DNA from: an uncultured SAR86 cluster bacterium
GTDB lineage: Bacteria; Pseudomonadota; Gammaproteobacteria; Magnimaribacterales; D2472
Direction of reading: 5' to 3'
DNA length: 47,997 bases
Assembly (NCBI GenBank): GCA_902594005.1
Contig: CACJKN010000007.1
Coordinates: 1-47,997 of the forward strand
The notes beneath the pieces were generated by a model. That model was not told the origin of the DNA. It searched no databases and saw nothing but the letters and a program-made list of their open reading frames with translations. How positions within the stretch are numbered: position 1 is the stretch's first letter; every line of letters starts with the position of its first letter. The translations under genes and the position numbers were made by a program. Below are positions 1 through 47,997 of the stretch, piece after piece.

Positions 1-2
1 AC

Positions 3-1001
3 AAAAGAATTATTATTTTTAGTATTGGTGGATCGAATCTTGGACCTGCACTAATGAATGATATTTTTAATAATTGTGATTTAGATATTATCTTCATCAC
101 AGGAAGCGATCCTGATGAGTATTATAATCTTAAGATACAAGATGAAGACGCTTTAGTTATATCTTCAAAGTCTTTTGGAACACTAGAAACGCTATCATCA
201 TATAAAGAGGTTTGTGGTAATAATTTTTTTCATAATACTTTTGCCATTACGGCAAATAAATCCAAAGCTTTAGATTTTGGTATTCATGAAGAGAACATAG
301 TTTCTTTTGACTCTTCAACAGGAGGAAGATTCTCGATCTGGAGTCCAATAAATTTAGTTTTATGTTTATTAGAGGGAGAGAAAGGATATAAAGATTTTTT
401 GAAGGGCGGCAAGGAAATGGATGATGCATGCATGAAAGGCCCTGAAGATAATCCAGCTTTTCAACTTGCAGTTCAAGATATTATTTATAACAATTTATTA
501 AATGCAGAAACGACCCTTGTAGTTAACTATGACTATAAGCTAAGAAATTTTATAAGTTTTGCACAACAGGTTGAAATGGAATCTAATGGTAAAAGTATTG
601 ATTCAAGCAATAAGAAAGTAGATTACCAGACAGGTTCAATTATTTGGGGTGGATATGGGCCTGAATCACAACACTCATTCTTTCAACATGTATTCCAAGG
701 AACAAAGCAGTTTAACAAATATTTTATTTGCTCTAAGTCCAATAAACTTAATTACAAACAGATGGCCGCTCAAATTGAATCTTTAGTTCAAGGGAATGAA
801 CAAGAAACAGATATTCATAAAAAAACTAACATTTCTGGAGCTACCAAGATTGAATTAAGCGACCTATCTCCTTATTCAATAGGACAGCTATTATCTCTAT
901 GGGAAAATAAAACTATTCTCAACAGCATTTTTTGGAATACAAACGCATTTGACCAATGGGGTGTCGAATTAGGTAAAATTAATACCAAAAAGCAATTGTA
1001 A
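3..1001 (+). CDS. pgi: Glucose-6-phosphate isomerase, 5'-truncated by window edge
   Basis: The enzyme interconverts glucose 6-phosphate and fructose 6-phosphate in the cytoplasm. The frame is open from base 3 and encodes the motif SIGGSNLGPAL before the first Met (base 54), so that Met is internal and 332 C-terminal residues of a roughly 550-residue enzyme are present. Family landmarks are SSKSFGTLET, GGRFSIWSP, QVEMESNGKS and, near the C-terminus, NAFDQWGVELGK, which carries the conserved Lys. The segment that commonly reads WGExGTNGQH reads WGGYGPESQH here, and no obvious HH dipeptide follows in the usual His region, so the protein is divergent. It sits 3 bases before uvrC. Identity as a PGI-family protein is strong; full activity is less certain. 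Confidence 0.9.
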   Translation, partial: KRIIIFSIGGSNLGPALMNDIFNNCDLDIIFITGSDPDEYYNLKIQDEDALVISSKSFGTLETLSSYKEVCGNNFFHNTFAITANKSKALDFGIHEENIVSFDSSTGGRFSIWSPINLVLCLLEGEKGYKDFLKGGKEMDDACMKGPEDNPAFQLAVQDIIYNNLLNAETTLVVNYDYKLRNFISFAQQVEMESNGKSIDSSNKKVDYQTGSIIWGGYGPESQHSFFQHVFQGTKQFNKYFICSKSNKLNYKQMAAQIESLVQGNEQETDIHKKTNISGATKIELSDLSPYSIGQLLSLWENKTILNSIFWNTNAFDQWGVELGKINTKKQL

Positions 1002-1004
1002 GAT

Positions 1005-2777
1005 TTGAAAGATAAAATTAAGAATATTCCTGAATCGCCAGGTGTTTATAAGTTTTTTTCTAAAAAAGAACTGATTTACATTGGAAAAGCAAAAAATCTT
1101 AAAAAAAGGACTTCATCCTATTTTGGAAAGTCTCTCAAGGATAGAAAAACAAACCAAATACGAAGACTAACCGATCACATTGAGGTTTTTATAACTAACA
1201 ATGAAGTTGAAGCGTTATTACTTGAACAAAATCTTATAAAAGAAAATAAACCTAGATTTAATATTCTTTTAAGAGATGACAAAACATATCCATATATATA
1301 TTTCTCTCTTGACCAAGAATTTCCAGGAATTTATCTCAAAAGAACAAAAAGTTCTGTTAATAAAAACTATATAGGACCATTTATAAGTTCTCAGGCTGTA
1401 AAAAACTCAATAAAAGACATCCAGAAAATATTTAGGATAAGAAATTGTTCTGATTCAACCTTCAAATCGAGGACTAGGCCATGTATTGAATTTCAGATGA
1501 AAAGATGCAGTGCGCCTTGTACAAAAAATATTTCAAAAGAAGAATATATGGAGGATATCGAAAAGTCTAAAGATTATCTTACATCTTCAAAAAGAAACTT
1601 GGTTTCTAATTTAAAAAAAGCTATGAAGAAAGCTTCTGATGAACTTAATTACGAAAAAGCAGCAGATATTAAGAATAGGATTAACCAAGTTGAGGTTATT
1701 AATGAAAAACAAGCCATCACTCCAAATGGAATTGATGCCGATATCTTCTCTGTAGAAAAGGTTAATAACTATGCTGGAATATGCATAGTAACCATTAGGG
1801 ATGGGAAAATACGAGGAACAAAAACTCATTTAGTTAAAGATGCTTTTCTTGAAACTACAAAGAATCTATATGAGTTAGCAGTTTTTAATTTCTACTCAAG
1901 TAAAGCTAATTTACCAAAGAAGGTATTCTTTGCATCTCCTTTAGATGAACTTTTTCTAATAAAAAAATGTATTAGAGATAATATTTCTGACAAAATAATT
2001 TTCCCAAAGACAAAAAATTCTTTTATCAATCCTATAGTTTCACTTGCAAAAAACAATGCTGCTCAAATAATCAAAAATCATTTAAGTAAAAAAGAAAAAT
2101 ATGCTTTTGCATATAAAGAACTTTCTGAGAGGCTTGGAGTAAAAAAAATAGAAAGAATAGATGCATTTGACATAAGTCATCAGTACATGCAACAAGGCGT
2201 TGGATCTTGTGTTGTATTTGCAGAGAGCGGGGCTTCAAAAAAAGATTACAGATTATTTAATATTCCAAATGATATCGCTGGGAATGATGTTGCATCAATG
2301 GAGCACGTTATTTCAAGAAGATTAAAATATTATGAAGATCATAAGCCTGACTTGATTTTAATTGATGGGGGAAGAGCCCAATTAAATTTCACAAATAAGA
2401 TTCTCAAAAATTTTGATATGGAGAAAATTATTGTTTTAGGAATAGCTAAAGGTAAAGGAAGGGTAAGAGCAACTGAAACAATATATACAAATAAGGGAGT
2501 TATAGAAATTGATCCTCATTCAGAATCTTTTAAGCTCCTAAGCGAGTTAAGAGATGAGTCGCATAGATTTGCGATATCTGCATCAAGAAAAAAAATACGC
2601 AAAACAAATAAGTATTCTGCATTGGATTCTGTTAAGGGAATAGGACCAATAACTAAAAAGGCATTATTAAAAAAGTTTAAGAGTCTGAAGGGAATAAAAG
2701 ATGCATCAAAAACTGATCTAATGACTATCAAAAATATTAATGAGACAATGGCATCTGAAATTAAACAAATACTATGA
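1005..2777 (+). CDS. uvrC: UvrABC system protein C (excinuclease subunit)
   Basis: UvrC is the nuclease subunit of nucleotide excision repair and makes the 3' and 5' incisions around UvrB-bound lesions. The 590 residues are close to the usual ~600. An N-terminal GIY-YIG domain (about residues 8-90; GVYKFF, LIYIGKAKNLKKR) is followed by a UvrB-interacting UVR motif (about 200-235, NYEKAADIKNRI). The RNase H-like endonuclease domain covers about 375-520 (DAFDISHQ, LILIDGGRAQLN), and a helix-hairpin-helix end follows (about 545-590, VKGIGPITKKALL). Translation starts at TTG, placed 3 bases after the pgi stop; no closer ATG preserves the GIY domain. The stop overlaps the pgsA start by 4 bases, which suggests coupling. 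uvrC-pgsA adjacency is typical of gammaproteobacteria. Confidence 0.97.
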   Translation: MKDKIKNIPESPGVYKFFSKKELIYIGKAKNLKKRTSSYFGKSLKDRKTNQIRRLTDHIEVFITNNEVEALLLEQNLIKENKPRFNILLRDDKTYPYIYFSLDQEFPGIYLKRTKSSVNKNYIGPFISSQAVKNSIKDIQKIFRIRNCSDSTFKSRTRPCIEFQMKRCSAPCTKNISKEEYMEDIEKSKDYLTSSKRNLVSNLKKAMKKASDELNYEKAADIKNRINQVEVINEKQAITPNGIDADIFSVEKVNNYAGICIVTIRDGKIRGTKTHLVKDAFLETTKNLYELAVFNFYSSKANLPKKVFFASPLDELFLIKKCIRDNISDKIIFPKTKNSFINPIVSLAKNNAAQIIKNHLSKKEKYAFAYKELSERLGVKKIERIDAFDISHQYMQQGVGSCVVFAESGASKKDYRLFNIPNDIAGNDVASMEHVISRRLKYYEDHKPDLILIDGGRAQLNFTNKILKNFDMEKIIVLGIAKGKGRVRATETIYTNKGVIEIDPHSESFKLLSELRDESHRFAISASRKKIRKTNKYSALDSVKGIGPITKKALLKKFKSLKGIKDASKTDLMTIKNINETMASEIKQIL

Positions 2778-3313
2778 TTACGACAATGCTCAACGCCCTT
2801 ACATTATCAAGAATCTTATGTGCAATATTGATTTACTTATTTTTATATCTTGAAAGTCAGTATTTAATAGCTTTATTATTATTTGGTATCGCTTCGTTTT
2901 CAGATTTCCTTGACGGCTACGTTGCAAGAAAAACAAATTCTGAGTCTGTGCTGGGTGAAATCTTAGATCCAATAGCCGATAAATTATTAATAGTATTCGT
3001 TCTAATAGGTTTAAGTATTAACCTTGATAGTTTTTTGATTGGATTTATTTCTGCAGTAATTATTTCCAGAGAAATTTGGGTTGCTGCCTTGAGAGATATA
3101 AATGCTAGGAATAATCAATCTGATAAGACAAAAGTAACTTTTTTAGCAAAGACAAAAACTGCTGTTCAAATGTTTGCCATATTAATGTATCTTTTTGGCC
3201 TTACAATAAACAGTATGGTGATTCTTTTCTTTGCCGATATTATTCTTATAATTGCGCTTTTTGTTACACTTCAGACGGGTTTCCAATATACAATCTCAAC
3301 TTTTAAGAAATGA
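2774..3313 (+). CDS. pgsA: CDP-diacylglycerol--glycerol-3-phosphate 3-phosphatidyltransferase
   Basis: This integral membrane enzyme makes phosphatidylglycerol phosphate, the committed step to phosphatidylglycerol and cardiolipin. The 179 residues match the family length. The CDP-alcohol phosphotransferase signature DG-x2-AR-x8-G-x3-D-x3-D is complete, from DGYVAR through GEILDPIAD at about residues 47-69. Several hydrophobic segments account for the membrane helices. The ATG overlaps the uvrC stop (ATGA) and the gene's own stop overlaps the kdsD start in the same way, so uvrC, pgsA and kdsD are probably one transcript. Confidence 0.97.
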   Translation: MITTMLNALTLSRILCAILIYLFLYLESQYLIALLLFGIASFSDFLDGYVARKTNSESVLGEILDPIADKLLIVFVLIGLSINLDSFLIGFISAVIISREIWVAALRDINARNNQSDKTKVTFLAKTKTAVQMFAILMYLFGLTINSMVILFFADIILIIALFVTLQTGFQYTISTFKK

Positions 3314-4278
3314 GCAAAGATAGAAAAATAACAGATATAGCTAAGCAAGTTATTGATGATGAGGTAGAAGCTCTTATTGGCTTGAAGAATTATATTGACG
3401 ATTGCTTTGAAGAAATTGTTAATGTTATTTGTGAGTGTAAAGGGCGTTTAATTTTTACTGGAATTGGTAAATCAGGGCATATAAGTAAGAAAATTTCTGC
3501 GACTTTATCAAGCACCGGTACTAGCTCTTTTTTTATGCACTCTACAGAAGCTTTTCATGGAGATCTTGGAATGATTCAGAGTGACGATATTGTTGTTGCA
3601 ATAAGTTATTCTGGTGAGACAGAGGATCTTCTTAAAACAATTCCGATTATAAAAAAGTTAGGTTGCTCTGTAATAGGCGTATCAGGAAATGATAAATCAA
3701 CACTATCTAAGATTTCTGACTATCATCAATTGATAAAAGTAGAAAAAGAAGCTTGCCCGCTTGATCTTGCACCAACTTCAAGTGCTACAGCAACTCTTGT
3801 TTGGGGAGATGCATTGGCAATTTCATTGATGAACAAAAAAGACTTTAAACCTGAAGATTTTGCCAAGTCACATCCTGGAGGCACTTTAGGGAAGAGATTA
3901 CTTCTTTCTGCAAAAGATGTAATGGTGTCAGGAGATGAAATGCCGATAATCAACTATGATGAATTATCAAAAGATGTCATAAAAATTATTTCCGAAAAGG
4001 GAATAGGCGCCACATTTGTAAAAGATCAAGACGGCATGGTTATTGGTTTAATAACTGATGGAGATATAAGAAGGGCTATTGATAAATCTAATTATTTTTT
4101 TGATATGACAGCTCAAGACTTTATGAGTAAAGATTTTATTTCAGTTACCGTTGATGATTTAGCATCTGAATGCTTAAAAATTATGGCTGAAAAGAAGATT
4201 GGTTGCCTTGCTGTTATGAAGGATAAGGCATTAGTTGGGATTATTAATCAAAAAGACTTAGTTAAACTTGGCATCTAA
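3310..4278 (+). CDS. kdsD: Arabinose-5-phosphate isomerase (KdsD/KpsF family)
   Basis: The enzyme converts ribulose 5-phosphate to arabinose 5-phosphate, the first step of Kdo synthesis for lipopolysaccharide. The 322-residue protein has the standard architecture. A SIS sugar-isomerase domain (about residues 30-180; GIGKSGHISKK, STEAFHGDLGM, SYSGETEDL, LAPTSSATA, SHPGGTLGKRL) is followed by two CBS domains (about 205-265 and 270-322). It is coupled to pgsA by a 4-base overlap and shares one base with the next start (TAATG). Kdo synthesis implies a Gram-negative outer membrane. In enteric bacteria kdsD lies elsewhere, so its position between pgsA and the tRNAs is specific to this lineage. Confidence 0.96.
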   Translation: MSKDRKITDIAKQVIDDEVEALIGLKNYIDDCFEEIVNVICECKGRLIFTGIGKSGHISKKISATLSSTGTSSFFMHSTEAFHGDLGMIQSDDIVVAISYSGETEDLLKTIPIIKKLGCSVIGVSGNDKSTLSKISDYHQLIKVEKEACPLDLAPTSSATATLVWGDALAISLMNKKDFKPEDFAKSHPGGTLGKRLLLSAKDVMVSGDEMPIINYDELSKDVIKIISEKGIGATFVKDQDGMVIGLITDGDIRRAIDKSNYFFDMTAQDFMSKDFISVTVDDLASECLKIMAEKKIGCLAVMKDKALVGIINQKDLVKLGI

Positions 4279-4685
4279 TGAAAATTTTAATTATGGGTTT
4301 ATCGGGAAGTGGGAAGACATTCCTCTCAAAGCTTTTACAAAAAGAACTATCATGCGCTTGGTACAATGCTGATAATCTAAGAGAGATGGCAAATGATTGG
4401 GATTTTTCAGATGAAGGAAGGAAAAGACAAAGCCACAGAATGAAAGCTTTAGCAGATTTTGAAAAAGAAAATGGAAGAAAAGTTATATGCGATTTTATTT
4501 GTCCTACAAAAGATGCAAGAAAAATTTTTGAGGCTGATTTCACTATTTGGATGGACACAATTAAAGAAAGTAATTACAAGGATACAGATTTAATTTTTCA
4601 GAAACCGGAGAATATAAATTTAAGAATCTCAAAATGGAATGAATATAGTCCAAAAGAAGTTGCGAAATTAATTAAAAATGTTTGA
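4278..4685 (+). CDS. Adenylylsulfate-kinase-like P-loop small-molecule kinase
   Basis: This 135-residue P-loop protein resembles APS kinase (CysC) throughout. It has a Walker A (GLSGSGKT, about residues 8-15), an ADNLRE motif like the DGDNVR of CysC, a DFSDEGRKRQ stretch like GFSDEDR, and DFICPTKDAR in place of SFISPFRxDR. It is shorter than CysC (about 175-200 residues), mainly at the C-terminal end. No sulfate-assimilation genes are near. Its start overlaps the kdsD stop by one base, and its 3' end overlaps a small nucleotidyltransferase by 8 bases. A kinase plus nucleotidyltransferase pair could activate a phosphorylated alcohol or amide for surface glycans. The substrate is unknown; true APS kinase activity is possible but not supported by context. 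Confidence 0.75.
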   Translation: MKILIMGLSGSGKTFLSKLLQKELSCAWYNADNLREMANDWDFSDEGRKRQSHRMKALADFEKENGRKVICDFICPTKDARKIFEADFTIWMDTIKESNYKDTDLIFQKPENINLRISKWNEYSPKEVAKLIKNV

Positions 4686-5070
4686 TACAAAAAAACCTAC
4701 AGTTCTTCTTTTAGGAAGATGGCAACCTTGGCATGATGGTCACTTAGAACTCTTTAAAAGGGCAATATCCAAGACTGGCCAAGTAATAATTCAAGTGAGA
4801 GATGTTAAAGATTCTTCAGGCGGGGTGGGTCAAGATGATAATCCTTTCTCTTTTGAGGAAATTGCTAACAATATTGAAAAGAAACTAAATCTGTCGGGGT
4901 ATTGCTTAAATGAGCACTACCTCATACAGTTAGTTCCAAATATAACCAACATTACATATGGACGGGGAGTTGGATATAAAATTGAACAAGAATCTTTTGA
5001 ATCGGAGATTGAGTCAATTAGCGCAACTAAGATTAGAAAGACTTTAAGAGAAGAGGGTAAAATTGAATAA
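4678..5070 (+). CDS. Small HxGH nucleotidyltransferase (cytidylyl/adenylyltransferase family)
   Basis: A 130-residue nucleotidyltransferase of the HIGH superfamily. The nucleotide-binding motif is GRWQPWHDGH (about residues 13-22), with His-x-Gly-His complete, and the C-terminal ISATKIRKTL corresponds to the family's ISSTxIR motif. The GRxQPxHxGH and NPF patterns recall archaeal-type NMN adenylyltransferases, while the size matches TagD-type glycerol-3-phosphate cytidylyltransferases. It starts inside the last 8 bases of the APS-kinase-like gene, so the two are translationally coupled and probably act in sequence: the kinase makes a phosphate ester and this enzyme makes its CDP or ADP derivative. 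The substrate cannot be read from the sequence. It ends 3 bases before the tRNA-Cys gene. Confidence 0.75.
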   Translation: MFDTKKPTVLLLGRWQPWHDGHLELFKRAISKTGQVIIQVRDVKDSSGGVGQDDNPFSFEEIANNIEKKLNLSGYCLNEHYLIQLVPNITNITYGRGVGYKIEQESFESEIESISATKIRKTLREEGKIE

Positions 5071-5073
5071 ATT

Positions 5074-5147
5074 GGCTGGGTGGCAGAGTGGTCATGCAGC
5101 GGACTGCAAATCCGTGTACGCCGGTTCGATTCCGGCCTCAGCCTCCA
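5074..5147 (+). tRNA. cysT: tRNA-Cys (anticodon GCA)
   Basis: A full cloverleaf can be folded. The 7-base acceptor stem (GGCTGGG with CTCAGCC, one G-T pair) closes the molecule. The anticodon stem GCGGA/TCCGT carries the loop CTGCAAA with anticodon GCA at 5106-5108. The T-arm is GCCGG-TTCGATT-CCGGC, the discriminator is T (U in the RNA), and the 3' CCA is encoded at 5145-5147. Together with the next tRNA it matches the cysT-leuZ pair found after pgsA in enteric bacteria. Confidence 0.97.
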
Positions 5148-5148
5148 G

Positions 5149-5154
5149 TATAAT
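5149..5154 (+). promoter_or_regulatory. Candidate -10 box for tRNA-Leu
   Basis: TATAAT stands between the two tRNA genes, 9 bases upstream of the first base of tRNA-Leu, a good distance for transcription starting just before it. The -35 region would fall in the T-arm of tRNA-Cys and is poor, so this may be chance in AT-rich sequence or a weak secondary promoter. Confidence 0.3.
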
Positions 5155-5163
5155 ATGCTCCAT

Positions 5164-5250
5164 GCCCAGGTGGTGGAATTGGTAGACACAAGGGATTTAA
5201 AATCCCTCGAAGGCAACTTCGTGCCGGTTCAAGTCCGGCTCTGGGCACCA
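5164..5250 (+). tRNA. leuZ: tRNA-Leu (anticodon TAA)
   Basis: An 87-base class II tRNA with a long variable arm, as expected for leucine. The acceptor stem is GCCCAGG with TCTGGGC, the anticodon stem is AGGGA/TCCCT with loop TTTAAAA, and the anticodon TAA lies at 5198-5200. The variable arm contains CGAAGGCAACTTCG. The T-arm is GCCGG-TTCAAGT-CCGGC, and the discriminator A is followed by an encoded CCA. The first glycan block begins 38 bases downstream, so this tRNA marks the edge of the accessory region. Confidence 0.97.
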
Positions 5251-5287
5251 AGATAAAATATGAGATAATGTTTAAAGAGTGAATGAT

Positions 5288-6205
5288 ATGGATGATAAAA
5301 AACTTTTTGAAAATGATGAAATAAATCTATATGAATTATTTAAAACTTTTTGGGATTCAAAGTGGCTTATTTCTTCAATTACAATAGCTTCTTGTATTTT
5401 TATTGTTCTTTTTTCCCTTTCCATACCTAATATCTATAGATCATCAGCACTCGTCATGCCTGCTCAAAGCCAAGGTTCTAGTATGTCCAGCTCACTTTCT
5501 GGTCTTGGAGGTTTAGCTAGCATGGCCGGAATAAGCATTCCATCCGGAAACTCAAATAATAAAGAAGAAGCAATTGCTGTTTTAACTTCGCATCAATTTC
5601 TTGAGGATTTTATAGTCAATAATGATATCTTGCTCCCTCTTATGGCTTCAAAAGGTTGGGATGCAAAAAAAAATGAGTTAATTATCAATCCTAAAATATA
5701 TGACACAAAGAATAAAAAATGGACAGGTAAAACTAATGCCGCTCCCTCTATTCAAGAAGCAGTAAGAAGCTTTAGGCAAATTTACATCGTTTCCGAAAAT
5801 AAAAAAAATGGGTTCGTAACAATTTCAATAGATTTTTATTCACCTTATGTTTCAAAAGAATGGATTGACCTTATCATTGAAAATATAAATGAAACCATGC
5901 GAGTTCAAGCGGTGAGCATAGCAACATCCTCGCTGAATTATTTGAATGAGCAGATAAGCAAGACTAATATTTCTGAAATAAAGATTGTTTTATCTGAGCT
6001 TGCCAAATCCGAAACACAAAAAATAATGTTATCTAAATCATCACCTGAGTATGTGTTCAAGACAATCGATAAGGCATTTGCTCCTGAGATAAAGATTAGT
6101 CCTAGGAGATCTGTTATTTGCATTATAGGTGCATTGGTAGGATTCTCTCTATCTTTAATTATTTCTATTCTATTAAGGCTAAGAAAAGAAAAACATAATT
6201 CATGA
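5288..6205 (+). CDS. wzz: Wzz-type polysaccharide chain-length regulator
   Basis: A polysaccharide co-polymerase of the inner membrane that sets the modal length of Wzy-made chains. An N-terminal membrane helix (about residues 31-50, [15 protein letters not shown]) and a C-terminal helix (about 277-299) flank a periplasmic domain. A proline-containing [11 protein letters not shown] stretch sits just before the second helix, as usual. There is no kinase domain or Walker motif, so it is Wzz rather than Wzc. I chose the ATG at 5288 because AAGAG (5275-5279) lies 8 bases upstream; a GTG at 5279 in the same frame would overlap that site and add three residues. It begins 38 bases after tRNA-Leu and overlaps the next gene by 4 bases. 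Confidence 0.88.
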
Positions 6206-7209
6206 AAATTTTAGTCACCGGATCGGCAGGCTTTATTGGCTCATCTGTCATCAAAAGTTTATTACAAAGGGGGGATGAAGTCGTTGGTATAGACAACATG
6301 AATAATTATTATGATCCTCAAATCAAGATCGATAGATTATCTCAATTCAAGGATCACCATAACTACTCTAATATAAAGGGTGATATCGCTGATAATAATT
6401 TACTTACTAATTGCTTCGAAGAACATCAATTTGATACGGTTGTTAATTTAGCTGCTCAAGCAGGAGTCAGATACTCGATTGAAAATCCAAGAGCATATAT
6501 TGATAGCAATATTGTTGGGTTTTTAAATATTTTAGAATGTTGCAGAAATAATCAGATACAAAATCTCGTCTATGCAAGCAGCTCAAGTGTTTATGGTGCA
6601 AATGAATCTATGCCATTTTCTGTTGAGGACAATGTTGATCATCCATTAAGTCTTTATGCGGCCAGTAAGAAATCTAATGAGCTAATGGCTCATACCTATA
6701 GTGAACTTTATGAGCTTCCAACAACTGGCCTAAGATTTTTTACAGTTTATGGACCATGGGGAAGACCCGATATGGCGCTATTTAAATTTACAAAATCTAT
6801 TCTTGAAGGTAAAGAAATAGAGGTATTCAATTATGGCAATCATAAAAGGGATTTTACCTACATAGATGATATTGTTTCAGGCGTTATAAAAGTGATAGAC
6901 AATCCAGCGCAAAGAAATCAAGATTGGACTGGAAAAAATCCAGATCCAAGTTCAAGCAGGGCACCTTGGAAAGTTTATAATATTGGTAACAATTCTCCTG
7001 TTGAATTAAATGAATTTATAAATGCAATAGAAAGCTCGTTAGGCATAAAGGCTAAAAAGAAATTATTACCTCTTCAACCTGGCGATGTGCCTGATACTTT
7101 TGCAGACGTTAAAGCTTTAGAAAGAGATTTTGGGTATCGACCTGAAACAAGTGTATTGGCGGGTATTGATAAATTTGTTACTTGGTACAAAGAATATTTT
7201 AAATTATAA
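6202..7209 (+). CDS. UDP-glucuronate 4-epimerase-like SDR
   Basis: An extended short-chain dehydrogenase that most resembles bacterial UDP-glucuronate 4-epimerases, which make UDP-galacturonate. The NAD-binding GxxGxxG is GSAGFIG (residues 7-13). The catalytic Tyr and Lys are in YAASK (Y152, K156). Subfamily signatures are [21 protein letters not shown] and [15 protein letters not shown]. Length (335) is normal. The neighbouring TviB-like dehydrogenase and distal ugd make nucleotide uronic acids, so an epimerase acting on UDP-GlcA or UDP-GlcNAcA fits. It overlaps wzz by 4 bases. Confidence 0.88.
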
Positions 7210-7213
7210 ATAA

Positions 7214-8488
7214 ATGAAATCTGATGATTTAAAAATAGCTGTGATCGGATTGGGTTATGTTGGACTCCCTTTAGCAATTGAGTTTGGTAAAAATAGAGAA
7301 GTAGTTGGATTTGATATAAATGAATCTAGGATTGATGAGTTAAATAAAGGAGAAGACTCTACCCTAGAATGTTCTTCAGAAGAGTTGCAAGAAGCAAAAT
7401 ATATTTCTTTTACTTCTAATTTAGAAGATATTGCTTCATGTAATTGTTTTATTATTACAGTCCCAACGCCAATAAAAGATAATAATTTACCAGACCTTAA
7501 TCCGTTAAGAAAAGCTTCTGAGACCGTTGGACAAATACTTAAAATAAATGATCTCGTGATTTATGAATCAACAGTCTATCCTGGAGCAACTGAAGAATTT
7601 TGTGTACCAATTCTTGAGAGATGTTCAGGCCTTAAATTTAATAAAGATTTCTTTTGCGGGTATAGCCCTGAAAGAATAAATCCTGGAGATAAAAACCATA
7701 AATTAGTTAATATCGTTAAGGTTACATCTGGCTCAACAGAAAAAATATCAAACTTAGTTGATGATTTATATAAAGGAATAATTACAGCTGGAACTCATAA
7801 AGCCGATAGCATTAAAGTTGCAGAGGCTGCTAAGATAATTGAAAACACTCAAAGAGATTTAAATATAGCCTTAATTAATGAACTAGCTGTTATATTTAAT
7901 CAACTAGATATTGATACTGAGGCAGTCTTGAAGGCTGCTGGAACAAAATGGAATTTTTTACCATTTAGACCTGGATTAGTTGGTGGACATTGTATTGGAG
8001 TAGACCCCTATTATTTAACACATAAGGCTCAATCCATTGGTTATGATCCAAAAGTAATATTAGCCGGGAGAAGACTCAATGACAGCATGGGAAAATATGT
8101 TGTTGATAAGCTTATAAAAGCAATGGAAGACAAAGATATTGAAATAAACTCATCAAAAGTCCTAGTCATGGGACTTACATTTAAAGAAAATTGCCCAGAC
8201 TTAAGAAATTCTAAAGTTGCAGACATAATTGAAGAGCTTTTGTCTCTTGAGGTTAGAGTTGATGTTCATGATCCATGGGTAAACAAGTCTGAAGCCGAAA
8301 GATCTTTTGGTCTCGTCCCCAAAACAGATTTAATTAACGGAGCTTATGATGCAGTATTACTTACTGTTGCGCATGAGGAATATAAAAATATGCAACCAGA
8401 TGAAATAAAAGCTCTCTTAAAAAAAGAGGGTATCTTATATGATCTAAAATCAATCTTTCCAAAATCCTCTTCGGACTTGCGATTGTAG
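7214..8488 (+). CDS. tviB: UDP-N-acetylhexosamine 6-dehydrogenase (TviB/WbpO family)
   Basis: An NAD-dependent nucleotide-sugar dehydrogenase that oxidises C6 of UDP-GlcNAc or UDP-GalNAc to the uronic acid. The Rossmann motif GLGYVG is at residues 12-17, and the catalytic Cys260 lies in [12 protein letters not shown]. The [22 protein letters not shown] and [13 protein letters not shown] segments distinguish the TviB/WbpO group from UDP-glucose dehydrogenases. At 424 residues it is full length. The 4-base gap after the epimerase suggests the two act on the same sugar, giving a GalNAcA-type residue. Whether the substrate is GlcNAc or GalNAc cannot be decided here. Confidence 0.92.
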
Positions 8489-8491
8489 TTT

Positions 8492-10303
8492 ATGGCTTCT
8501 TCGATATTTGACATTATAAAATATACAAAAATGTTCCAAGATTACCTTGGAATAAGAATATATTTCATCTTTTTTCTTGGCTTATTTGCAGCTCTGTCTG
8601 AGGGAGTTGGTATTTTATTGCTTCTACCCTTGCTCGAAAGTCTTGATGGAACAATAGCATACGAAGATCTTTCTGGAATAAATAAATATGCAATAGATTT
8701 TATTAACTACATTGGTTTAACAGATTCAACATCTGGGATTATCTTGTTAATTACAATTGCCTTTATATTCAAAGGACTTATTACTTTTATGGCCCTAGGC
8801 TTTAGTGCATATCTAATAGGAAAGCTGCTAAGGGAGTTAAAGTTTCGTTTGTTTGATAATTATAGCCTTATGACCTTTGGGTACTATTCCAGCAAAGATA
8901 CAGGACACTTTACAAACTTAATTAACGAACAACCAACAAAAGCCCTAGAAGCTTTTAGGCAACTTACAGTGTTTGGCGGACAATTAGTTACAACAATCGT
9001 ACTAATGACAATAGCTTTCGTCATGACCTGGCAATTTGGATTGATGGCATTCGGTGTTGGGATGGTTTTGCTTCTAATCTTTATGAGTCTAAATAATTAT
9101 GTGAGAAATCTATCAAGAGTTACTGCAAGTGAGAATGGTATTTTAACAAGATGGCTAATTCAGACTCTCCAAGCCTTTAAATATTTAACAGCAACTGGGC
9201 AAACCTCACTCCTAAAAAAGAATATTCTTAAATCAATAGAAACTTTAACTCAAAATCAGGTTAAGTCAGGTGTTGCAGCAGCCTTTACACAATCTGTAAG
9301 AGAACCCATAGCAGTAGTATTTATTATGACTGTAGTTTTTGTTCAGATATACATATTTGGAGCTGAGGTAACTCCAATTTTAGTCTCTATAGTTTTATTT
9401 TATAGAGCATTAAATGCAACTTTAGCAGTGCAAAGCGCTTTTCAAGGGACATTCCAACATATTGGAAGTATGGAGTTGGTTAATCAAGAATTTATCAGTC
9501 AAAAGAGAAACCAGATTCAGGATGGTTCAATGCAAATTAAGACTTTAGAAAAGGATATTATTTTAGATAAGGTTTCCTTTAGTTATGGCGATAAGGAAAA
9601 AAATGTTTTAGAAGATATTTCTTTAAAAATAAATGCAAAACAAACTGTTGCAATTGTCGGTGAGTCCGGCTCAGGAAAGTCTACATTGGTAGATTTAATT
9701 ACATTAATGCACACCCCAATAAAGGGTGAAATATATGTTGATGATATTGATGGAAGAGAAATTTATAAAAATAGCTGGAGATCCCAATTAGGATATGTTT
9801 CTCAGGAAACAATTATATTTGATGACAGTATTGCAAATAATATTTGCATGTGGAGCGGAGATTATAAAAATGATAAAAAGCTTTTATTAGACATACGAGA
9901 AGCCGCTAAACAAGCAAATATTCTTGATTTTATTGACTCACTTGAAGATGGGTTCGACAGTATGGTGGGAGATAGAGGCGTTCTTTTATCAGGAGGACAA
10001 AGACAAAGACTATTCGTAGCAAGAGAATTATTTAGAAAACCGAATTTACTTATTCTTGATGAGGCTACAAGTGCTTTAGATTCTGAATCTGAAAAGGAAA
10101 TACAGAAAAGTATAGATAACCTAAAAGGAAAAATAACTGTAATTGTAATTGCTCATAGGTTATCAACTATTAAAAATGTTGATTGCATATATGTTCTCAA
10201 AAATGGAAGATTGATAGAAAGTGGTTCATATTCTGATTTAATAAAAGACAAAGAATCTAATTTCGGTAAAATGATCGAACTTCAATCTTTAGCTGGTTCT
10301 TGA
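8492..10303 (+). CDS. ABC transporter, fused permease/ATPase (PglK/MsbA-like lipid-linked glycan flippase)
   Basis: A 603-residue half-transporter. Its N-terminal six-helix exporter domain (about residues 1-325) is fused to an ATPase domain (about 350-600). The ATPase is intact: Walker A GESGSGKST (390-398), Q-loop near 439, signature LSGGQ (499-503), Walker B LLILDEA (519-525) and switch His555 in IAHRLST. The position between sugar-nucleotide genes and glycosyltransferases, with no Wzx in the window, makes a PglK-like flippase of undecaprenyl-linked glycan a reasonable reading. An MsbA-like lipid exporter is the alternative. Confidence 0.85.
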   Translation: MASSIFDIIKYTKMFQDYLGIRIYFIFFLGLFAALSEGVGILLLLPLLESLDGTIAYEDLSGINKYAIDFINYIGLTDSTSGIILLITIAFIFKGLITFMALGFSAYLIGKLLRELKFRLFDNYSLMTFGYYSSKDTGHFTNLINEQPTKALEAFRQLTVFGGQLVTTIVLMTIAFVMTWQFGLMAFGVGMVLLLIFMSLNNYVRNLSRVTASENGILTRWLIQTLQAFKYLTATGQTSLLKKNILKSIETLTQNQVKSGVAAAFTQSVREPIAVVFIMTVVFVQIYIFGAEVTPILVSIVLFYRALNATLAVQSAFQGTFQHIGSMELVNQEFISQKRNQIQDGSMQIKTLEKDIILDKVSFSYGDKEKNVLEDISLKINAKQTVAIVGESGSGKSTLVDLITLMHTPIKGEIYVDDIDGREIYKNSWRSQLGYVSQETIIFDDSIANNICMWSGDYKNDKKLLLDIREAAKQANILDFIDSLEDGFDSMVGDRGVLLSGGQRQRLFVARELFRKPNLLILDEATSALDSESEKEIQKSIDNLKGKITVIVIAHRLSTIKNVDCIYVLKNGRLIESGSYSDLIKDKESNFGKMIELQSLAGS

Positions 10304-10313
10304 GCCTTTCATA

Positions 10314-10319
10314 TATAAT
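10314..10319 (+). promoter_or_regulatory. Candidate -10 box directly before the pseC start
   Basis: A perfect TATAAT ends 6 bases before the pseC ATG at 10326. Initiation about 7 bases past the hexamer would start the RNA on or next to that ATG, so it would be leaderless or nearly so. I find no convincing -35, and the upstream gene ends only 22 bases before pseC, so read-through transcription is likely too. Confidence 0.35.
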
Positions 10320-10325
10320 AGTCGC

Positions 10326-11513
10326 ATGAATAATCAGCTCATACCATATGGGAAGCATTTCATCGATCAAGATGATATAGATGCAGTAATAGATGTGCTC
10401 AAGTATAGGAATCTAACACAGGGCGAGGCTGTAGATTCATTTGAAAATGCTGTTGCTGAGTTTGTTGGCGCTAAATACGCCGTCGCTATGTCAAGCTGGA
10501 CTGCTGGTCTCCATATGGCATGCTTGGCTGCAGATATAAACGAAACTCAAGATGTTATTACATCGCCAATAACCTTTGTTGCAAGTTCAAATGCGGTTTT
10601 GTATTGCAATGCTAATCCAGTTTTTGCAGACATAAATTCAGAGACAATAAATATTTGTACAGATGCCTTGGAGCAAACAATTCATAATAATCCAAAAACT
10701 AAAGCGATCATACCAGTTCATTTTGCTGGAGTTCCATGTGATATGAAGAAAATTCAACAAATTGGCATCAAAAACGATGCTTTGATTATTGAAGACGCTG
10801 CTCATGCGCTGGGTGCAAAATATACAGATGGGTCAATGGTGGGCTCATGTAAATATTCAGATATGACCGGTTTTTCTTTTCATCCAGTCAAATCAATAGC
10901 AGCCGGTGAAGGCGGAATGATAACTACAAACAATGAAGATATTTATAAAAAGTTATTGCGACTAAGAAGTCATGGTATAAACAAATTAGATGATAATTTT
11001 ATAAATCAAGACCGCGCAAATACTGAAGGTAAACAGAATCCTTGGTATTATGAAATGCAGGAGCTTGGATATAATTACAGGATTACTGACTTTCAATGTG
11101 CGCTAGGCGAGTCTCAATTAAAAAAACTACCTGATTTTATAAAGAGAAGAAAAGAACTAGTAAAAAAATACGATCAAGCTTTCCAAGAAATACCTGAAAT
11201 AAGTTCAATACAACAAGACTATAGAAACGACAGCTCTCACCATCTATATGTAGTAAGAATTAAATTTGATCAATTAAACATAACTAGAGCAGATTTTATG
11301 TATGAGCTTAAAGAAAATGGAATTCTGTCCCAAGTGCATTATATGCCAGTAACATCCCATCCATATTATGAAAAATTAGGTTACAGGACTGCGAGCTTTC
11401 CTGAGGCTTCAAGTTATTATGAAGAGGCTTTATCTATACCTCTTTATTATTCTTTAACTAACTTGGAACAAGAAAAAGTTATAGACACAATCAAAAAGAT
11501 AATTAAAAAATGA
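10326..11513 (+). CDS. pseC: PLP-dependent sugar aminotransferase, PseC family
   Basis: A DegT/DnrJ/EryC1/StrS-fold aminotransferase resembling PseC, which aminates C4 of the UDP-4-keto-6-deoxy-L-AltNAc intermediate in pseudaminic acid synthesis. The PLP lysine is K189 in GFSFHPVKSIAAGEGG, the PseC-type pattern. D157 in EDAAHALGA should contact the pyridine nitrogen, and the early MSSWTAGLHMAC loop also matches. Length (395) is normal. It opens a run of five genes ending in the nonulosonate synthase PseI, which strengthens the call. No PseB is beside it; the FnlA-type dehydratase at 32689 is the only inverting-type dehydratase in the window. Confidence 0.9.
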   Translation: MNNQLIPYGKHFIDQDDIDAVIDVLKYRNLTQGEAVDSFENAVAEFVGAKYAVAMSSWTAGLHMACLAADINETQDVITSPITFVASSNAVLYCNANPVFADINSETINICTDALEQTIHNNPKTKAIIPVHFAGVPCDMKKIQQIGIKNDALIIEDAAHALGAKYTDGSMVGSCKYSDMTGFSFHPVKSIAAGEGGMITTNNEDIYKKLLRLRSHGINKLDDNFINQDRANTEGKQNPWYYEMQELGYNYRITDFQCALGESQLKKLPDFIKRRKELVKKYDQAFQEIPEISSIQQDYRNDSSHHLYVVRIKFDQLNITRADFMYELKENGILSQVHYMPVTSHPYYEKLGYRTASFPEASSYYEEALSIPLYYSLTNLEQEKVIDTIKKIIKK

Positions 11514-12223
11514 GCTTTCTAGCAATTGTTCAAGCGCGAATGGGTTCGACTCGCCTTCCAAAAAAAGTGATGAAAGAAATTATGGGAGTCCCTAGTATCA
11601 AATATCTTCTTGATAGATTATCAAAATCGAATAAATTAGATGAAATTATTGTTGCAACTTCCTCAGAAGAAGTTAATAAACCTTTAATTAAATATCTTGA
11701 TGAAATTGGTTATAAAGTGTTTATTGGAAGTGAGGATAACGTCCTTGAAAGATACTATTTAGCTTCTAAAAATTATAAGAATCATAATATAGTTAGAATA
11801 ACTGGTGATTGTCCTCTAGTGGACTCCTCATTGTTAGATAAGATGATTGATTATTTTATAGCACATAATAGTGATTACTTATCAAATCTTTGGCCAAGAT
11901 CTTTCCCAAAAGGCTTAGACATTGAGATATTTACGTATCAATCTTTAAAAAGAGCTTATCATGAAACAAATGACAAATATGACCTTGAACATGTGACCCC
12001 ATATATTCGTGAATCAGGCAAGTTTAATGTTACAAATTATTCAAATAAAAATGATTATTCGGAGCAAAGATGGACAGTGGATTGGCCAGATGACTTTGAA
12101 TTAATTAAAGAGATTTTTATAAATTTTTCACCTGAAATATTTTTTTCTTGGGAAGACGTAATGACTTTATCTCAGGAAAAACCTGAAATATTTAATATCA
12201 ATAAGCATTTAGTTGAGAAATGA
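11510..12223 (+). CDS. SpsF-like cytidylyltransferase-fold protein
   Basis: A 237-residue nucleotidyltransferase of the SpsF/CMP-KDO-like GT-A fold. Characteristic elements are IVQARMGSTRLPKKVM (nucleotide loop, about residues 5-20), IIVATSSEE, VRITGDCPLVD with the metal-binding Asp, FPKGLDIEIF, LEHVTPYI and the C-terminal WTVDWPDD. Such proteins accompany nonulosonate synthases in many glycan loci and may act as the CMP-sugar-forming step or a related nucleotidyl transfer. It overlaps pseC and the next gene by 4 bases each. True PseF is more NeuA-like, and a NeuA-like domain occurs separately at 18448, so its exact reaction is open. Confidence 0.85.
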   Translation: MSFLAIVQARMGSTRLPKKVMKEIMGVPSIKYLLDRLSKSNKLDEIIVATSSEEVNKPLIKYLDEIGYKVFIGSEDNVLERYYLASKNYKNHNIVRITGDCPLVDSSLLDKMIDYFIAHNSDYLSNLWPRSFPKGLDIEIFTYQSLKRAYHETNDKYDLEHVTPYIRESGKFNVTNYSNKNDYSEQRWTVDWPDDFELIKEIFINFSPEIFFSWEDVMTLSQEKPEIFNINKHLVEK

Positions 12224-12765
12224 ACATTCTTTTTTTAGGTTACAACAAACAAGAAACTACATTAATTGATTTTCTAGTTAGCAGAAACCATGATGTCAAT
12301 AATTCTTCAAATAGATTTGATGATTTATCAGGTTATGACTTAGTTATATCTTTTGGATACAGATACATTTTCAAAGAATATCAGTTACAAACGCTCAACA
12401 GACCTATAATAAATTTACATATTTCTTATTTGCCTTTTAATAGAGGCTCACATCCAAATTTTTGGGCACACTACAAAAAAACTAAATCAGGAGTTTCTAT
12501 TCATGAGATCGATAATGGAATAGATACTGGACCAATTATTTTTAGGAAAGAAGTTATATTTTTAAATTTAAAGATGTCATTAAAAGATAGCTACAATCAT
12601 CTTAAAATGGAAATAGAAAAACTTTTCATTGAAAATATAGACTTAATTGAATCAAGAAAATATAAAGTGATATCTGAAGATGAAATAGGCACTTACCATG
12701 CCAAAAGTGATCTTCCAGAGTGGGTAAATTGGAACATGACTATTGAAGACGTTATAAATAAATGA
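12220..12765 (+). CDS. Formyltransferase-fold protein in nonulosonate cluster
   Basis: A short (181 residues) protein with the formyltransferase fold of GART and methionyl-tRNA formyltransferase. The core NLHISYLPFNRGSHPNFWA (about residues 67-85) includes the Asn-x-His pair of the active site, and GIDTGPIIF supplies the downstream Asp that completes the Asn-His-Asp triad. Sugar N-formyltransferases share this core. Its position between PseC and PseI suggests it acylates the 4-amino group made by PseC, replacing the missing acetyltransferase PseH. It is shorter than most sugar formyltransferases, so the acceptor-binding part is reduced. Substrate is inferred from context. Confidence 0.8.
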   Translation: MNILFLGYNKQETTLIDFLVSRNHDVNNSSNRFDDLSGYDLVISFGYRYIFKEYQLQTLNRPIINLHISYLPFNRGSHPNFWAHYKKTKSGVSIHEIDNGIDTGPIIFRKEVIFLNLKMSLKDSYNHLKMEIEKLFIENIDLIESRKYKVISEDEIGTYHAKSDLPEWVNWNMTIEDVINK

Positions 12766-13334
12766 AAAATATTGATGAGTGTTTCGTAGTTCTTGGCCAT
12801 CTAATGAGCGCAACCGGGGAGTTAAGTAATGAATCAAAAAGACGTGTACTAAAATTAGTAGAATGTATAAAAGATAAAGAAAATCAATTAATTTTCTTTT
12901 GCGGGTGGGATTATAGAAATGATTCTAATATCAAGTTAGCTAAAGCGCTCAGTGATTTTTTTATAAAACAGAAACCTAGTGCTCATAAAATCATCTTATT
13001 AGAATCTTCAAGAGATACTGTTGGAGATGCAGTATTATTGAAATATTATTTTGAAAATCATATTGCTGAAAAAAAAATAAATGTTATTACAAGCAATTAC
13101 CATATTGATAGATCACAAAGAATATTCGATTTTGTTTTTTATCAAAATGATATATTAATGCATGCTGCAAAAATAGAATTCAACAAAGAAAATGATATTC
13201 ATGAATATAAATCATTGGAGGCCTTTGAAGAAACTTTCAAAGATATTAATCCTGGAGATATAGATGCAATTTATGAAAGATTAATTTCTTCTCATCCGTA
13301 TTACAATGGAAAAATACATGCAAGGCTGGATTAA
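12762..13334 (+). CDS. YdcF/ElyC/SanA-like (DUF218) protein
   Basis: A 190-residue protein resembling DUF218/YdcF. Landmarks are VVLGHLMSATGELSNESKRRV at the N-terminus, ESSRDTVGDAVLLKYYF in the middle (the ExxSxxTxxN-like motif) and VITSNYHIDRSQRIF, the usual S-x-x-H-x-x-R pattern. No signal peptide or membrane helix is visible, unlike SanA or ElyC, so it is probably cytoplasmic. The biochemical role of the family is poorly defined. It occupies the place where PseG, the UDP-sugar hydrolase, would be expected, which is suggestive but not proof. It overlaps the previous gene by 4 bases. Confidence 0.72.
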   Translation: MKNIDECFVVLGHLMSATGELSNESKRRVLKLVECIKDKENQLIFFCGWDYRNDSNIKLAKALSDFFIKQKPSAHKIILLESSRDTVGDAVLLKYYFENHIAEKKINVITSNYHIDRSQRIFDFVFYQNDILMHAAKIEFNKENDIHEYKSLEAFEETFKDINPGDIDAIYERLISSHPYYNGKIHARLD

Positions 13335-13355
13335 TATAAAATTACACCATTAAAA

Positions 13356-14405
13356 ATGAATAAAACTATATCTATAAATGGAGTTAGTATCGGACAGGAC
13401 TTTCCTCCATATGTAATTGCTGAAATGTCTGCAAATCATAATGGAGACTTTAAAGCAGCTCTAAAAATAATTGAAAATGCTGCCAAATCTGGCGCCAGTG
13501 CTCTAAAAATTCAAACATATAGGCCGGATACAATTACTTTGGATTGTGATTTACCTGATTTTCAAATTAAAGATGGTTTATGGCAAGGAAGAACGCTTTT
13601 TGATCTATATGATTGGGCTCACACACCTTGGGAATGGCATAAAGATTTATTTGATCATGCCAAAAAATGTGATATCACGATATTTAGCTCACCTTTTGAT
13701 AATACAGCAGTTGATTTACTGGAAGATCTAGGAGCCCCCGCATATAAAATTGCATCATTTGAGGCAATCGATCTTCAATTAATTAAATATGTGGCCTCAA
13801 CAAATAAACCTATGATTATATCCACAGGCATGGCAAATATGGCTGAAATTGGAGAAGCCATTGAAGTCGCTCAAGATAATGGTTGCAGTGAGCTGGCTAT
13901 CCTTCATTGTGTTAGCGGCTATCCTGCACCAATCACTGATTATAATCTGAATACAATACCAGATATGATAAACAAATTTGGATTAGTAACAGGTATCTCT
14001 GATCATACTTTAGATAATGTGACCTCAATAGCAGCGGTTTCATTGGGAGCTTCAATAATTGAAAAGCACTTCACCCTGGACAGAAATGGTGGAGGTCCTG
14101 ACGACAGTTTTTCTCTTGAATTAGAAGATATGGCTAATTTATGCTCAGGAGCAAAAAATGCATGGTCTGCTCTAGGTAAAATAAACTATGAAAGAAAAGC
14201 CAGCGAAGAAAATAATATAAAATTTAGACGTTCTCTTTATTTTATTAAAGATTTAAAAAAAGGAGACATTATCATGGAAGATTCAATTAAAAGCATAAGG
14301 CCCGGCTATGGTCTTCCACCCAAACTATTTAATGATGTTATCGGGAAAACTGTCAATCGTGACATTGAATTCGGTACACCTGTTTTAAGTAAGCATATTA
14401 AGTAA
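13356..14405 (+). CDS. pseI: Pseudaminic acid synthase (PseI/NeuB family)
   Basis: Condenses a 6-deoxy-hexosamine with phosphoenolpyruvate to form a nine-carbon nonulosonic acid. The NeuB TIM barrel covers about residues 1-280, with VIAEMSANHNGD, ALKIQTYRPDTITLD, FSSPFDNTAVDLLE, KIASFEAID, ISTGMA, LHCVSGYPAP, GISDHT and IEKHFTLDR. A C-terminal SAF/antifreeze-like domain (about 288-349) carries RPGYGLPP. The GLWQGRTLFDLYDWAHTPWEWH stretch is typical of PseI rather than sialic or legionaminic acid synthases. At 349 residues it is full length. It follows the YdcF-like gene after a 21-base gap. Confidence 0.93.
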   Translation: MNKTISINGVSIGQDFPPYVIAEMSANHNGDFKAALKIIENAAKSGASALKIQTYRPDTITLDCDLPDFQIKDGLWQGRTLFDLYDWAHTPWEWHKDLFDHAKKCDITIFSSPFDNTAVDLLEDLGAPAYKIASFEAIDLQLIKYVASTNKPMIISTGMANMAEIGEAIEVAQDNGCSELAILHCVSGYPAPITDYNLNTIPDMINKFGLVTGISDHTLDNVTSIAAVSLGASIIEKHFTLDRNGGGPDDSFSLELEDMANLCSGAKNAWSALGKINYERKASEENNIKFRRSLYFIKDLKKGDIIMEDSIKSIRPGYGLPPKLFNDVIGKTVNRDIEFGTPVLSKHIK

Positions 14406-14429
14406 TATTGCTCAAAAGGATATAAAAAA

Positions 14430-15917
14430 ATGAAAAAATATTGCTACTGTATGACTGGAAATCAAGTTTGGTTTGATGCGGCTGTAGAGCTTTATGATAG
14501 AAATATAGCTGAGCCAGTTTTTTGGTTGGGGGATGATAGACATCACAAGAAAGCCAAAGAAAAATTTGGTAAAAGTGTCATGAGGATGCAAGATTTTGTT
14601 CATTATCAGACTAACATCCAAGATATTAACTATGATGGCGAACATATTGGATTCTTTACGTCAGAAAATTATTTAAGAGCAAAAGATAGATGTCTAAAAA
14701 TGATGGACCGTTTGGATTTATATGGAATCTTTGGAAGAATAGACAGAGAAACAATCTTCCATAAATTATCAATTGCCATATTAAAAAATGTTGAGGACAG
14801 CAAACCTGATGCGATGGTAGTTGCAGAAATGCCTCATTCACATGCTCAATATTTACTTTATGAAATATGTTCATATTTAGAGATAGAGATTGTTAAATTC
14901 AATACTTGGATGCCAGTACCTCTGTTATTTTTACAGAATGTTAGAACTGGTGAGAGACTAAAGAGGAAAATTCCAATTAATAAAAACCTGTTTGAAAAAA
15001 TAGATCTTGATATAAATTCTCATATTAAAGCTGTATTAGATAAAGACGAAAATTATGAACTCCCATACATGAAGACCCAAAGACTTCAATTAGGTTTAAT
15101 CAATAAGATTTTAAATTTTTTAAAAACAGGTTTTTTAAGTTTTTTGAAAGAAGCATGGTTTCAGATAAGAAAGTATTATTCTTCGGATTATTACCATATC
15201 AACCCATTTAAGATTGGTGCATTTGGAAGATCAAAAATACAAAGAACAAGAAAGAAAAATCTCATAAAACATCTTAACAAAAATGTTGACCAAATTAACC
15301 TCGACAAAGACTTCGTATATTTTGCATTACATTTTGAACCCGAAAGAACAACAAATCCAGATGGAGGTATATTTCATGACCAGGCTATTGCAATATTAAC
15401 TTTAAGAGAGTTCCTTCCTAAAAATGTTGACTTATATGTTAAAGAACATCCATCACAATTTTTTATGAATGATAGAGGATCAAGAGGGAGAAGTCCTTTG
15501 TTTTATGAATTTATTAAAAATATCAATGGAGTGAGATTAGTTTCTCCAAAACAAGATTCATTAGATTTAATTAAGAAATCAATTTTCACATCAACAATTA
15601 GTGGAAGTGTTGCTTTAGAGTCGGCTATTATGGAAAAAAAATCTCTTATATTCGGAGACACATGGTTCAATAACTGTCCAAATGTTACCACTTGGTATAA
15701 TGAAATCAATTTTAGAGAATTTATTAATTTACCTATCAATAGTTCTAAAAAAATACATGAATTTCTTCTAGATGAAAAAAATCTACATGGTATTCCTGGC
15801 TGTCAAAATATTAGCGCTCAAAAAAGATTCCCTAACTATATGAATGAAGAGTTTTTAGATGCAGAGCTTAAAGGTGTTACTCACTTGTTGGAAGAATTCT
15901 TTAAGAGCATTCCATGA
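14430..15917 (+). CDS. Capsule-synthesis-type GT-B glycosyltransferase (putative)
   Basis: A 495-residue soluble protein that I relate to the capsule polysaccharide synthesis/export superfamily (KpsC/KpsS-like). The C-terminal half carries FALHFEPERTTNPDGG (about residues 290-305) and YVKEHPSQF, then STISGSVALESAIMEKK, a nucleotide-sugar-binding-like Gly-Ser-x-x-x-Glu pattern. The N-terminal half is not recognisable to me. An AAGGA ribosome site precedes the ATG. Its place after PseI suggests transfer of a nonulosonate or another sugar. Donor and acceptor are unknown. Confidence 0.65.
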   Translation: MKKYCYCMTGNQVWFDAAVELYDRNIAEPVFWLGDDRHHKKAKEKFGKSVMRMQDFVHYQTNIQDINYDGEHIGFFTSENYLRAKDRCLKMMDRLDLYGIFGRIDRETIFHKLSIAILKNVEDSKPDAMVVAEMPHSHAQYLLYEICSYLEIEIVKFNTWMPVPLLFLQNVRTGERLKRKIPINKNLFEKIDLDINSHIKAVLDKDENYELPYMKTQRLQLGLINKILNFLKTGFLSFLKEAWFQIRKYYSSDYYHINPFKIGAFGRSKIQRTRKKNLIKHLNKNVDQINLDKDFVYFALHFEPERTTNPDGGIFHDQAIAILTLREFLPKNVDLYVKEHPSQFFMNDRGSRGRSPLFYEFIKNINGVRLVSPKQDSLDLIKKSIFTSTISGSVALESAIMEKKSLIFGDTWFNNCPNVTTWYNEINFREFINLPINSSKKIHEFLLDEKNLHGIPGCQNISAQKRFPNYMNEEFLDAELKGVTHLLEEFFKSIP

Positions 15918-15930
15918 CAATAAATTTATT

Positions 15931-16650
15931 ATGAAAACAGGAGCAGTAATATTTTCCAGGAATAGCTCAACTAGATTACCTGGTAAAGCCCTAATAGATA
16001 TTTCTGGAAGATGTTTGCTTGGAAGGGTTATTGACAGAACAAAAGAAATCAAAGGAATAGTTGACATAATAGTTGCTACATCAACAGACAAAGAAGATGA
16101 TCAAATCGTAGATTTTGCAGAACATGAGAATGTTAATGTATATAGAGGGAGTTTGAAAGATGTTGCAAGCAGAGCTCTTGATTCCTGTCTAAAGTTCAAC
16201 TTAGATAAATTTGTAAGAATATGTGGAGATAGGCCATTTTTTAGCCCTAAATTAATCTCAGACTTAATTGAGTTAAGCAATAATTCAAATTTTGAAATAA
16301 TAACTACGACGTTTCCTAGAACTTATCCTCCAGGACTTACATGTGAAATTCTAAAAACTAAGATATTAAAGGATTCTATCAATTTAATAAAAAATACAGA
16401 TGATAAAGAGCATGTAACTAGTTACTTTTACAAGCATTCAGATAAATTTTTAATAAAAAATATATCTCCCAATGAAGATCTTAATTTTGATGGAATTAAT
16501 CTATGTGTTGATACTCAAAAAGATCTAGAGCGGGCTGTTTGGATTGCCAATGAAATCGATAAAAAGGAACTGTCCTATGATAATATACCCAACATTATCG
16601 AATTAGCGCATGAATGGGAGGAAAATTTCTCTAGATTAGGTAAGGATTAA
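15931..16650 (+). CDS. Second SpsF-like cytidylyltransferase-fold protein
   Basis: A 239-residue GT-A-fold nucleotidyltransferase related to, but clearly diverged from, the one at 11510. It shows FSRNSSTRLPGKAL at the N-terminus, DIIVATSTDKEDD, VRICGDRPFFSP (metal-site Asp present), TYPPGLTCEIL and EHVTSYFY, then LCVDTQKDLERA. I chose the ATG at 15931, because an upstream in-frame start at 15859 would overlap the previous gene by 59 bases and add 24 residues with no family similarity. It lies 2 bases before the carbamoyltransferase. Confidence 0.82.
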   Translation: MKTGAVIFSRNSSTRLPGKALIDISGRCLLGRVIDRTKEIKGIVDIIVATSTDKEDDQIVDFAEHENVNVYRGSLKDVASRALDSCLKFNLDKFVRICGDRPFFSPKLISDLIELSNNSNFEIITTTFPRTYPPGLTCEILKTKILKDSINLIKNTDDKEHVTSYFYKHSDKFLIKNISPNEDLNFDGINLCVDTQKDLERAVWIANEIDKKELSYDNIPNIIELAHEWEENFSRLGKD

Positions 16651-16652
16651 AT

Positions 16653-18425
16653 ATGATTATTTTAGGAATTCATGATGGGCATAACGCTAGTGCAGCTCTG
16701 ATAGTTGATGGAAAACTTATTTGTGCCATTGGAGAAGAAAGGCTCTCAAGAGACAAGCACCAATATGGATATCCAGCAAAAGCAATAGAAACTGTTCTAA
16801 AATTTGGGAATATAAGTCCAAGTGACATTGATAGAGTGGCAATGGCAACACCAACTCTACCACCAGCATATTTCTACACACAAAGGAATTCTACTTTTTC
16901 GATAAATGATTATTGGAAAGAGCAAAGAGAATACTGGTACCCAAAGCTATTTGAAAATAAAGATCCCAAATACCTTGATATCTTTTCACACAAAGTTAAT
17001 AAAGATAATTTTCCATATGATGAAAGTTTAATTAAAGATGAAAAAGATCATGAAGGCATGATTCAGGCTAGGTTAAAACACCTTACTGAAACTTTGAATA
17101 TAAGTAAGGAAATTGTATCAGTTCATGATCATCATGAAAGTCATGCATATTATGGATATATTTCGTCGCCCTACAGAAATGATAATTCACTAGTTTATAC
17201 AATGGATGGAGGCGGAGATAATGCAAATGGAACAGTATCAATAGGAGAAGCAGGGGAGCCGCTAAATGAAATTTCACGTTCCTCAAATTGTAATATTGGG
17301 AGAATGTACAGGTATGCAACACTTCTTTTAGGGATGAGGCCTGCAGATCATGAATATAAGCTTATGGGTCTTGCGGCATACAACAGTGAGAAATATGGGA
17401 AAAATGCATATGATGTTTATGCTGAAACATTACAGGTTGATGGGCTCGGCTTTAAATATAAAAATCAAATCAAAGATCATTTCTGGTATTTTAAAGAAAA
17501 GCTGGAAGGTCAAAGATTCGATGCAGTTGCATATGGGATCCAAAAAAGGTGCGAAGTATTACTTACTGAATGGATATCAAACGGTATCAAAGAGACAGGC
17601 ATAGGTAATATTGTTATGTCAGGTGGAGTAGCTCAAAATATTAAGGCTAATAAGCTCATTGCTGAGTTAGATGGTGTAAATCAAGTGTTCATTCCGCCAG
17701 GACCAGGTGATGAATCAATATCTATAGGAGCAGCTTTCTTAGAGCTTGTTAAAAATGGGATGCAAGTTTCTGATATAAACTCACCATCAGATGGTTATTT
17801 TGGTCCTTCTCATTCAGAAGATTCAGTAAAACAAGCAATAGATAAGCATGCAAAGCCTGATTGGAACGTAAGAAAAGTAAAGCCATCTGATGTAGCAGAG
17901 CTAATTGCAGATGGCGATGTTGTTTCAAGATTTGGATTGGAGAGCATGGAATTTGGTGCGAGAGCGTTGGGAAATAGGTCAATAATTGCTGATCCAAGAA
18001 GACCCGATGTAATTCATCATATAAATAAGTTAGTAAAAATGAGAGATTTTTGGATGCCTTTTGCTCCTAGCATTTTAGCTGAAAGAGAAAATGATTATAT
18101 GATTAATCCAAAGGGGATTGATGGAAGGTTTATGGCAGTTGGCTTTGATTCAACAGACCTTGCTAAGGAACATCTACCCGCAGGACTTCATCCTTTTGAT
18201 AGATCAGCTAGGCCTCAAATAGTTCACAAAGAAGATAATCCTAGTTACCATGCTCTTATAAAAGCATTTGAAGACTTAACTGGGGTTGGAGCTTTAATGA
18301 ATACATCATTCAATATTCATGGTGAGCCTATTGTCGGAACACCAGATGATGCATTTGATACTTTTGCAAGATGCGGACTTCATCATTTGCTTATTGGAGA
18401 ATGGTTGATAAGTAAGCCAGCATAA
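16653..18425 (+). CDS. NodU/CmcH-family O-carbamoyltransferase
   Basis: Transfers a carbamoyl group from carbamoyl phosphate to a hydroxyl, here presumably on a sugar. The N-terminal Kae1-like ATPase domain (about residues 1-370) shows GIHDGHNASAAL, the metal-site HDHHESHAYYGY, and TMDGGGDNANG. The C-terminal domain (about 395-590) shows FGLESMEFGARALGNRSI, DFWMPFAPSIL and a closing FNIHGEPIVGTP. Length (590) is normal. NodU carbamoylates Nod factors, and homologues occur in surface-glycan and antibiotic loci. Its place between a cytidylyltransferase-like gene and a glycosyltransferase supports glycan decoration; the acceptor is unknown. Confidence 0.9.
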   Translation: MIILGIHDGHNASAALIVDGKLICAIGEERLSRDKHQYGYPAKAIETVLKFGNISPSDIDRVAMATPTLPPAYFYTQRNSTFSINDYWKEQREYWYPKLFENKDPKYLDIFSHKVNKDNFPYDESLIKDEKDHEGMIQARLKHLTETLNISKEIVSVHDHHESHAYYGYISSPYRNDNSLVYTMDGGGDNANGTVSIGEAGEPLNEISRSSNCNIGRMYRYATLLLGMRPADHEYKLMGLAAYNSEKYGKNAYDVYAETLQVDGLGFKYKNQIKDHFWYFKEKLEGQRFDAVAYGIQKRCEVLLTEWISNGIKETGIGNIVMSGGVAQNIKANKLIAELDGVNQVFIPPGPGDESISIGAAFLELVKNGMQVSDINSPSDGYFGPSHSEDSVKQAIDKHAKPDWNVRKVKPSDVAELIADGDVVSRFGLESMEFGARALGNRSIIADPRRPDVIHHINKLVKMRDFWMPFAPSILAERENDYMINPKGIDGRFMAVGFDSTDLAKEHLPAGLHPFDRSARPQIVHKEDNPSYHALIKAFEDLTGVGALMNTSFNIHGEPIVGTPDDAFDTFARCGLHHLLIGEWLISKPA

Positions 18426-18447
18426 TAGTATATTGATTGATTGTTAA

Positions 18448-19842
18448 ATGAGTTCTGAATCACTAGTAACAATATATATTCCTTGCAGAAATTATGGGAA
18501 TTTCTTAACACAATCAGTAGAGAGTGTTTTCAATCAATCTTATACGAATTGGGAGCTTGTAATTATTAATGAAGCTTCTGATGATAACACTTCAGAAATA
18601 GCAAAGGGACTTTGCGAGAGAGAACCTAAGAAAACAACTTTTATTGACAACAAGAAACCGCTTGGACTTCAAAAATTAGCAAACCTTGTTCTAAGTCAGG
18701 CTAATGGGAAATATATGATGCGACTTGATGCTGATGATTGGTTAGATGAAAACGCCCTACTTCTTCTTGTCACAAAACTGGAAAGTTCTGATGATTTGGG
18801 CCTTGTATTTGGAAATTATTACTACACCAATCAAGAAGGAAGTGTGATTGGAGTTGAAACAAGCTTTGAAGAAAATGTTGGAGCATCTTTATCAAAGATA
18901 CCGCCTCATGGAGCATGTACCCTTTTTAGAACTAGAGCCTTAAAAACTGTTGGAGGTTACTCAGAAGATGTAAATGCTCAAGATGGATGGGATCTTTGGT
19001 ACAAACTTTCAAATAGGATAGGCGCAACAAGCATTCGAACACCAGTTTTTTATTATAGACAGCATAGTGAATCTCTCAGCAAAGATAATGAAAGACTTCT
19101 AAATGCAAGGTCGAAAATATTTGAAAATGTTGGAAAAAAACTTGAGGGTGATTATACACCGACAGTTTTGGCAGTAATTCCTGTTAAAGAATCTTATCCA
19201 GACTTTGAGGGAGTCCCTTACATTAAAATAAATGGAGTCTCACTTTTAGAACACTCAATTAAAAATGCTTCTAAATCAAAAAAGGTAACTCAAATAACAG
19301 TAATGTCGGAAAGCCAAAAAGTTCTAGACTTTTCAAAAAGTCTTATTGCTGAGGGTAAAGTCTGCAAACACAGACTGATAAAAAGAGAAAAAATTAAGAA
19401 ATCAAAAAATATTCCTATCAGAGACTTTATGGCACTTGCGGGAGACGACTACTTTGAAGAGCATAAGACATATCCTGATATTATTATTTTTCTGAGCATG
19501 CATGCCATCAATAGAAAGAAAGATCATATTGAAAAGGCATTAAATGTATTAAGAGTCACAGAAGGAGATAGTGTAGTTTCAGTTGAAGAGGAGCGGGAGC
19601 CAATGTTTTCATATTCAAAATCTGGCCTTGAGTTAATCAACCCTGGTAGATTTCAAGATTTAATTTTTAATGAAGAAAGACTTTATAGGTTTAATGGTTG
19701 CTTGATTGCAACTTGGTGGGAGGTCTTGAAATTCCACAGTTTATTTGGCGAAAAGATTTCATTTATTGAAATGTCCAAGAAAGATAGTATTCAAATAAAA
19801 AATAATTCAATTCTTAAAGCTTATAAGAGCGAAAAAGACTAG
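18448..19842 (+). CDS. GT2 glycosyltransferase fused to NeuA-like cytidylyltransferase domain
   Basis: Two domains in one 464-residue protein. Residues about 1-215 form a GT2 glycosyltransferase (VTIYIPCRNYGNFL, SVFNQSYTNWELVIINEASDD, MMRLDADDW with the DxD metal site, FGNYYYTNQEG). Residues about 230-464 look like a NeuA/PseF CMP-nonulosonate synthetase (LAVIPVKES, INGVSLLEHSIKNASKSKKV, ITVMSES, DIIIFLSMHAINRKKDHIEKAL, GDSVVSVEEEREP, RFNGCLIATWWEVL). The R-x-GS loop usual after the first strand of NeuA is replaced by KESYPDFEG, so catalysis may be altered. I see no stop or frameshift between the domains. The fusion suggests coupled activation and transfer of the nonulosonate. Confidence 0.8.
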   Translation: MSSESLVTIYIPCRNYGNFLTQSVESVFNQSYTNWELVIINEASDDNTSEIAKGLCEREPKKTTFIDNKKPLGLQKLANLVLSQANGKYMMRLDADDWLDENALLLLVTKLESSDDLGLVFGNYYYTNQEGSVIGVETSFEENVGASLSKIPPHGACTLFRTRALKTVGGYSEDVNAQDGWDLWYKLSNRIGATSIRTPVFYYRQHSESLSKDNERLLNARSKIFENVGKKLEGDYTPTVLAVIPVKESYPDFEGVPYIKINGVSLLEHSIKNASKSKKVTQITVMSESQKVLDFSKSLIAEGKVCKHRLIKREKIKKSKNIPIRDFMALAGDDYFEEHKTYPDIIIFLSMHAINRKKDHIEKALNVLRVTEGDSVVSVEEEREPMFSYSKSGLELINPGRFQDLIFNEERLYRFNGCLIATWWEVLKFHSLFGEKISFIEMSKKDSIQIKNNSILKAYKSEKD

Positions 19843-19851
19843 ATTTCCAAA

Positions 19852-20814
19852 TTGAAAATACAGAGCAAAAGTATATCAATTATTGACCATGCAAATGATC
19901 AAAATTGGAATCATGTTTTTTTCATAGTGAATCCAGTAACAGCAATTTTAGCAAGGCTAATTATTGAAAGATTTAAGATAGATAAAAAAAATCTAATTAT
20001 TTATTCTCTTCGCAATACAGATGTTTCCATAATTGGAGATGATTATAAACACTTAAAAAAATCAATTTTCAAAAGACTATTTATCAAATTGGGCTTAAAT
20101 TCTGTTAGCAATTCCGTCCTTAACGATTTAAAGAAAAAAAATAATCCATTCTTAATATATTGCAGTTGGTGTTTTCATGAATCAATTTCAACACCATCAA
20201 TAAATAGGATTTTAGAATCAGAACTTTCAAGGGGTCATCTATATATTGAAGAAGGTCAAGCAACCTATAGACCCAGCAGGCCATTTAATACTAGTAAACA
20301 AGTTAAAGAAATTCATAAACATGCTGAAAGTTTTAAGCAAATGTATAGAGATGATGCCTATGGATATATTTCTATACTCAAAGATGCATTTCCAAAGGTC
20401 CCAAAAGAAAAGAAGTTGATTTTAGATAATTTAAATGATTTGAAAAATTTCTATAAACCCAAACTTATGGGCATTAAAACCATAGGATTGACATGTGCAC
20501 AAAGAAGAATCCGAGACAATGAGTGGGAAACTATGCTTAGGAAATTGTTTAAATCAATGCCTGAAGGAGGAATAGTCAAAATTCATCCTAGCTTTTTGAC
20601 TGACGGCAAAAAAAGAAAGAAAATTTTATCCATCTTTTCGAAGCTCCGGGATCAATATAAAAATATTGAGTTATGTGATGATGATGTAATTTTAGAGATC
20701 GAGATGCTCTATGAGAAGAAAGAGCTTATTGGATCAATAACATCACTAGAAGTTTATGCTGATAATTTTGGATCAGATTTTAAGAAGATTGAGCTTTTTA
20801 AAGTTACCAGTTAG
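19852..20814 (+). CDS. Putative nonulosonic-acid (sialyl-type) transferase
   Basis: A 320-residue soluble protein carrying the two short motifs shared by several bacterial sialyltransferase families (GT38, GT52 and relatives): an acidic E-E-G in LYIEEGQATYR (residues 133-135) and an H-P in VKIHPSF (245-246). Their spacing of roughly 110 residues fits a GT-B fold with the acid/base in the N-terminal half and the CMP-binding His in the C-terminal half. I see no signal peptide. The start is TTG at 19852; the first in-frame ATG would lose about 160 residues. The neighbouring GT2-NeuA fusion and PseI argue for transfer of a CMP-activated pseudaminic-like acid. Its 3' end overlaps the convergent DUF4956 gene by 11 bases. 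Confidence 0.6.
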   Translation: MKIQSKSISIIDHANDQNWNHVFFIVNPVTAILARLIIERFKIDKKNLIIYSLRNTDVSIIGDDYKHLKKSIFKRLFIKLGLNSVSNSVLNDLKKKNNPFLIYCSWCFHESISTPSINRILESELSRGHLYIEEGQATYRPSRPFNTSKQVKEIHKHAESFKQMYRDDAYGYISILKDAFPKVPKEKKLILDNLNDLKNFYKPKLMGIKTIGLTCAQRRIRDNEWETMLRKLFKSMPEGGIVKIHPSFLTDGKKRKKILSIFSKLRDQYKNIELCDDDVILEIEMLYEKKELIGSITSLEVYADNFGSDFKKIELFKVTS

Positions 20815-21487
20815 TTTTTGATTCGTAAAAATTAACTTCTATTTTTTCATCTAAACTCTCAATTCTTTCAATCAATAAATCAATACCTGTTTCGTTTGTT
20901 GGAACTATAAGAAAAGAAGCTGTTTTATTAATTGGACCCTTGTTTAATCTGATAAGTTTCAAGCTAGAGGACATTTCCATGATTTCATTTGTAATTTTTT
21001 CAAAGCTTATTGAATTATTTTCCCAAGAAAGGATTAAGTTATATTCATTCTTATTATCAATTTTTCTATTAGATAACCAAATGAAAATCATTCCTAATAT
21101 TGCTAAAGTTATCATGGTTGTCAAAAAGGTATAACCAGCTGCATAACCTAAGCCAATTGCAATTGATAAAAATAAATACACTAGTTCTTCTGGCTCCTTG
21201 ATAGGAGTTCTAAACCTCACAATTGAAAGAGCTCCCACTAAGCCAAGTGAAAGAGCAAGAGAGGATTTAACAATAAGAATAACTAAAAATACAATTGTAG
21301 CAAGTATAGGAATAACTGTACCTATATGGTGCTTGCCAGTCAGTGAAGTCGAATATTTAATATAGAAAAGTCTAGCTATAAAAGACATCAAGACACACAT
21401 ACCAAAGTTAAAAATTACTGAAAAAAGATCTAATTCAGCAAAGCCTGTTGAAGAAGTTGCATTTAGTATTGAATCAATAGCGTTCAT
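20804..21487 (-). CDS. DUF4956 membrane protein
   Basis: The only clear minus-strand gene. The 227 residues contain an N-terminal membrane domain of about four helices (about residues 20-135) with the conserved SLALSLGLVGALSIVRFRTP motif of DUF4956 and EPEELVYLFLSIAIGLGYAAG. A cytoplasmic C-terminal domain of about 85 residues follows. The function of the family is unknown. It recurs beside CotH-kinase and VTC-domain proteins, and both are encoded divergently just across an 86-base intergenic region. It probably forms a functional module with them in the cell envelope. Its stop lies inside the end of the convergent glycosyltransferase gene. Confidence 0.9.
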   Translation of the reverse strand: MNAIDSILNATSSTGFAELDLFSVIFNFGMCVLMSFIARLFYIKYSTSLTGKHHIGTVIPILATIVFLVILIVKSSLALSLGLVGALSIVRFRTPIKEPEELVYLFLSIAIGLGYAAGYTFLTTMITLAILGMIFIWLSNRKIDNKNEYNLILSWENNSISFEKITNEIMEMSSSLKLIRLNKGPINKTASFLIVPTNETGIDLLIERIESLDEKIEVNFYESKTNW

Positions 21488-21530
21488 ATTTTATAACTAT
21501 AAAAAAATGCTATCATTTCATCTTATAAGT

Positions 21531-21551
21531 AAAAAATCAAACTGATTTTTT
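21531..21551. repeat. Inverted repeat in the divergent DUF4956/CotH intergenic region
   Basis: AAAAAATCA and TGATTTTTT form a perfect 9-base inverted repeat around a 3-base AAC centre, lying about midway between the two divergent start codons (21487 and 21574). Both genes point away from it, so it is not a terminator for either. It could be an operator or simply an AT-rich palindrome; only one pair contains G-C. Confidence 0.3.
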
Positions 21552-21573
21552 TATTGACCGCTTCTTTAATGCA

Positions 21574-24192
21574 ATGATCAAAAAAAAAGAAAATACTAGG
21601 ATTTTTGTTTTAGTAATATTAGTTTTAGTACTCTCTACATTAAGTGTTTTTAGTAAAACAAATATATCGATTTTTTTCCATAATACTTATGAAAGTTTAA
21701 TGAGCAAAGATCCAGGCTTTTCCTCATCTAGAAATTTAGTTGACAAAGGAGGAAACATAGAAGAATTATCAATTATGCAAAGAATAAATCCTCTTATTTT
21801 AAAAGCTGGATCGATAATTAATCATATTTCAGATGATAGAAATAAAGAAATGGATAATATAGAAATTTTTATTAAATTTAAGAACTATAAGAGAATCCTT
21901 GATGATAGAGAAAGCTCGCTTAATAGGGGGTTTTTAGAGGATCCAATGGAAGTTAATGGTGAAATTAAGTTTGGCGAAAGAATATATGAAGCGAAATTTA
22001 GATTAAAAGGAGACCTAGATGATCATTGGATAAGTAATACAAGATTAAGTCTAAGAGTGAAGTTAAAAGACGGTAAAACTATCTATGGAATGAATAGTTT
22101 CTCAATACAAAAACCAAGATCAAGACAGCACCCATATGAGCAAGCATTTCAACAGGTAATGAATCAAACCTCTAATCTTTCTCTTAATACACATTATGCA
22201 AAAGTAATTGTCAATGGAGATGATTGGGGAATAATGAATATAGAGGAACACTTTTCCAGGGAGTTTTTAGAAAAAAAACAGAAGAAAGAATCACTAATAT
22301 TTAGATTTTCTGATGACAGAAAGTGGAAAAATTATGAAAAATCTACTGATAATGTTTTTTCTTCATATTTGCTTTCTGATTCAAGACTTCATGGAACCTT
22401 TTATAATTCTAAAAGGTATCTTGAAGATGAACATAACAGAAAGGTCTATTCTTATGTTATGCAGGAAAGACTTTTAGAAAATCACTCTTATTTATATTCA
22501 ACTAAAAAACATATGGAGCTCTTCTATGCTTCGCTATTCTGGAATAGCTTCCATACTTTAGCTGATCACAATACAAAATATTATTTTAATCCCTATTCAC
22601 TAGAGTTAAGTCCCATATCATCTGATCAGGATATATTTACAGATTTAAATAGCAATTTTGTTAACTCTCTTAAAGATCATGACTTTAATCTAAACTTTAG
22701 GCAGATATTTAAATTTTCAATTAATGAAGACAATAACGACAAATTTATCTTAAATAGTTTAAATGGAATAAGAGATGCTGAGGATTATTTAAATAAATTC
22801 AAAGAAATATTTCCTTTAGATGAATATAAAGAGGTATCAATACTAGAGAACAATCAAAAAAAAGTAATAAGCAGTAAAGAAAATATCCTGGAAACCCTAA
22901 AGTACATTAGTGATAAAAATTATAAAATTAAATCTGATACTAATATCTCTGAAAAACAGCTTAGTGATCTTCTAGATTTTGTTCATGTGAGACATTTTGT
23001 AGATGGTAGCTTGGAATTTTTTAATTTACTTCCCTTTGATATAGAAATTAAAGAAATATTTTTAGATGACGAACCCTATAATATTAATCCATTTATTCTT
23101 CCTGCATTTGATGAAGAAATTTACTCATCAACTACAATAATTACAAATCTTGTTGGTATATTTGATAACCGCATTGATGTTATAAGTGTTTACAAAGATG
23201 AAGCGAGAAAAACTAAAGCTTATCCCTCAATGATTAAAGATGTATTTAACCCATTAAGGAAAGAAGCTTCGATAGATAACACTATTTTGAAAGAAATGAA
23301 CTACAAAGATTTCTATATAAGTCCAGGTATGTGGTTTATTGATGGTCCATTTCTTGTAGATGGCAACCTATCAATTGATGCTGGAACAAAGCTTATATTT
23401 TCTGAAGATGCATATTTAATAGTAAAAGGGAAAGTAAATTTTAATGGTTCTGAGAATAATCAAATAGAGTTTCTTCCAAAAGATAAAAGTTGGAAAGGCT
23501 TTTATTTAATATCCGATAAAGAGAGTAAATCGATAATTAAGAATCTAGTTGTAAGAAGTACCTCCGCAATGCAAGTCGGCGTTCTTAATCTCACTGGAGG
23601 ATTTACAATATATAACAGTGACATTTTATTAAAAAATATACACTTCTTAGATTCAACTGCAGAAGATTCGATCAATATAGTAAATTCTGAAATAGAAATA
23701 GATAATTTAAATATTGAAAGATCAATATCAGATGGCCTTGACTGTGATTTCTGCGAGGGAATCATAAAAAATACTTTTGTAAAAAAAATCGGTGGAGATG
23801 CCATTGATTTTTCAGGAAGTAAAGTAGATATTGAAAATATAAGGATTAGAGATGTTAAGGATAAAGCCATATCAGCTGGTGAGCAAAGCTTTATTAGGAT
23901 TTCTGAAGGAGAATTTTTCAATATTGGAGTAGGTGTTGCCTCAAAAGACTCAAGCGAAACATATATTAATAATTCAACAATTAGAGACTTTGAGCTTTTT
24001 GCTGCAATGACTTATCAAAAGAAAATGATTTTTGGGACAGAGTCGAATCTTTATCTTACTGATACAAATACCAGTGGTGATAATCCATTCAGGAGTCAAA
24101 AAGGAACAAATCTCTATGTAGATGCAGTTAAAATACTTGAGAGCGATTTGGATGTTGAGGAAATGTATTCCGAAGGTGTTATGAAGAAATGA
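21574..24192 (+). CDS. CotH-kinase-family protein with C-terminal beta-helix
   Basis: An 872-residue envelope protein. An N-terminal membrane anchor (about residues 8-27) is followed by a CotH protein-kinase-like domain (about 105-370). Its features include FRLKGD, LRVKLKDGKTIYGMNSF, KPRSRQHPYEQAF, KVIVNGDDWGIMNIEEHF, and the metal/catalytic-like ADHNTKYYF...SPISSDQD segment that matches the HNxxxY...DxD pattern of CotH. From about residue 590 the sequence turns into short repeats typical of a right-handed parallel beta-helix (GNLSIDAGTKLIFSED, NGSENNQIEFLPKDKSWKGF, DGLDCDFCEG, GGDAIDFSGS). CotH of Bacillus phosphorylates spore-coat proteins; the substrate here is unknown. An A9 run follows the second codon. 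The stop overlaps the VTC-domain gene. Confidence 0.85.
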   Translation: MIKKKENTRIFVLVILVLVLSTLSVFSKTNISIFFHNTYESLMSKDPGFSSSRNLVDKGGNIEELSIMQRINPLILKAGSIINHISDDRNKEMDNIEIFIKFKNYKRILDDRESSLNRGFLEDPMEVNGEIKFGERIYEAKFRLKGDLDDHWISNTRLSLRVKLKDGKTIYGMNSFSIQKPRSRQHPYEQAFQQVMNQTSNLSLNTHYAKVIVNGDDWGIMNIEEHFSREFLEKKQKKESLIFRFSDDRKWKNYEKSTDNVFSSYLLSDSRLHGTFYNSKRYLEDEHNRKVYSYVMQERLLENHSYLYSTKKHMELFYASLFWNSFHTLADHNTKYYFNPYSLELSPISSDQDIFTDLNSNFVNSLKDHDFNLNFRQIFKFSINEDNNDKFILNSLNGIRDAEDYLNKFKEIFPLDEYKEVSILENNQKKVISSKENILETLKYISDKNYKIKSDTNISEKQLSDLLDFVHVRHFVDGSLEFFNLLPFDIEIKEIFLDDEPYNINPFILPAFDEEIYSSTTIITNLVGIFDNRIDVISVYKDEARKTKAYPSMIKDVFNPLRKEASIDNTILKEMNYKDFYISPGMWFIDGPFLVDGNLSIDAGTKLIFSEDAYLIVKGKVNFNGSENNQIEFLPKDKSWKGFYLISDKESKSIIKNLVVRSTSAMQVGVLNLTGGFTIYNSDILLKNIHFLDSTAEDSINIVNSEIEIDNLNIERSISDGLDCDFCEGIIKNTFVKKIGGDAIDFSGSKVDIENIRIRDVKDKAISAGEQSFIRISEGEFFNIGVGVASKDSSETYINNSTIRDFELFAAMTYQKKMIFGTESNLYLTDTNTSGDNPFRSQKGTNLYVDAVKILESDLDVEEMYSEGVMKK

Positions 24193-24872
24193 GCGATGAC
24201 TTGAGATACGAAATTAAACTAGTAGCAAATGAAATAAATTTTTCTGTTTTTAATAAATGGCTTCACATTGAAACAGACTTCTTTAAGAAATATCCAGATC
24301 GACAAATAAATAGCCTATATTTTGATGACAACAACTTTAGTTGTGTAAAAGACAATCTTTCAGGTATTGCACAAAGAAGAAAATATAGACTAAGGTGGTA
24401 TGGCAGAAATGATGAAGAACTTAGCGATCCTGTTTTTGAGATAAAAATTAAAAATGGAAGATTAGGATTCAAAAAATACTTTAACGTTCCTGAACTTAAC
24501 AATAAGCTTAATAATCTAAAGATTAGGCAAATACAAGAAATTGCGTTATTGAAAAACAAAAACAAGAAACTTTTTTTTGATAAAGATCTTAATCCATCTC
24601 TAATAGTTTCATACAAAAGGAATTATTTTGAAAATAATAATGATATTAGAATTACTGTTGACAATAATATAATTTTTTCTGATCCGTCTAACGATAAGCT
24701 TATCCAGAATCATGATCAAGCGGTATTTAACAAAAGAATTATTGAATTTAAGTTTGGTATTAATAAAAAAGATTATGTTTCAAGAATTATGAAAGATTTA
24801 AATATTGTACCTTCACGACACTCAAAATACTTATCTGGATTGGCAATGTTTGGGAAAGTTAATTATCTCTAG
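24189..24872 (+). CDS. VTC-domain protein (polyphosphate-polymerase-like)
   Basis: A 227-residue protein with the tunnel-forming VTC domain of yeast vacuolar polyphosphate polymerase. The ordered basic motifs are all present: RYEIKL at the start, NSLYFDD, RRKYRLRWYG (paired Arg), VFEIKIKNGRLGFKK, SLIVSYKRNYF, IRITVDNNI, IIEFKFG and RHSKYLSG. Bacterial single-domain forms lack membrane helices, as here. The family can polymerise or bind phosphate chains, but its role beside CotH and DUF4956 proteins is not established. The ATG overlaps the CotH stop by 4 bases, so the two are co-translated. Confidence 0.9.
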   Translation: MSDDLRYEIKLVANEINFSVFNKWLHIETDFFKKYPDRQINSLYFDDNNFSCVKDNLSGIAQRRKYRLRWYGRNDEELSDPVFEIKIKNGRLGFKKYFNVPELNNKLNNLKIRQIQEIALLKNKNKKLFFDKDLNPSLIVSYKRNYFENNNDIRITVDNNIIFSDPSNDKLIQNHDQAVFNKRIIEFKFGINKKDYVSRIMKDLNIVPSRHSKYLSGLAMFGKVNYL

Positions 24873-24881
24873 TTTTAAGAA

Positions 24882-26093
24882 ATGGTATTAAATAGAAAAA
24901 TTTTTCAAAATGTTGCACTTTACTTTTATGCAATTAGCATAAATTTTGAAAGTATTGATGTTCTTGGTAGAGGATTAGAAGGCACCTTCTCAATTTCAAG
25001 ATTAGCAGGAATTCTATATTTAATTCTTATACTGCCAAGTTTCCTAATATTCTTTTCCATTAAGAGAAGTTTTTATTTCTTATGGCCAATGTTTGTTTTC
25101 ATAATTTTGCTTACCATAATTAGCATAATTAATATTAATAGCTTTTCATCAAGAGTTATCGATATAGCATTTCTTCTTAATTTCTTCATTTTCATTGGTA
25201 TTTTGAATCATGCCCAAAAAGATAATTTAGTTCTAGACAAAGCTCTTCTTGTCTACTCTTTCGGAGCAATAATACCGGCAATGAGCATCTTTTTAGGTTT
25301 TGGTGAGTCTATGCTCTATAAAGATGATGTTATGAGAACTGTTGTGTTTGGAGCCAATTCAAATGACTTAGCTATAAAACTAGCTGTAGCAATAATAGTT
25401 TTAGTAGTGCATATAATTTTTAATCCACTCAAAATTACAAAATTTAGATATTTAATCTTCCCACTAATATTTATATTATTTATTGCTTTGTTATCAACTG
25501 CATCTAGAACTGGTATCTTAGCTCTAATAGCGGCACCATTTATTTGGCTTATTCTAAAAACAATCACATCAGAGAATAAGCTCTATAGTTTTGCTAGTGG
25601 TATTTTTCTTAGCATTATTATTTTGCTCCCTATTATTTATATTGCCTTGCAATCGTCATCATTGGTAAGTAGATTCTCTCTTATCGGAGATGGAAATTTT
25701 GGAGGCAGGGAAGTTCTTTGGGTGGCATATGCAATAATGATAAGTGAGAATTTTCTTTTTGGTTATGGCTTGTCAGGAACCGATTTAGTTACATTTCAAT
25801 ATTTTGGTTATGGAGGAGAAACGCCTCATAACATAGTACTTCAAATTTTAATTTATGCAGGTATTCCAGGATTAATTTTTTTCTTTTTATTTCTTTTCCG
25901 TATTTTCAAGGCAAGCTACCTAACTTATAAATATAATGGGATCTTATTACCAGCACTTCTAGCTAGCCCTTTGTTAGGATACTTTATGCTCACCCAATCA
26001 ATAAGTGAGAAAATTGTTTGGATTATGATGGCATATATTGTTGGCAATTATTTAGTAAGTAATTTGAAAACAACTCCAAATAAGGCAATATGA
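24882..26093 (+). CDS. O-antigen polymerase/ligase family membrane protein (Wzy or WaaL type)
   Basis: A 403-residue polytopic inner-membrane protein with about 10-12 hydrophobic segments. The large periplasmic loop carries the Wzy_C signature: GGREVLWVAYAIMISENFLFGYG, then GETPHNIVLQILIYAG, where the His-Asn pair and flanking Gly are the most conserved. It could polymerise undecaprenyl-linked repeat units (Wzy) or ligate glycans to lipid A-core (WaaL); sequence alone does not separate them. Wzz at 5288 favours a Wzy-dependent pathway in the locus. It starts 9 bases after the VTC gene and overlaps the next glycosyltransferase by 4 bases. Confidence 0.85.
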   Translation: MVLNRKIFQNVALYFYAISINFESIDVLGRGLEGTFSISRLAGILYLILILPSFLIFFSIKRSFYFLWPMFVFIILLTIISIININSFSSRVIDIAFLLNFFIFIGILNHAQKDNLVLDKALLVYSFGAIIPAMSIFLGFGESMLYKDDVMRTVVFGANSNDLAIKLAVAIIVLVVHIIFNPLKITKFRYLIFPLIFILFIALLSTASRTGILALIAAPFIWLILKTITSENKLYSFASGIFLSIIILLPIIYIALQSSSLVSRFSLIGDGNFGGREVLWVAYAIMISENFLFGYGLSGTDLVTFQYFGYGGETPHNIVLQILIYAGIPGLIFFFLFLFRIFKASYLTYKYNGILLPALLASPLLGYFMLTQSISEKIVWIMMAYIVGNYLVSNLKTTPNKAI

Positions 26094-27220
26094 AAATATT
26101 AATTGTAATTGATACCCTTGGAAGTGGAGGTGCTCAAAAACTTAAAGTTAAGCTAGCAAAAGGATTAAAGAAAAAAGGTTATGAAGTAGAGTTCTTTATT
26201 TATGATTCAAACTACCCTTTTTATGAATCTGAAATTAAGCAGGCAGGAATTAAAATAAATATTTTTGAAAGAAAGGCAAAAGGCTTTTCTTTTGGAGTTC
26301 TTTTTGAATTAAGAAGACTCATAAAAGAATCAAACTTTGACGTGATAATTAGCTCTCTTCATGCACCAAGCATTTATGCAGCTTTTGCTAAATTTGGGCT
26401 TTTAAGACCATGCTTAATTGTTTGTGAGGAAAGTTCCTCAAATGCACCAGTCCCATTTCATAAAAGATTCCTTTTTTATATCGCAACTCTGATTTCAAAT
26501 TTTTTAGTAGTAAATAGTTTTCATGAGGCTAAATTAATCAAAAGAACCCCAGGGAGAAAAAATAAAATTAAAGTTATTTGGAATGGATTTAATGTTAATG
26601 AAATAAGCTATGGAAAAAATGAATTAAATTTATCAAAAGGTATACAGCACATTTTGATTGTTGGTAGACAAGTTTATGCAAAGAATGGATTAAACTTTAT
26701 GAAAGCACTTTCTATATTTGAATCTAGGAACGGATGGCTTCCAAAAATTACCTGGATCGGAAGAAGAGATATTGATAAAAGATCTACCAAAGATTTTAGA
26801 TCAACAGAAATGCAAAATAGTATGGATCTTTTTCTGGAAAATAATCAAGTAGTAAGAAATAAATGGAGCTGGATCCCATCAGTTGAGAACATTTATGACT
26901 ATTACAATAAAAGCGATGTTCTAGTTATACCAAGTTTTTATGAGGGCCTTCCGCTAGTGCTATGTGAGGCAATGTTATCAGGATGTTTTGTAATTGCTTC
27001 ATCTGTTTGCGATCACCCATTGATCATCGGAGATAATGAGAGAGGACTGTTATGTGATCCAAATTCCCCAGAGTCTATTTGCTTTTCTCTAGAGGAGCTA
27101 AATAAAATGGATTTAAATATGAGGACAAGCATTATCAACAATGCTCGCAATTATGCTTACAATAATTTTAATTTTGATGAAATGTTGAGGAAATATGAAG
27201 AACTATTTCCTGGAACATAA
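26090..27220 (+). CDS. GT4-family glycosyltransferase
   Basis: A 376-residue GT-B glycosyltransferase. The N-terminal glycine-rich acceptor loop is DTLGSGGAQKLKVKLAKGL (about residues 8-26). The C-terminal donor domain has VIWNGFN, HILIVGRQVYAKNG and the GT4 signature VIPSFYEGLPLVLCEAMLSG, with the E-x7-E motif about 280-300. No membrane segment or signal peptide is evident; it should act at the cytoplasmic face on lipid-linked repeat units. The sugar cannot be assigned. Confidence 0.88.
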   Translation: MKILIVIDTLGSGGAQKLKVKLAKGLKKKGYEVEFFIYDSNYPFYESEIKQAGIKINIFERKAKGFSFGVLFELRRLIKESNFDVIISSLHAPSIYAAFAKFGLLRPCLIVCEESSSNAPVPFHKRFLFYIATLISNFLVVNSFHEAKLIKRTPGRKNKIKVIWNGFNVNEISYGKNELNLSKGIQHILIVGRQVYAKNGLNFMKALSIFESRNGWLPKITWIGRRDIDKRSTKDFRSTEMQNSMDLFLENNQVVRNKWSWIPSVENIYDYYNKSDVLVIPSFYEGLPLVLCEAMLSGCFVIASSVCDHPLIIGDNERGLLCDPNSPESICFSLEELNKMDLNMRTSIINNARNYAYNNFNFDEMLRKYEELFPGT

Positions 27221-27223
27221 AAT

Positions 27224-28861
27224 ATGATTCAAGAGATGAGAAAAGCGAGAATAGGTCTAATTTTAGACCAAGGATTACAAGATTGGAGAGTAAAAGATTT
27301 TATTGAAAAATCTTTTGATTCAAATTCTTATAAGATTGAATGTTTAATAATTCAAAATAGCTACGTGCATCAAAGTTTAAAACCTTCCAAACTTATTAAT
27401 AAATATTTTTTTCAAACAATTTTATTCTTTGAAAAGTATTTTGTTAGGAGATATATTCAAACATCTGATTTTTTTAAAAATCATAATATTGAAAAAATTA
27501 ATATCAAAAAAATAAATGTTAACTCATCTATTTCATGTGAAGACTTAACTAGGGAATATTCTGAAAAAGACTTAGATGAGATTAGAAAAGAAAATCTTGA
27601 TTTATTTGTAAATTTTGGTGCTTCTTCTATTAAAGGTGAGCTGTTAGAGGTTTCACCTCATGGTGTAATCTCACTTCAATATGGAAATATAGATGATCAT
27701 AAAAAAGGCCCTCCAGGATTTTGGGAAGTTCTTAACAAAGAGAAGACTACCAATTTTTTTATTCAATCAAATTTCGAAAAGCTCAATAAGGAATGCAAAA
27801 TATTATTTAAAGGATCAATTCCAACAAACTTTTTCTTTACTCTCAATATCATCAAGCTTTATAAAAAATCAAATATATTTGTTCATAAGCTATTGGAAGA
27901 TATTTTTAAAAATAAATTACCAAAAAATATTGATAAATCTACTTCTAAAAATTATTTCATAACGATTCCAAATGTTTCAGAACAGACTCAATATATCCTA
28001 AAAACAAGTGCCCATCTTTTTAAGAAATTTATTCGGAAAGCGAAAAAAAAGAAAGTTGTTTGGAGCATTGGTTATCAATTTTCTAAGGATTGGGAAGACG
28101 TTTGGAATAGCTCATTTAAAAAAGTAGATAACCCAAAAAATACTTATTTTGCCGATCCATTTTTATTTCGCTTTAGAGGAAAAGATTACTGCTTTGTTGA
28201 GCATTTTAATTTTTTGTCCAATAAAGGGCACATTTCCGCATTAGAAATAAATGCTGAAGAGACTAAATTTCTTGGAGCTGCTATTAATGAAGATTTTCAT
28301 CTTTCATACCCAAATATTTTCCAGCACAATGATGAGATTTATATGTGTCCTGAGTCTTCTGCAGCAAAAGATATTAGATTATATAAGTGCAATAATTTTC
28401 CACTTGATTGGAAGCTAGAGAAAATATTAATACAAGATATCCATGCAGTTGACACAAATATATTTAGACTCGATGGTAAGTGGTGGTTGCTTTCAAATGT
28501 AGATAGCTCAAAATCAGATGAGTTTTGTTCAGAGCTTCATCTATTTTACTCAAATGACCTTAAAGGCAATGATTGGAAACCTCATCCAATGAATCCCGTT
28601 ATATTTGATCCAAAATGTGCGCGTAATGGAGGCATGATTTTTCAAAATGAAGAACTTTATAGGGTTTTTCAGGTACAAGGCTGGGATAATTATGGAGAGA
28701 GCTTCGGTGTTTCAAAGATAATCAAAATAAATGAGCATGAATATTCAGAAGAACAAGTTTTTGAATTTTCACCAAAACTATTAAAGAAAGCAAAGGGAGC
28801 ACATACTCTTAATTCAAATAATGGACTAATTGTTTCTGATTGTTATTCTTTTGATAATTAG
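27224..28861 (+). CDS. Formyltransferase-like domain fused to GINT1/GH43-like beta-propeller
   Basis: A 545-residue two-domain protein. The N-terminal part (about residues 1-260) is formyltransferase-like, with DLFVNFGASSIKGELLEVSPHGVISLQYGN and KKGPPGFWEVL. The expected Asn-x-His pair is changed, so formyl transfer is doubtful. The C-terminal part (about 275-545) is a five-bladed-propeller type related to GH43 and to the N-terminal domain of plant glucosamine inositolphosphorylceramide transferase. Blade motifs are TYFADPFLFRFRGKDYCFVEHF, HLSYPNIFQHNDEIYMCPES, DTNIFRLDGKWWLLS and CARNGGMIFQNEELYRVFQ. This two-part arrangement is found in other bacterial glycan loci, with function unknown. 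Confidence 0.75.
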   Translation: MIQEMRKARIGLILDQGLQDWRVKDFIEKSFDSNSYKIECLIIQNSYVHQSLKPSKLINKYFFQTILFFEKYFVRRYIQTSDFFKNHNIEKINIKKINVNSSISCEDLTREYSEKDLDEIRKENLDLFVNFGASSIKGELLEVSPHGVISLQYGNIDDHKKGPPGFWEVLNKEKTTNFFIQSNFEKLNKECKILFKGSIPTNFFFTLNIIKLYKKSNIFVHKLLEDIFKNKLPKNIDKSTSKNYFITIPNVSEQTQYILKTSAHLFKKFIRKAKKKKVVWSIGYQFSKDWEDVWNSSFKKVDNPKNTYFADPFLFRFRGKDYCFVEHFNFLSNKGHISALEINAEETKFLGAAINEDFHLSYPNIFQHNDEIYMCPESSAAKDIRLYKCNNFPLDWKLEKILIQDIHAVDTNIFRLDGKWWLLSNVDSSKSDEFCSELHLFYSNDLKGNDWKPHPMNPVIFDPKCARNGGMIFQNEELYRVFQVQGWDNYGESFGVSKIIKINEHEYSEEQVFEFSPKLLKKAKGAHTLNSNNGLIVSDCYSFDN

Positions 28862-28917
28862 AAAATTATGAATATTGTTGGCGATTGCCTTAAAATGGAA
28901 AAAAGTTTTATAACGAA

Positions 28918-29907
28918 ATGGATTTAAAAAATAAAAAAGTATTTGTTACTGGCGCTGGTGGCTTTATTGGAAGCCACTTATGCTCAAAACTGCTTGACCA
29001 GGGTGCAGATGTGACTGCAATGCTGCATTACAACTCAAGAAGCGATTGGTGTAATTTAGAATTCCTTGATCAAGAAAAAAAAGACTCTTTGAGAGTTATC
29101 AAAGGCAATATTGAGGACTCAAGTTTTATGGATCTAAATACCAAAAATCATGATGTTGTATTTCATCTTGCAGCATTAATAGGCATTCCTTACTCCTACG
29201 AAGCTCCCTTAAGTTATGTCAAGACAAATATTCAAGGAACTGTAAATGTTTTGGAGGCAGCAAGAAAAAATAATATAGGACTTATTATTAATACCTCAAC
29301 TTCGGAGACATATGGTACAGCAATATATTCACCAATTGATGAGTCTCATCCAATGCAAGGACAATCACCCTATTCAGCAACCAAGATCTCTGCAGATATG
29401 TTAGCAGAGAGTTATTACAACTCATTTGAAACTCCTGTAATAACTGTAAGACCGTTCAATACTTATGGCCCAGGACAATCTGCTAGAGCAGTTATACCAA
29501 CAATAATCTCACAGTTGCTTAGCAAAGATAAAATCATTCTTGGAGGCCTTTCCCCAATTAGAGATTTTACCTATGTAGATGATACTGCTAGAGGATTTAT
29601 TTGCGCTGCAAATAACTCAGATAGAATCGGAGAAGTTATTAACCTTGGCTTTGGGAAGGGCATTACCATAGAAGATGTTGCAAAATTGATTATGAAGTTA
29701 ACTGGTATTGAGAAAGATATATATTGTGAGGAATCAAGAGTAAGACCTAAGAATAGTGAAGTGTTTCATCTTATTAGTAACAATGATAAAGCAAAAGATC
29801 TTATTGGTTGGGAGCCAGAGATATCACTTGAAGATGGTCTTTCTGAAACAATAGAATTTGTTAAAAAAAATATAGATCTTTTTAAAACAAATTCATATTC
29901 AATCTGA
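28918..29907 (+). CDS. NDP-sugar 4,6-dehydratase, LegB-like SDR
   Basis: A 329-residue extended SDR resembling LegB-type nucleotide-sugar 4,6-dehydratases. The cofactor motif is GAGGFIG near residue 12. Subfamily features are HYNSRSDWCNLEFL, VFHLAALIGIPYSYEAPLSYV, STSETYGTAIYSPIDE, GQSPYSATKISADMLAESYY (catalytic Tyr and Lys) and RPFNTYGPGQSARAVIP. LegB acts in legionaminic acid synthesis, but no LegC aminotransferase is adjacent. Instead a nucleotidyltransferase and an SDR reductase follow, so the product is more likely a 6-deoxysugar. A 56-base gap precedes it. Confidence 0.85.
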   Translation: MDLKNKKVFVTGAGGFIGSHLCSKLLDQGADVTAMLHYNSRSDWCNLEFLDQEKKDSLRVIKGNIEDSSFMDLNTKNHDVVFHLAALIGIPYSYEAPLSYVKTNIQGTVNVLEAARKNNIGLIINTSTSETYGTAIYSPIDESHPMQGQSPYSATKISADMLAESYYNSFETPVITVRPFNTYGPGQSARAVIPTIISQLLSKDKIILGGLSPIRDFTYVDDTARGFICAANNSDRIGEVINLGFGKGITIEDVAKLIMKLTGIEKDIYCEESRVRPKNSEVFHLISNNDKAKDLIGWEPEISLEDGLSETIEFVKKNIDLFKTNSYSI

Positions 29908-29908
29908 G

Positions 29909-30628
29909 ATGCAAGCAATTATTTTAGCTGGGGGAAAAGGAACAAGACTTCTTCCGCATACTGCCAATCTGCCTAAACCTCTTATGCCAATGGGAGAGAT
30001 GCCAATTTTGGAAATTATTGTTATGCAACTTAAAAATGCTGGAGCATCATCAATAATAATGGCGGTTGGACATCTCCATCATATGATCGAAGCTCATTTT
30101 GGTGACGGGTCAGATTTTGGTATCCCAATTTCTTACTCACTTGAAGATAAGCCTCTCGGTACAGCAGGACCTCTAAACCTTATTTATGAAAAATTAGAAG
30201 AAAACTTTATTGTTCTCAATGGCGATCTTTTGACAACCTTAAATTTTGAGAATTTATTTAATGAGCATATTCGCTCAAATGCATCAGCTACTATAGCTAC
30301 TTTTAAAAGGACTGTTGATATTGACTTTGGTGTGCTGGAGATAGATTCAGGAAAAAGGCTGGTTGAGTATAAAGAAAAACCCACTTTAAATTATCAAGTA
30401 AGCATGGGAATCAATGTTTTTAAAAAAAATTCAGTTAAAAATCTTTTACATAATGCTGTATATCTAGATATTCCAGATTTAATGATGGGATTAAAAAATA
30501 ATGGTGAAGAAGTATTATGTCATTATGAAGATTGTCAGTGGCTTGATATAGGAAGGATTGATGATTACAGCATCGCAACAAAGATCTTTGAAGAAAATAA
30601 AGAAAAGTTTTTGTCAAAAACGAAATGA
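29909..30628 (+). CDS. Sugar-1-phosphate nucleotidyltransferase
   Basis: A 239-residue GT-A-fold NDP-sugar pyrophosphorylase. It begins with the signature AIILAGGKGTRLLPHTANLPKPLMPMGEMP (nucleotide loop with Lys), followed by ITLxYxxE-like YSLEDKPLGTAGPL, FIVLNGDLLTTLNF (metal-site Asp) and the C-terminal WLDIGRIDDY. It is of the short type without a left-handed helix domain. It lies one base after the 4,6-dehydratase and overlaps the reductase by 4 bases, so it presumably supplies the activated sugar that these two convert. The base and sugar are not determinable, but GDP- or CDP-activation is typical of such sets. Confidence 0.88.
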   Translation: MQAIILAGGKGTRLLPHTANLPKPLMPMGEMPILEIIVMQLKNAGASSIIMAVGHLHHMIEAHFGDGSDFGIPISYSLEDKPLGTAGPLNLIYEKLEENFIVLNGDLLTTLNFENLFNEHIRSNASATIATFKRTVDIDFGVLEIDSGKRLVEYKEKPTLNYQVSMGINVFKKNSVKNLLHNAVYLDIPDLMMGLKNNGEEVLCHYEDCQWLDIGRIDDYSIATKIFEENKEKFLSKTK

Positions 30629-31533
30629 AAGCGCTTTTAACAGGTGCAAATGGCTTTTTAGGAAAACATCTAATAAATAAACTCAATTCAGAAGGTTGTG
30701 AGGTTTACAGTCTAGGTAGAGCCGAAGCTAAAAATACTAATTTTTTTCATTTAGAGTCTCTTGACGACAAAAAAACAATTGAGAGATGCTTATTAGATAT
30801 CAAGCCTAATTACCTTTTTCACCTTGCAGGAATAGTTTCTAATGATGAAGATGAGAGCAAAAAAGTTAATACAAATTTTGCAGAAAAACTTTTGAATGCA
30901 ATAGATAAATGTAGCTTAGCAAATAAAACAAAAGTACTGATGGTAGGTTCTGCATCGGAGTATGGAGACATTAATTGCGAAGATACACCAATAAAGGAAA
31001 GCTTTGAACCTAAACCTTTTAATGTATATGGAAAAACAAAACTAGAACAAACTCGGATTGGCCTTGACTGGAAAAGCAATGAAAAGTTTATAGTATTTGC
31101 TAGACCTTTTAATATTATTGGTCCAGGAATTCCAAAGTTTCTTGCAATAGGGAATTTTATTAATCAAATAAATTCCATAGAAAATGAGGGTGAAATATTT
31201 ACTGGGAATCTAAATTCTCAAAGAGATTATATTGATGTGGATGATGTTTGCTCTATTTTTTGGGGACTTATTAATTGTAATGAAGCAAATGGAGAGATAA
31301 TTAATATTTGCTCAGGTAAGGCGAAGAAGGTAAAGGAAATCTTAAATTTTTTGATAGTACATTCTAATAAAAATATAAGAATAAGAACTGATAAAAGACT
31401 TATGCGTAAAAAAGATATACCAATTCATGTTGGAGATAATACTAAATTAAGAACCTTCTTAAAGGATTTTGAATTTACTCCATGGAGTAGTACGTTAAGT
31501 AAATTAATCGATAATAATTTAGAAAAGATTTAA
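30625..31533 (+). CDS. NDP-4-keto-6-deoxysugar reductase-like SDR
   Basis: A 302-residue extended SDR. The cofactor motif GANGFLG lies at residues 7-13, SASEYG corresponds to the catalytic Ser region, and YGKTKLEQT carries the Tyr and Lys. The pattern resembles GDP-4-keto-6-deoxymannose reductases (RMD) and related 4-ketoreductases, with ARPFNIIGPG and QRDYIDVDDV. Downstream of a 4,6-dehydratase and a nucleotidyltransferase it completes a simple three-step pathway to a 6-deoxysugar. An epimerase is the other possibility. Confidence 0.8.
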   Translation: MKALLTGANGFLGKHLINKLNSEGCEVYSLGRAEAKNTNFFHLESLDDKKTIERCLLDIKPNYLFHLAGIVSNDEDESKKVNTNFAEKLLNAIDKCSLANKTKVLMVGSASEYGDINCEDTPIKESFEPKPFNVYGKTKLEQTRIGLDWKSNEKFIVFARPFNIIGPGIPKFLAIGNFINQINSIENEGEIFTGNLNSQRDYIDVDDVCSIFWGLINCNEANGEIINICSGKAKKVKEILNFLIVHSNKNIRIRTDKRLMRKKDIPIHVGDNTKLRTFLKDFEFTPWSSTLSKLIDNNLEKI

Positions 31534-31535
31534 GG

Positions 31536-32648
31536 ATGAAAGATATTAGATTGCTGGTTGTTGGAGGGTTCCCAAGTGATGATGAAAAAATCTTTGGCGG
31601 AATAGTCAGGTCTTGCAGGATTTTAGAGAAATCATCTATTTTTGAAGATTTAGATCTAATAAAACTCGATTCAACTCAGATATCGAATCCAGCTCCAAAT
31701 TTTCTAATAAGGTTAATTTTTGCATTAAGAAGATTTATGAGATTTTTGGGTATTATTTTTATAGACAAACCAAATGTAGCATTAATCTTTTGTTCAGATG
31801 GTTTTAGCGCAATTGAAAAATCATTGATGTTGGTCTTTTGTAAAATTTTTAGATGTAAGACTCTTATTTTCCCAAGAGCAGGGAACCTTATTGAGCAATT
31901 CCAAAGCAATAAATTTTTATCAACCTTTGTTAGTTATGGTTTCCAAAGATCAAACCTTTTTTTATGTCAAGGCGAAGTCTGGAAACAGTTCGCAATAAAT
32001 CAAATAAAAATACCTAAAGAAAAAACAAGAATAATAAAGAATTGGACAGCAACAAAGAAACTTCTTGAAGCAGGAAAGGGTAGGTCCTTTAGTAAAAAGT
32101 CTAAAAAAAAGGAAATTATTTTTATTGGTTGGCTTGAAAAATCAAAAGGAGTGTTTGAATTGTTAGAATCAATAAGATTATTAAGTCAAAATAAGAATAA
32201 TAATCTTCATCTTTCAATGATCGGAGATGGAAATGCATTTCGAGAAGCAAAAGATTTTCTAAAAAAACATTCATTAGAAAAATATATCTCTCTCCTTGGA
32301 TGGAAAAAGGATGAGGAAATCTTAGATCTCTTAGCAAAATCAGATATTTTTGTTTTACCCTCTTGGGCTGAGGGATTTCCTAATTCAGTTATAGAAGGCA
32401 TGGCTACTGGAAATGCTGTTATTGCCACCAAAGTTGGAGCTATTCCTGATATTCTCATTCACAATCAAAGTTGTTTACTTGTAAATCCAAAGGATCAAGA
32501 TGAATTAAATAATGCATTAGAGTTACTTATTTCAGATGAAAACTTAATAAAAAAGCTTGCTGAGAATGCAGTCACTTTTGCAGATTCAAACTTTTCTGAA
32601 CATAAATCTTTATCACGTCTAAGAAGTTGCATTGAGGAAATAATTTAG
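31536..32648 (+). CDS. GT4-family glycosyltransferase
   Basis: A 370-residue GT-B glycosyltransferase. N-terminal part: LLVVGGFPSDDEKIFGGIVRS, a glycine-rich loop. C-terminal donor domain: EIIFIGWLEKSKGVFELLE, MIGDGNAFREAK, LLGWKKDEEIL and the signature FVLPSWAEGFPNSVIEGMATGNAVIAT with its E-x7-E pair. It follows the 6-deoxysugar set by 2 bases and may transfer that sugar. Soluble or peripherally membrane-bound; no helices are predicted by eye. Confidence 0.88.
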   Translation: MKDIRLLVVGGFPSDDEKIFGGIVRSCRILEKSSIFEDLDLIKLDSTQISNPAPNFLIRLIFALRRFMRFLGIIFIDKPNVALIFCSDGFSAIEKSLMLVFCKIFRCKTLIFPRAGNLIEQFQSNKFLSTFVSYGFQRSNLFLCQGEVWKQFAINQIKIPKEKTRIIKNWTATKKLLEAGKGRSFSKKSKKKEIIFIGWLEKSKGVFELLESIRLLSQNKNNNLHLSMIGDGNAFREAKDFLKKHSLEKYISLLGWKKDEEILDLLAKSDIFVLPSWAEGFPNSVIEGMATGNAVIATKVGAIPDILIHNQSCLLVNPKDQDELNNALELLISDENLIKKLAENAVTFADSNFSEHKSLSRLRSCIEEII

Positions 32649-32688
32649 AAAAAGTGATATATTTCACCACAAGAAAGCCACAAATTAT

Positions 32689-33735
32689 ATGGATAACTTC
32701 GATATTTTCAAAAACAAGACTCTATTAATTACCGGAGGAACTGGATCCTTTGGTAATGCAGTTGCTAAAAGATTTCTTGATACCGACATTAATGAGATTA
32801 GGATCTTGAGTAGAGATGAAAAAAAACAAGACGACATGAGAAAGAAGTATAAAAATAATAAACTCAAATTCTACATTGGAGATGTAAGAGATCCAGCCTC
32901 TATTCAGAATTCAATTATTGGAGTAGATTATATTTTTCATTCGGCAGCGCTTAAGCAAGTCCCAAGTTGCGAATTCCATCCACTTGAAGCAGTTAAAACA
33001 AACATACTTGGTACTGAAAATGTTTTACAGGCAGCAATAGATAATATGGTTGAAAAAGTAGTTTGCCTGAGCACTGATAAAGCTGTTTATCCAATTAATG
33101 CTATGGGAATTTCAAAAGCATTGATGGAAAAAGTTATCGTAGCTAAATCTAGAAATAGCGATAAAACCATTATATGCGGAACAAGGTATGGAAATGTAAT
33201 GGCATCTAGAGGGTCAGTGATACCTCTTTTTACAAAGCAAATACTTGAAAACAAACCAATAACCATAACTGACCCAAAAATGACAAGATTTATGATGACT
33301 CTCGATGATGCTGTCAATTTAGTCTTATTTGCATTTAGTAACGGAGAACCTGGTGAAATATATGTTCAAAAATCTCCTGCCGCAACTATTGAAGTATTAG
33401 CCGAAGCTCTCAAAGAGATTTTGAATAAACCAAAACATGAGATTAAAAATATAGGAACAAGGCATGGAGAAAAGAAGTACGAAGTTTTGCTTAGCAAAGA
33501 AGAGATGTGTAACGCAAAAGACTTAAATAACTATTATTGTGTTCCACCTGATTTAAGAGATTTAAACTATGAAAAGTATTTAGATCAAGGAAATACCAAT
33601 ATACAAGATCTTGATGAATATAGTTCAGATAATACAACAAGACTTGATAAAGAAACTATGAAGGAGTTGCTTTTAAAATTAGATACAATCTTGCAAATTA
33701 GCAAGGGTAACCTAAGTGCAACCTTTGAAGAATAA
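32689..33735 (+). CDS. fnlA: UDP-GlcNAc 4,6-dehydratase/5-epimerase (FnlA/CapE/WbjB)
   Basis: First enzyme of UDP-N-acetyl-L-fucosamine synthesis. It converts UDP-GlcNAc to a 4-keto-6-deoxy-L-sugar and continues with epimerisation. The 348-residue CapD-type SDR has the cofactor loop GGTGSFG, RILSRDEKKQDDM, SAALKQVPSCEFHPLEAV, LSTDKAVYPINAMGISKALMEK (the Asp-Lys and Met-Lys pattern of this group replaces YxxxK) and CGTRYGNVMASRGSV. The next two genes are the other two pathway enzymes, so the assignment is firm. Because PseB-type enzymes start from the same substrate with the same inversion, it might also feed PseC at 10326. Confidence 0.95.
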   Translation: MDNFDIFKNKTLLITGGTGSFGNAVAKRFLDTDINEIRILSRDEKKQDDMRKKYKNNKLKFYIGDVRDPASIQNSIIGVDYIFHSAALKQVPSCEFHPLEAVKTNILGTENVLQAAIDNMVEKVVCLSTDKAVYPINAMGISKALMEKVIVAKSRNSDKTIICGTRYGNVMASRGSVIPLFTKQILENKPITITDPKMTRFMMTLDDAVNLVLFAFSNGEPGEIYVQKSPAATIEVLAEALKEILNKPKHEIKNIGTRHGEKKYEVLLSKEEMCNAKDLNNYYCVPPDLRDLNYEKYLDQGNTNIQDLDEYSSDNTTRLDKETMKELLLKLDTILQISKGNLSATFEE

Positions 33736-34839
33736 ATGAACGTTCTCATCACAGGTAGCAATGGGTTCATTGGTAAGAATCTAAAAATATCCCTAGAAAA
33801 GCTTAAGAGATTCAATATTATTGACTTCAATAGAGAGCATTCTGAAGAAGATCTATTAATTGCAGTAAAAAAAGCAGAGATTATTGTTCACCTTGCGGGA
33901 GAGAACAGACCCGAAAACAATGAAGCTTTTGAAGAAACAAATCATATGCTTACGAAAAAGATATGTAAATTTTGCAGTGAAAAAGATACTAAGACTCATA
34001 TAATTTTTTCATCTTCCATCCAAGCTGGAAATGATAGCCAATATGGCAAAAGTAAACTGGCGGCTGAGGAAGAATTATTAAAACTTAAAAATAACTCTGC
34101 GAATTTTGTAAATATTTTTAGGTTTCCTGGAGTCTTTGGTAAATGGTGTAAACCAAACTACAATTCAGTTGTAGCAACTTTTTGCAACAATGTTGCAAAC
34201 AATCTGCCAATAGAAATAAAAGATAAATCTAATAAACTTAATCTAGTTTATATCGATGATCTTGTAGATCAAATATTAGAAGTGATAAATTCTCCTTTGG
34301 ATGAGGTCTTTGTAGATACAAAGTCAGTACATCAAAAAACTCTAGGTGAAGTCGCTGAAATTATCAATTCTTTTAGAAAAAATAGAACTAAGTTGTATGT
34401 GGCCAATATGGAAGATTCTTTTATCAAGGCTTTATATGCAACCTATGTAACTTATTTACCCAAAGAAAATTTTTCTTATGACTTGATAAGTCATGAAGAT
34501 GAGAGGGGAGTTTTTGTAGAATTCTTAAAATCAAAACTTTTTGGTCAAGTTTCTTTTCTTACTTCAAATCCTGGAGTTACCAGAGGAGAACATTTTCATC
34601 ATACAAAACTTGAAAAGTTTTTAGTGATCAAGGGAAAAGCTAGGTTTAGATTCAGATCGTTAGACAATAATGAGAAATTTGAGATTTTTACAGATAATGA
34701 AAAGCTACAAGTTGTTGAAAGCATCCCGGGCTGGGCTCATGACATTACAAATGTTGGAGAAAATGAGATGATTGTTTTACTGTGGGCTAATGAAATTTTT
34801 GATGAGAAAAGGCCAGATACTTTCTCACACGAGGTATGA
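33736..34839 (+). CDS. fnlB: UDP-2-acetamido-2,6-dideoxy-hexulose reductase with cupin domain (FnlB/CapF/WbjC)
   Basis: Second enzyme of the FucNAc pathway. An N-terminal SDR domain (about residues 1-245; GSNGFIG, HLAGENRPENNEAF, YGKSKLAAEEEL, RFPGVFGKWCKPNYNS) is followed by a C-terminal cupin (about 255-367) with the metal-ligand stretch GVTRGEHFHHTKLEKF and IPGWAHDITNVG. This SDR-cupin fusion is diagnostic of CapF. In CapF the cupin holds zinc and assists epimerisation, while the SDR domain reduces C4. The ATG directly abuts the FnlA stop. Confidence 0.95.
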   Translation: MNVLITGSNGFIGKNLKISLEKLKRFNIIDFNREHSEEDLLIAVKKAEIIVHLAGENRPENNEAFEETNHMLTKKICKFCSEKDTKTHIIFSSSIQAGNDSQYGKSKLAAEEELLKLKNNSANFVNIFRFPGVFGKWCKPNYNSVVATFCNNVANNLPIEIKDKSNKLNLVYIDDLVDQILEVINSPLDEVFVDTKSVHQKTLGEVAEIINSFRKNRTKLYVANMEDSFIKALYATYVTYLPKENFSYDLISHEDERGVFVEFLKSKLFGQVSFLTSNPGVTRGEHFHHTKLEKFLVIKGKARFRFRSLDNNEKFEIFTDNEKLQVVESIPGWAHDITNVGENEMIVLLWANEIFDEKRPDTFSHEV

Positions 34840-34842
34840 AAG

Positions 34843-35973
34843 ATGAAAAAACTTAAAGTAATGTCAGTGGTAGGCACAAGGCCAGAAATAATCAGGCTTT
34901 CACAAGTAATGAAAAGACTCGATGAAACATGTGATCACACAATTGTTCATACAGGTCAAAATTATGACTTCGAATTAAATGAGATATTTTTTGAAGATCT
35001 AGAAATTAGAAAACCAGATTATTTTTTAGAATGCGCTGAAGATACTGCTTTAAAAACAATTGGATCTGTTCTGGCTAAAATGGATGACTTGCTAGATTCT
35101 AACCCTCAAGATGCAGTTTTAGTTTTAGGAGATACGAATAGCTGTATTTCACTTTTAGCAGCTAAAAGAAAAAGAATCCCAACATTTCATATGGAGGCAG
35201 GGAATAGATGTTTTGATATGAGGGTTCCCGAAGAAATAAATAGGAGGCTTGTTGATCATATTGCAGATATTAATTTACCATATAGCTCAATTGCTCGTGA
35301 CTATCTTCTAAGCGAGGGACTTCCAAAAGATTTAATAATTAAAACCGGAAGTCCTATGAAAGAGGTTTTGAACAAGAATTCTAAAAAAATAAATAATTCA
35401 AATATCCTTAATAAATATGGATTAGAAAGAGGAAATTTTTTCTTAGTCAGCGCTCATAGAGAAGAAAATATTGATAGCGAAAAGAATTTTTCAAAATTTG
35501 TGGGGGTTTTGGATGGATTAATAGAAGAATTTGAACTCCCAATAGTTGTATCTACCCACCCAAGGACAAAGAAAAGGATAGACTCTTTAGATAGAAAATT
35601 TGATAAGAGAATAAACTTTTCGAAACCAATGAGTTTTAGTGATTACAATAATCTTCAATTAAATGCCAAAGTCACACTATCAGATAGTGGAACAATTTCA
35701 GAGGAGTCATCAATACTTAATTTTCCTGCTCTTAACATAAGAGAAGCTCACGAAAGACCAGAGGCAATGGAGGAAGCTGCAGTAATTATGACTGGGATGA
35801 ATATTGAGAGAATTTCCCAATCAATTTCAATACTTGAAAAGCAAATGGACATATCAAACTCAACTCCTGCAAAGGTATTAGATTATGAAGTAGATAATGT
35901 CTCAGAAAAGATTTGTAGAATAATTCATAGCTATACAGACTATGTTAATCGAGTAATTTGGAAAAAATACTAA
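34843..35973 (+). CDS. fnlC: UDP-N-acetyl-L-fucosamine synthase (FnlC/CapG/WbjD, UDP-GlcNAc 2-epimerase family)
   Basis: Third enzyme of the pathway, inverting C2 to give UDP-L-FucNAc. The 376-residue GT-B-like epimerase has SVVGTRPEIIRLSQVM, VHTGQNYDFELNEIFF, VLGDTNSC, PTFHMEAGNRCFDMRVPEEINRR, SAHREENID and LSDSGTISEESSIL, with HERPEAMEEA near the C-terminus. The MEAGNRCFD pattern separates this clade from WecB. It lies 3 bases after fnlB and 3 bases before the WbuB-like transferase that should use its product. Confidence 0.95.
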   Translation: MKKLKVMSVVGTRPEIIRLSQVMKRLDETCDHTIVHTGQNYDFELNEIFFEDLEIRKPDYFLECAEDTALKTIGSVLAKMDDLLDSNPQDAVLVLGDTNSCISLLAAKRKRIPTFHMEAGNRCFDMRVPEEINRRLVDHIADINLPYSSIARDYLLSEGLPKDLIIKTGSPMKEVLNKNSKKINNSNILNKYGLERGNFFLVSAHREENIDSEKNFSKFVGVLDGLIEEFELPIVVSTHPRTKKRIDSLDRKFDKRINFSKPMSFSDYNNLQLNAKVTLSDSGTISEESSILNFPALNIREAHERPEAMEEAAVIMTGMNIERISQSISILEKQMDISNSTPAKVLDYEVDNVSEKICRIIHSYTDYVNRVIWKKY

Positions 35974-35976
35974 CTT

Positions 35977-37194
35977 ATGAGAGTTTTGTTAGTAACTCAT
36001 CATTTTTGGCCTGAAAATTTTAAAGTAAATGACTTGATTGATGGTCTTCTAGATAAAGGTCATGATGTAACAATTCTTACAGGAAAACCCAACTATCCTG
36101 AAGGAAAGATTTATCCTGAATTTAGAGATAATCCTCAAAAATTTAGAAAATTTAGAAGTGCGCAAATAAAGAGAGTTCCAGTTATCCCAAGAGGATCTTC
36201 AAGAATACAATTATTTCTGAACTATTTAAGTTTTTTATTTTCTTTATCCTTGCTTGGACCCTTTAAGACTAGAAAAAAAAAATTTGATTGCATATTAGTA
36301 TTTGCAGTTTCACCTATTTCAGTGGCAATACCCGCAATCTTAATTTCAAAACTGAGAAAAGTTCCAGTGCTTTTATGGGTTCTCGATCTATGGCCAGAAA
36401 CATTGATGGCCCTGGGATTTAAATCAAAGGGACTTCTAGGGTTTATTTCTCATGTAGTTAATTTTATTTATAAGCAGGCAGCCATAATTTTAGTGCCTTC
36501 AAAAGGAGCAGTAAAGAAAATTAAAGACGATTATAATCTTCAAAATAATGTATTTTTTTTCCCTGGTTGGGCTGAGGAACTATTTAATATAAATGAGGCA
36601 GGACAGCCAGTTATACCGCTTGAAAGTGATTGCTTTAATATTGTCTTCACTGGCAATATTGGAGAAGCTCAAGATTTCGGCTCACTTATTAAAGTTGCTA
36701 ACAAGTGCAAAGAAGTAAAAAGAATTAAATGGCACATTGTGGGAGATGGAAGGAAAAAATCCTGGTTAGATAAAAAGATTTTGGAAAATGGGTTAGATAA
36801 CACTATTTATACTCACGGCAGTTTTGATGTGAGTGAAATGCCAGCTCTTTTAGCAAACGCAGATGCTTTGTTATTGTCATTGAGAAATAATCCTATTTTT
36901 GAAATTACAATTCCAGGAAAATTTCAGACATATTGTTCCGCTAGAAAACCAATAATCAGTCTAGCTAAAGGAGAAGTAAACAACTTAGTTGATGATATTA
37001 ATGCTGGTGTAACAGGCGTATCTGACAATTTGGATGAATTTGCAAAAAAAATTATAGATTTATCTAAAATGCCAAATGATAAACTTGAGAAAATTGGGAA
37101 AAATGCATCATTATTTGCAAAAAGAGAATTTAATAGAGATCATCTTATAAATAAACTTGAAGACCACTTTAAACAAGCTACTTCAAAAAAATAA
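35977..37194 (+). CDS. wbuB: WbuB-like GT4 glycosyltransferase (probable FucNAc transferase)
   Basis: A 405-residue GT4 enzyme. It begins VTHHFWPENFKVNDLIDGL and TGKPNYPEGKIYPEF, stretches typical of WbuB, the L-FucNAc transferase encoded beside fnlABC in E. coli O26-type clusters. LWVLDLWPETLMALGF and a donor-site region VFTGNIGEAQDF, HIVGDGRKKSWL and ITIPGKFQTYCSARKP follow. Hydrophobic stretches around 75-125 suggest membrane association. An A10 run lies within the coding sequence at 36273-36282. Linkage to fnlABC is the main support for substrate. Confidence 0.85.
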   Translation: MRVLLVTHHFWPENFKVNDLIDGLLDKGHDVTILTGKPNYPEGKIYPEFRDNPQKFRKFRSAQIKRVPVIPRGSSRIQLFLNYLSFLFSLSLLGPFKTRKKKFDCILVFAVSPISVAIPAILISKLRKVPVLLWVLDLWPETLMALGFKSKGLLGFISHVVNFIYKQAAIILVPSKGAVKKIKDDYNLQNNVFFFPGWAEELFNINEAGQPVIPLESDCFNIVFTGNIGEAQDFGSLIKVANKCKEVKRIKWHIVGDGRKKSWLDKKILENGLDNTIYTHGSFDVSEMPALLANADALLLSLRNNPIFEITIPGKFQTYCSARKPIISLAKGEVNNLVDDINAGVTGVSDNLDEFAKKIIDLSKMPNDKLEKIGKNASLFAKREFNRDHLINKLEDHFKQATSKK

Positions 37195-37197
37195 ATA

Positions 37198-38388
37198 ATG
37201 AATATAGAAAATATAACTATTATTGGATCTGGCTATGTAGGTCTTGCTCTGGCAGTTTCATTGTCAAAAAAATATAGTATTTGCATTAATGATATTGATG
37301 AAGAAAAAGTAAATAAACTTAATCAGGGTCTCTCTCCTTTAGACGATGATGAATTTTTAGAGCAATTTAAAAATAGTAATCCTAAAATAATTGCAACAAA
37401 TTCAATCGAGAAAGCATTAAAAAAAACTCAATTAGTTTTTATATGTGTCCCAACAAATTTTGATGAGAAAGCAGGCTGCTTTGATACAACAATAATAGAG
37501 GGCTTGCTTGATGAGATATCAAGAAGTAAATCAAATCCTCTTATAGTTATCAAATCGACTCTACCAGTTGGATTTGTTGAAAAGCAAAATAAGATTTTTC
37601 AAGATCTCCAAATAATTTTTTCACCTGAATTTTTAAGAGAGGGTTCAGCAATTTCTGATTGTGAGGAGCCTTCAAGAATAATTTTAGGTGGCGACAGTAG
37701 CTTCAATCAATATGAAAAGATATTTGATGTTCTTCTCTCTGCTAAAAAATCAAAATTTGATACAACTACAAGAGTTATGAGCTCCTCAGAAGCCGAGGCT
37801 GTTAAATTATTTTCTAATACCTATCTAGCAATGAGAGTTGCATTTTTTAATGAGCTGGATAGTTTCTCCATTCAAAACTCTTTAAGTGCAAAGAATATAA
37901 TTGATGGGGTGTCTGATGATCAAAGAATAGGAGATCATTACAATAATCCATCTTTTGGATATGGTGGATATTGCCTTCCAAAAGATACTAAACAATTAAT
38001 TAGCGATTCCAAAGATTCTCCAAGCAAGCTTATTACTTCAATTGTCGAATCAAATCAAGAAAGGAAGAAGTTTTTAGCTGGTGAAGTAGCTAAAAAAGAA
38101 TTTAAAACTATTGGGGTCCACAGGATGATAATGAAAAAAGGCTCTTCAAATTTTAGGGAATCATCTATCTTAGATATTATTAACTTTCTTGATGAGCTTA
38201 ATAAGGAAGTAATTATTTATGAACCACTTTTAGATGACTCAACCTATTTGGGCAAATATACAGTTTTTGAAGACCAAGATATTTTTTTTCAAAGTTGTGA
38301 CATAGTTTTATCAAATAGGATTGAAGAAATACCAGAAAAATATTTAAATAAAATTTATACTCGAGATATTTTTAATACTGATAGATGA
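37198..38388 (+). CDS. ugd: UDP-glucose 6-dehydrogenase
   Basis: Oxidises UDP-glucose to UDP-glucuronate with two NAD. The Rossmann motif GSGYVG is at residues 10-15. The FICVPTNFDE, KSTLPVGF and SPEFLREG elements are typical, and the catalytic Cys259 lies in GYGGYCLPKDTKQL. At 396 residues it is of the short enteric/streptococcal type. Its product is the substrate of the UDP-glucuronate 4-epimerase at 6202. It overlaps pdxH by 4 bases. Confidence 0.95.
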   Translation: MNIENITIIGSGYVGLALAVSLSKKYSICINDIDEEKVNKLNQGLSPLDDDEFLEQFKNSNPKIIATNSIEKALKKTQLVFICVPTNFDEKAGCFDTTIIEGLLDEISRSKSNPLIVIKSTLPVGFVEKQNKIFQDLQIIFSPEFLREGSAISDCEEPSRIILGGDSSFNQYEKIFDVLLSAKKSKFDTTTRVMSSSEAEAVKLFSNTYLAMRVAFFNELDSFSIQNSLSAKNIIDGVSDDQRIGDHYNNPSFGYGGYCLPKDTKQLISDSKDSPSKLITSIVESNQERKKFLAGEVAKKEFKTIGVHRMIMKKGSSNFRESSILDIINFLDELNKEVIIYEPLLDDSTYLGKYTVFEDQDIFFQSCDIVLSNRIEEIPEKYLNKIYTRDIFNTDR

Positions 38389-38981
38389 TTGAATTTATAA
38401 ATTTAAATAGGTCCGAGCCTTATTGCATTTTTGAGGACTTATATAAAAAAGCAATTAATAAAAAACAAAAGCATATCGAGGCAATTGCAATAAGCTCAAT
38501 TGATGAAAAAATGAATTCACCTGATTCCAGATTCGTAAACTTAAAATATGTAATAAATGATGAGTGGATATTTTTTTCAAATTATGAAAGCCCCAAGGCA
38601 CAACAATTTTCTGAAAATTCTAATATTTCTTGTTTATTCTTTTGGGAAGAGATCAATGCACAGATAAGGATAAAAGCCAAAATAAGAAAAACTAAGGCTA
38701 ACATTTCTGATGAGCACTTTTCTAAAAGAAGTCAGCAAAAAAATGCATTAGCTATATCTTCAAGACAATCAAAAGAGATAGGAACTTACAACGAGGTTAA
38801 AAGAAATTTTGAGATCACTTTGAATAATAAAGATTTAATTCAAAGACCTCACTATTGGGGAGGCTTTAGTTTTACACCCAATTATTTTGAATTTTGGGAA
38901 GCAAACGAGTTTAGGTTAAATAAAAGAAAGGTCTTCGAATTAAATGATGGCAAGTGGATGAGCTCTATATTGCAGCCCTAG
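38385..38981 (+). CDS. pdxH: Pyridoxamine/pyridoxine 5'-phosphate oxidase family protein
   Basis: An FMN-dependent oxidase that makes pyridoxal 5'-phosphate. The 198 residues fit PdxH (about 200-220). Recognisable parts are SRFVNLKYV, WIFFSNYESPKAQQF (FMN-binding region), FFWEEINAQIRIKAKI and the C-terminal RPHYWGGFSFTPNYFEFWE with EFRLNKRKVF and a terminal LQP, the PNPOx C-terminal signature with its Arg. The sequence is diverged (NEFRLNKR for NRLHDR). The product PLP would serve PseC among others, but the location may simply mark the end of the glycan block. Confidence 0.88.
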   Translation: MIEFINLNRSEPYCIFEDLYKKAINKKQKHIEAIAISSIDEKMNSPDSRFVNLKYVINDEWIFFSNYESPKAQQFSENSNISCLFFWEEINAQIRIKAKIRKTKANISDEHFSKRSQQKNALAISSRQSKEIGTYNEVKRNFEITLNNKDLIQRPHYWGGFSFTPNYFEFWEANEFRLNKRKVFELNDGKWMSSILQP

Positions 38982-39121
38982 TTATTTTATTAAAACTCTT
39001 TGTGTATTTAAATATTTAGTTTAAAATCATTCCAAAAATTATGCATAAGTTAATAAATATTCTTAACACAAGTCTTTGTTCGTAATCTATGTATCTTAAA
39101 TTCATTATATTAACTCGGTAA
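38982..39121 (+). promoter_or_regulatory. Leader and promoter region of the infC operon
   Basis: A 140-base AT-rich gap between pdxH and infC with no gene. A weak promoter-like pair is TTGTGT (39000-39005) and TAAAAT (39022-39027) with a 16-base spacer. I see no terminator hairpin with a T-run and no Shine-Dalgarno sequence before infC. Confidence 0.3.
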
Positions 39122-39655
39122 ATTCTCATAGCTCGTCAAAGAAAACAATCAATTCCTATAAACGAACAGATTAAAGTATCTGAGGTCATGCTTATTGATT
39201 CTAAAGGGAAAAAGCATGGCATTATGCAAATTGAAAAAGCCCTTGAAAAGGCAAACAAGGATAACTTAGATTTAGTTCAAGTATCTCCTAAAGACTCTGA
39301 TCCAGTTGTATGCAAGCTATTGGATTATGGGAAATATGTCTTTGATAAGAAAAAAAATATTTCAAGCTCAAAATCAAAGGTTAGAAAAACATCCCTCAAA
39401 GAGATTAAATTTAGACCATCAACTGATACAGGCGACTACAATATTAAATTAAAAAAAATTAAAAGCTTTATTCTAAGTGGAAATAAGACTAAAATTAACG
39501 TCCGTTTTAGGGGCAGAGAGATTCTCAACAGTAATTTAGGCTTAGAACTCCTTAATAAGATAAGGGATGAATTAGCTGAAATATCGCAAGTTGATCAAGA
39601 GCCTTCTCTTGAAGGTAGGCAACTTCAGATGGTTCTTTCTCCCGTTAAGAAATAG
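39122..39655 (+). CDS. infC: Translation initiation factor IF-3, non-AUG start
   Basis: IF-3 binds the 30S subunit and polices start-codon choice. From the first in-frame ATG (39188) only 155 residues are encoded and the conserved N-terminal segment is lost. Reading upstream to the in-frame stop at 39119-39121 adds [19 protein letters not shown], which matches the IF-3 N-terminus (INEQI...). The start must therefore be ATT at 39122 or ATA at 39128, giving 177 or 175 residues, close to the E. coli 180. AUU starts underlie infC autoregulation in E. coli, so the same control is likely. Further motifs are [31 protein letters not shown] and [11 protein letters not shown]. Confidence 0.95.
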
Positions 39656-39665
39656 GAAAGTTATT

Positions 39666-39857
39666 ATGGGATATAAGTTAAAAAAACATTCCGGTGCTTC
39701 GAAGCGCTTTAAAAAGACTTCTAACTCGTTAAAGACTAGGAGTGCAAATAGAAATCATATTCTGTCCAAGCAAAGCACTAAAAGGAAAAGACATAATAGA
39801 GGTTTAAATAAATTATCTGGAACCACACTTAAAGTTGCTTCCAGCCTTTTAAGGTAA
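39666..39857 (+). CDS. rpmI: Large ribosomal subunit protein bL35
   Basis: A 63-residue very basic ribosomal protein: [17 protein letters not shown], then [19 protein letters not shown], the expected bL35 pattern. I use the ATG at 39666 with GGAAAG 5-10 bases upstream. An in-frame start at 39591 would lie within infC and add 25 unrelated residues. Most bL35 begin MPKMKT; here the start MGYKLKK is slightly different. It is in the universal infC-rpmI-rplT order, 10 bases after infC. Confidence 0.96.
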
Positions 39858-39862
39858 TTGTC

Positions 39863-40213
39863 ATGCCAAGAGTAACAAAATCATTAACAGCAAAGAAGAA
39901 ACATCTAAAAGTTCTTAAAGCTACCAAAGGTCATTACGGAGCCAGAAGCAGATTGTATAAGACTGCCAAACAATCCAATATAAAATCTCTTCAATACGCT
40001 TTTAGAGATAGAAAAAATAGAAAAAGAAGTTTCAGATCTCTTTGGATTTCAAGAATTAATGCTGCTGCAAGAGACTTTGGTTTAAGTTATTCAGTCTTTT
40101 TAAATGGCCTTAAAAAAAATAATATTCTATTGAATAGGAAAGTTCTATCTGAGATATCTATCTCTGATAGAAAAGCTTTTGAAGAGATAATTCAGATTGT
40201 AAAATCTGATTGA
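39863..40213 (+). CDS. rplT: Large ribosomal subunit protein bL20
   Basis: A 116-residue ribosomal protein that binds 23S rRNA early in assembly. It begins MPRVTKSLTAKKKHLKVLK, followed by AKGHYGARSRLYKTAKQ-like and YAFRDRKNRKRSFRSLWISRINAA segments, and ends with the usual globular domain (LNRKVLSEISI). Length matches the E. coli protein (118). It lies 5 bases after rpmI, and its stop overlaps the pheS start (TGATG). Confidence 0.97.
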   Translation: MPRVTKSLTAKKKHLKVLKATKGHYGARSRLYKTAKQSNIKSLQYAFRDRKNRKRSFRSLWISRINAAARDFGLSYSVFLNGLKKNNILLNRKVLSEISISDRKAFEEIIQIVKSD

Positions 40214-40938
40214 TGAGCCAGAATAAGAAGTTATTTCCAGACCTAGTTAAGGAACTTGGAACAATCCATCCGATCACTCAAATAAAAAGTGAAATCCTCA
40301 CGCTTCTTGAGAAAATAGGCTTCGACTCCATTGATGGCCCAGAAATTGAGACTGAGGAATATAACTTTGATATGTTAAATATTAAAAAAACTCATCCTGC
40401 AAGGCAAATGCATGATACTTTTTATGTTCAAAATAAAGATTTTGTTTTAAGAACACACACTTCACCAGTCCAAATTAGAGGGATGCTTGAACAAAAGCCA
40501 CCTATTGCTTTTTGTTCAGCAGGAAAGGTCTACAGAAAAGATGATGACTCTACTCATCTACCCATGTTTCATCAAGTCGAAGGTATTTATGTTGATGAAA
40601 ATGTGAACTTTACTCATTTGAAGAGCCTAATATACAAAATAGTTACATCTTTATTTGGTTCAAAAGTAAAGATCAGATTTAGACCTTCATATTTCCCTTT
40701 TACCGAGCCATCTGCAGAAGTAGACATACTTTATGAGGATAGCGACCAATGGCTTGAGATCTTAGGATGTGGCATTGTAAATCCTAAAGTCTTAGAAAAC
40801 TGCGATATAGATCCAAATAAATATAGTGGTTTAGCGTTTGGTCTAGGAGTAGAAAGAATGGCAATGCTAAGGTATGGAGTTTCTGATATCAGAGATTTCT
40901 ATAAATCCAATTTAGATTTTCTAAGGCAGTTTAAATGA
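40213..40938 (+). CDS. pheS: Phenylalanyl-tRNA synthetase alpha subunit, lacking the N-terminal coiled coil
   Basis: Catalytic subunit of class II PheRS. All class II motifs are present: TEEYNFDMLNIKKTHPAR, FVLRTHTSPVQIRGM, FCSAGKVYRKDDDSTHLPMFHQVEG (motif 2), FRPSYFPFTEPSAEVD, WLEILGCGIVNP and GLAFGLGVERMAMLRYG (motif 3). At 241 residues it is about 90 shorter than the usual ~330. It begins just before the segment GTIHPITQ that follows the coiled coil in E. coli. rplT, normal in length, directly abuts it, so no upstream coding room exists. I prefer the ATG at 40213 (TGATG with the rplT stop) over the in-frame TTG at 40210. It overlaps pheT by 4 bases. Confidence 0.96.
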   Translation: MSQNKKLFPDLVKELGTIHPITQIKSEILTLLEKIGFDSIDGPEIETEEYNFDMLNIKKTHPARQMHDTFYVQNKDFVLRTHTSPVQIRGMLEQKPPIAFCSAGKVYRKDDDSTHLPMFHQVEGIYVDENVNFTHLKSLIYKIVTSLFGSKVKIRFRPSYFPFTEPSAEVDILYEDSDQWLEILGCGIVNPKVLENCDIDPNKYSGLAFGLGVERMAMLRYGVSDIRDFYKSNLDFLRQFK

Positions 40939-42845
40939 AAGCTTTAGTTAATGATATAAAAGCAAGGATAAAAGATCCTATTTCAAATAATGAGTTATCT
41001 AACTTACTATTTCAGCTTGGTCATGAGAACGATATCCAGGATAGTATTATTGATATTGATATCACTCCCAACAGAGGGGATTGTCTTTCATTATTAGGCA
41101 TATTACGGGATTTAAAAAACTTCTATCAAATAGATACAAAATATGAAACCCATGAAGAAATAATAGATTCTTTTAATCCTAATTTTTTTAATGAATGCAC
41201 TGAAAGCTGCCCTAATATTTCTTTTTTAAAGATAGAGATTGATAAAACTACTTCACATTATGAAGAATACTTAGAAAATTATTTTTCTGAGCTTGGGAAT
41301 AGAAAAATTAATTTATTTACTGATATTTCTAATTACCTCTCTTATGAGCTAGGTCAGCCAACACACTGCTATGATTTTTCAAAACTTAGTAGCGAGATAG
41401 TTCTTAAGACTTCGGAAGAAAATATGCAGTTTGAAACCCTCACTGATAAAAAAGTAGAACTCTCTAATAGTAATTTAGTTTTCGAGATGGACAATAAAAT
41501 TATTAATCTTGCAGGCGTAATGGGCGGCAAGGAGACTGCTTGTTCAGACTCAACAACTACTGTATTAGTTGAATGTGCTTTTTTTGTGCCTGAATCAATT
41601 ATAGGAAAATCAGTAAAATATGATTTAAATTCTGAGGCTGCTCATAGATTTGAAAGGGGCGTTGATCCAGCATGTCAAGAATTTGTGCTGAGAAGATTCC
41701 TAAAAATTGTTTCAGATCATGCAAAAATCAAAAAAATAGAACTGTATTCGCAAGTCAACAAGGAGTTGAATAAAAATTTTATCAAATGTGATAGAAAAAA
41801 GATTGAAAACATTCTTGGTGTTACTATTGAAAAAGAAAAATTCACTAATATTCTTGAAAATCTGGGTTTCAAAATTGAAAACGAGAACATATTCATTCCT
41901 TCCTATCGAAACGATATTTTCTCCTCAAATGATATCGCTGAGGAGATCGCAAGGATTATTGGTTATGACAATCTTCCATCAAATGATATAAATTTAGAAA
42001 AATTATCAAATAAAATTCGCTCAAAGTCAGTTGAGACATTTTTAAGAAAAACACTAACTTTAGAAGGCTTTAGCGAGGTAATAAATAGCCCATTCGTAGA
42101 AAATCAAAGTTCAAATTGTTTTACGGTTGATAACCCTCTCGATAGCAATAGAAATTCATTGCGCACCTCGCTGAGAGAGTCTTTAATAAACAATCTTTTA
42201 TATAATGAAAGAAGGCAGAAAGACAGTGTAAAGTTTTTTGAAATTTCTGATGTTTATTGTGTAAACGATAAAAAGTTAGTAAGACAACAAAAACTTGGCA
42301 TTATTGCTTCAGGAAGAATAGGAAATAACTACAAAGAATTTTCACAACAAATTAATAAAAACTACTTAAATGATATTCTTGTCTCAAAGTTATCAGTTTC
42401 AGATTCAATTATAGAAAATTTATCGAGAGAAAATCTCGACACAAAAATTAAAACACCTATCTTCTATACAGAGATAGACCTAAAAGAGATAAATGGACTG
42501 GAAGCAGATTCAGATCTACTGAAAGATATAAACAAAGAGATTAGATATAAAAGAATTTCTGAGTTCCCAGCCATCAGCCGTGACATATCATTTTTAATTA
42601 AAAATGAGAATAAAATAAAAACTGTTAATGACATGGTTCAAGATTTTGAAAGTAAAATACTTAAAGAGCAATTTATTTTTGATTTTTACAAAGATGATAA
42701 AAATGGGGTTACCAAAATAGGGTATAGATTTATTTTTCAATCTAATGAAAAAACGCTCACACTAGATGAAGTAGATGTGGCCATAAAAAAAGTAATTGAA
42801 TCTATTATTAGTGATGATGAAATCGAAGTACCTGGTTATAGTTGA
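40935..42845 (+). CDS. pheT: Phenylalanyl-tRNA synthetase beta subunit, reduced form
   Basis: Beta subunit of PheRS; the family is usually ~790 residues, this one 636. Residues 1-34 correspond to the N-terminal B1 piece, but the sequence then goes straight to DIDITPNRGDCLSLLG. This omits the roughly 115-residue EMAP-like tRNA-binding OB domain (B2). B3/B4 editing-region features remain (YLSYELGQPTHCYDF, AGVMGGKET, VECAFFVPESI, SEAAHRFERGVDP), then B5 (about 285-350). B6/B7 looks shortened, with no HPGQSA-like segment. The C-terminal FDX-ACB anticodon-binding domain (about 545-636; FPAISRDISFLI, KIGYRFIFQS) is intact. Coupled to pheS by a 4-base overlap. Confidence 0.95.
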   Translation: MKALVNDIKARIKDPISNNELSNLLFQLGHENDIQDSIIDIDITPNRGDCLSLLGILRDLKNFYQIDTKYETHEEIIDSFNPNFFNECTESCPNISFLKIEIDKTTSHYEEYLENYFSELGNRKINLFTDISNYLSYELGQPTHCYDFSKLSSEIVLKTSEENMQFETLTDKKVELSNSNLVFEMDNKIINLAGVMGGKETACSDSTTTVLVECAFFVPESIIGKSVKYDLNSEAAHRFERGVDPACQEFVLRRFLKIVSDHAKIKKIELYSQVNKELNKNFIKCDRKKIENILGVTIEKEKFTNILENLGFKIENENIFIPSYRNDIFSSNDIAEEIARIIGYDNLPSNDINLEKLSNKIRSKSVETFLRKTLTLEGFSEVINSPFVENQSSNCFTVDNPLDSNRNSLRTSLRESLINNLLYNERRQKDSVKFFEISDVYCVNDKKLVRQQKLGIIASGRIGNNYKEFSQQINKNYLNDILVSKLSVSDSIIENLSRENLDTKIKTPIFYTEIDLKEINGLEADSDLLKDINKEIRYKRISEFPAISRDISFLIKNENKIKTVNDMVQDFESKILKEQFIFDFYKDDKNGVTKIGYRFIFQSNEKTLTLDEVDVAIKKVIESIISDDEIEVPGYS

Positions 42846-42873
42846 TAAATAAATATTATCAAAAATATTTGTA

Positions 42874-42879
42874 TATAAT
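42874..42879 (+). promoter_or_regulatory. Candidate -10 box upstream of the Wza-type export gene
   Basis: TATAAT in the 63-base gap after pheT, about 30 bases before the ATG at 42909. An AAAGAGG ribosome site follows (about 42894-42902). The -35 region is not recognisable, so the promoter is tentative, but it would separate the export genes from the translation operon. Confidence 0.35.
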
Positions 42880-42908
42880 TGTACTCTAGACTTTAAAGAG
42901 GATTAAAA

Positions 42909-44666
42909 ATGAGAATATTCATACTATCAATGTTTCTTGCTATTTCGACTTCAATTTCTATCGAGGGGCAGGAAGAGTTTGACTCATCTTTTCTTGAAAG
43001 TTTACCTGAAGGAGTAAGGCAAGATCTTCTTGATCAGGTTACCGATAAAAAAGAACTAGAGGATGAGCAATATAGAAGACCATCAACGTTTGTTCAAAAA
43101 CCAACAAATGATGAAGGCGAATTACTCTCAAACAGATTTGGCGTCAACATTTTTGATATGATGCAAACCACTTTAATGCCGTTGAATGAACCAAATTTTG
43201 ACAGCTCTTATGTCTTAGACTTTGGTGATGTGCTTGAAGTTCAGACTCTAGGCCAAAGAGGATTTGTCACACAAGTTGAAATCAAAAGGGATGGCTCGGT
43301 TTCAATTCCAGAAATCGGAAAACTATATGTTGCAGGTCTTAGCTTAGATGATGCAACAAAAAAGATTCAAAAAAAGATAAGCGAGACCTCCATCGGAGTT
43401 GAATCATTTGTTACTCTTGTTAATGTTAGAGATATTCAGGTAATCGTTGCCGGTAATGTTTTTAATCCAGGGCCATATATTCTTAATGGAAATTCAAATG
43501 TTTTTCATGCTTTAACTATTTCAGGAGGCCCTTCTGATATGGGATCCTTTAGAGAAATAGAGCTAGTTAGAGACAACAAAGTTATTGAGGTGATTGATCT
43601 TTATGATACTTTCATATTCGGTAAATCTAGTTTTAATAAGCGACTGAGATCTGGAGATATCGTTTTTGTTAAACCTGTCCAAAACTTAGTATCTGTAATT
43701 GGTGGCGTTAAAAGACCTTTTGTTTATGAGCTCAAAGAATCTGATACTTTAGATACCGTAATCTCTTTTGCGAATGGCTTGAGTGCTGATGCAGATATAA
43801 GTGATATAAATTTATATAGATTGATTGATGGAAAAGTTGAAGCAATTGATGTTAAAGGGATTGACTCATTAAAAACATTCGCACCTGTTGATAACGACAG
43901 ACTGGTAATTAGAAGATTTTCCTTTAGAAGCGTAGAAATCCTTGGAGCAGTTAATAATCCTGGAACTTACATAGTTAATGAAGGTGAAGGTTTATTGGAC
44001 TTGATTCCTCGAGCAGGTGGCTATTCTAGTAATGCTTATCCATTTGGCGGGGTTCTTGAAAACTTAAATACAGAGAAAATAAATCGAATGGCTGCAGATG
44101 AGCTTTATAAATCTTTTTTAGATAATTTATCAAATCTATCAGGCAAGGCTTCCTCGGGATCAGCTGTAGAAGGAGCTGCAAGTACAAGATTGATTATGGA
44201 AGAACTTAAGAACAGCCCAGTATCTGGAAGAGTGAGTGCTGAATTTGATCTTAATGCTTTAGAAGAGGATCCATCAAAAGATGTTGTGCTTCAAGATGGA
44301 GATAAAATTACGATTCCTGAATTTGTAAATCAGGTTTACATTTTCGGAGAAGTTTCTAGTGAAGGAACTGTTAGATTTGAAAGCGGTCAACCAGTAAGTT
44401 TCTACATTGAGAAGAAGGGTGGTTTTAGTGGTTTTGCTGATGAAAGAAATGTATTTGTTCTTAACCCAAACGGAGAAACATTTAAGGTATCCAAAAATGT
44501 TTTCATGAGACAGGGTAGAGATATAGAAATATACCCTGGTTCAGTAATTTTTGTCCCAAGAGGATTAAATGATGGCTTCTTAATTACTGAAACAGCACAA
44601 GCCTATGCAGCTATTCTTGGCAATATCGGTGTTTCATTGGCATCAATCTCAGTTCTCAAAGAATAA
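42909..44666 (+). CDS. wza: Polysaccharide export outer-membrane protein (Wza family, multiple SLBB domains)
   Basis: A secreted 585-residue protein with a type I-like signal peptide (about residues 1-20). The Poly_export domain (about 97-185) opens YVLDFGDVLEVQTLGQRG with VEIKRDGSVSIPEIGKLYVAG. At least three SLBB-type domains follow, each with a VxVxGxVxxPGxY-like core: VIVAGNVFNPGPYIL, VEILGAVNNPGTYIV and VYIFGEVSSEGTVRF. It is longer than Wza (about 380) because of extra SLBB units. I see no lipobox Cys near the N-terminus, unlike classical Wza lipoproteins. It pairs with the YjbH gene 11 bases downstream, so it likely provides the export channel for a polysaccharide. Confidence 0.88.
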   Translation: MRIFILSMFLAISTSISIEGQEEFDSSFLESLPEGVRQDLLDQVTDKKELEDEQYRRPSTFVQKPTNDEGELLSNRFGVNIFDMMQTTLMPLNEPNFDSSYVLDFGDVLEVQTLGQRGFVTQVEIKRDGSVSIPEIGKLYVAGLSLDDATKKIQKKISETSIGVESFVTLVNVRDIQVIVAGNVFNPGPYILNGNSNVFHALTISGGPSDMGSFREIELVRDNKVIEVIDLYDTFIFGKSSFNKRLRSGDIVFVKPVQNLVSVIGGVKRPFVYELKESDTLDTVISFANGLSADADISDINLYRLIDGKVEAIDVKGIDSLKTFAPVDNDRLVIRRFSFRSVEILGAVNNPGTYIVNEGEGLLDLIPRAGGYSSNAYPFGGVLENLNTEKINRMAADELYKSFLDNLSNLSGKASSGSAVEGAASTRLIMEELKNSPVSGRVSAEFDLNALEEDPSKDVVLQDGDKITIPEFVNQVYIFGEVSSEGTVRFESGQPVSFYIEKKGGFSGFADERNVFVLNPNGETFKVSKNVFMRQGRDIEIYPGSVIFVPRGLNDGFLITETAQAYAAILGNIGVSLASISVLKE

Positions 44667-44677
44667 GCTAATCTGAA

Positions 44678-46651
44678 ATGAGGTTATCTAAAAGAGGAAA
44701 GCTATATTTCTTATACTTCTATATTTCTTTTTTATTTAATATTCATCTAAATAGCGACAGTCTTACATACAATACATTTAATAATCATGGCGTATTGGGT
44801 CTTATAAATACACCAACTGCAAGATTTTATGACGAAGCATCATATGGATTTACTTTTTATGATGGAACACCAGATCAGAAATTTACTATGACTTCATACC
44901 CATATGATTGGTTAGAAGCCTCTTTTTTTTATACAAACATTCAAGGTAAACCATATCCTGGCTACGAATGGCAGGATTATAAAGATAAAGGTTTCAATTT
45001 TAAGGTTAGATTAAGAGAGGAGAGCGGAGCACTCCCAGCAATTGCAATTGGCATCAATGATATAGCTGGAACCGGATACTATAGCTCTGAATATATCGTT
45101 GGTTCTTATGGATTGGGTAACCTTGATATGCATTTTGGCATTGGCTGGGGAAACTTAAATGGAAAAGAAGATTTAAAAAACCCACTGACATTCATTCATG
45201 ATAGCTTTTCTGAGAGACCTACAACTGGAGATACTGCTGCTACTGGTGGTACTTTTGAGCCCGGGAGATATTTTTCTGGAGAAACTTTCTCACCATTCTT
45301 TGGCTTAGCATATGCATTTAATGAAAAGTTTCTCGTAAAGTTTGAGAGAGATACTACAAAAACTGATGGGGTAATGCCTTATGAGAACCCTAATAGCGAT
45401 TTTAGTTTTGGAGTTGACTTTAATGCAAATAAGAATTGGACAATTGGTTTATCGGCAGAGAGAAATAATTTTTTTAGCTTAAGATTTTCTTATAAAAGAG
45501 GAAAAGGAGAGGTTTCAAAGTATGCCTATGAAAAAATTGAAAGAAATAAGGATGATGATGAATATACTCATTTTAGAAGAACTCTAGAATCAAATGGAAT
45601 CGGGGTTAATGAGATGTTTGAAACTAAGGATAGAAAAATTGTTGGTATTGAACTTAGTGGTTTATCTCATCCCTCTATTGATCTAGTCGAAGAAATAATA
45701 ATGTCTGCAAGAAGAGATAGTGGGCTTGAGCAAGAAGTTGTCGCTAATTATAAAATTGGAAGCTTAGAAGCTATAAAAAACTATGAAAATGAATTTCAAG
45801 ATGATTCGCGCCAAATTTTTTCAAGATATAAAGATAAGAAATGGTGGTCTTCAAGCAGGATTAATGTAAGACCCTTCATAGCTGCAAGAGAGGCTTTTTT
45901 AAAGATTTCTGTTTTAGCAGAAAATGACTTTGAATATTCTTTTACAGAAAGTTTTCAGTTTTCATCAAATGTAAAGTATTCACTTTGGGATAATTTTGAT
46001 GATTTATATATTCCACCTCCACCATCAGATGTTCCTACTGTAAGATCAGATGTAAAGGAGTATCTTAGAAATTTTAACAGCGGACCAATTATTGGAAGAG
46101 CTCAACTAGATTACTATCTATCGCCTAAAAAAAGGGAAAAAAGCCATTTTATGTTTACCGCTGGTATTCTGGAAGAAATGTTTTCAGGCTATGGTTTCGA
46201 ATATTTATATTTTGATTCTGACAAGCCTTGGGCAGCCGGATTTGAAATCTTTGATGTAACAAAAAGAGATTATGAACTTCAATTTGGTCTTTCTGATTAT
46301 CAAAATACTGTCGCGAATGCGAATTTCTACTATCGAAATTATGATTTAATTCCATTTGATGCAAAGATTTCTGCTGGAGAATATTTAGCAGGAGACAAAG
46401 GTATTACATTTGAATTATCGAGAAGTTATTTAAATGGAATGCAGTTTGGAGTTTTTGCAACATTTACAGACGTCTCTCGTGAAGAATTTGGTGAAGGAAG
46501 TTTTGATAAGGGAATATTCTTCAATATACCAATCTATAAAAATCTTGCATCATATTCTTGGCGCCCATTAACAAAAGATCCTGGCCAAAAACTGGTTCGA
46601 AAAAATAATTTGCATGATCTTTTGGTTAAATTTAAGTCTTACAATTATTAA
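44678..46651 (+). CDS. yjbH: YjbH-family outer-membrane exopolysaccharide protein
   Basis: A 657-residue predicted beta-barrel protein with an N-terminal signal sequence (about residues 8-26). It opens the mature part with FNNHGVLGLINTPTARFYDEASYGF, the YjbH hallmark, and has alternating aromatic-rich strands throughout (WLEASFFYTNI, GSYGLGNLDMHFGIGWG, ERNNFFSLRFSYKRG). The C-terminus has YYLSPKKREKSHFMFTAGI and GYGFEYLYF. YjbH is encoded with Wza-like and capsule-synthesis genes in enteric yjbEFGH. Here it follows a Wza-family protein directly, which fits an outer-membrane secretion pair. Confidence 0.88.
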   Translation: MRLSKRGKLYFLYFYISFLFNIHLNSDSLTYNTFNNHGVLGLINTPTARFYDEASYGFTFYDGTPDQKFTMTSYPYDWLEASFFYTNIQGKPYPGYEWQDYKDKGFNFKVRLREESGALPAIAIGINDIAGTGYYSSEYIVGSYGLGNLDMHFGIGWGNLNGKEDLKNPLTFIHDSFSERPTTGDTAATGGTFEPGRYFSGETFSPFFGLAYAFNEKFLVKFERDTTKTDGVMPYENPNSDFSFGVDFNANKNWTIGLSAERNNFFSLRFSYKRGKGEVSKYAYEKIERNKDDDEYTHFRRTLESNGIGVNEMFETKDRKIVGIELSGLSHPSIDLVEEIIMSARRDSGLEQEVVANYKIGSLEAIKNYENEFQDDSRQIFSRYKDKKWWSSSRINVRPFIAAREAFLKISVLAENDFEYSFTESFQFSSNVKYSLWDNFDDLYIPPPPSDVPTVRSDVKEYLRNFNSGPIIGRAQLDYYLSPKKREKSHFMFTAGILEEMFSGYGFEYLYFDSDKPWAAGFEIFDVTKRDYELQFGLSDYQNTVANANFYYRNYDLIPFDAKISAGEYLAGDKGITFELSRSYLNGMQFGVFATFTDVSREEFGEGSFDKGIFFNIPIYKNLASYSWRPLTKDPGQKLVRKNNLHDLLVKFKSYNY

Positions 46652-46788
46652 AAGAGCACCTTAACAAGATATTTTGCATATTATGTGTTTTAAAAACACT
46701 TATAGCTATCTAATTATTACAAATATAAGAGTAAAATGTCCTTTCATTATTTAATGAAAAATAATGTGTAGAAAAGAGTATGAAAAGC

Positions 46789-46806
46789 CCTAAAATTAGG
46801 TATAAT
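46789..46806 (+). promoter_or_regulatory. TATAAT box abutting a small palindrome
   Basis: TATAAT at 46801-46806 is immediately preceded by CCTAA-AA-TTAGG (46789-46800), an inverted repeat with five-base arms. A repressor or activator bound there would sit in the promoter spacer. The -35 is weak. It is the more distal of two possible promoters for the gene at 46887. Confidence 0.3.
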
Positions 46807-46829
46807 CGCTTTTAACGAGTACATTAAAT

Positions 46830-46858
46830 TTGTTATATATACATATTTTATGCATAAT
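46830..46858 (+). promoter_or_regulatory. Sigma70-type promoter for the repeat-rich surface protein
   Basis: TTGTTA (46830-46835) and CATAAT (46853-46858) are separated by exactly 17 bases, the best -35/-10 pair I found in the window. Transcription would begin about 46865 and give a leader of about 20 bases containing the GGAGG ribosome site at 46871-46875. The 234-base gap from 46652 otherwise shows no gene and no clear terminator. Confidence 0.5.
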
Positions 46859-46886
46859 TAAATGTTCTACGGAGGAAAAAATTAAA

Positions 46887-47997
46887 ATGAATAAAATAAC
46901 AAGCGCATTATTTATCGTATTTGCTTCAGTAGCTTTTGCTATGCCGGCTTATACGCAGGACTTTAAGTTAGAACAAGATCAGCTTAGAGACATAACAAAC
47001 AATTTAGAGCAACTGAACGAAAGTCAGCTTAAACAAAGAAAAGCATACCTTCTTCAGCAGCTAGAGAATGCTGAGGAGAGCTCAGGTGGGAGTGGAAGCT
47101 CTAGCTCAGATTCTAAAGCCCTAGAAAAATTAAATCTCATGTGGGTTGAACTAAATATCATTGAAAAGATATTAGCAGTTGGTGCAACTGGTGTTGTGCT
47201 TGATAATCTTTTTGGTGACGAAGATAAAGATTCAACACCACCTGTAATTAGTCTTAACGGAAGTAATCCAACTGTTGTGGAGCTCGGAAGCGTTTATGTA
47301 GAAGCAGGAGCGACTGCTGATACAGGTGAGCCCGTTGTAGTTAGTGGATCTGTTAATACTAATGCAGTTGGCACATATACACTTACTTATACTTCAATAG
47401 ATGATTGGGGAAATGTCGGTACTACAACAAGAACAGTCAACGTTGTAGATACTACAGCTCCTGTTATGTCAGTAACAGGCGACAATCCTGCAACAGTTGA
47501 ATTGGGAGCATCATATACAGATGCTGGTGCTACAGGTTCAGACCTTGGTGGTGCAGTTACAGTTTCTTCCTCCGGAACTGTAAATACAGATGCTGTTGGA
47601 ACATACACTATTACATATACAGGTACTGACCCTTCAGGGAACACAGCTACTGCAACTAGAACAGTTAATGTTACTGATACTACTGCACCTGTAATTACTG
47701 TAACCGGCACTAACCCTATTACGCATGAGCTAGGTGATACTTATACTGATGCTGGAGCTACAGCAACTGATCTATCTGGGTCAATAACTGTTACAACTAA
47801 TGGAACAGTAAATGATGATGCAGTTGGTGAATATACACTTACTTATGTAGCTACAGACCCTTCAGGGAACACATCTACAGCAACTAGAACAGTGAACGTT
47901 GTTGATACAACAGCACCTGCTGTGACGGTAACTGGATCAAATCCAGCAACTGTTGAGCTAGGTGATACTTATACTGATGCTGGAGCTACAGCAACTG
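46887..47997 (+). CDS. Secreted protein with tandem DUF5011-type Ig-like repeats, 3'-truncated by window edge
   Basis: An open frame with no stop to the window end (370 codons). A signal peptide (about residues 1-24, ending ...AYTQ) is followed by a helical, Glu/Gln-rich segment (about 27-62), a Gly/Ser linker (64-76) and a short hydrophobic stretch (about 88-108). Tandem Ig-like units start at residue 115, each with the pattern D-x-T-x-P-V..VELG..Y.DAGATA..GTVNT.AVGTYTLTY...D..GN...TRTVNV. Units 2 and 3 are 76 residues long, and unit 4 is cut by the edge. A strong GGAGG lies 11 bases before the ATG. Such proteins are usually large surface adhesins or structural matrix proteins; the C-terminal region that would show its anchor or secretion route is outside the window. 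Confidence 0.88.
   Translation, partial: MNKITSALFIVFASVAFAMPAYTQDFKLEQDQLRDITNNLEQLNESQLKQRKAYLLQQLENAEESSGGSGSSSSDSKALEKLNLMWVELNIIEKILAVGATGVVLDNLFGDEDKDSTPPVISLNGSNPTVVELGSVYVEAGATADTGEPVVVSGSVNTNAVGTYTLTYTSIDDWGNVGTTTRTVNVVDTTAPVMSVTGDNPATVELGASYTDAGATGSDLGGAVTVSSSGTVNTDAVGTYTITYTGTDPSGNTATATRTVNVTDTTAPVITVTGTNPITHELGDTYTDAGATATDLSGSITVTTNGTVNDDAVGEYTLTYVATDPSGNTSTATRTVNVVDTTAPAVTVTGSNPATVELGDTYTDAGATAT
47448..47997 (+). repeat. 228-base tandem coding repeats
   Basis: In-frame direct repeats with a period of 228 bases (76 codons) begin at 47448, 47676 and 47904; a diverged 219-base unit precedes them at 47229. Identity at DNA level is very high in places: the 43 bases at 47727-47769 recur exactly at 47955-47997. 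This suggests recent duplication or gene conversion between units and variable copy number. Confidence 0.9.

Follow-up and report, generated by a model that had tools for sequence, protein, structure and literature searches.

A phenylalanyl-tRNA synthetase lacking B2 and the PheS coiled coil, encoded at the shoulder of a hypervariable island in SAR86

The stretch of DNA analysed here (47,997 nucleotides from a SAR86 cluster bacterium, hereafter the window) carries a pheST pair whose product would be the organism's only detected phenylalanyl-tRNA synthetase (PheRS): a bacterial-type (alpha beta)2 enzyme minus two accessory tRNA-binding modules, the B2 domain of PheT and the N-terminal coiled coil of PheS. 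The first-pass annotation had called the enzyme a minimal bacterial PheRS, and the description is apt, inasmuch as the enzyme retains its catalytic core along with the editing site and the anticodon-binding domain. In our samples of the order, class and phylum, the double loss was seen in two SAR86 groups only, which we call f4 and short f1. The pair lies at the shoulder of an island that is hypervariable and carries surface-polysaccharide genes, and it has, to judge from gene trees, probably moved horizontally between SAR86 lineages.

Architecture of the reduced enzyme

The order infC-rpmI-rplT-pheS-pheT is the usual one for pheST (Table 1). The two possible pheS starts are the earliest in their open frame and overlap the stop codon of rplT; the end of pheS in turn overlaps the start of pheT. 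The PheT length given in the annotation agrees with the reading frame from its ATG, and the statement that this protein lacks the EMAP-like B2 domain is supported both by Pfam and by alignment with E. coli PheT. Pfam matches were obtained for B3/4, for B5, for part of CLM (profile positions 19-129 of 214) and for FDX-ACB (B8), the last with an E value of 8e-17 that marks the anticodon-binding domain as present; the second half of B1 matched under the Pfam cut-off. No tRNA_bind (B2) match appeared in window PheT, whereas an identical scan of E. coli PheT, run as a control, placed tRNA_bind at residues 45-145. In the alignment, window PheT skips E. coli residues 35-153, a stretch of 119 aa, and 631-660, one of 30 aa; two further gaps span 4 and 7 residues. 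B2 is an insert within B1. In window PheT the two B1 halves that it normally splits adjoin, so that B1 is complete and B2 cleanly absent; the annotation erred in speaking of a B1 fragment, since the 34 and 39 residues are contiguous and reach a pLDDT of 82-93 per block of ten in an AlphaFold2 model.

Table 1. Coordinates of pheST, its domains and the surrounding features in the window
Feature	Position	Strand	Remarks
tRNA-Cys/tRNA-Leu	5074-5250		just before hypervariable island
Hypervariable island	5279..38388	+	content mostly unshared with same-genus genomes
infC	39122 or 39128 (non-canonical start), ATG 39188	+	
rpmI	39666-39857	+	
rplT	39863-40213	+	
pheS	40213..40938	+	241 aa from ATG; TTG 40210 alternative; class II catalytic core only
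pheT	40935..42845	+	ATG start, 636 aa; bacterial PheRS beta subunit without B2
B1 domain	40935..41153	+	residues 1-73, contiguous
Site of absent B2 (E. coli 35-153)	41036/41037	+	after residue 34
B3/B4 editing domain	41154..41765	+	residues 74-277
B5 domain	41766..41978	+	residues 278-348
B6/B7 catalytic-like module	41979..42494	+	residues 349-520; 172 residues against 215 in E. coli
Main B6/B7 gap (E. coli 631-660)	42407/42408	+	after residue 491
B8 (FDX-ACB) anticodon-binding domain and linker	42495..42842	+	residues 521-636
Poly_export/SLBB (Wza-like)	42909-44666	+	surface-polysaccharide gene downstream of pheT
YjbH-like	44678-46651	+	surface-polysaccharide gene after Wza-like

The loss of part of B6/B7, also claimed at first, amounts to about 30 residues (E. 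coli 631-660), the stretch where E. coli carries LHPGQSA. That the HPGQSA region is short is correct in so far as the gap is real, but the disappearance of the motif is common among other PheT: HPG[QR] is also missing in 19/19 other SAR86 PheT and in 6/17 further rows. Motif loss alone is therefore no special marker, and the distinguishing feature is the 30-residue gap. Against TIGR00472, window PheT scored 383.7 bits, below the curated cut-off of 402.65, with a match that begins at model position 156. The missing B2 falls inside this model; because the B2-less PheT of genome G038 still passes (578.6 bits), the shortfall reflects the absence of B2 together with divergence. B2 is normal but not universal in bacterial PheT, and its absence is thus not decisive for membership of the bacterial PheRS family. 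The AlphaFold2 model (mean pLDDT 88.3) found its best structural matches in bacterial PheT chains, with Z of 35-40 over 600-621 residues. Domain placement in the model is unreliable, given a pTM of 0.59 and an rmsd of ~24 A to known bacterial PheT; we take this rmsd as an effect of domain placement and exclude it from the evidence.

The short PheS of the annotation proved equally real. The core matches tRNA-synt_2d (E 3e-98) and the protein passes TIGR00468 (308 bits against a cut-off of 237), while no match to Phe_tRNA-synt_N (PF02912), the tRNA-binding N-terminal coiled coil, was found.

With the bacterial (alpha beta)2 enzymes of E. coli, T. thermophilus and A. baumannii, the SAR86 enzyme has in common the PheS core, B1, B3/B4, B5, B6/B7 and B8, as well as the infC-rpmI-rplT-pheS-pheT order and the editing residues. 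It differs from them in lacking B2 and the PheS coiled coil, in a B6/B7 module shorter by ~30 residues, and in the polysaccharide genes immediately past pheT. Human mitochondrial PheRS, as described in an excerpt of PMC3275996, is likewise reduced, to a catalytic module plus B8; it is, however, a monomer without an editing domain, whereas SAR86 keeps a beta subunit with its editing site. A mitochondrial-type monomeric enzyme is ruled out by the two genes and the editing domain. As for archaeal and eukaryotic cytosolic PheRS, the SAR86 beta subunit aligns from residue 1 (up to model residue 344 for the P. horikoshii fragment 2cxi and up to 520 for human 3l4g). According to the same excerpt of PMC3275996, these enzymes have no B8 and carry N-terminal extensions on the alpha subunit; the SAR86 pair has B8 and no extension.

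Distribution of the losses and exchange of pheST

Within the order, 52/61 genomes gave a pheT match (28 at E<1e-90) and 52/61 a PheS match. B2 is absent from all of the 47/52 PheT whose N-terminus was read; those outside the 47 are G018, G043, G046 and G056, with open frames of 664-681 aa, and G025, a 159-aa piece. PheS comes in two size classes, with the same split in PheT length (44 loci). The short class pairs a PheS of 238-241 aa with a PheT of 632-645 aa and comprises 25 loci, from f4 and from the f1 genera g1, g2, g5, g6 and g8; the long class pairs 323-333 aa with 664-679 aa and comprises 19 loci, from f2, f3 and f1 genera g7 and g9. The survey of PheT lengths that the annotation had proposed thus finds the reduced pair recurring across the order. 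In 24/25 doubly reduced loci PheS measures 238-241 aa from the first ATG, the exception (G033) being a broken pheS; the PheT motif TPNR is equidistant from the start in all 25, and 13 doubly reduced PheT have a mean column identity of 57%. Public named loci gave a similar division: 8/80 have a close PheT (40-48% identity; seven named SAR86 cluster bacterium, one Flavobacteriaceae) and at most 165 open residues ahead of a conserved PheS motif. Among the other named loci this motif was read in 58, with at least 243 residues ahead of it in 57 (L304 is cut by a contig end), and was unread in 14. Counting against an order-wide absence of B2 is the public record NORP90 (L289), titled SAR86 cluster bacterium, whose PheT of 795 aa includes B2 and whose PheS is 338 aa long; its lineage may be different or misnamed. 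No second pheT, and hence no full-length paralogue, was found in the window's own genome (30 contigs), which is 79% complete and could hide another pheST.

Loss of B2 is not a SAR86 speciality. An even sample of the class (185 genomes, 182 with pheT and 3 without a pheT match) contained 13/182 B2-less PheT, three from SAR86 and ten from others, each in another gammaproteobacterial family. An excerpt of PMC5370408 reports B2 missing from many PheRS beta chains of CPR bacteria, likewise bacterial PheT but of another lineage; this comparison extends to B2 alone. On the PheT core tree, where 52/61 rows are B2-less by choice, the B2 state changes at least three times. The coiled coil behaves differently: PF02912 is present in all ten B2-less genomes outside SAR86, in 265/276 genomes of the class and in 246/249 of the phylum. 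The 11 misses in the class are three SAR86 genomes, seven in which no pheS was found and one pheS cut by a contig end; of the three in the phylum, one is the genome of the window, another yielded no pheS and the last has a frame of 527 aa that matches PheS from model position 35. Once these misses had been followed up, the class and phylum samples, both confined to Pseudomonadota, held no clear coiled-coil-less PheS outside SAR86.

The annotation attributed the small enzyme to genome streamlining. In its pure form, this explanation has B2, the coiled coil and the B6/B7 loop lost stepwise under vertical descent and selection for small genes, and implies that f4 and short f1 either lost the coiled coil independently or are true sisters. 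In its favor, with sizes counted by hand as listed, all 13 B2-less PheT of the class sample occur in genomes of at most 2.0 Mb (13/50 against 0/135 larger ones; Fisher 1e-8, or 6e-7 minus the three SAR86 genomes, with rows treated as unrelated), and B2 is missing in every PheT read in the order. Small size alone does not account for the pattern, since B2 is retained by two members of the same sample that measure 0.3-0.4 Mb; SAR86 f3 and f1 g7, of similar genome size, retain the coiled coil. Further difficulties arise from the gene trees. In an rpoB tree of 41 rows, f1 consists of a full-PheS and a short-PheS group and f4 lies far away, whereas trees of the PheT and PheS cores, built with the trait columns excluded, unite f4 with short f1 at SH-aLRT of 100 and 99. 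AU tests reject an f1 clade without f4 on the PheT data (delta lnL 157, p 3e-7) and a grouping of f4 with short f1 on the rpoB data (p 1e-9); genera g6 and g1 likewise fail as clades for PheT. Rows were excluded if they lacked a TPNR-type motif or ran off a contig (PheT of G018, G151, G219, G194 and G202; G007, G019 and G039), and the PheS set further omits G033, whose PheS is under 200 aa, and several loci in which the motif used there was missing. Streamlining is incomplete, then, because the doubly reduced pheST is common to two groups that rpoB sets far apart, and also because of divergence at a finer scale: the same-genus genomes G001, G002 and G009 are 99.4-99.6% identical in RpoB and 44-47% identical in PheT, and for these genome pairs the proteins around rpoB show 92-100% identity, save one paralogue match. 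We regard it as an unlikely account if taken by itself; it explains a part, and exchange fits the distribution.

Since rpoB separates groups whose pheST form one clade, transfer of the pair between SAR86 lineages is probable. Raw identities agree with the clade, though they too depend on rate: to window PheT, f4 sequences are 40-42% identical and those of coiled-coil SAR86 27-31%, and to window PheS 71-73% and 49-60%, respectively. The infC (41-44%) and rplT (64-66%) products of f4 are not especially close to those of the window. Branches are very long (1.55 and 1.87 for the PheT stem of f4 plus short f1, 0.9-1.0 for the rpoB stem of f4), and the trees may misplace this clade. Two B2-less sequences from other families, G195 and G096, come out among SAR86 on the PheT tree, by either long-branch attraction or more transfer. 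In the history that we favor, B2 was lost early in SAR86, or earlier, with B1 closing without it; later, one group would have lost the coiled coil from PheS and shortened B6/B7, and exchange between lineages, probably along with the island, would have spread the doubly reduced form and kept very old alleles circulating.

Editing, tRNA contacts and tRNA-Phe

By alignment, S132, N133, H144, G197 and E213 of window PheT are the equivalents of E. coli T253, N254, H265, G318 and E334, the residues that we take to correspond to those of the editing site in T. thermophilus numbering. Their roles are described, in that numbering, in part of PMC3275996. A check of the site, which the annotation had recommended, found the N254, H265, G318 and E334 equivalents intact in the window, in 25/25 doubly reduced PheT and in 19/19 other SAR86 PheT; the T253 equivalent is S in 25/25 doubly reduced PheT. 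A loss of editing finds no support in these residues.

Roy and Ibba, in 2006, reportedly found the RNA-binding domain to be dispensable while contributing to editing. A PheT split after B1-B2-B1 is tolerated by Mycoplasma pneumoniae, according to an excerpt of PMC12494982, and in M. tuberculosis PheRS, as a passage of PMC12447630 has it, the D and T loops are contacted by the helical arm of the alpha subunit and the anticodon by B8. Taken with the intact editing residues, these observations lead naturally to a working enzyme with a looser grip on the tRNA elbow. Phe-tRNA would be made at the intact PheS core, with the anticodon read by B8, and the B3/B4 site, itself intact, would hydrolyse Tyr-tRNA(Phe). 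Our best reading of the sequences is a functional tetramer, competent in editing and with a reduced tRNA grip, and the explanation as a whole, exchange included, appears to us a likely one.

It could be argued instead that the enzyme is degraded, charging tRNA-Phe and editing poorly without B2, and that SAR86 tolerates Tyr-for-Phe errors; Mycoplasma, which is editing-deficient, offers a precedent. The contribution of the RNA-binding domain to editing, as reported in 2006, would favor such a view. Conservation of all four residues in 25/25 sequences speaks against it, the more so as a changed site is easily spotted when it occurs (H265N, G318K and E334K in the 0.4 Mb genome G076), and we think it quite improbable.

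In tRNA-Phe genes found by DNA search with E. coli tRNA-Phe (the window genome's own was not found this way), position 60 is C in 21/27 genomes of the coiled-coil-less groups (22/28 with G011, left out as its PheS was not seen) and U in 22/22 others, one of which, G058, has no PheS match. Of the six that lack C60, five belong to f4 and the sixth is G026; G026, G012 and G035 have no PheS match and were grouped by genus, and without them the count is 19/24, the other five being f4. The pattern is suggestive of a single U60C change in the short f1 group, perhaps a T-loop change matching the weaker hold on the elbow. Because f4 (0/5 with C60) also lacks the coiled coil, the link may be a one-lineage coincidence.

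The island shoulder

To the left of the island, positions 54-5070 of the window match two same-genus genomes at 77-92%. Glycosyltransferase-like and UDP-sugar-dehydrogenase-like genes, as read from their translations, occupy the right end of the island; there follow a pyridoxamine-oxidase-like gene, infC, rpmI, rplT, pheS, pheT and the Wza-like and YjbH-like genes, common to the compared genomes at 25-86%. Past the window's end G001, G003 and G009 are mutually 85-90% identical, and farther on a variable patch (G001 against G003 56-84% or unshared) gives way to mostly 89-98%. That the contig or gene was mis-assembled or mis-binned can be dismissed as having next to no probability: the window makes up an entire contig, one of 30 in its genome, and is strongly unlike same-genus genomes in this region, yet its left flank is collinear with theirs, in G003 a single 121 kb contig runs from the flank through island and pheST to the far flank, and the same pheST form recurs at 25 loci of the order, some in records with AG/AH names, which we take to denote single-cell genomes (some such titles say MAG).

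The neighborhood of pheT differs between the groups. In 11/11 coiled-coil SAR86 loci ihfA follows pheT; in 5/6 short f1 loci the Wza-like gene does, with ihfA in between in G010. The f4 loci pull both ways on a link with the island. No Wza- or YjbH-like genes were found beside pheST in those examined; still, two f4 genomes have tRNA-Cys, tRNA-Leu and sugar-nucleotide-type genes a few kb past pheT, resembling the window's island. In these two, homologues of the window's left flank (34-54%) precede infC. Hitchhiking of pheST with the island, which we infer, and fast evolution of pheT in place are told apart by the tree conflicts alone. It is tempting to speculate further that a compact pheST cassette with its matching T-loop change has repeatedly been swapped with the polysaccharide island across genera and families, making an essential synthetase a flexible-genome gene; we put this forward tentatively, as a possibility with the odds somewhat against it.

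A SAR86 hypervariable region with outer-membrane genes is described in PMC3569297, in a passage that makes no mention of pheST. Our search of titles, abstract openings and passages returned no report of a coiled-coil-less bacterial PheS or of pheST in a SAR86 island. As far as this search shows, what appears to be new is the PheS without a coiled coil, its coupling with a shortened PheT, and the proposed exchange of the gene pair next to a surface island.

In a free-living marine group that apparently does without both B2 and the coiled coil, its editing site kept, nature has put to the test how much of the large bacterial PheRS is indispensable. If pheST has indeed been exchanged in the way proposed, very old PheRS alleles would persist within near-identical core genomes. 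An essential translation gene pair here sits in an island shoulder, and its alleles diverge far more than the genes surrounding rpoB, which is relevant to the evolution of core genes close to surface loci and to the choice of pheS and pheT as phylogenetic markers in SAR86.

Initiation of infC and the end of the contig

Within 39122-39190, no ATG, GTG or TTG is available to start the N-terminus of infC, which lies upstream of pheST. Past an in-frame TAA, the frame in this interval reads ATT CTC ATA GCT CGT; initiation is therefore likely to be non-standard, at ATT (39122) or ATA (39128). AUU is the start codon of infC in Escherichia coli, a case that the present gene resembles.

Features at the 3' end of the window
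Feature	Position	Remarks
Surface gene with repeated Ig-like domains	46830-47997	Cut by contig end; Bact_surface_Ig-like and HYR matches
ORF within the Ig-like gene region	47387-47710	Opposite strand to the Ig-like gene

Individual pheST records

A doubly reduced pheST of the SAR86 type is found on a public contig labelled as a Flavobacteriaceae MAG (L251, JADHME010000003.1), which is probably mis-binned. The locus titled SAR86 cluster bacterium NORP90 (L289, NVUL01000126.1) encodes a 795-aa PheT with B2 and a 338-aa PheS, both different from those in the SAR86 genomes read in this analysis. In another genome, SAR86 pheS is split into two pieces with internal stops (G033:C2:311662-312364) by a frameshift, either genuine or sequencing-derived.

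tRNA-Phe and the PheT editing site

In 49 of 50 SAR86 genomes, tRNA-Phe carries AA at positions 27-28 and UU at 42-43, the E. coli counterparts being GG and CC; the exception, G052, retains G27.

The PheT of a 0.4-Mb genome (locus L182, genome G076, family f20) retains B2 but shows altered editing residues (H265N, G318K and E334K, E. coli numbering). Given these substitutions, the enzyme may not edit.
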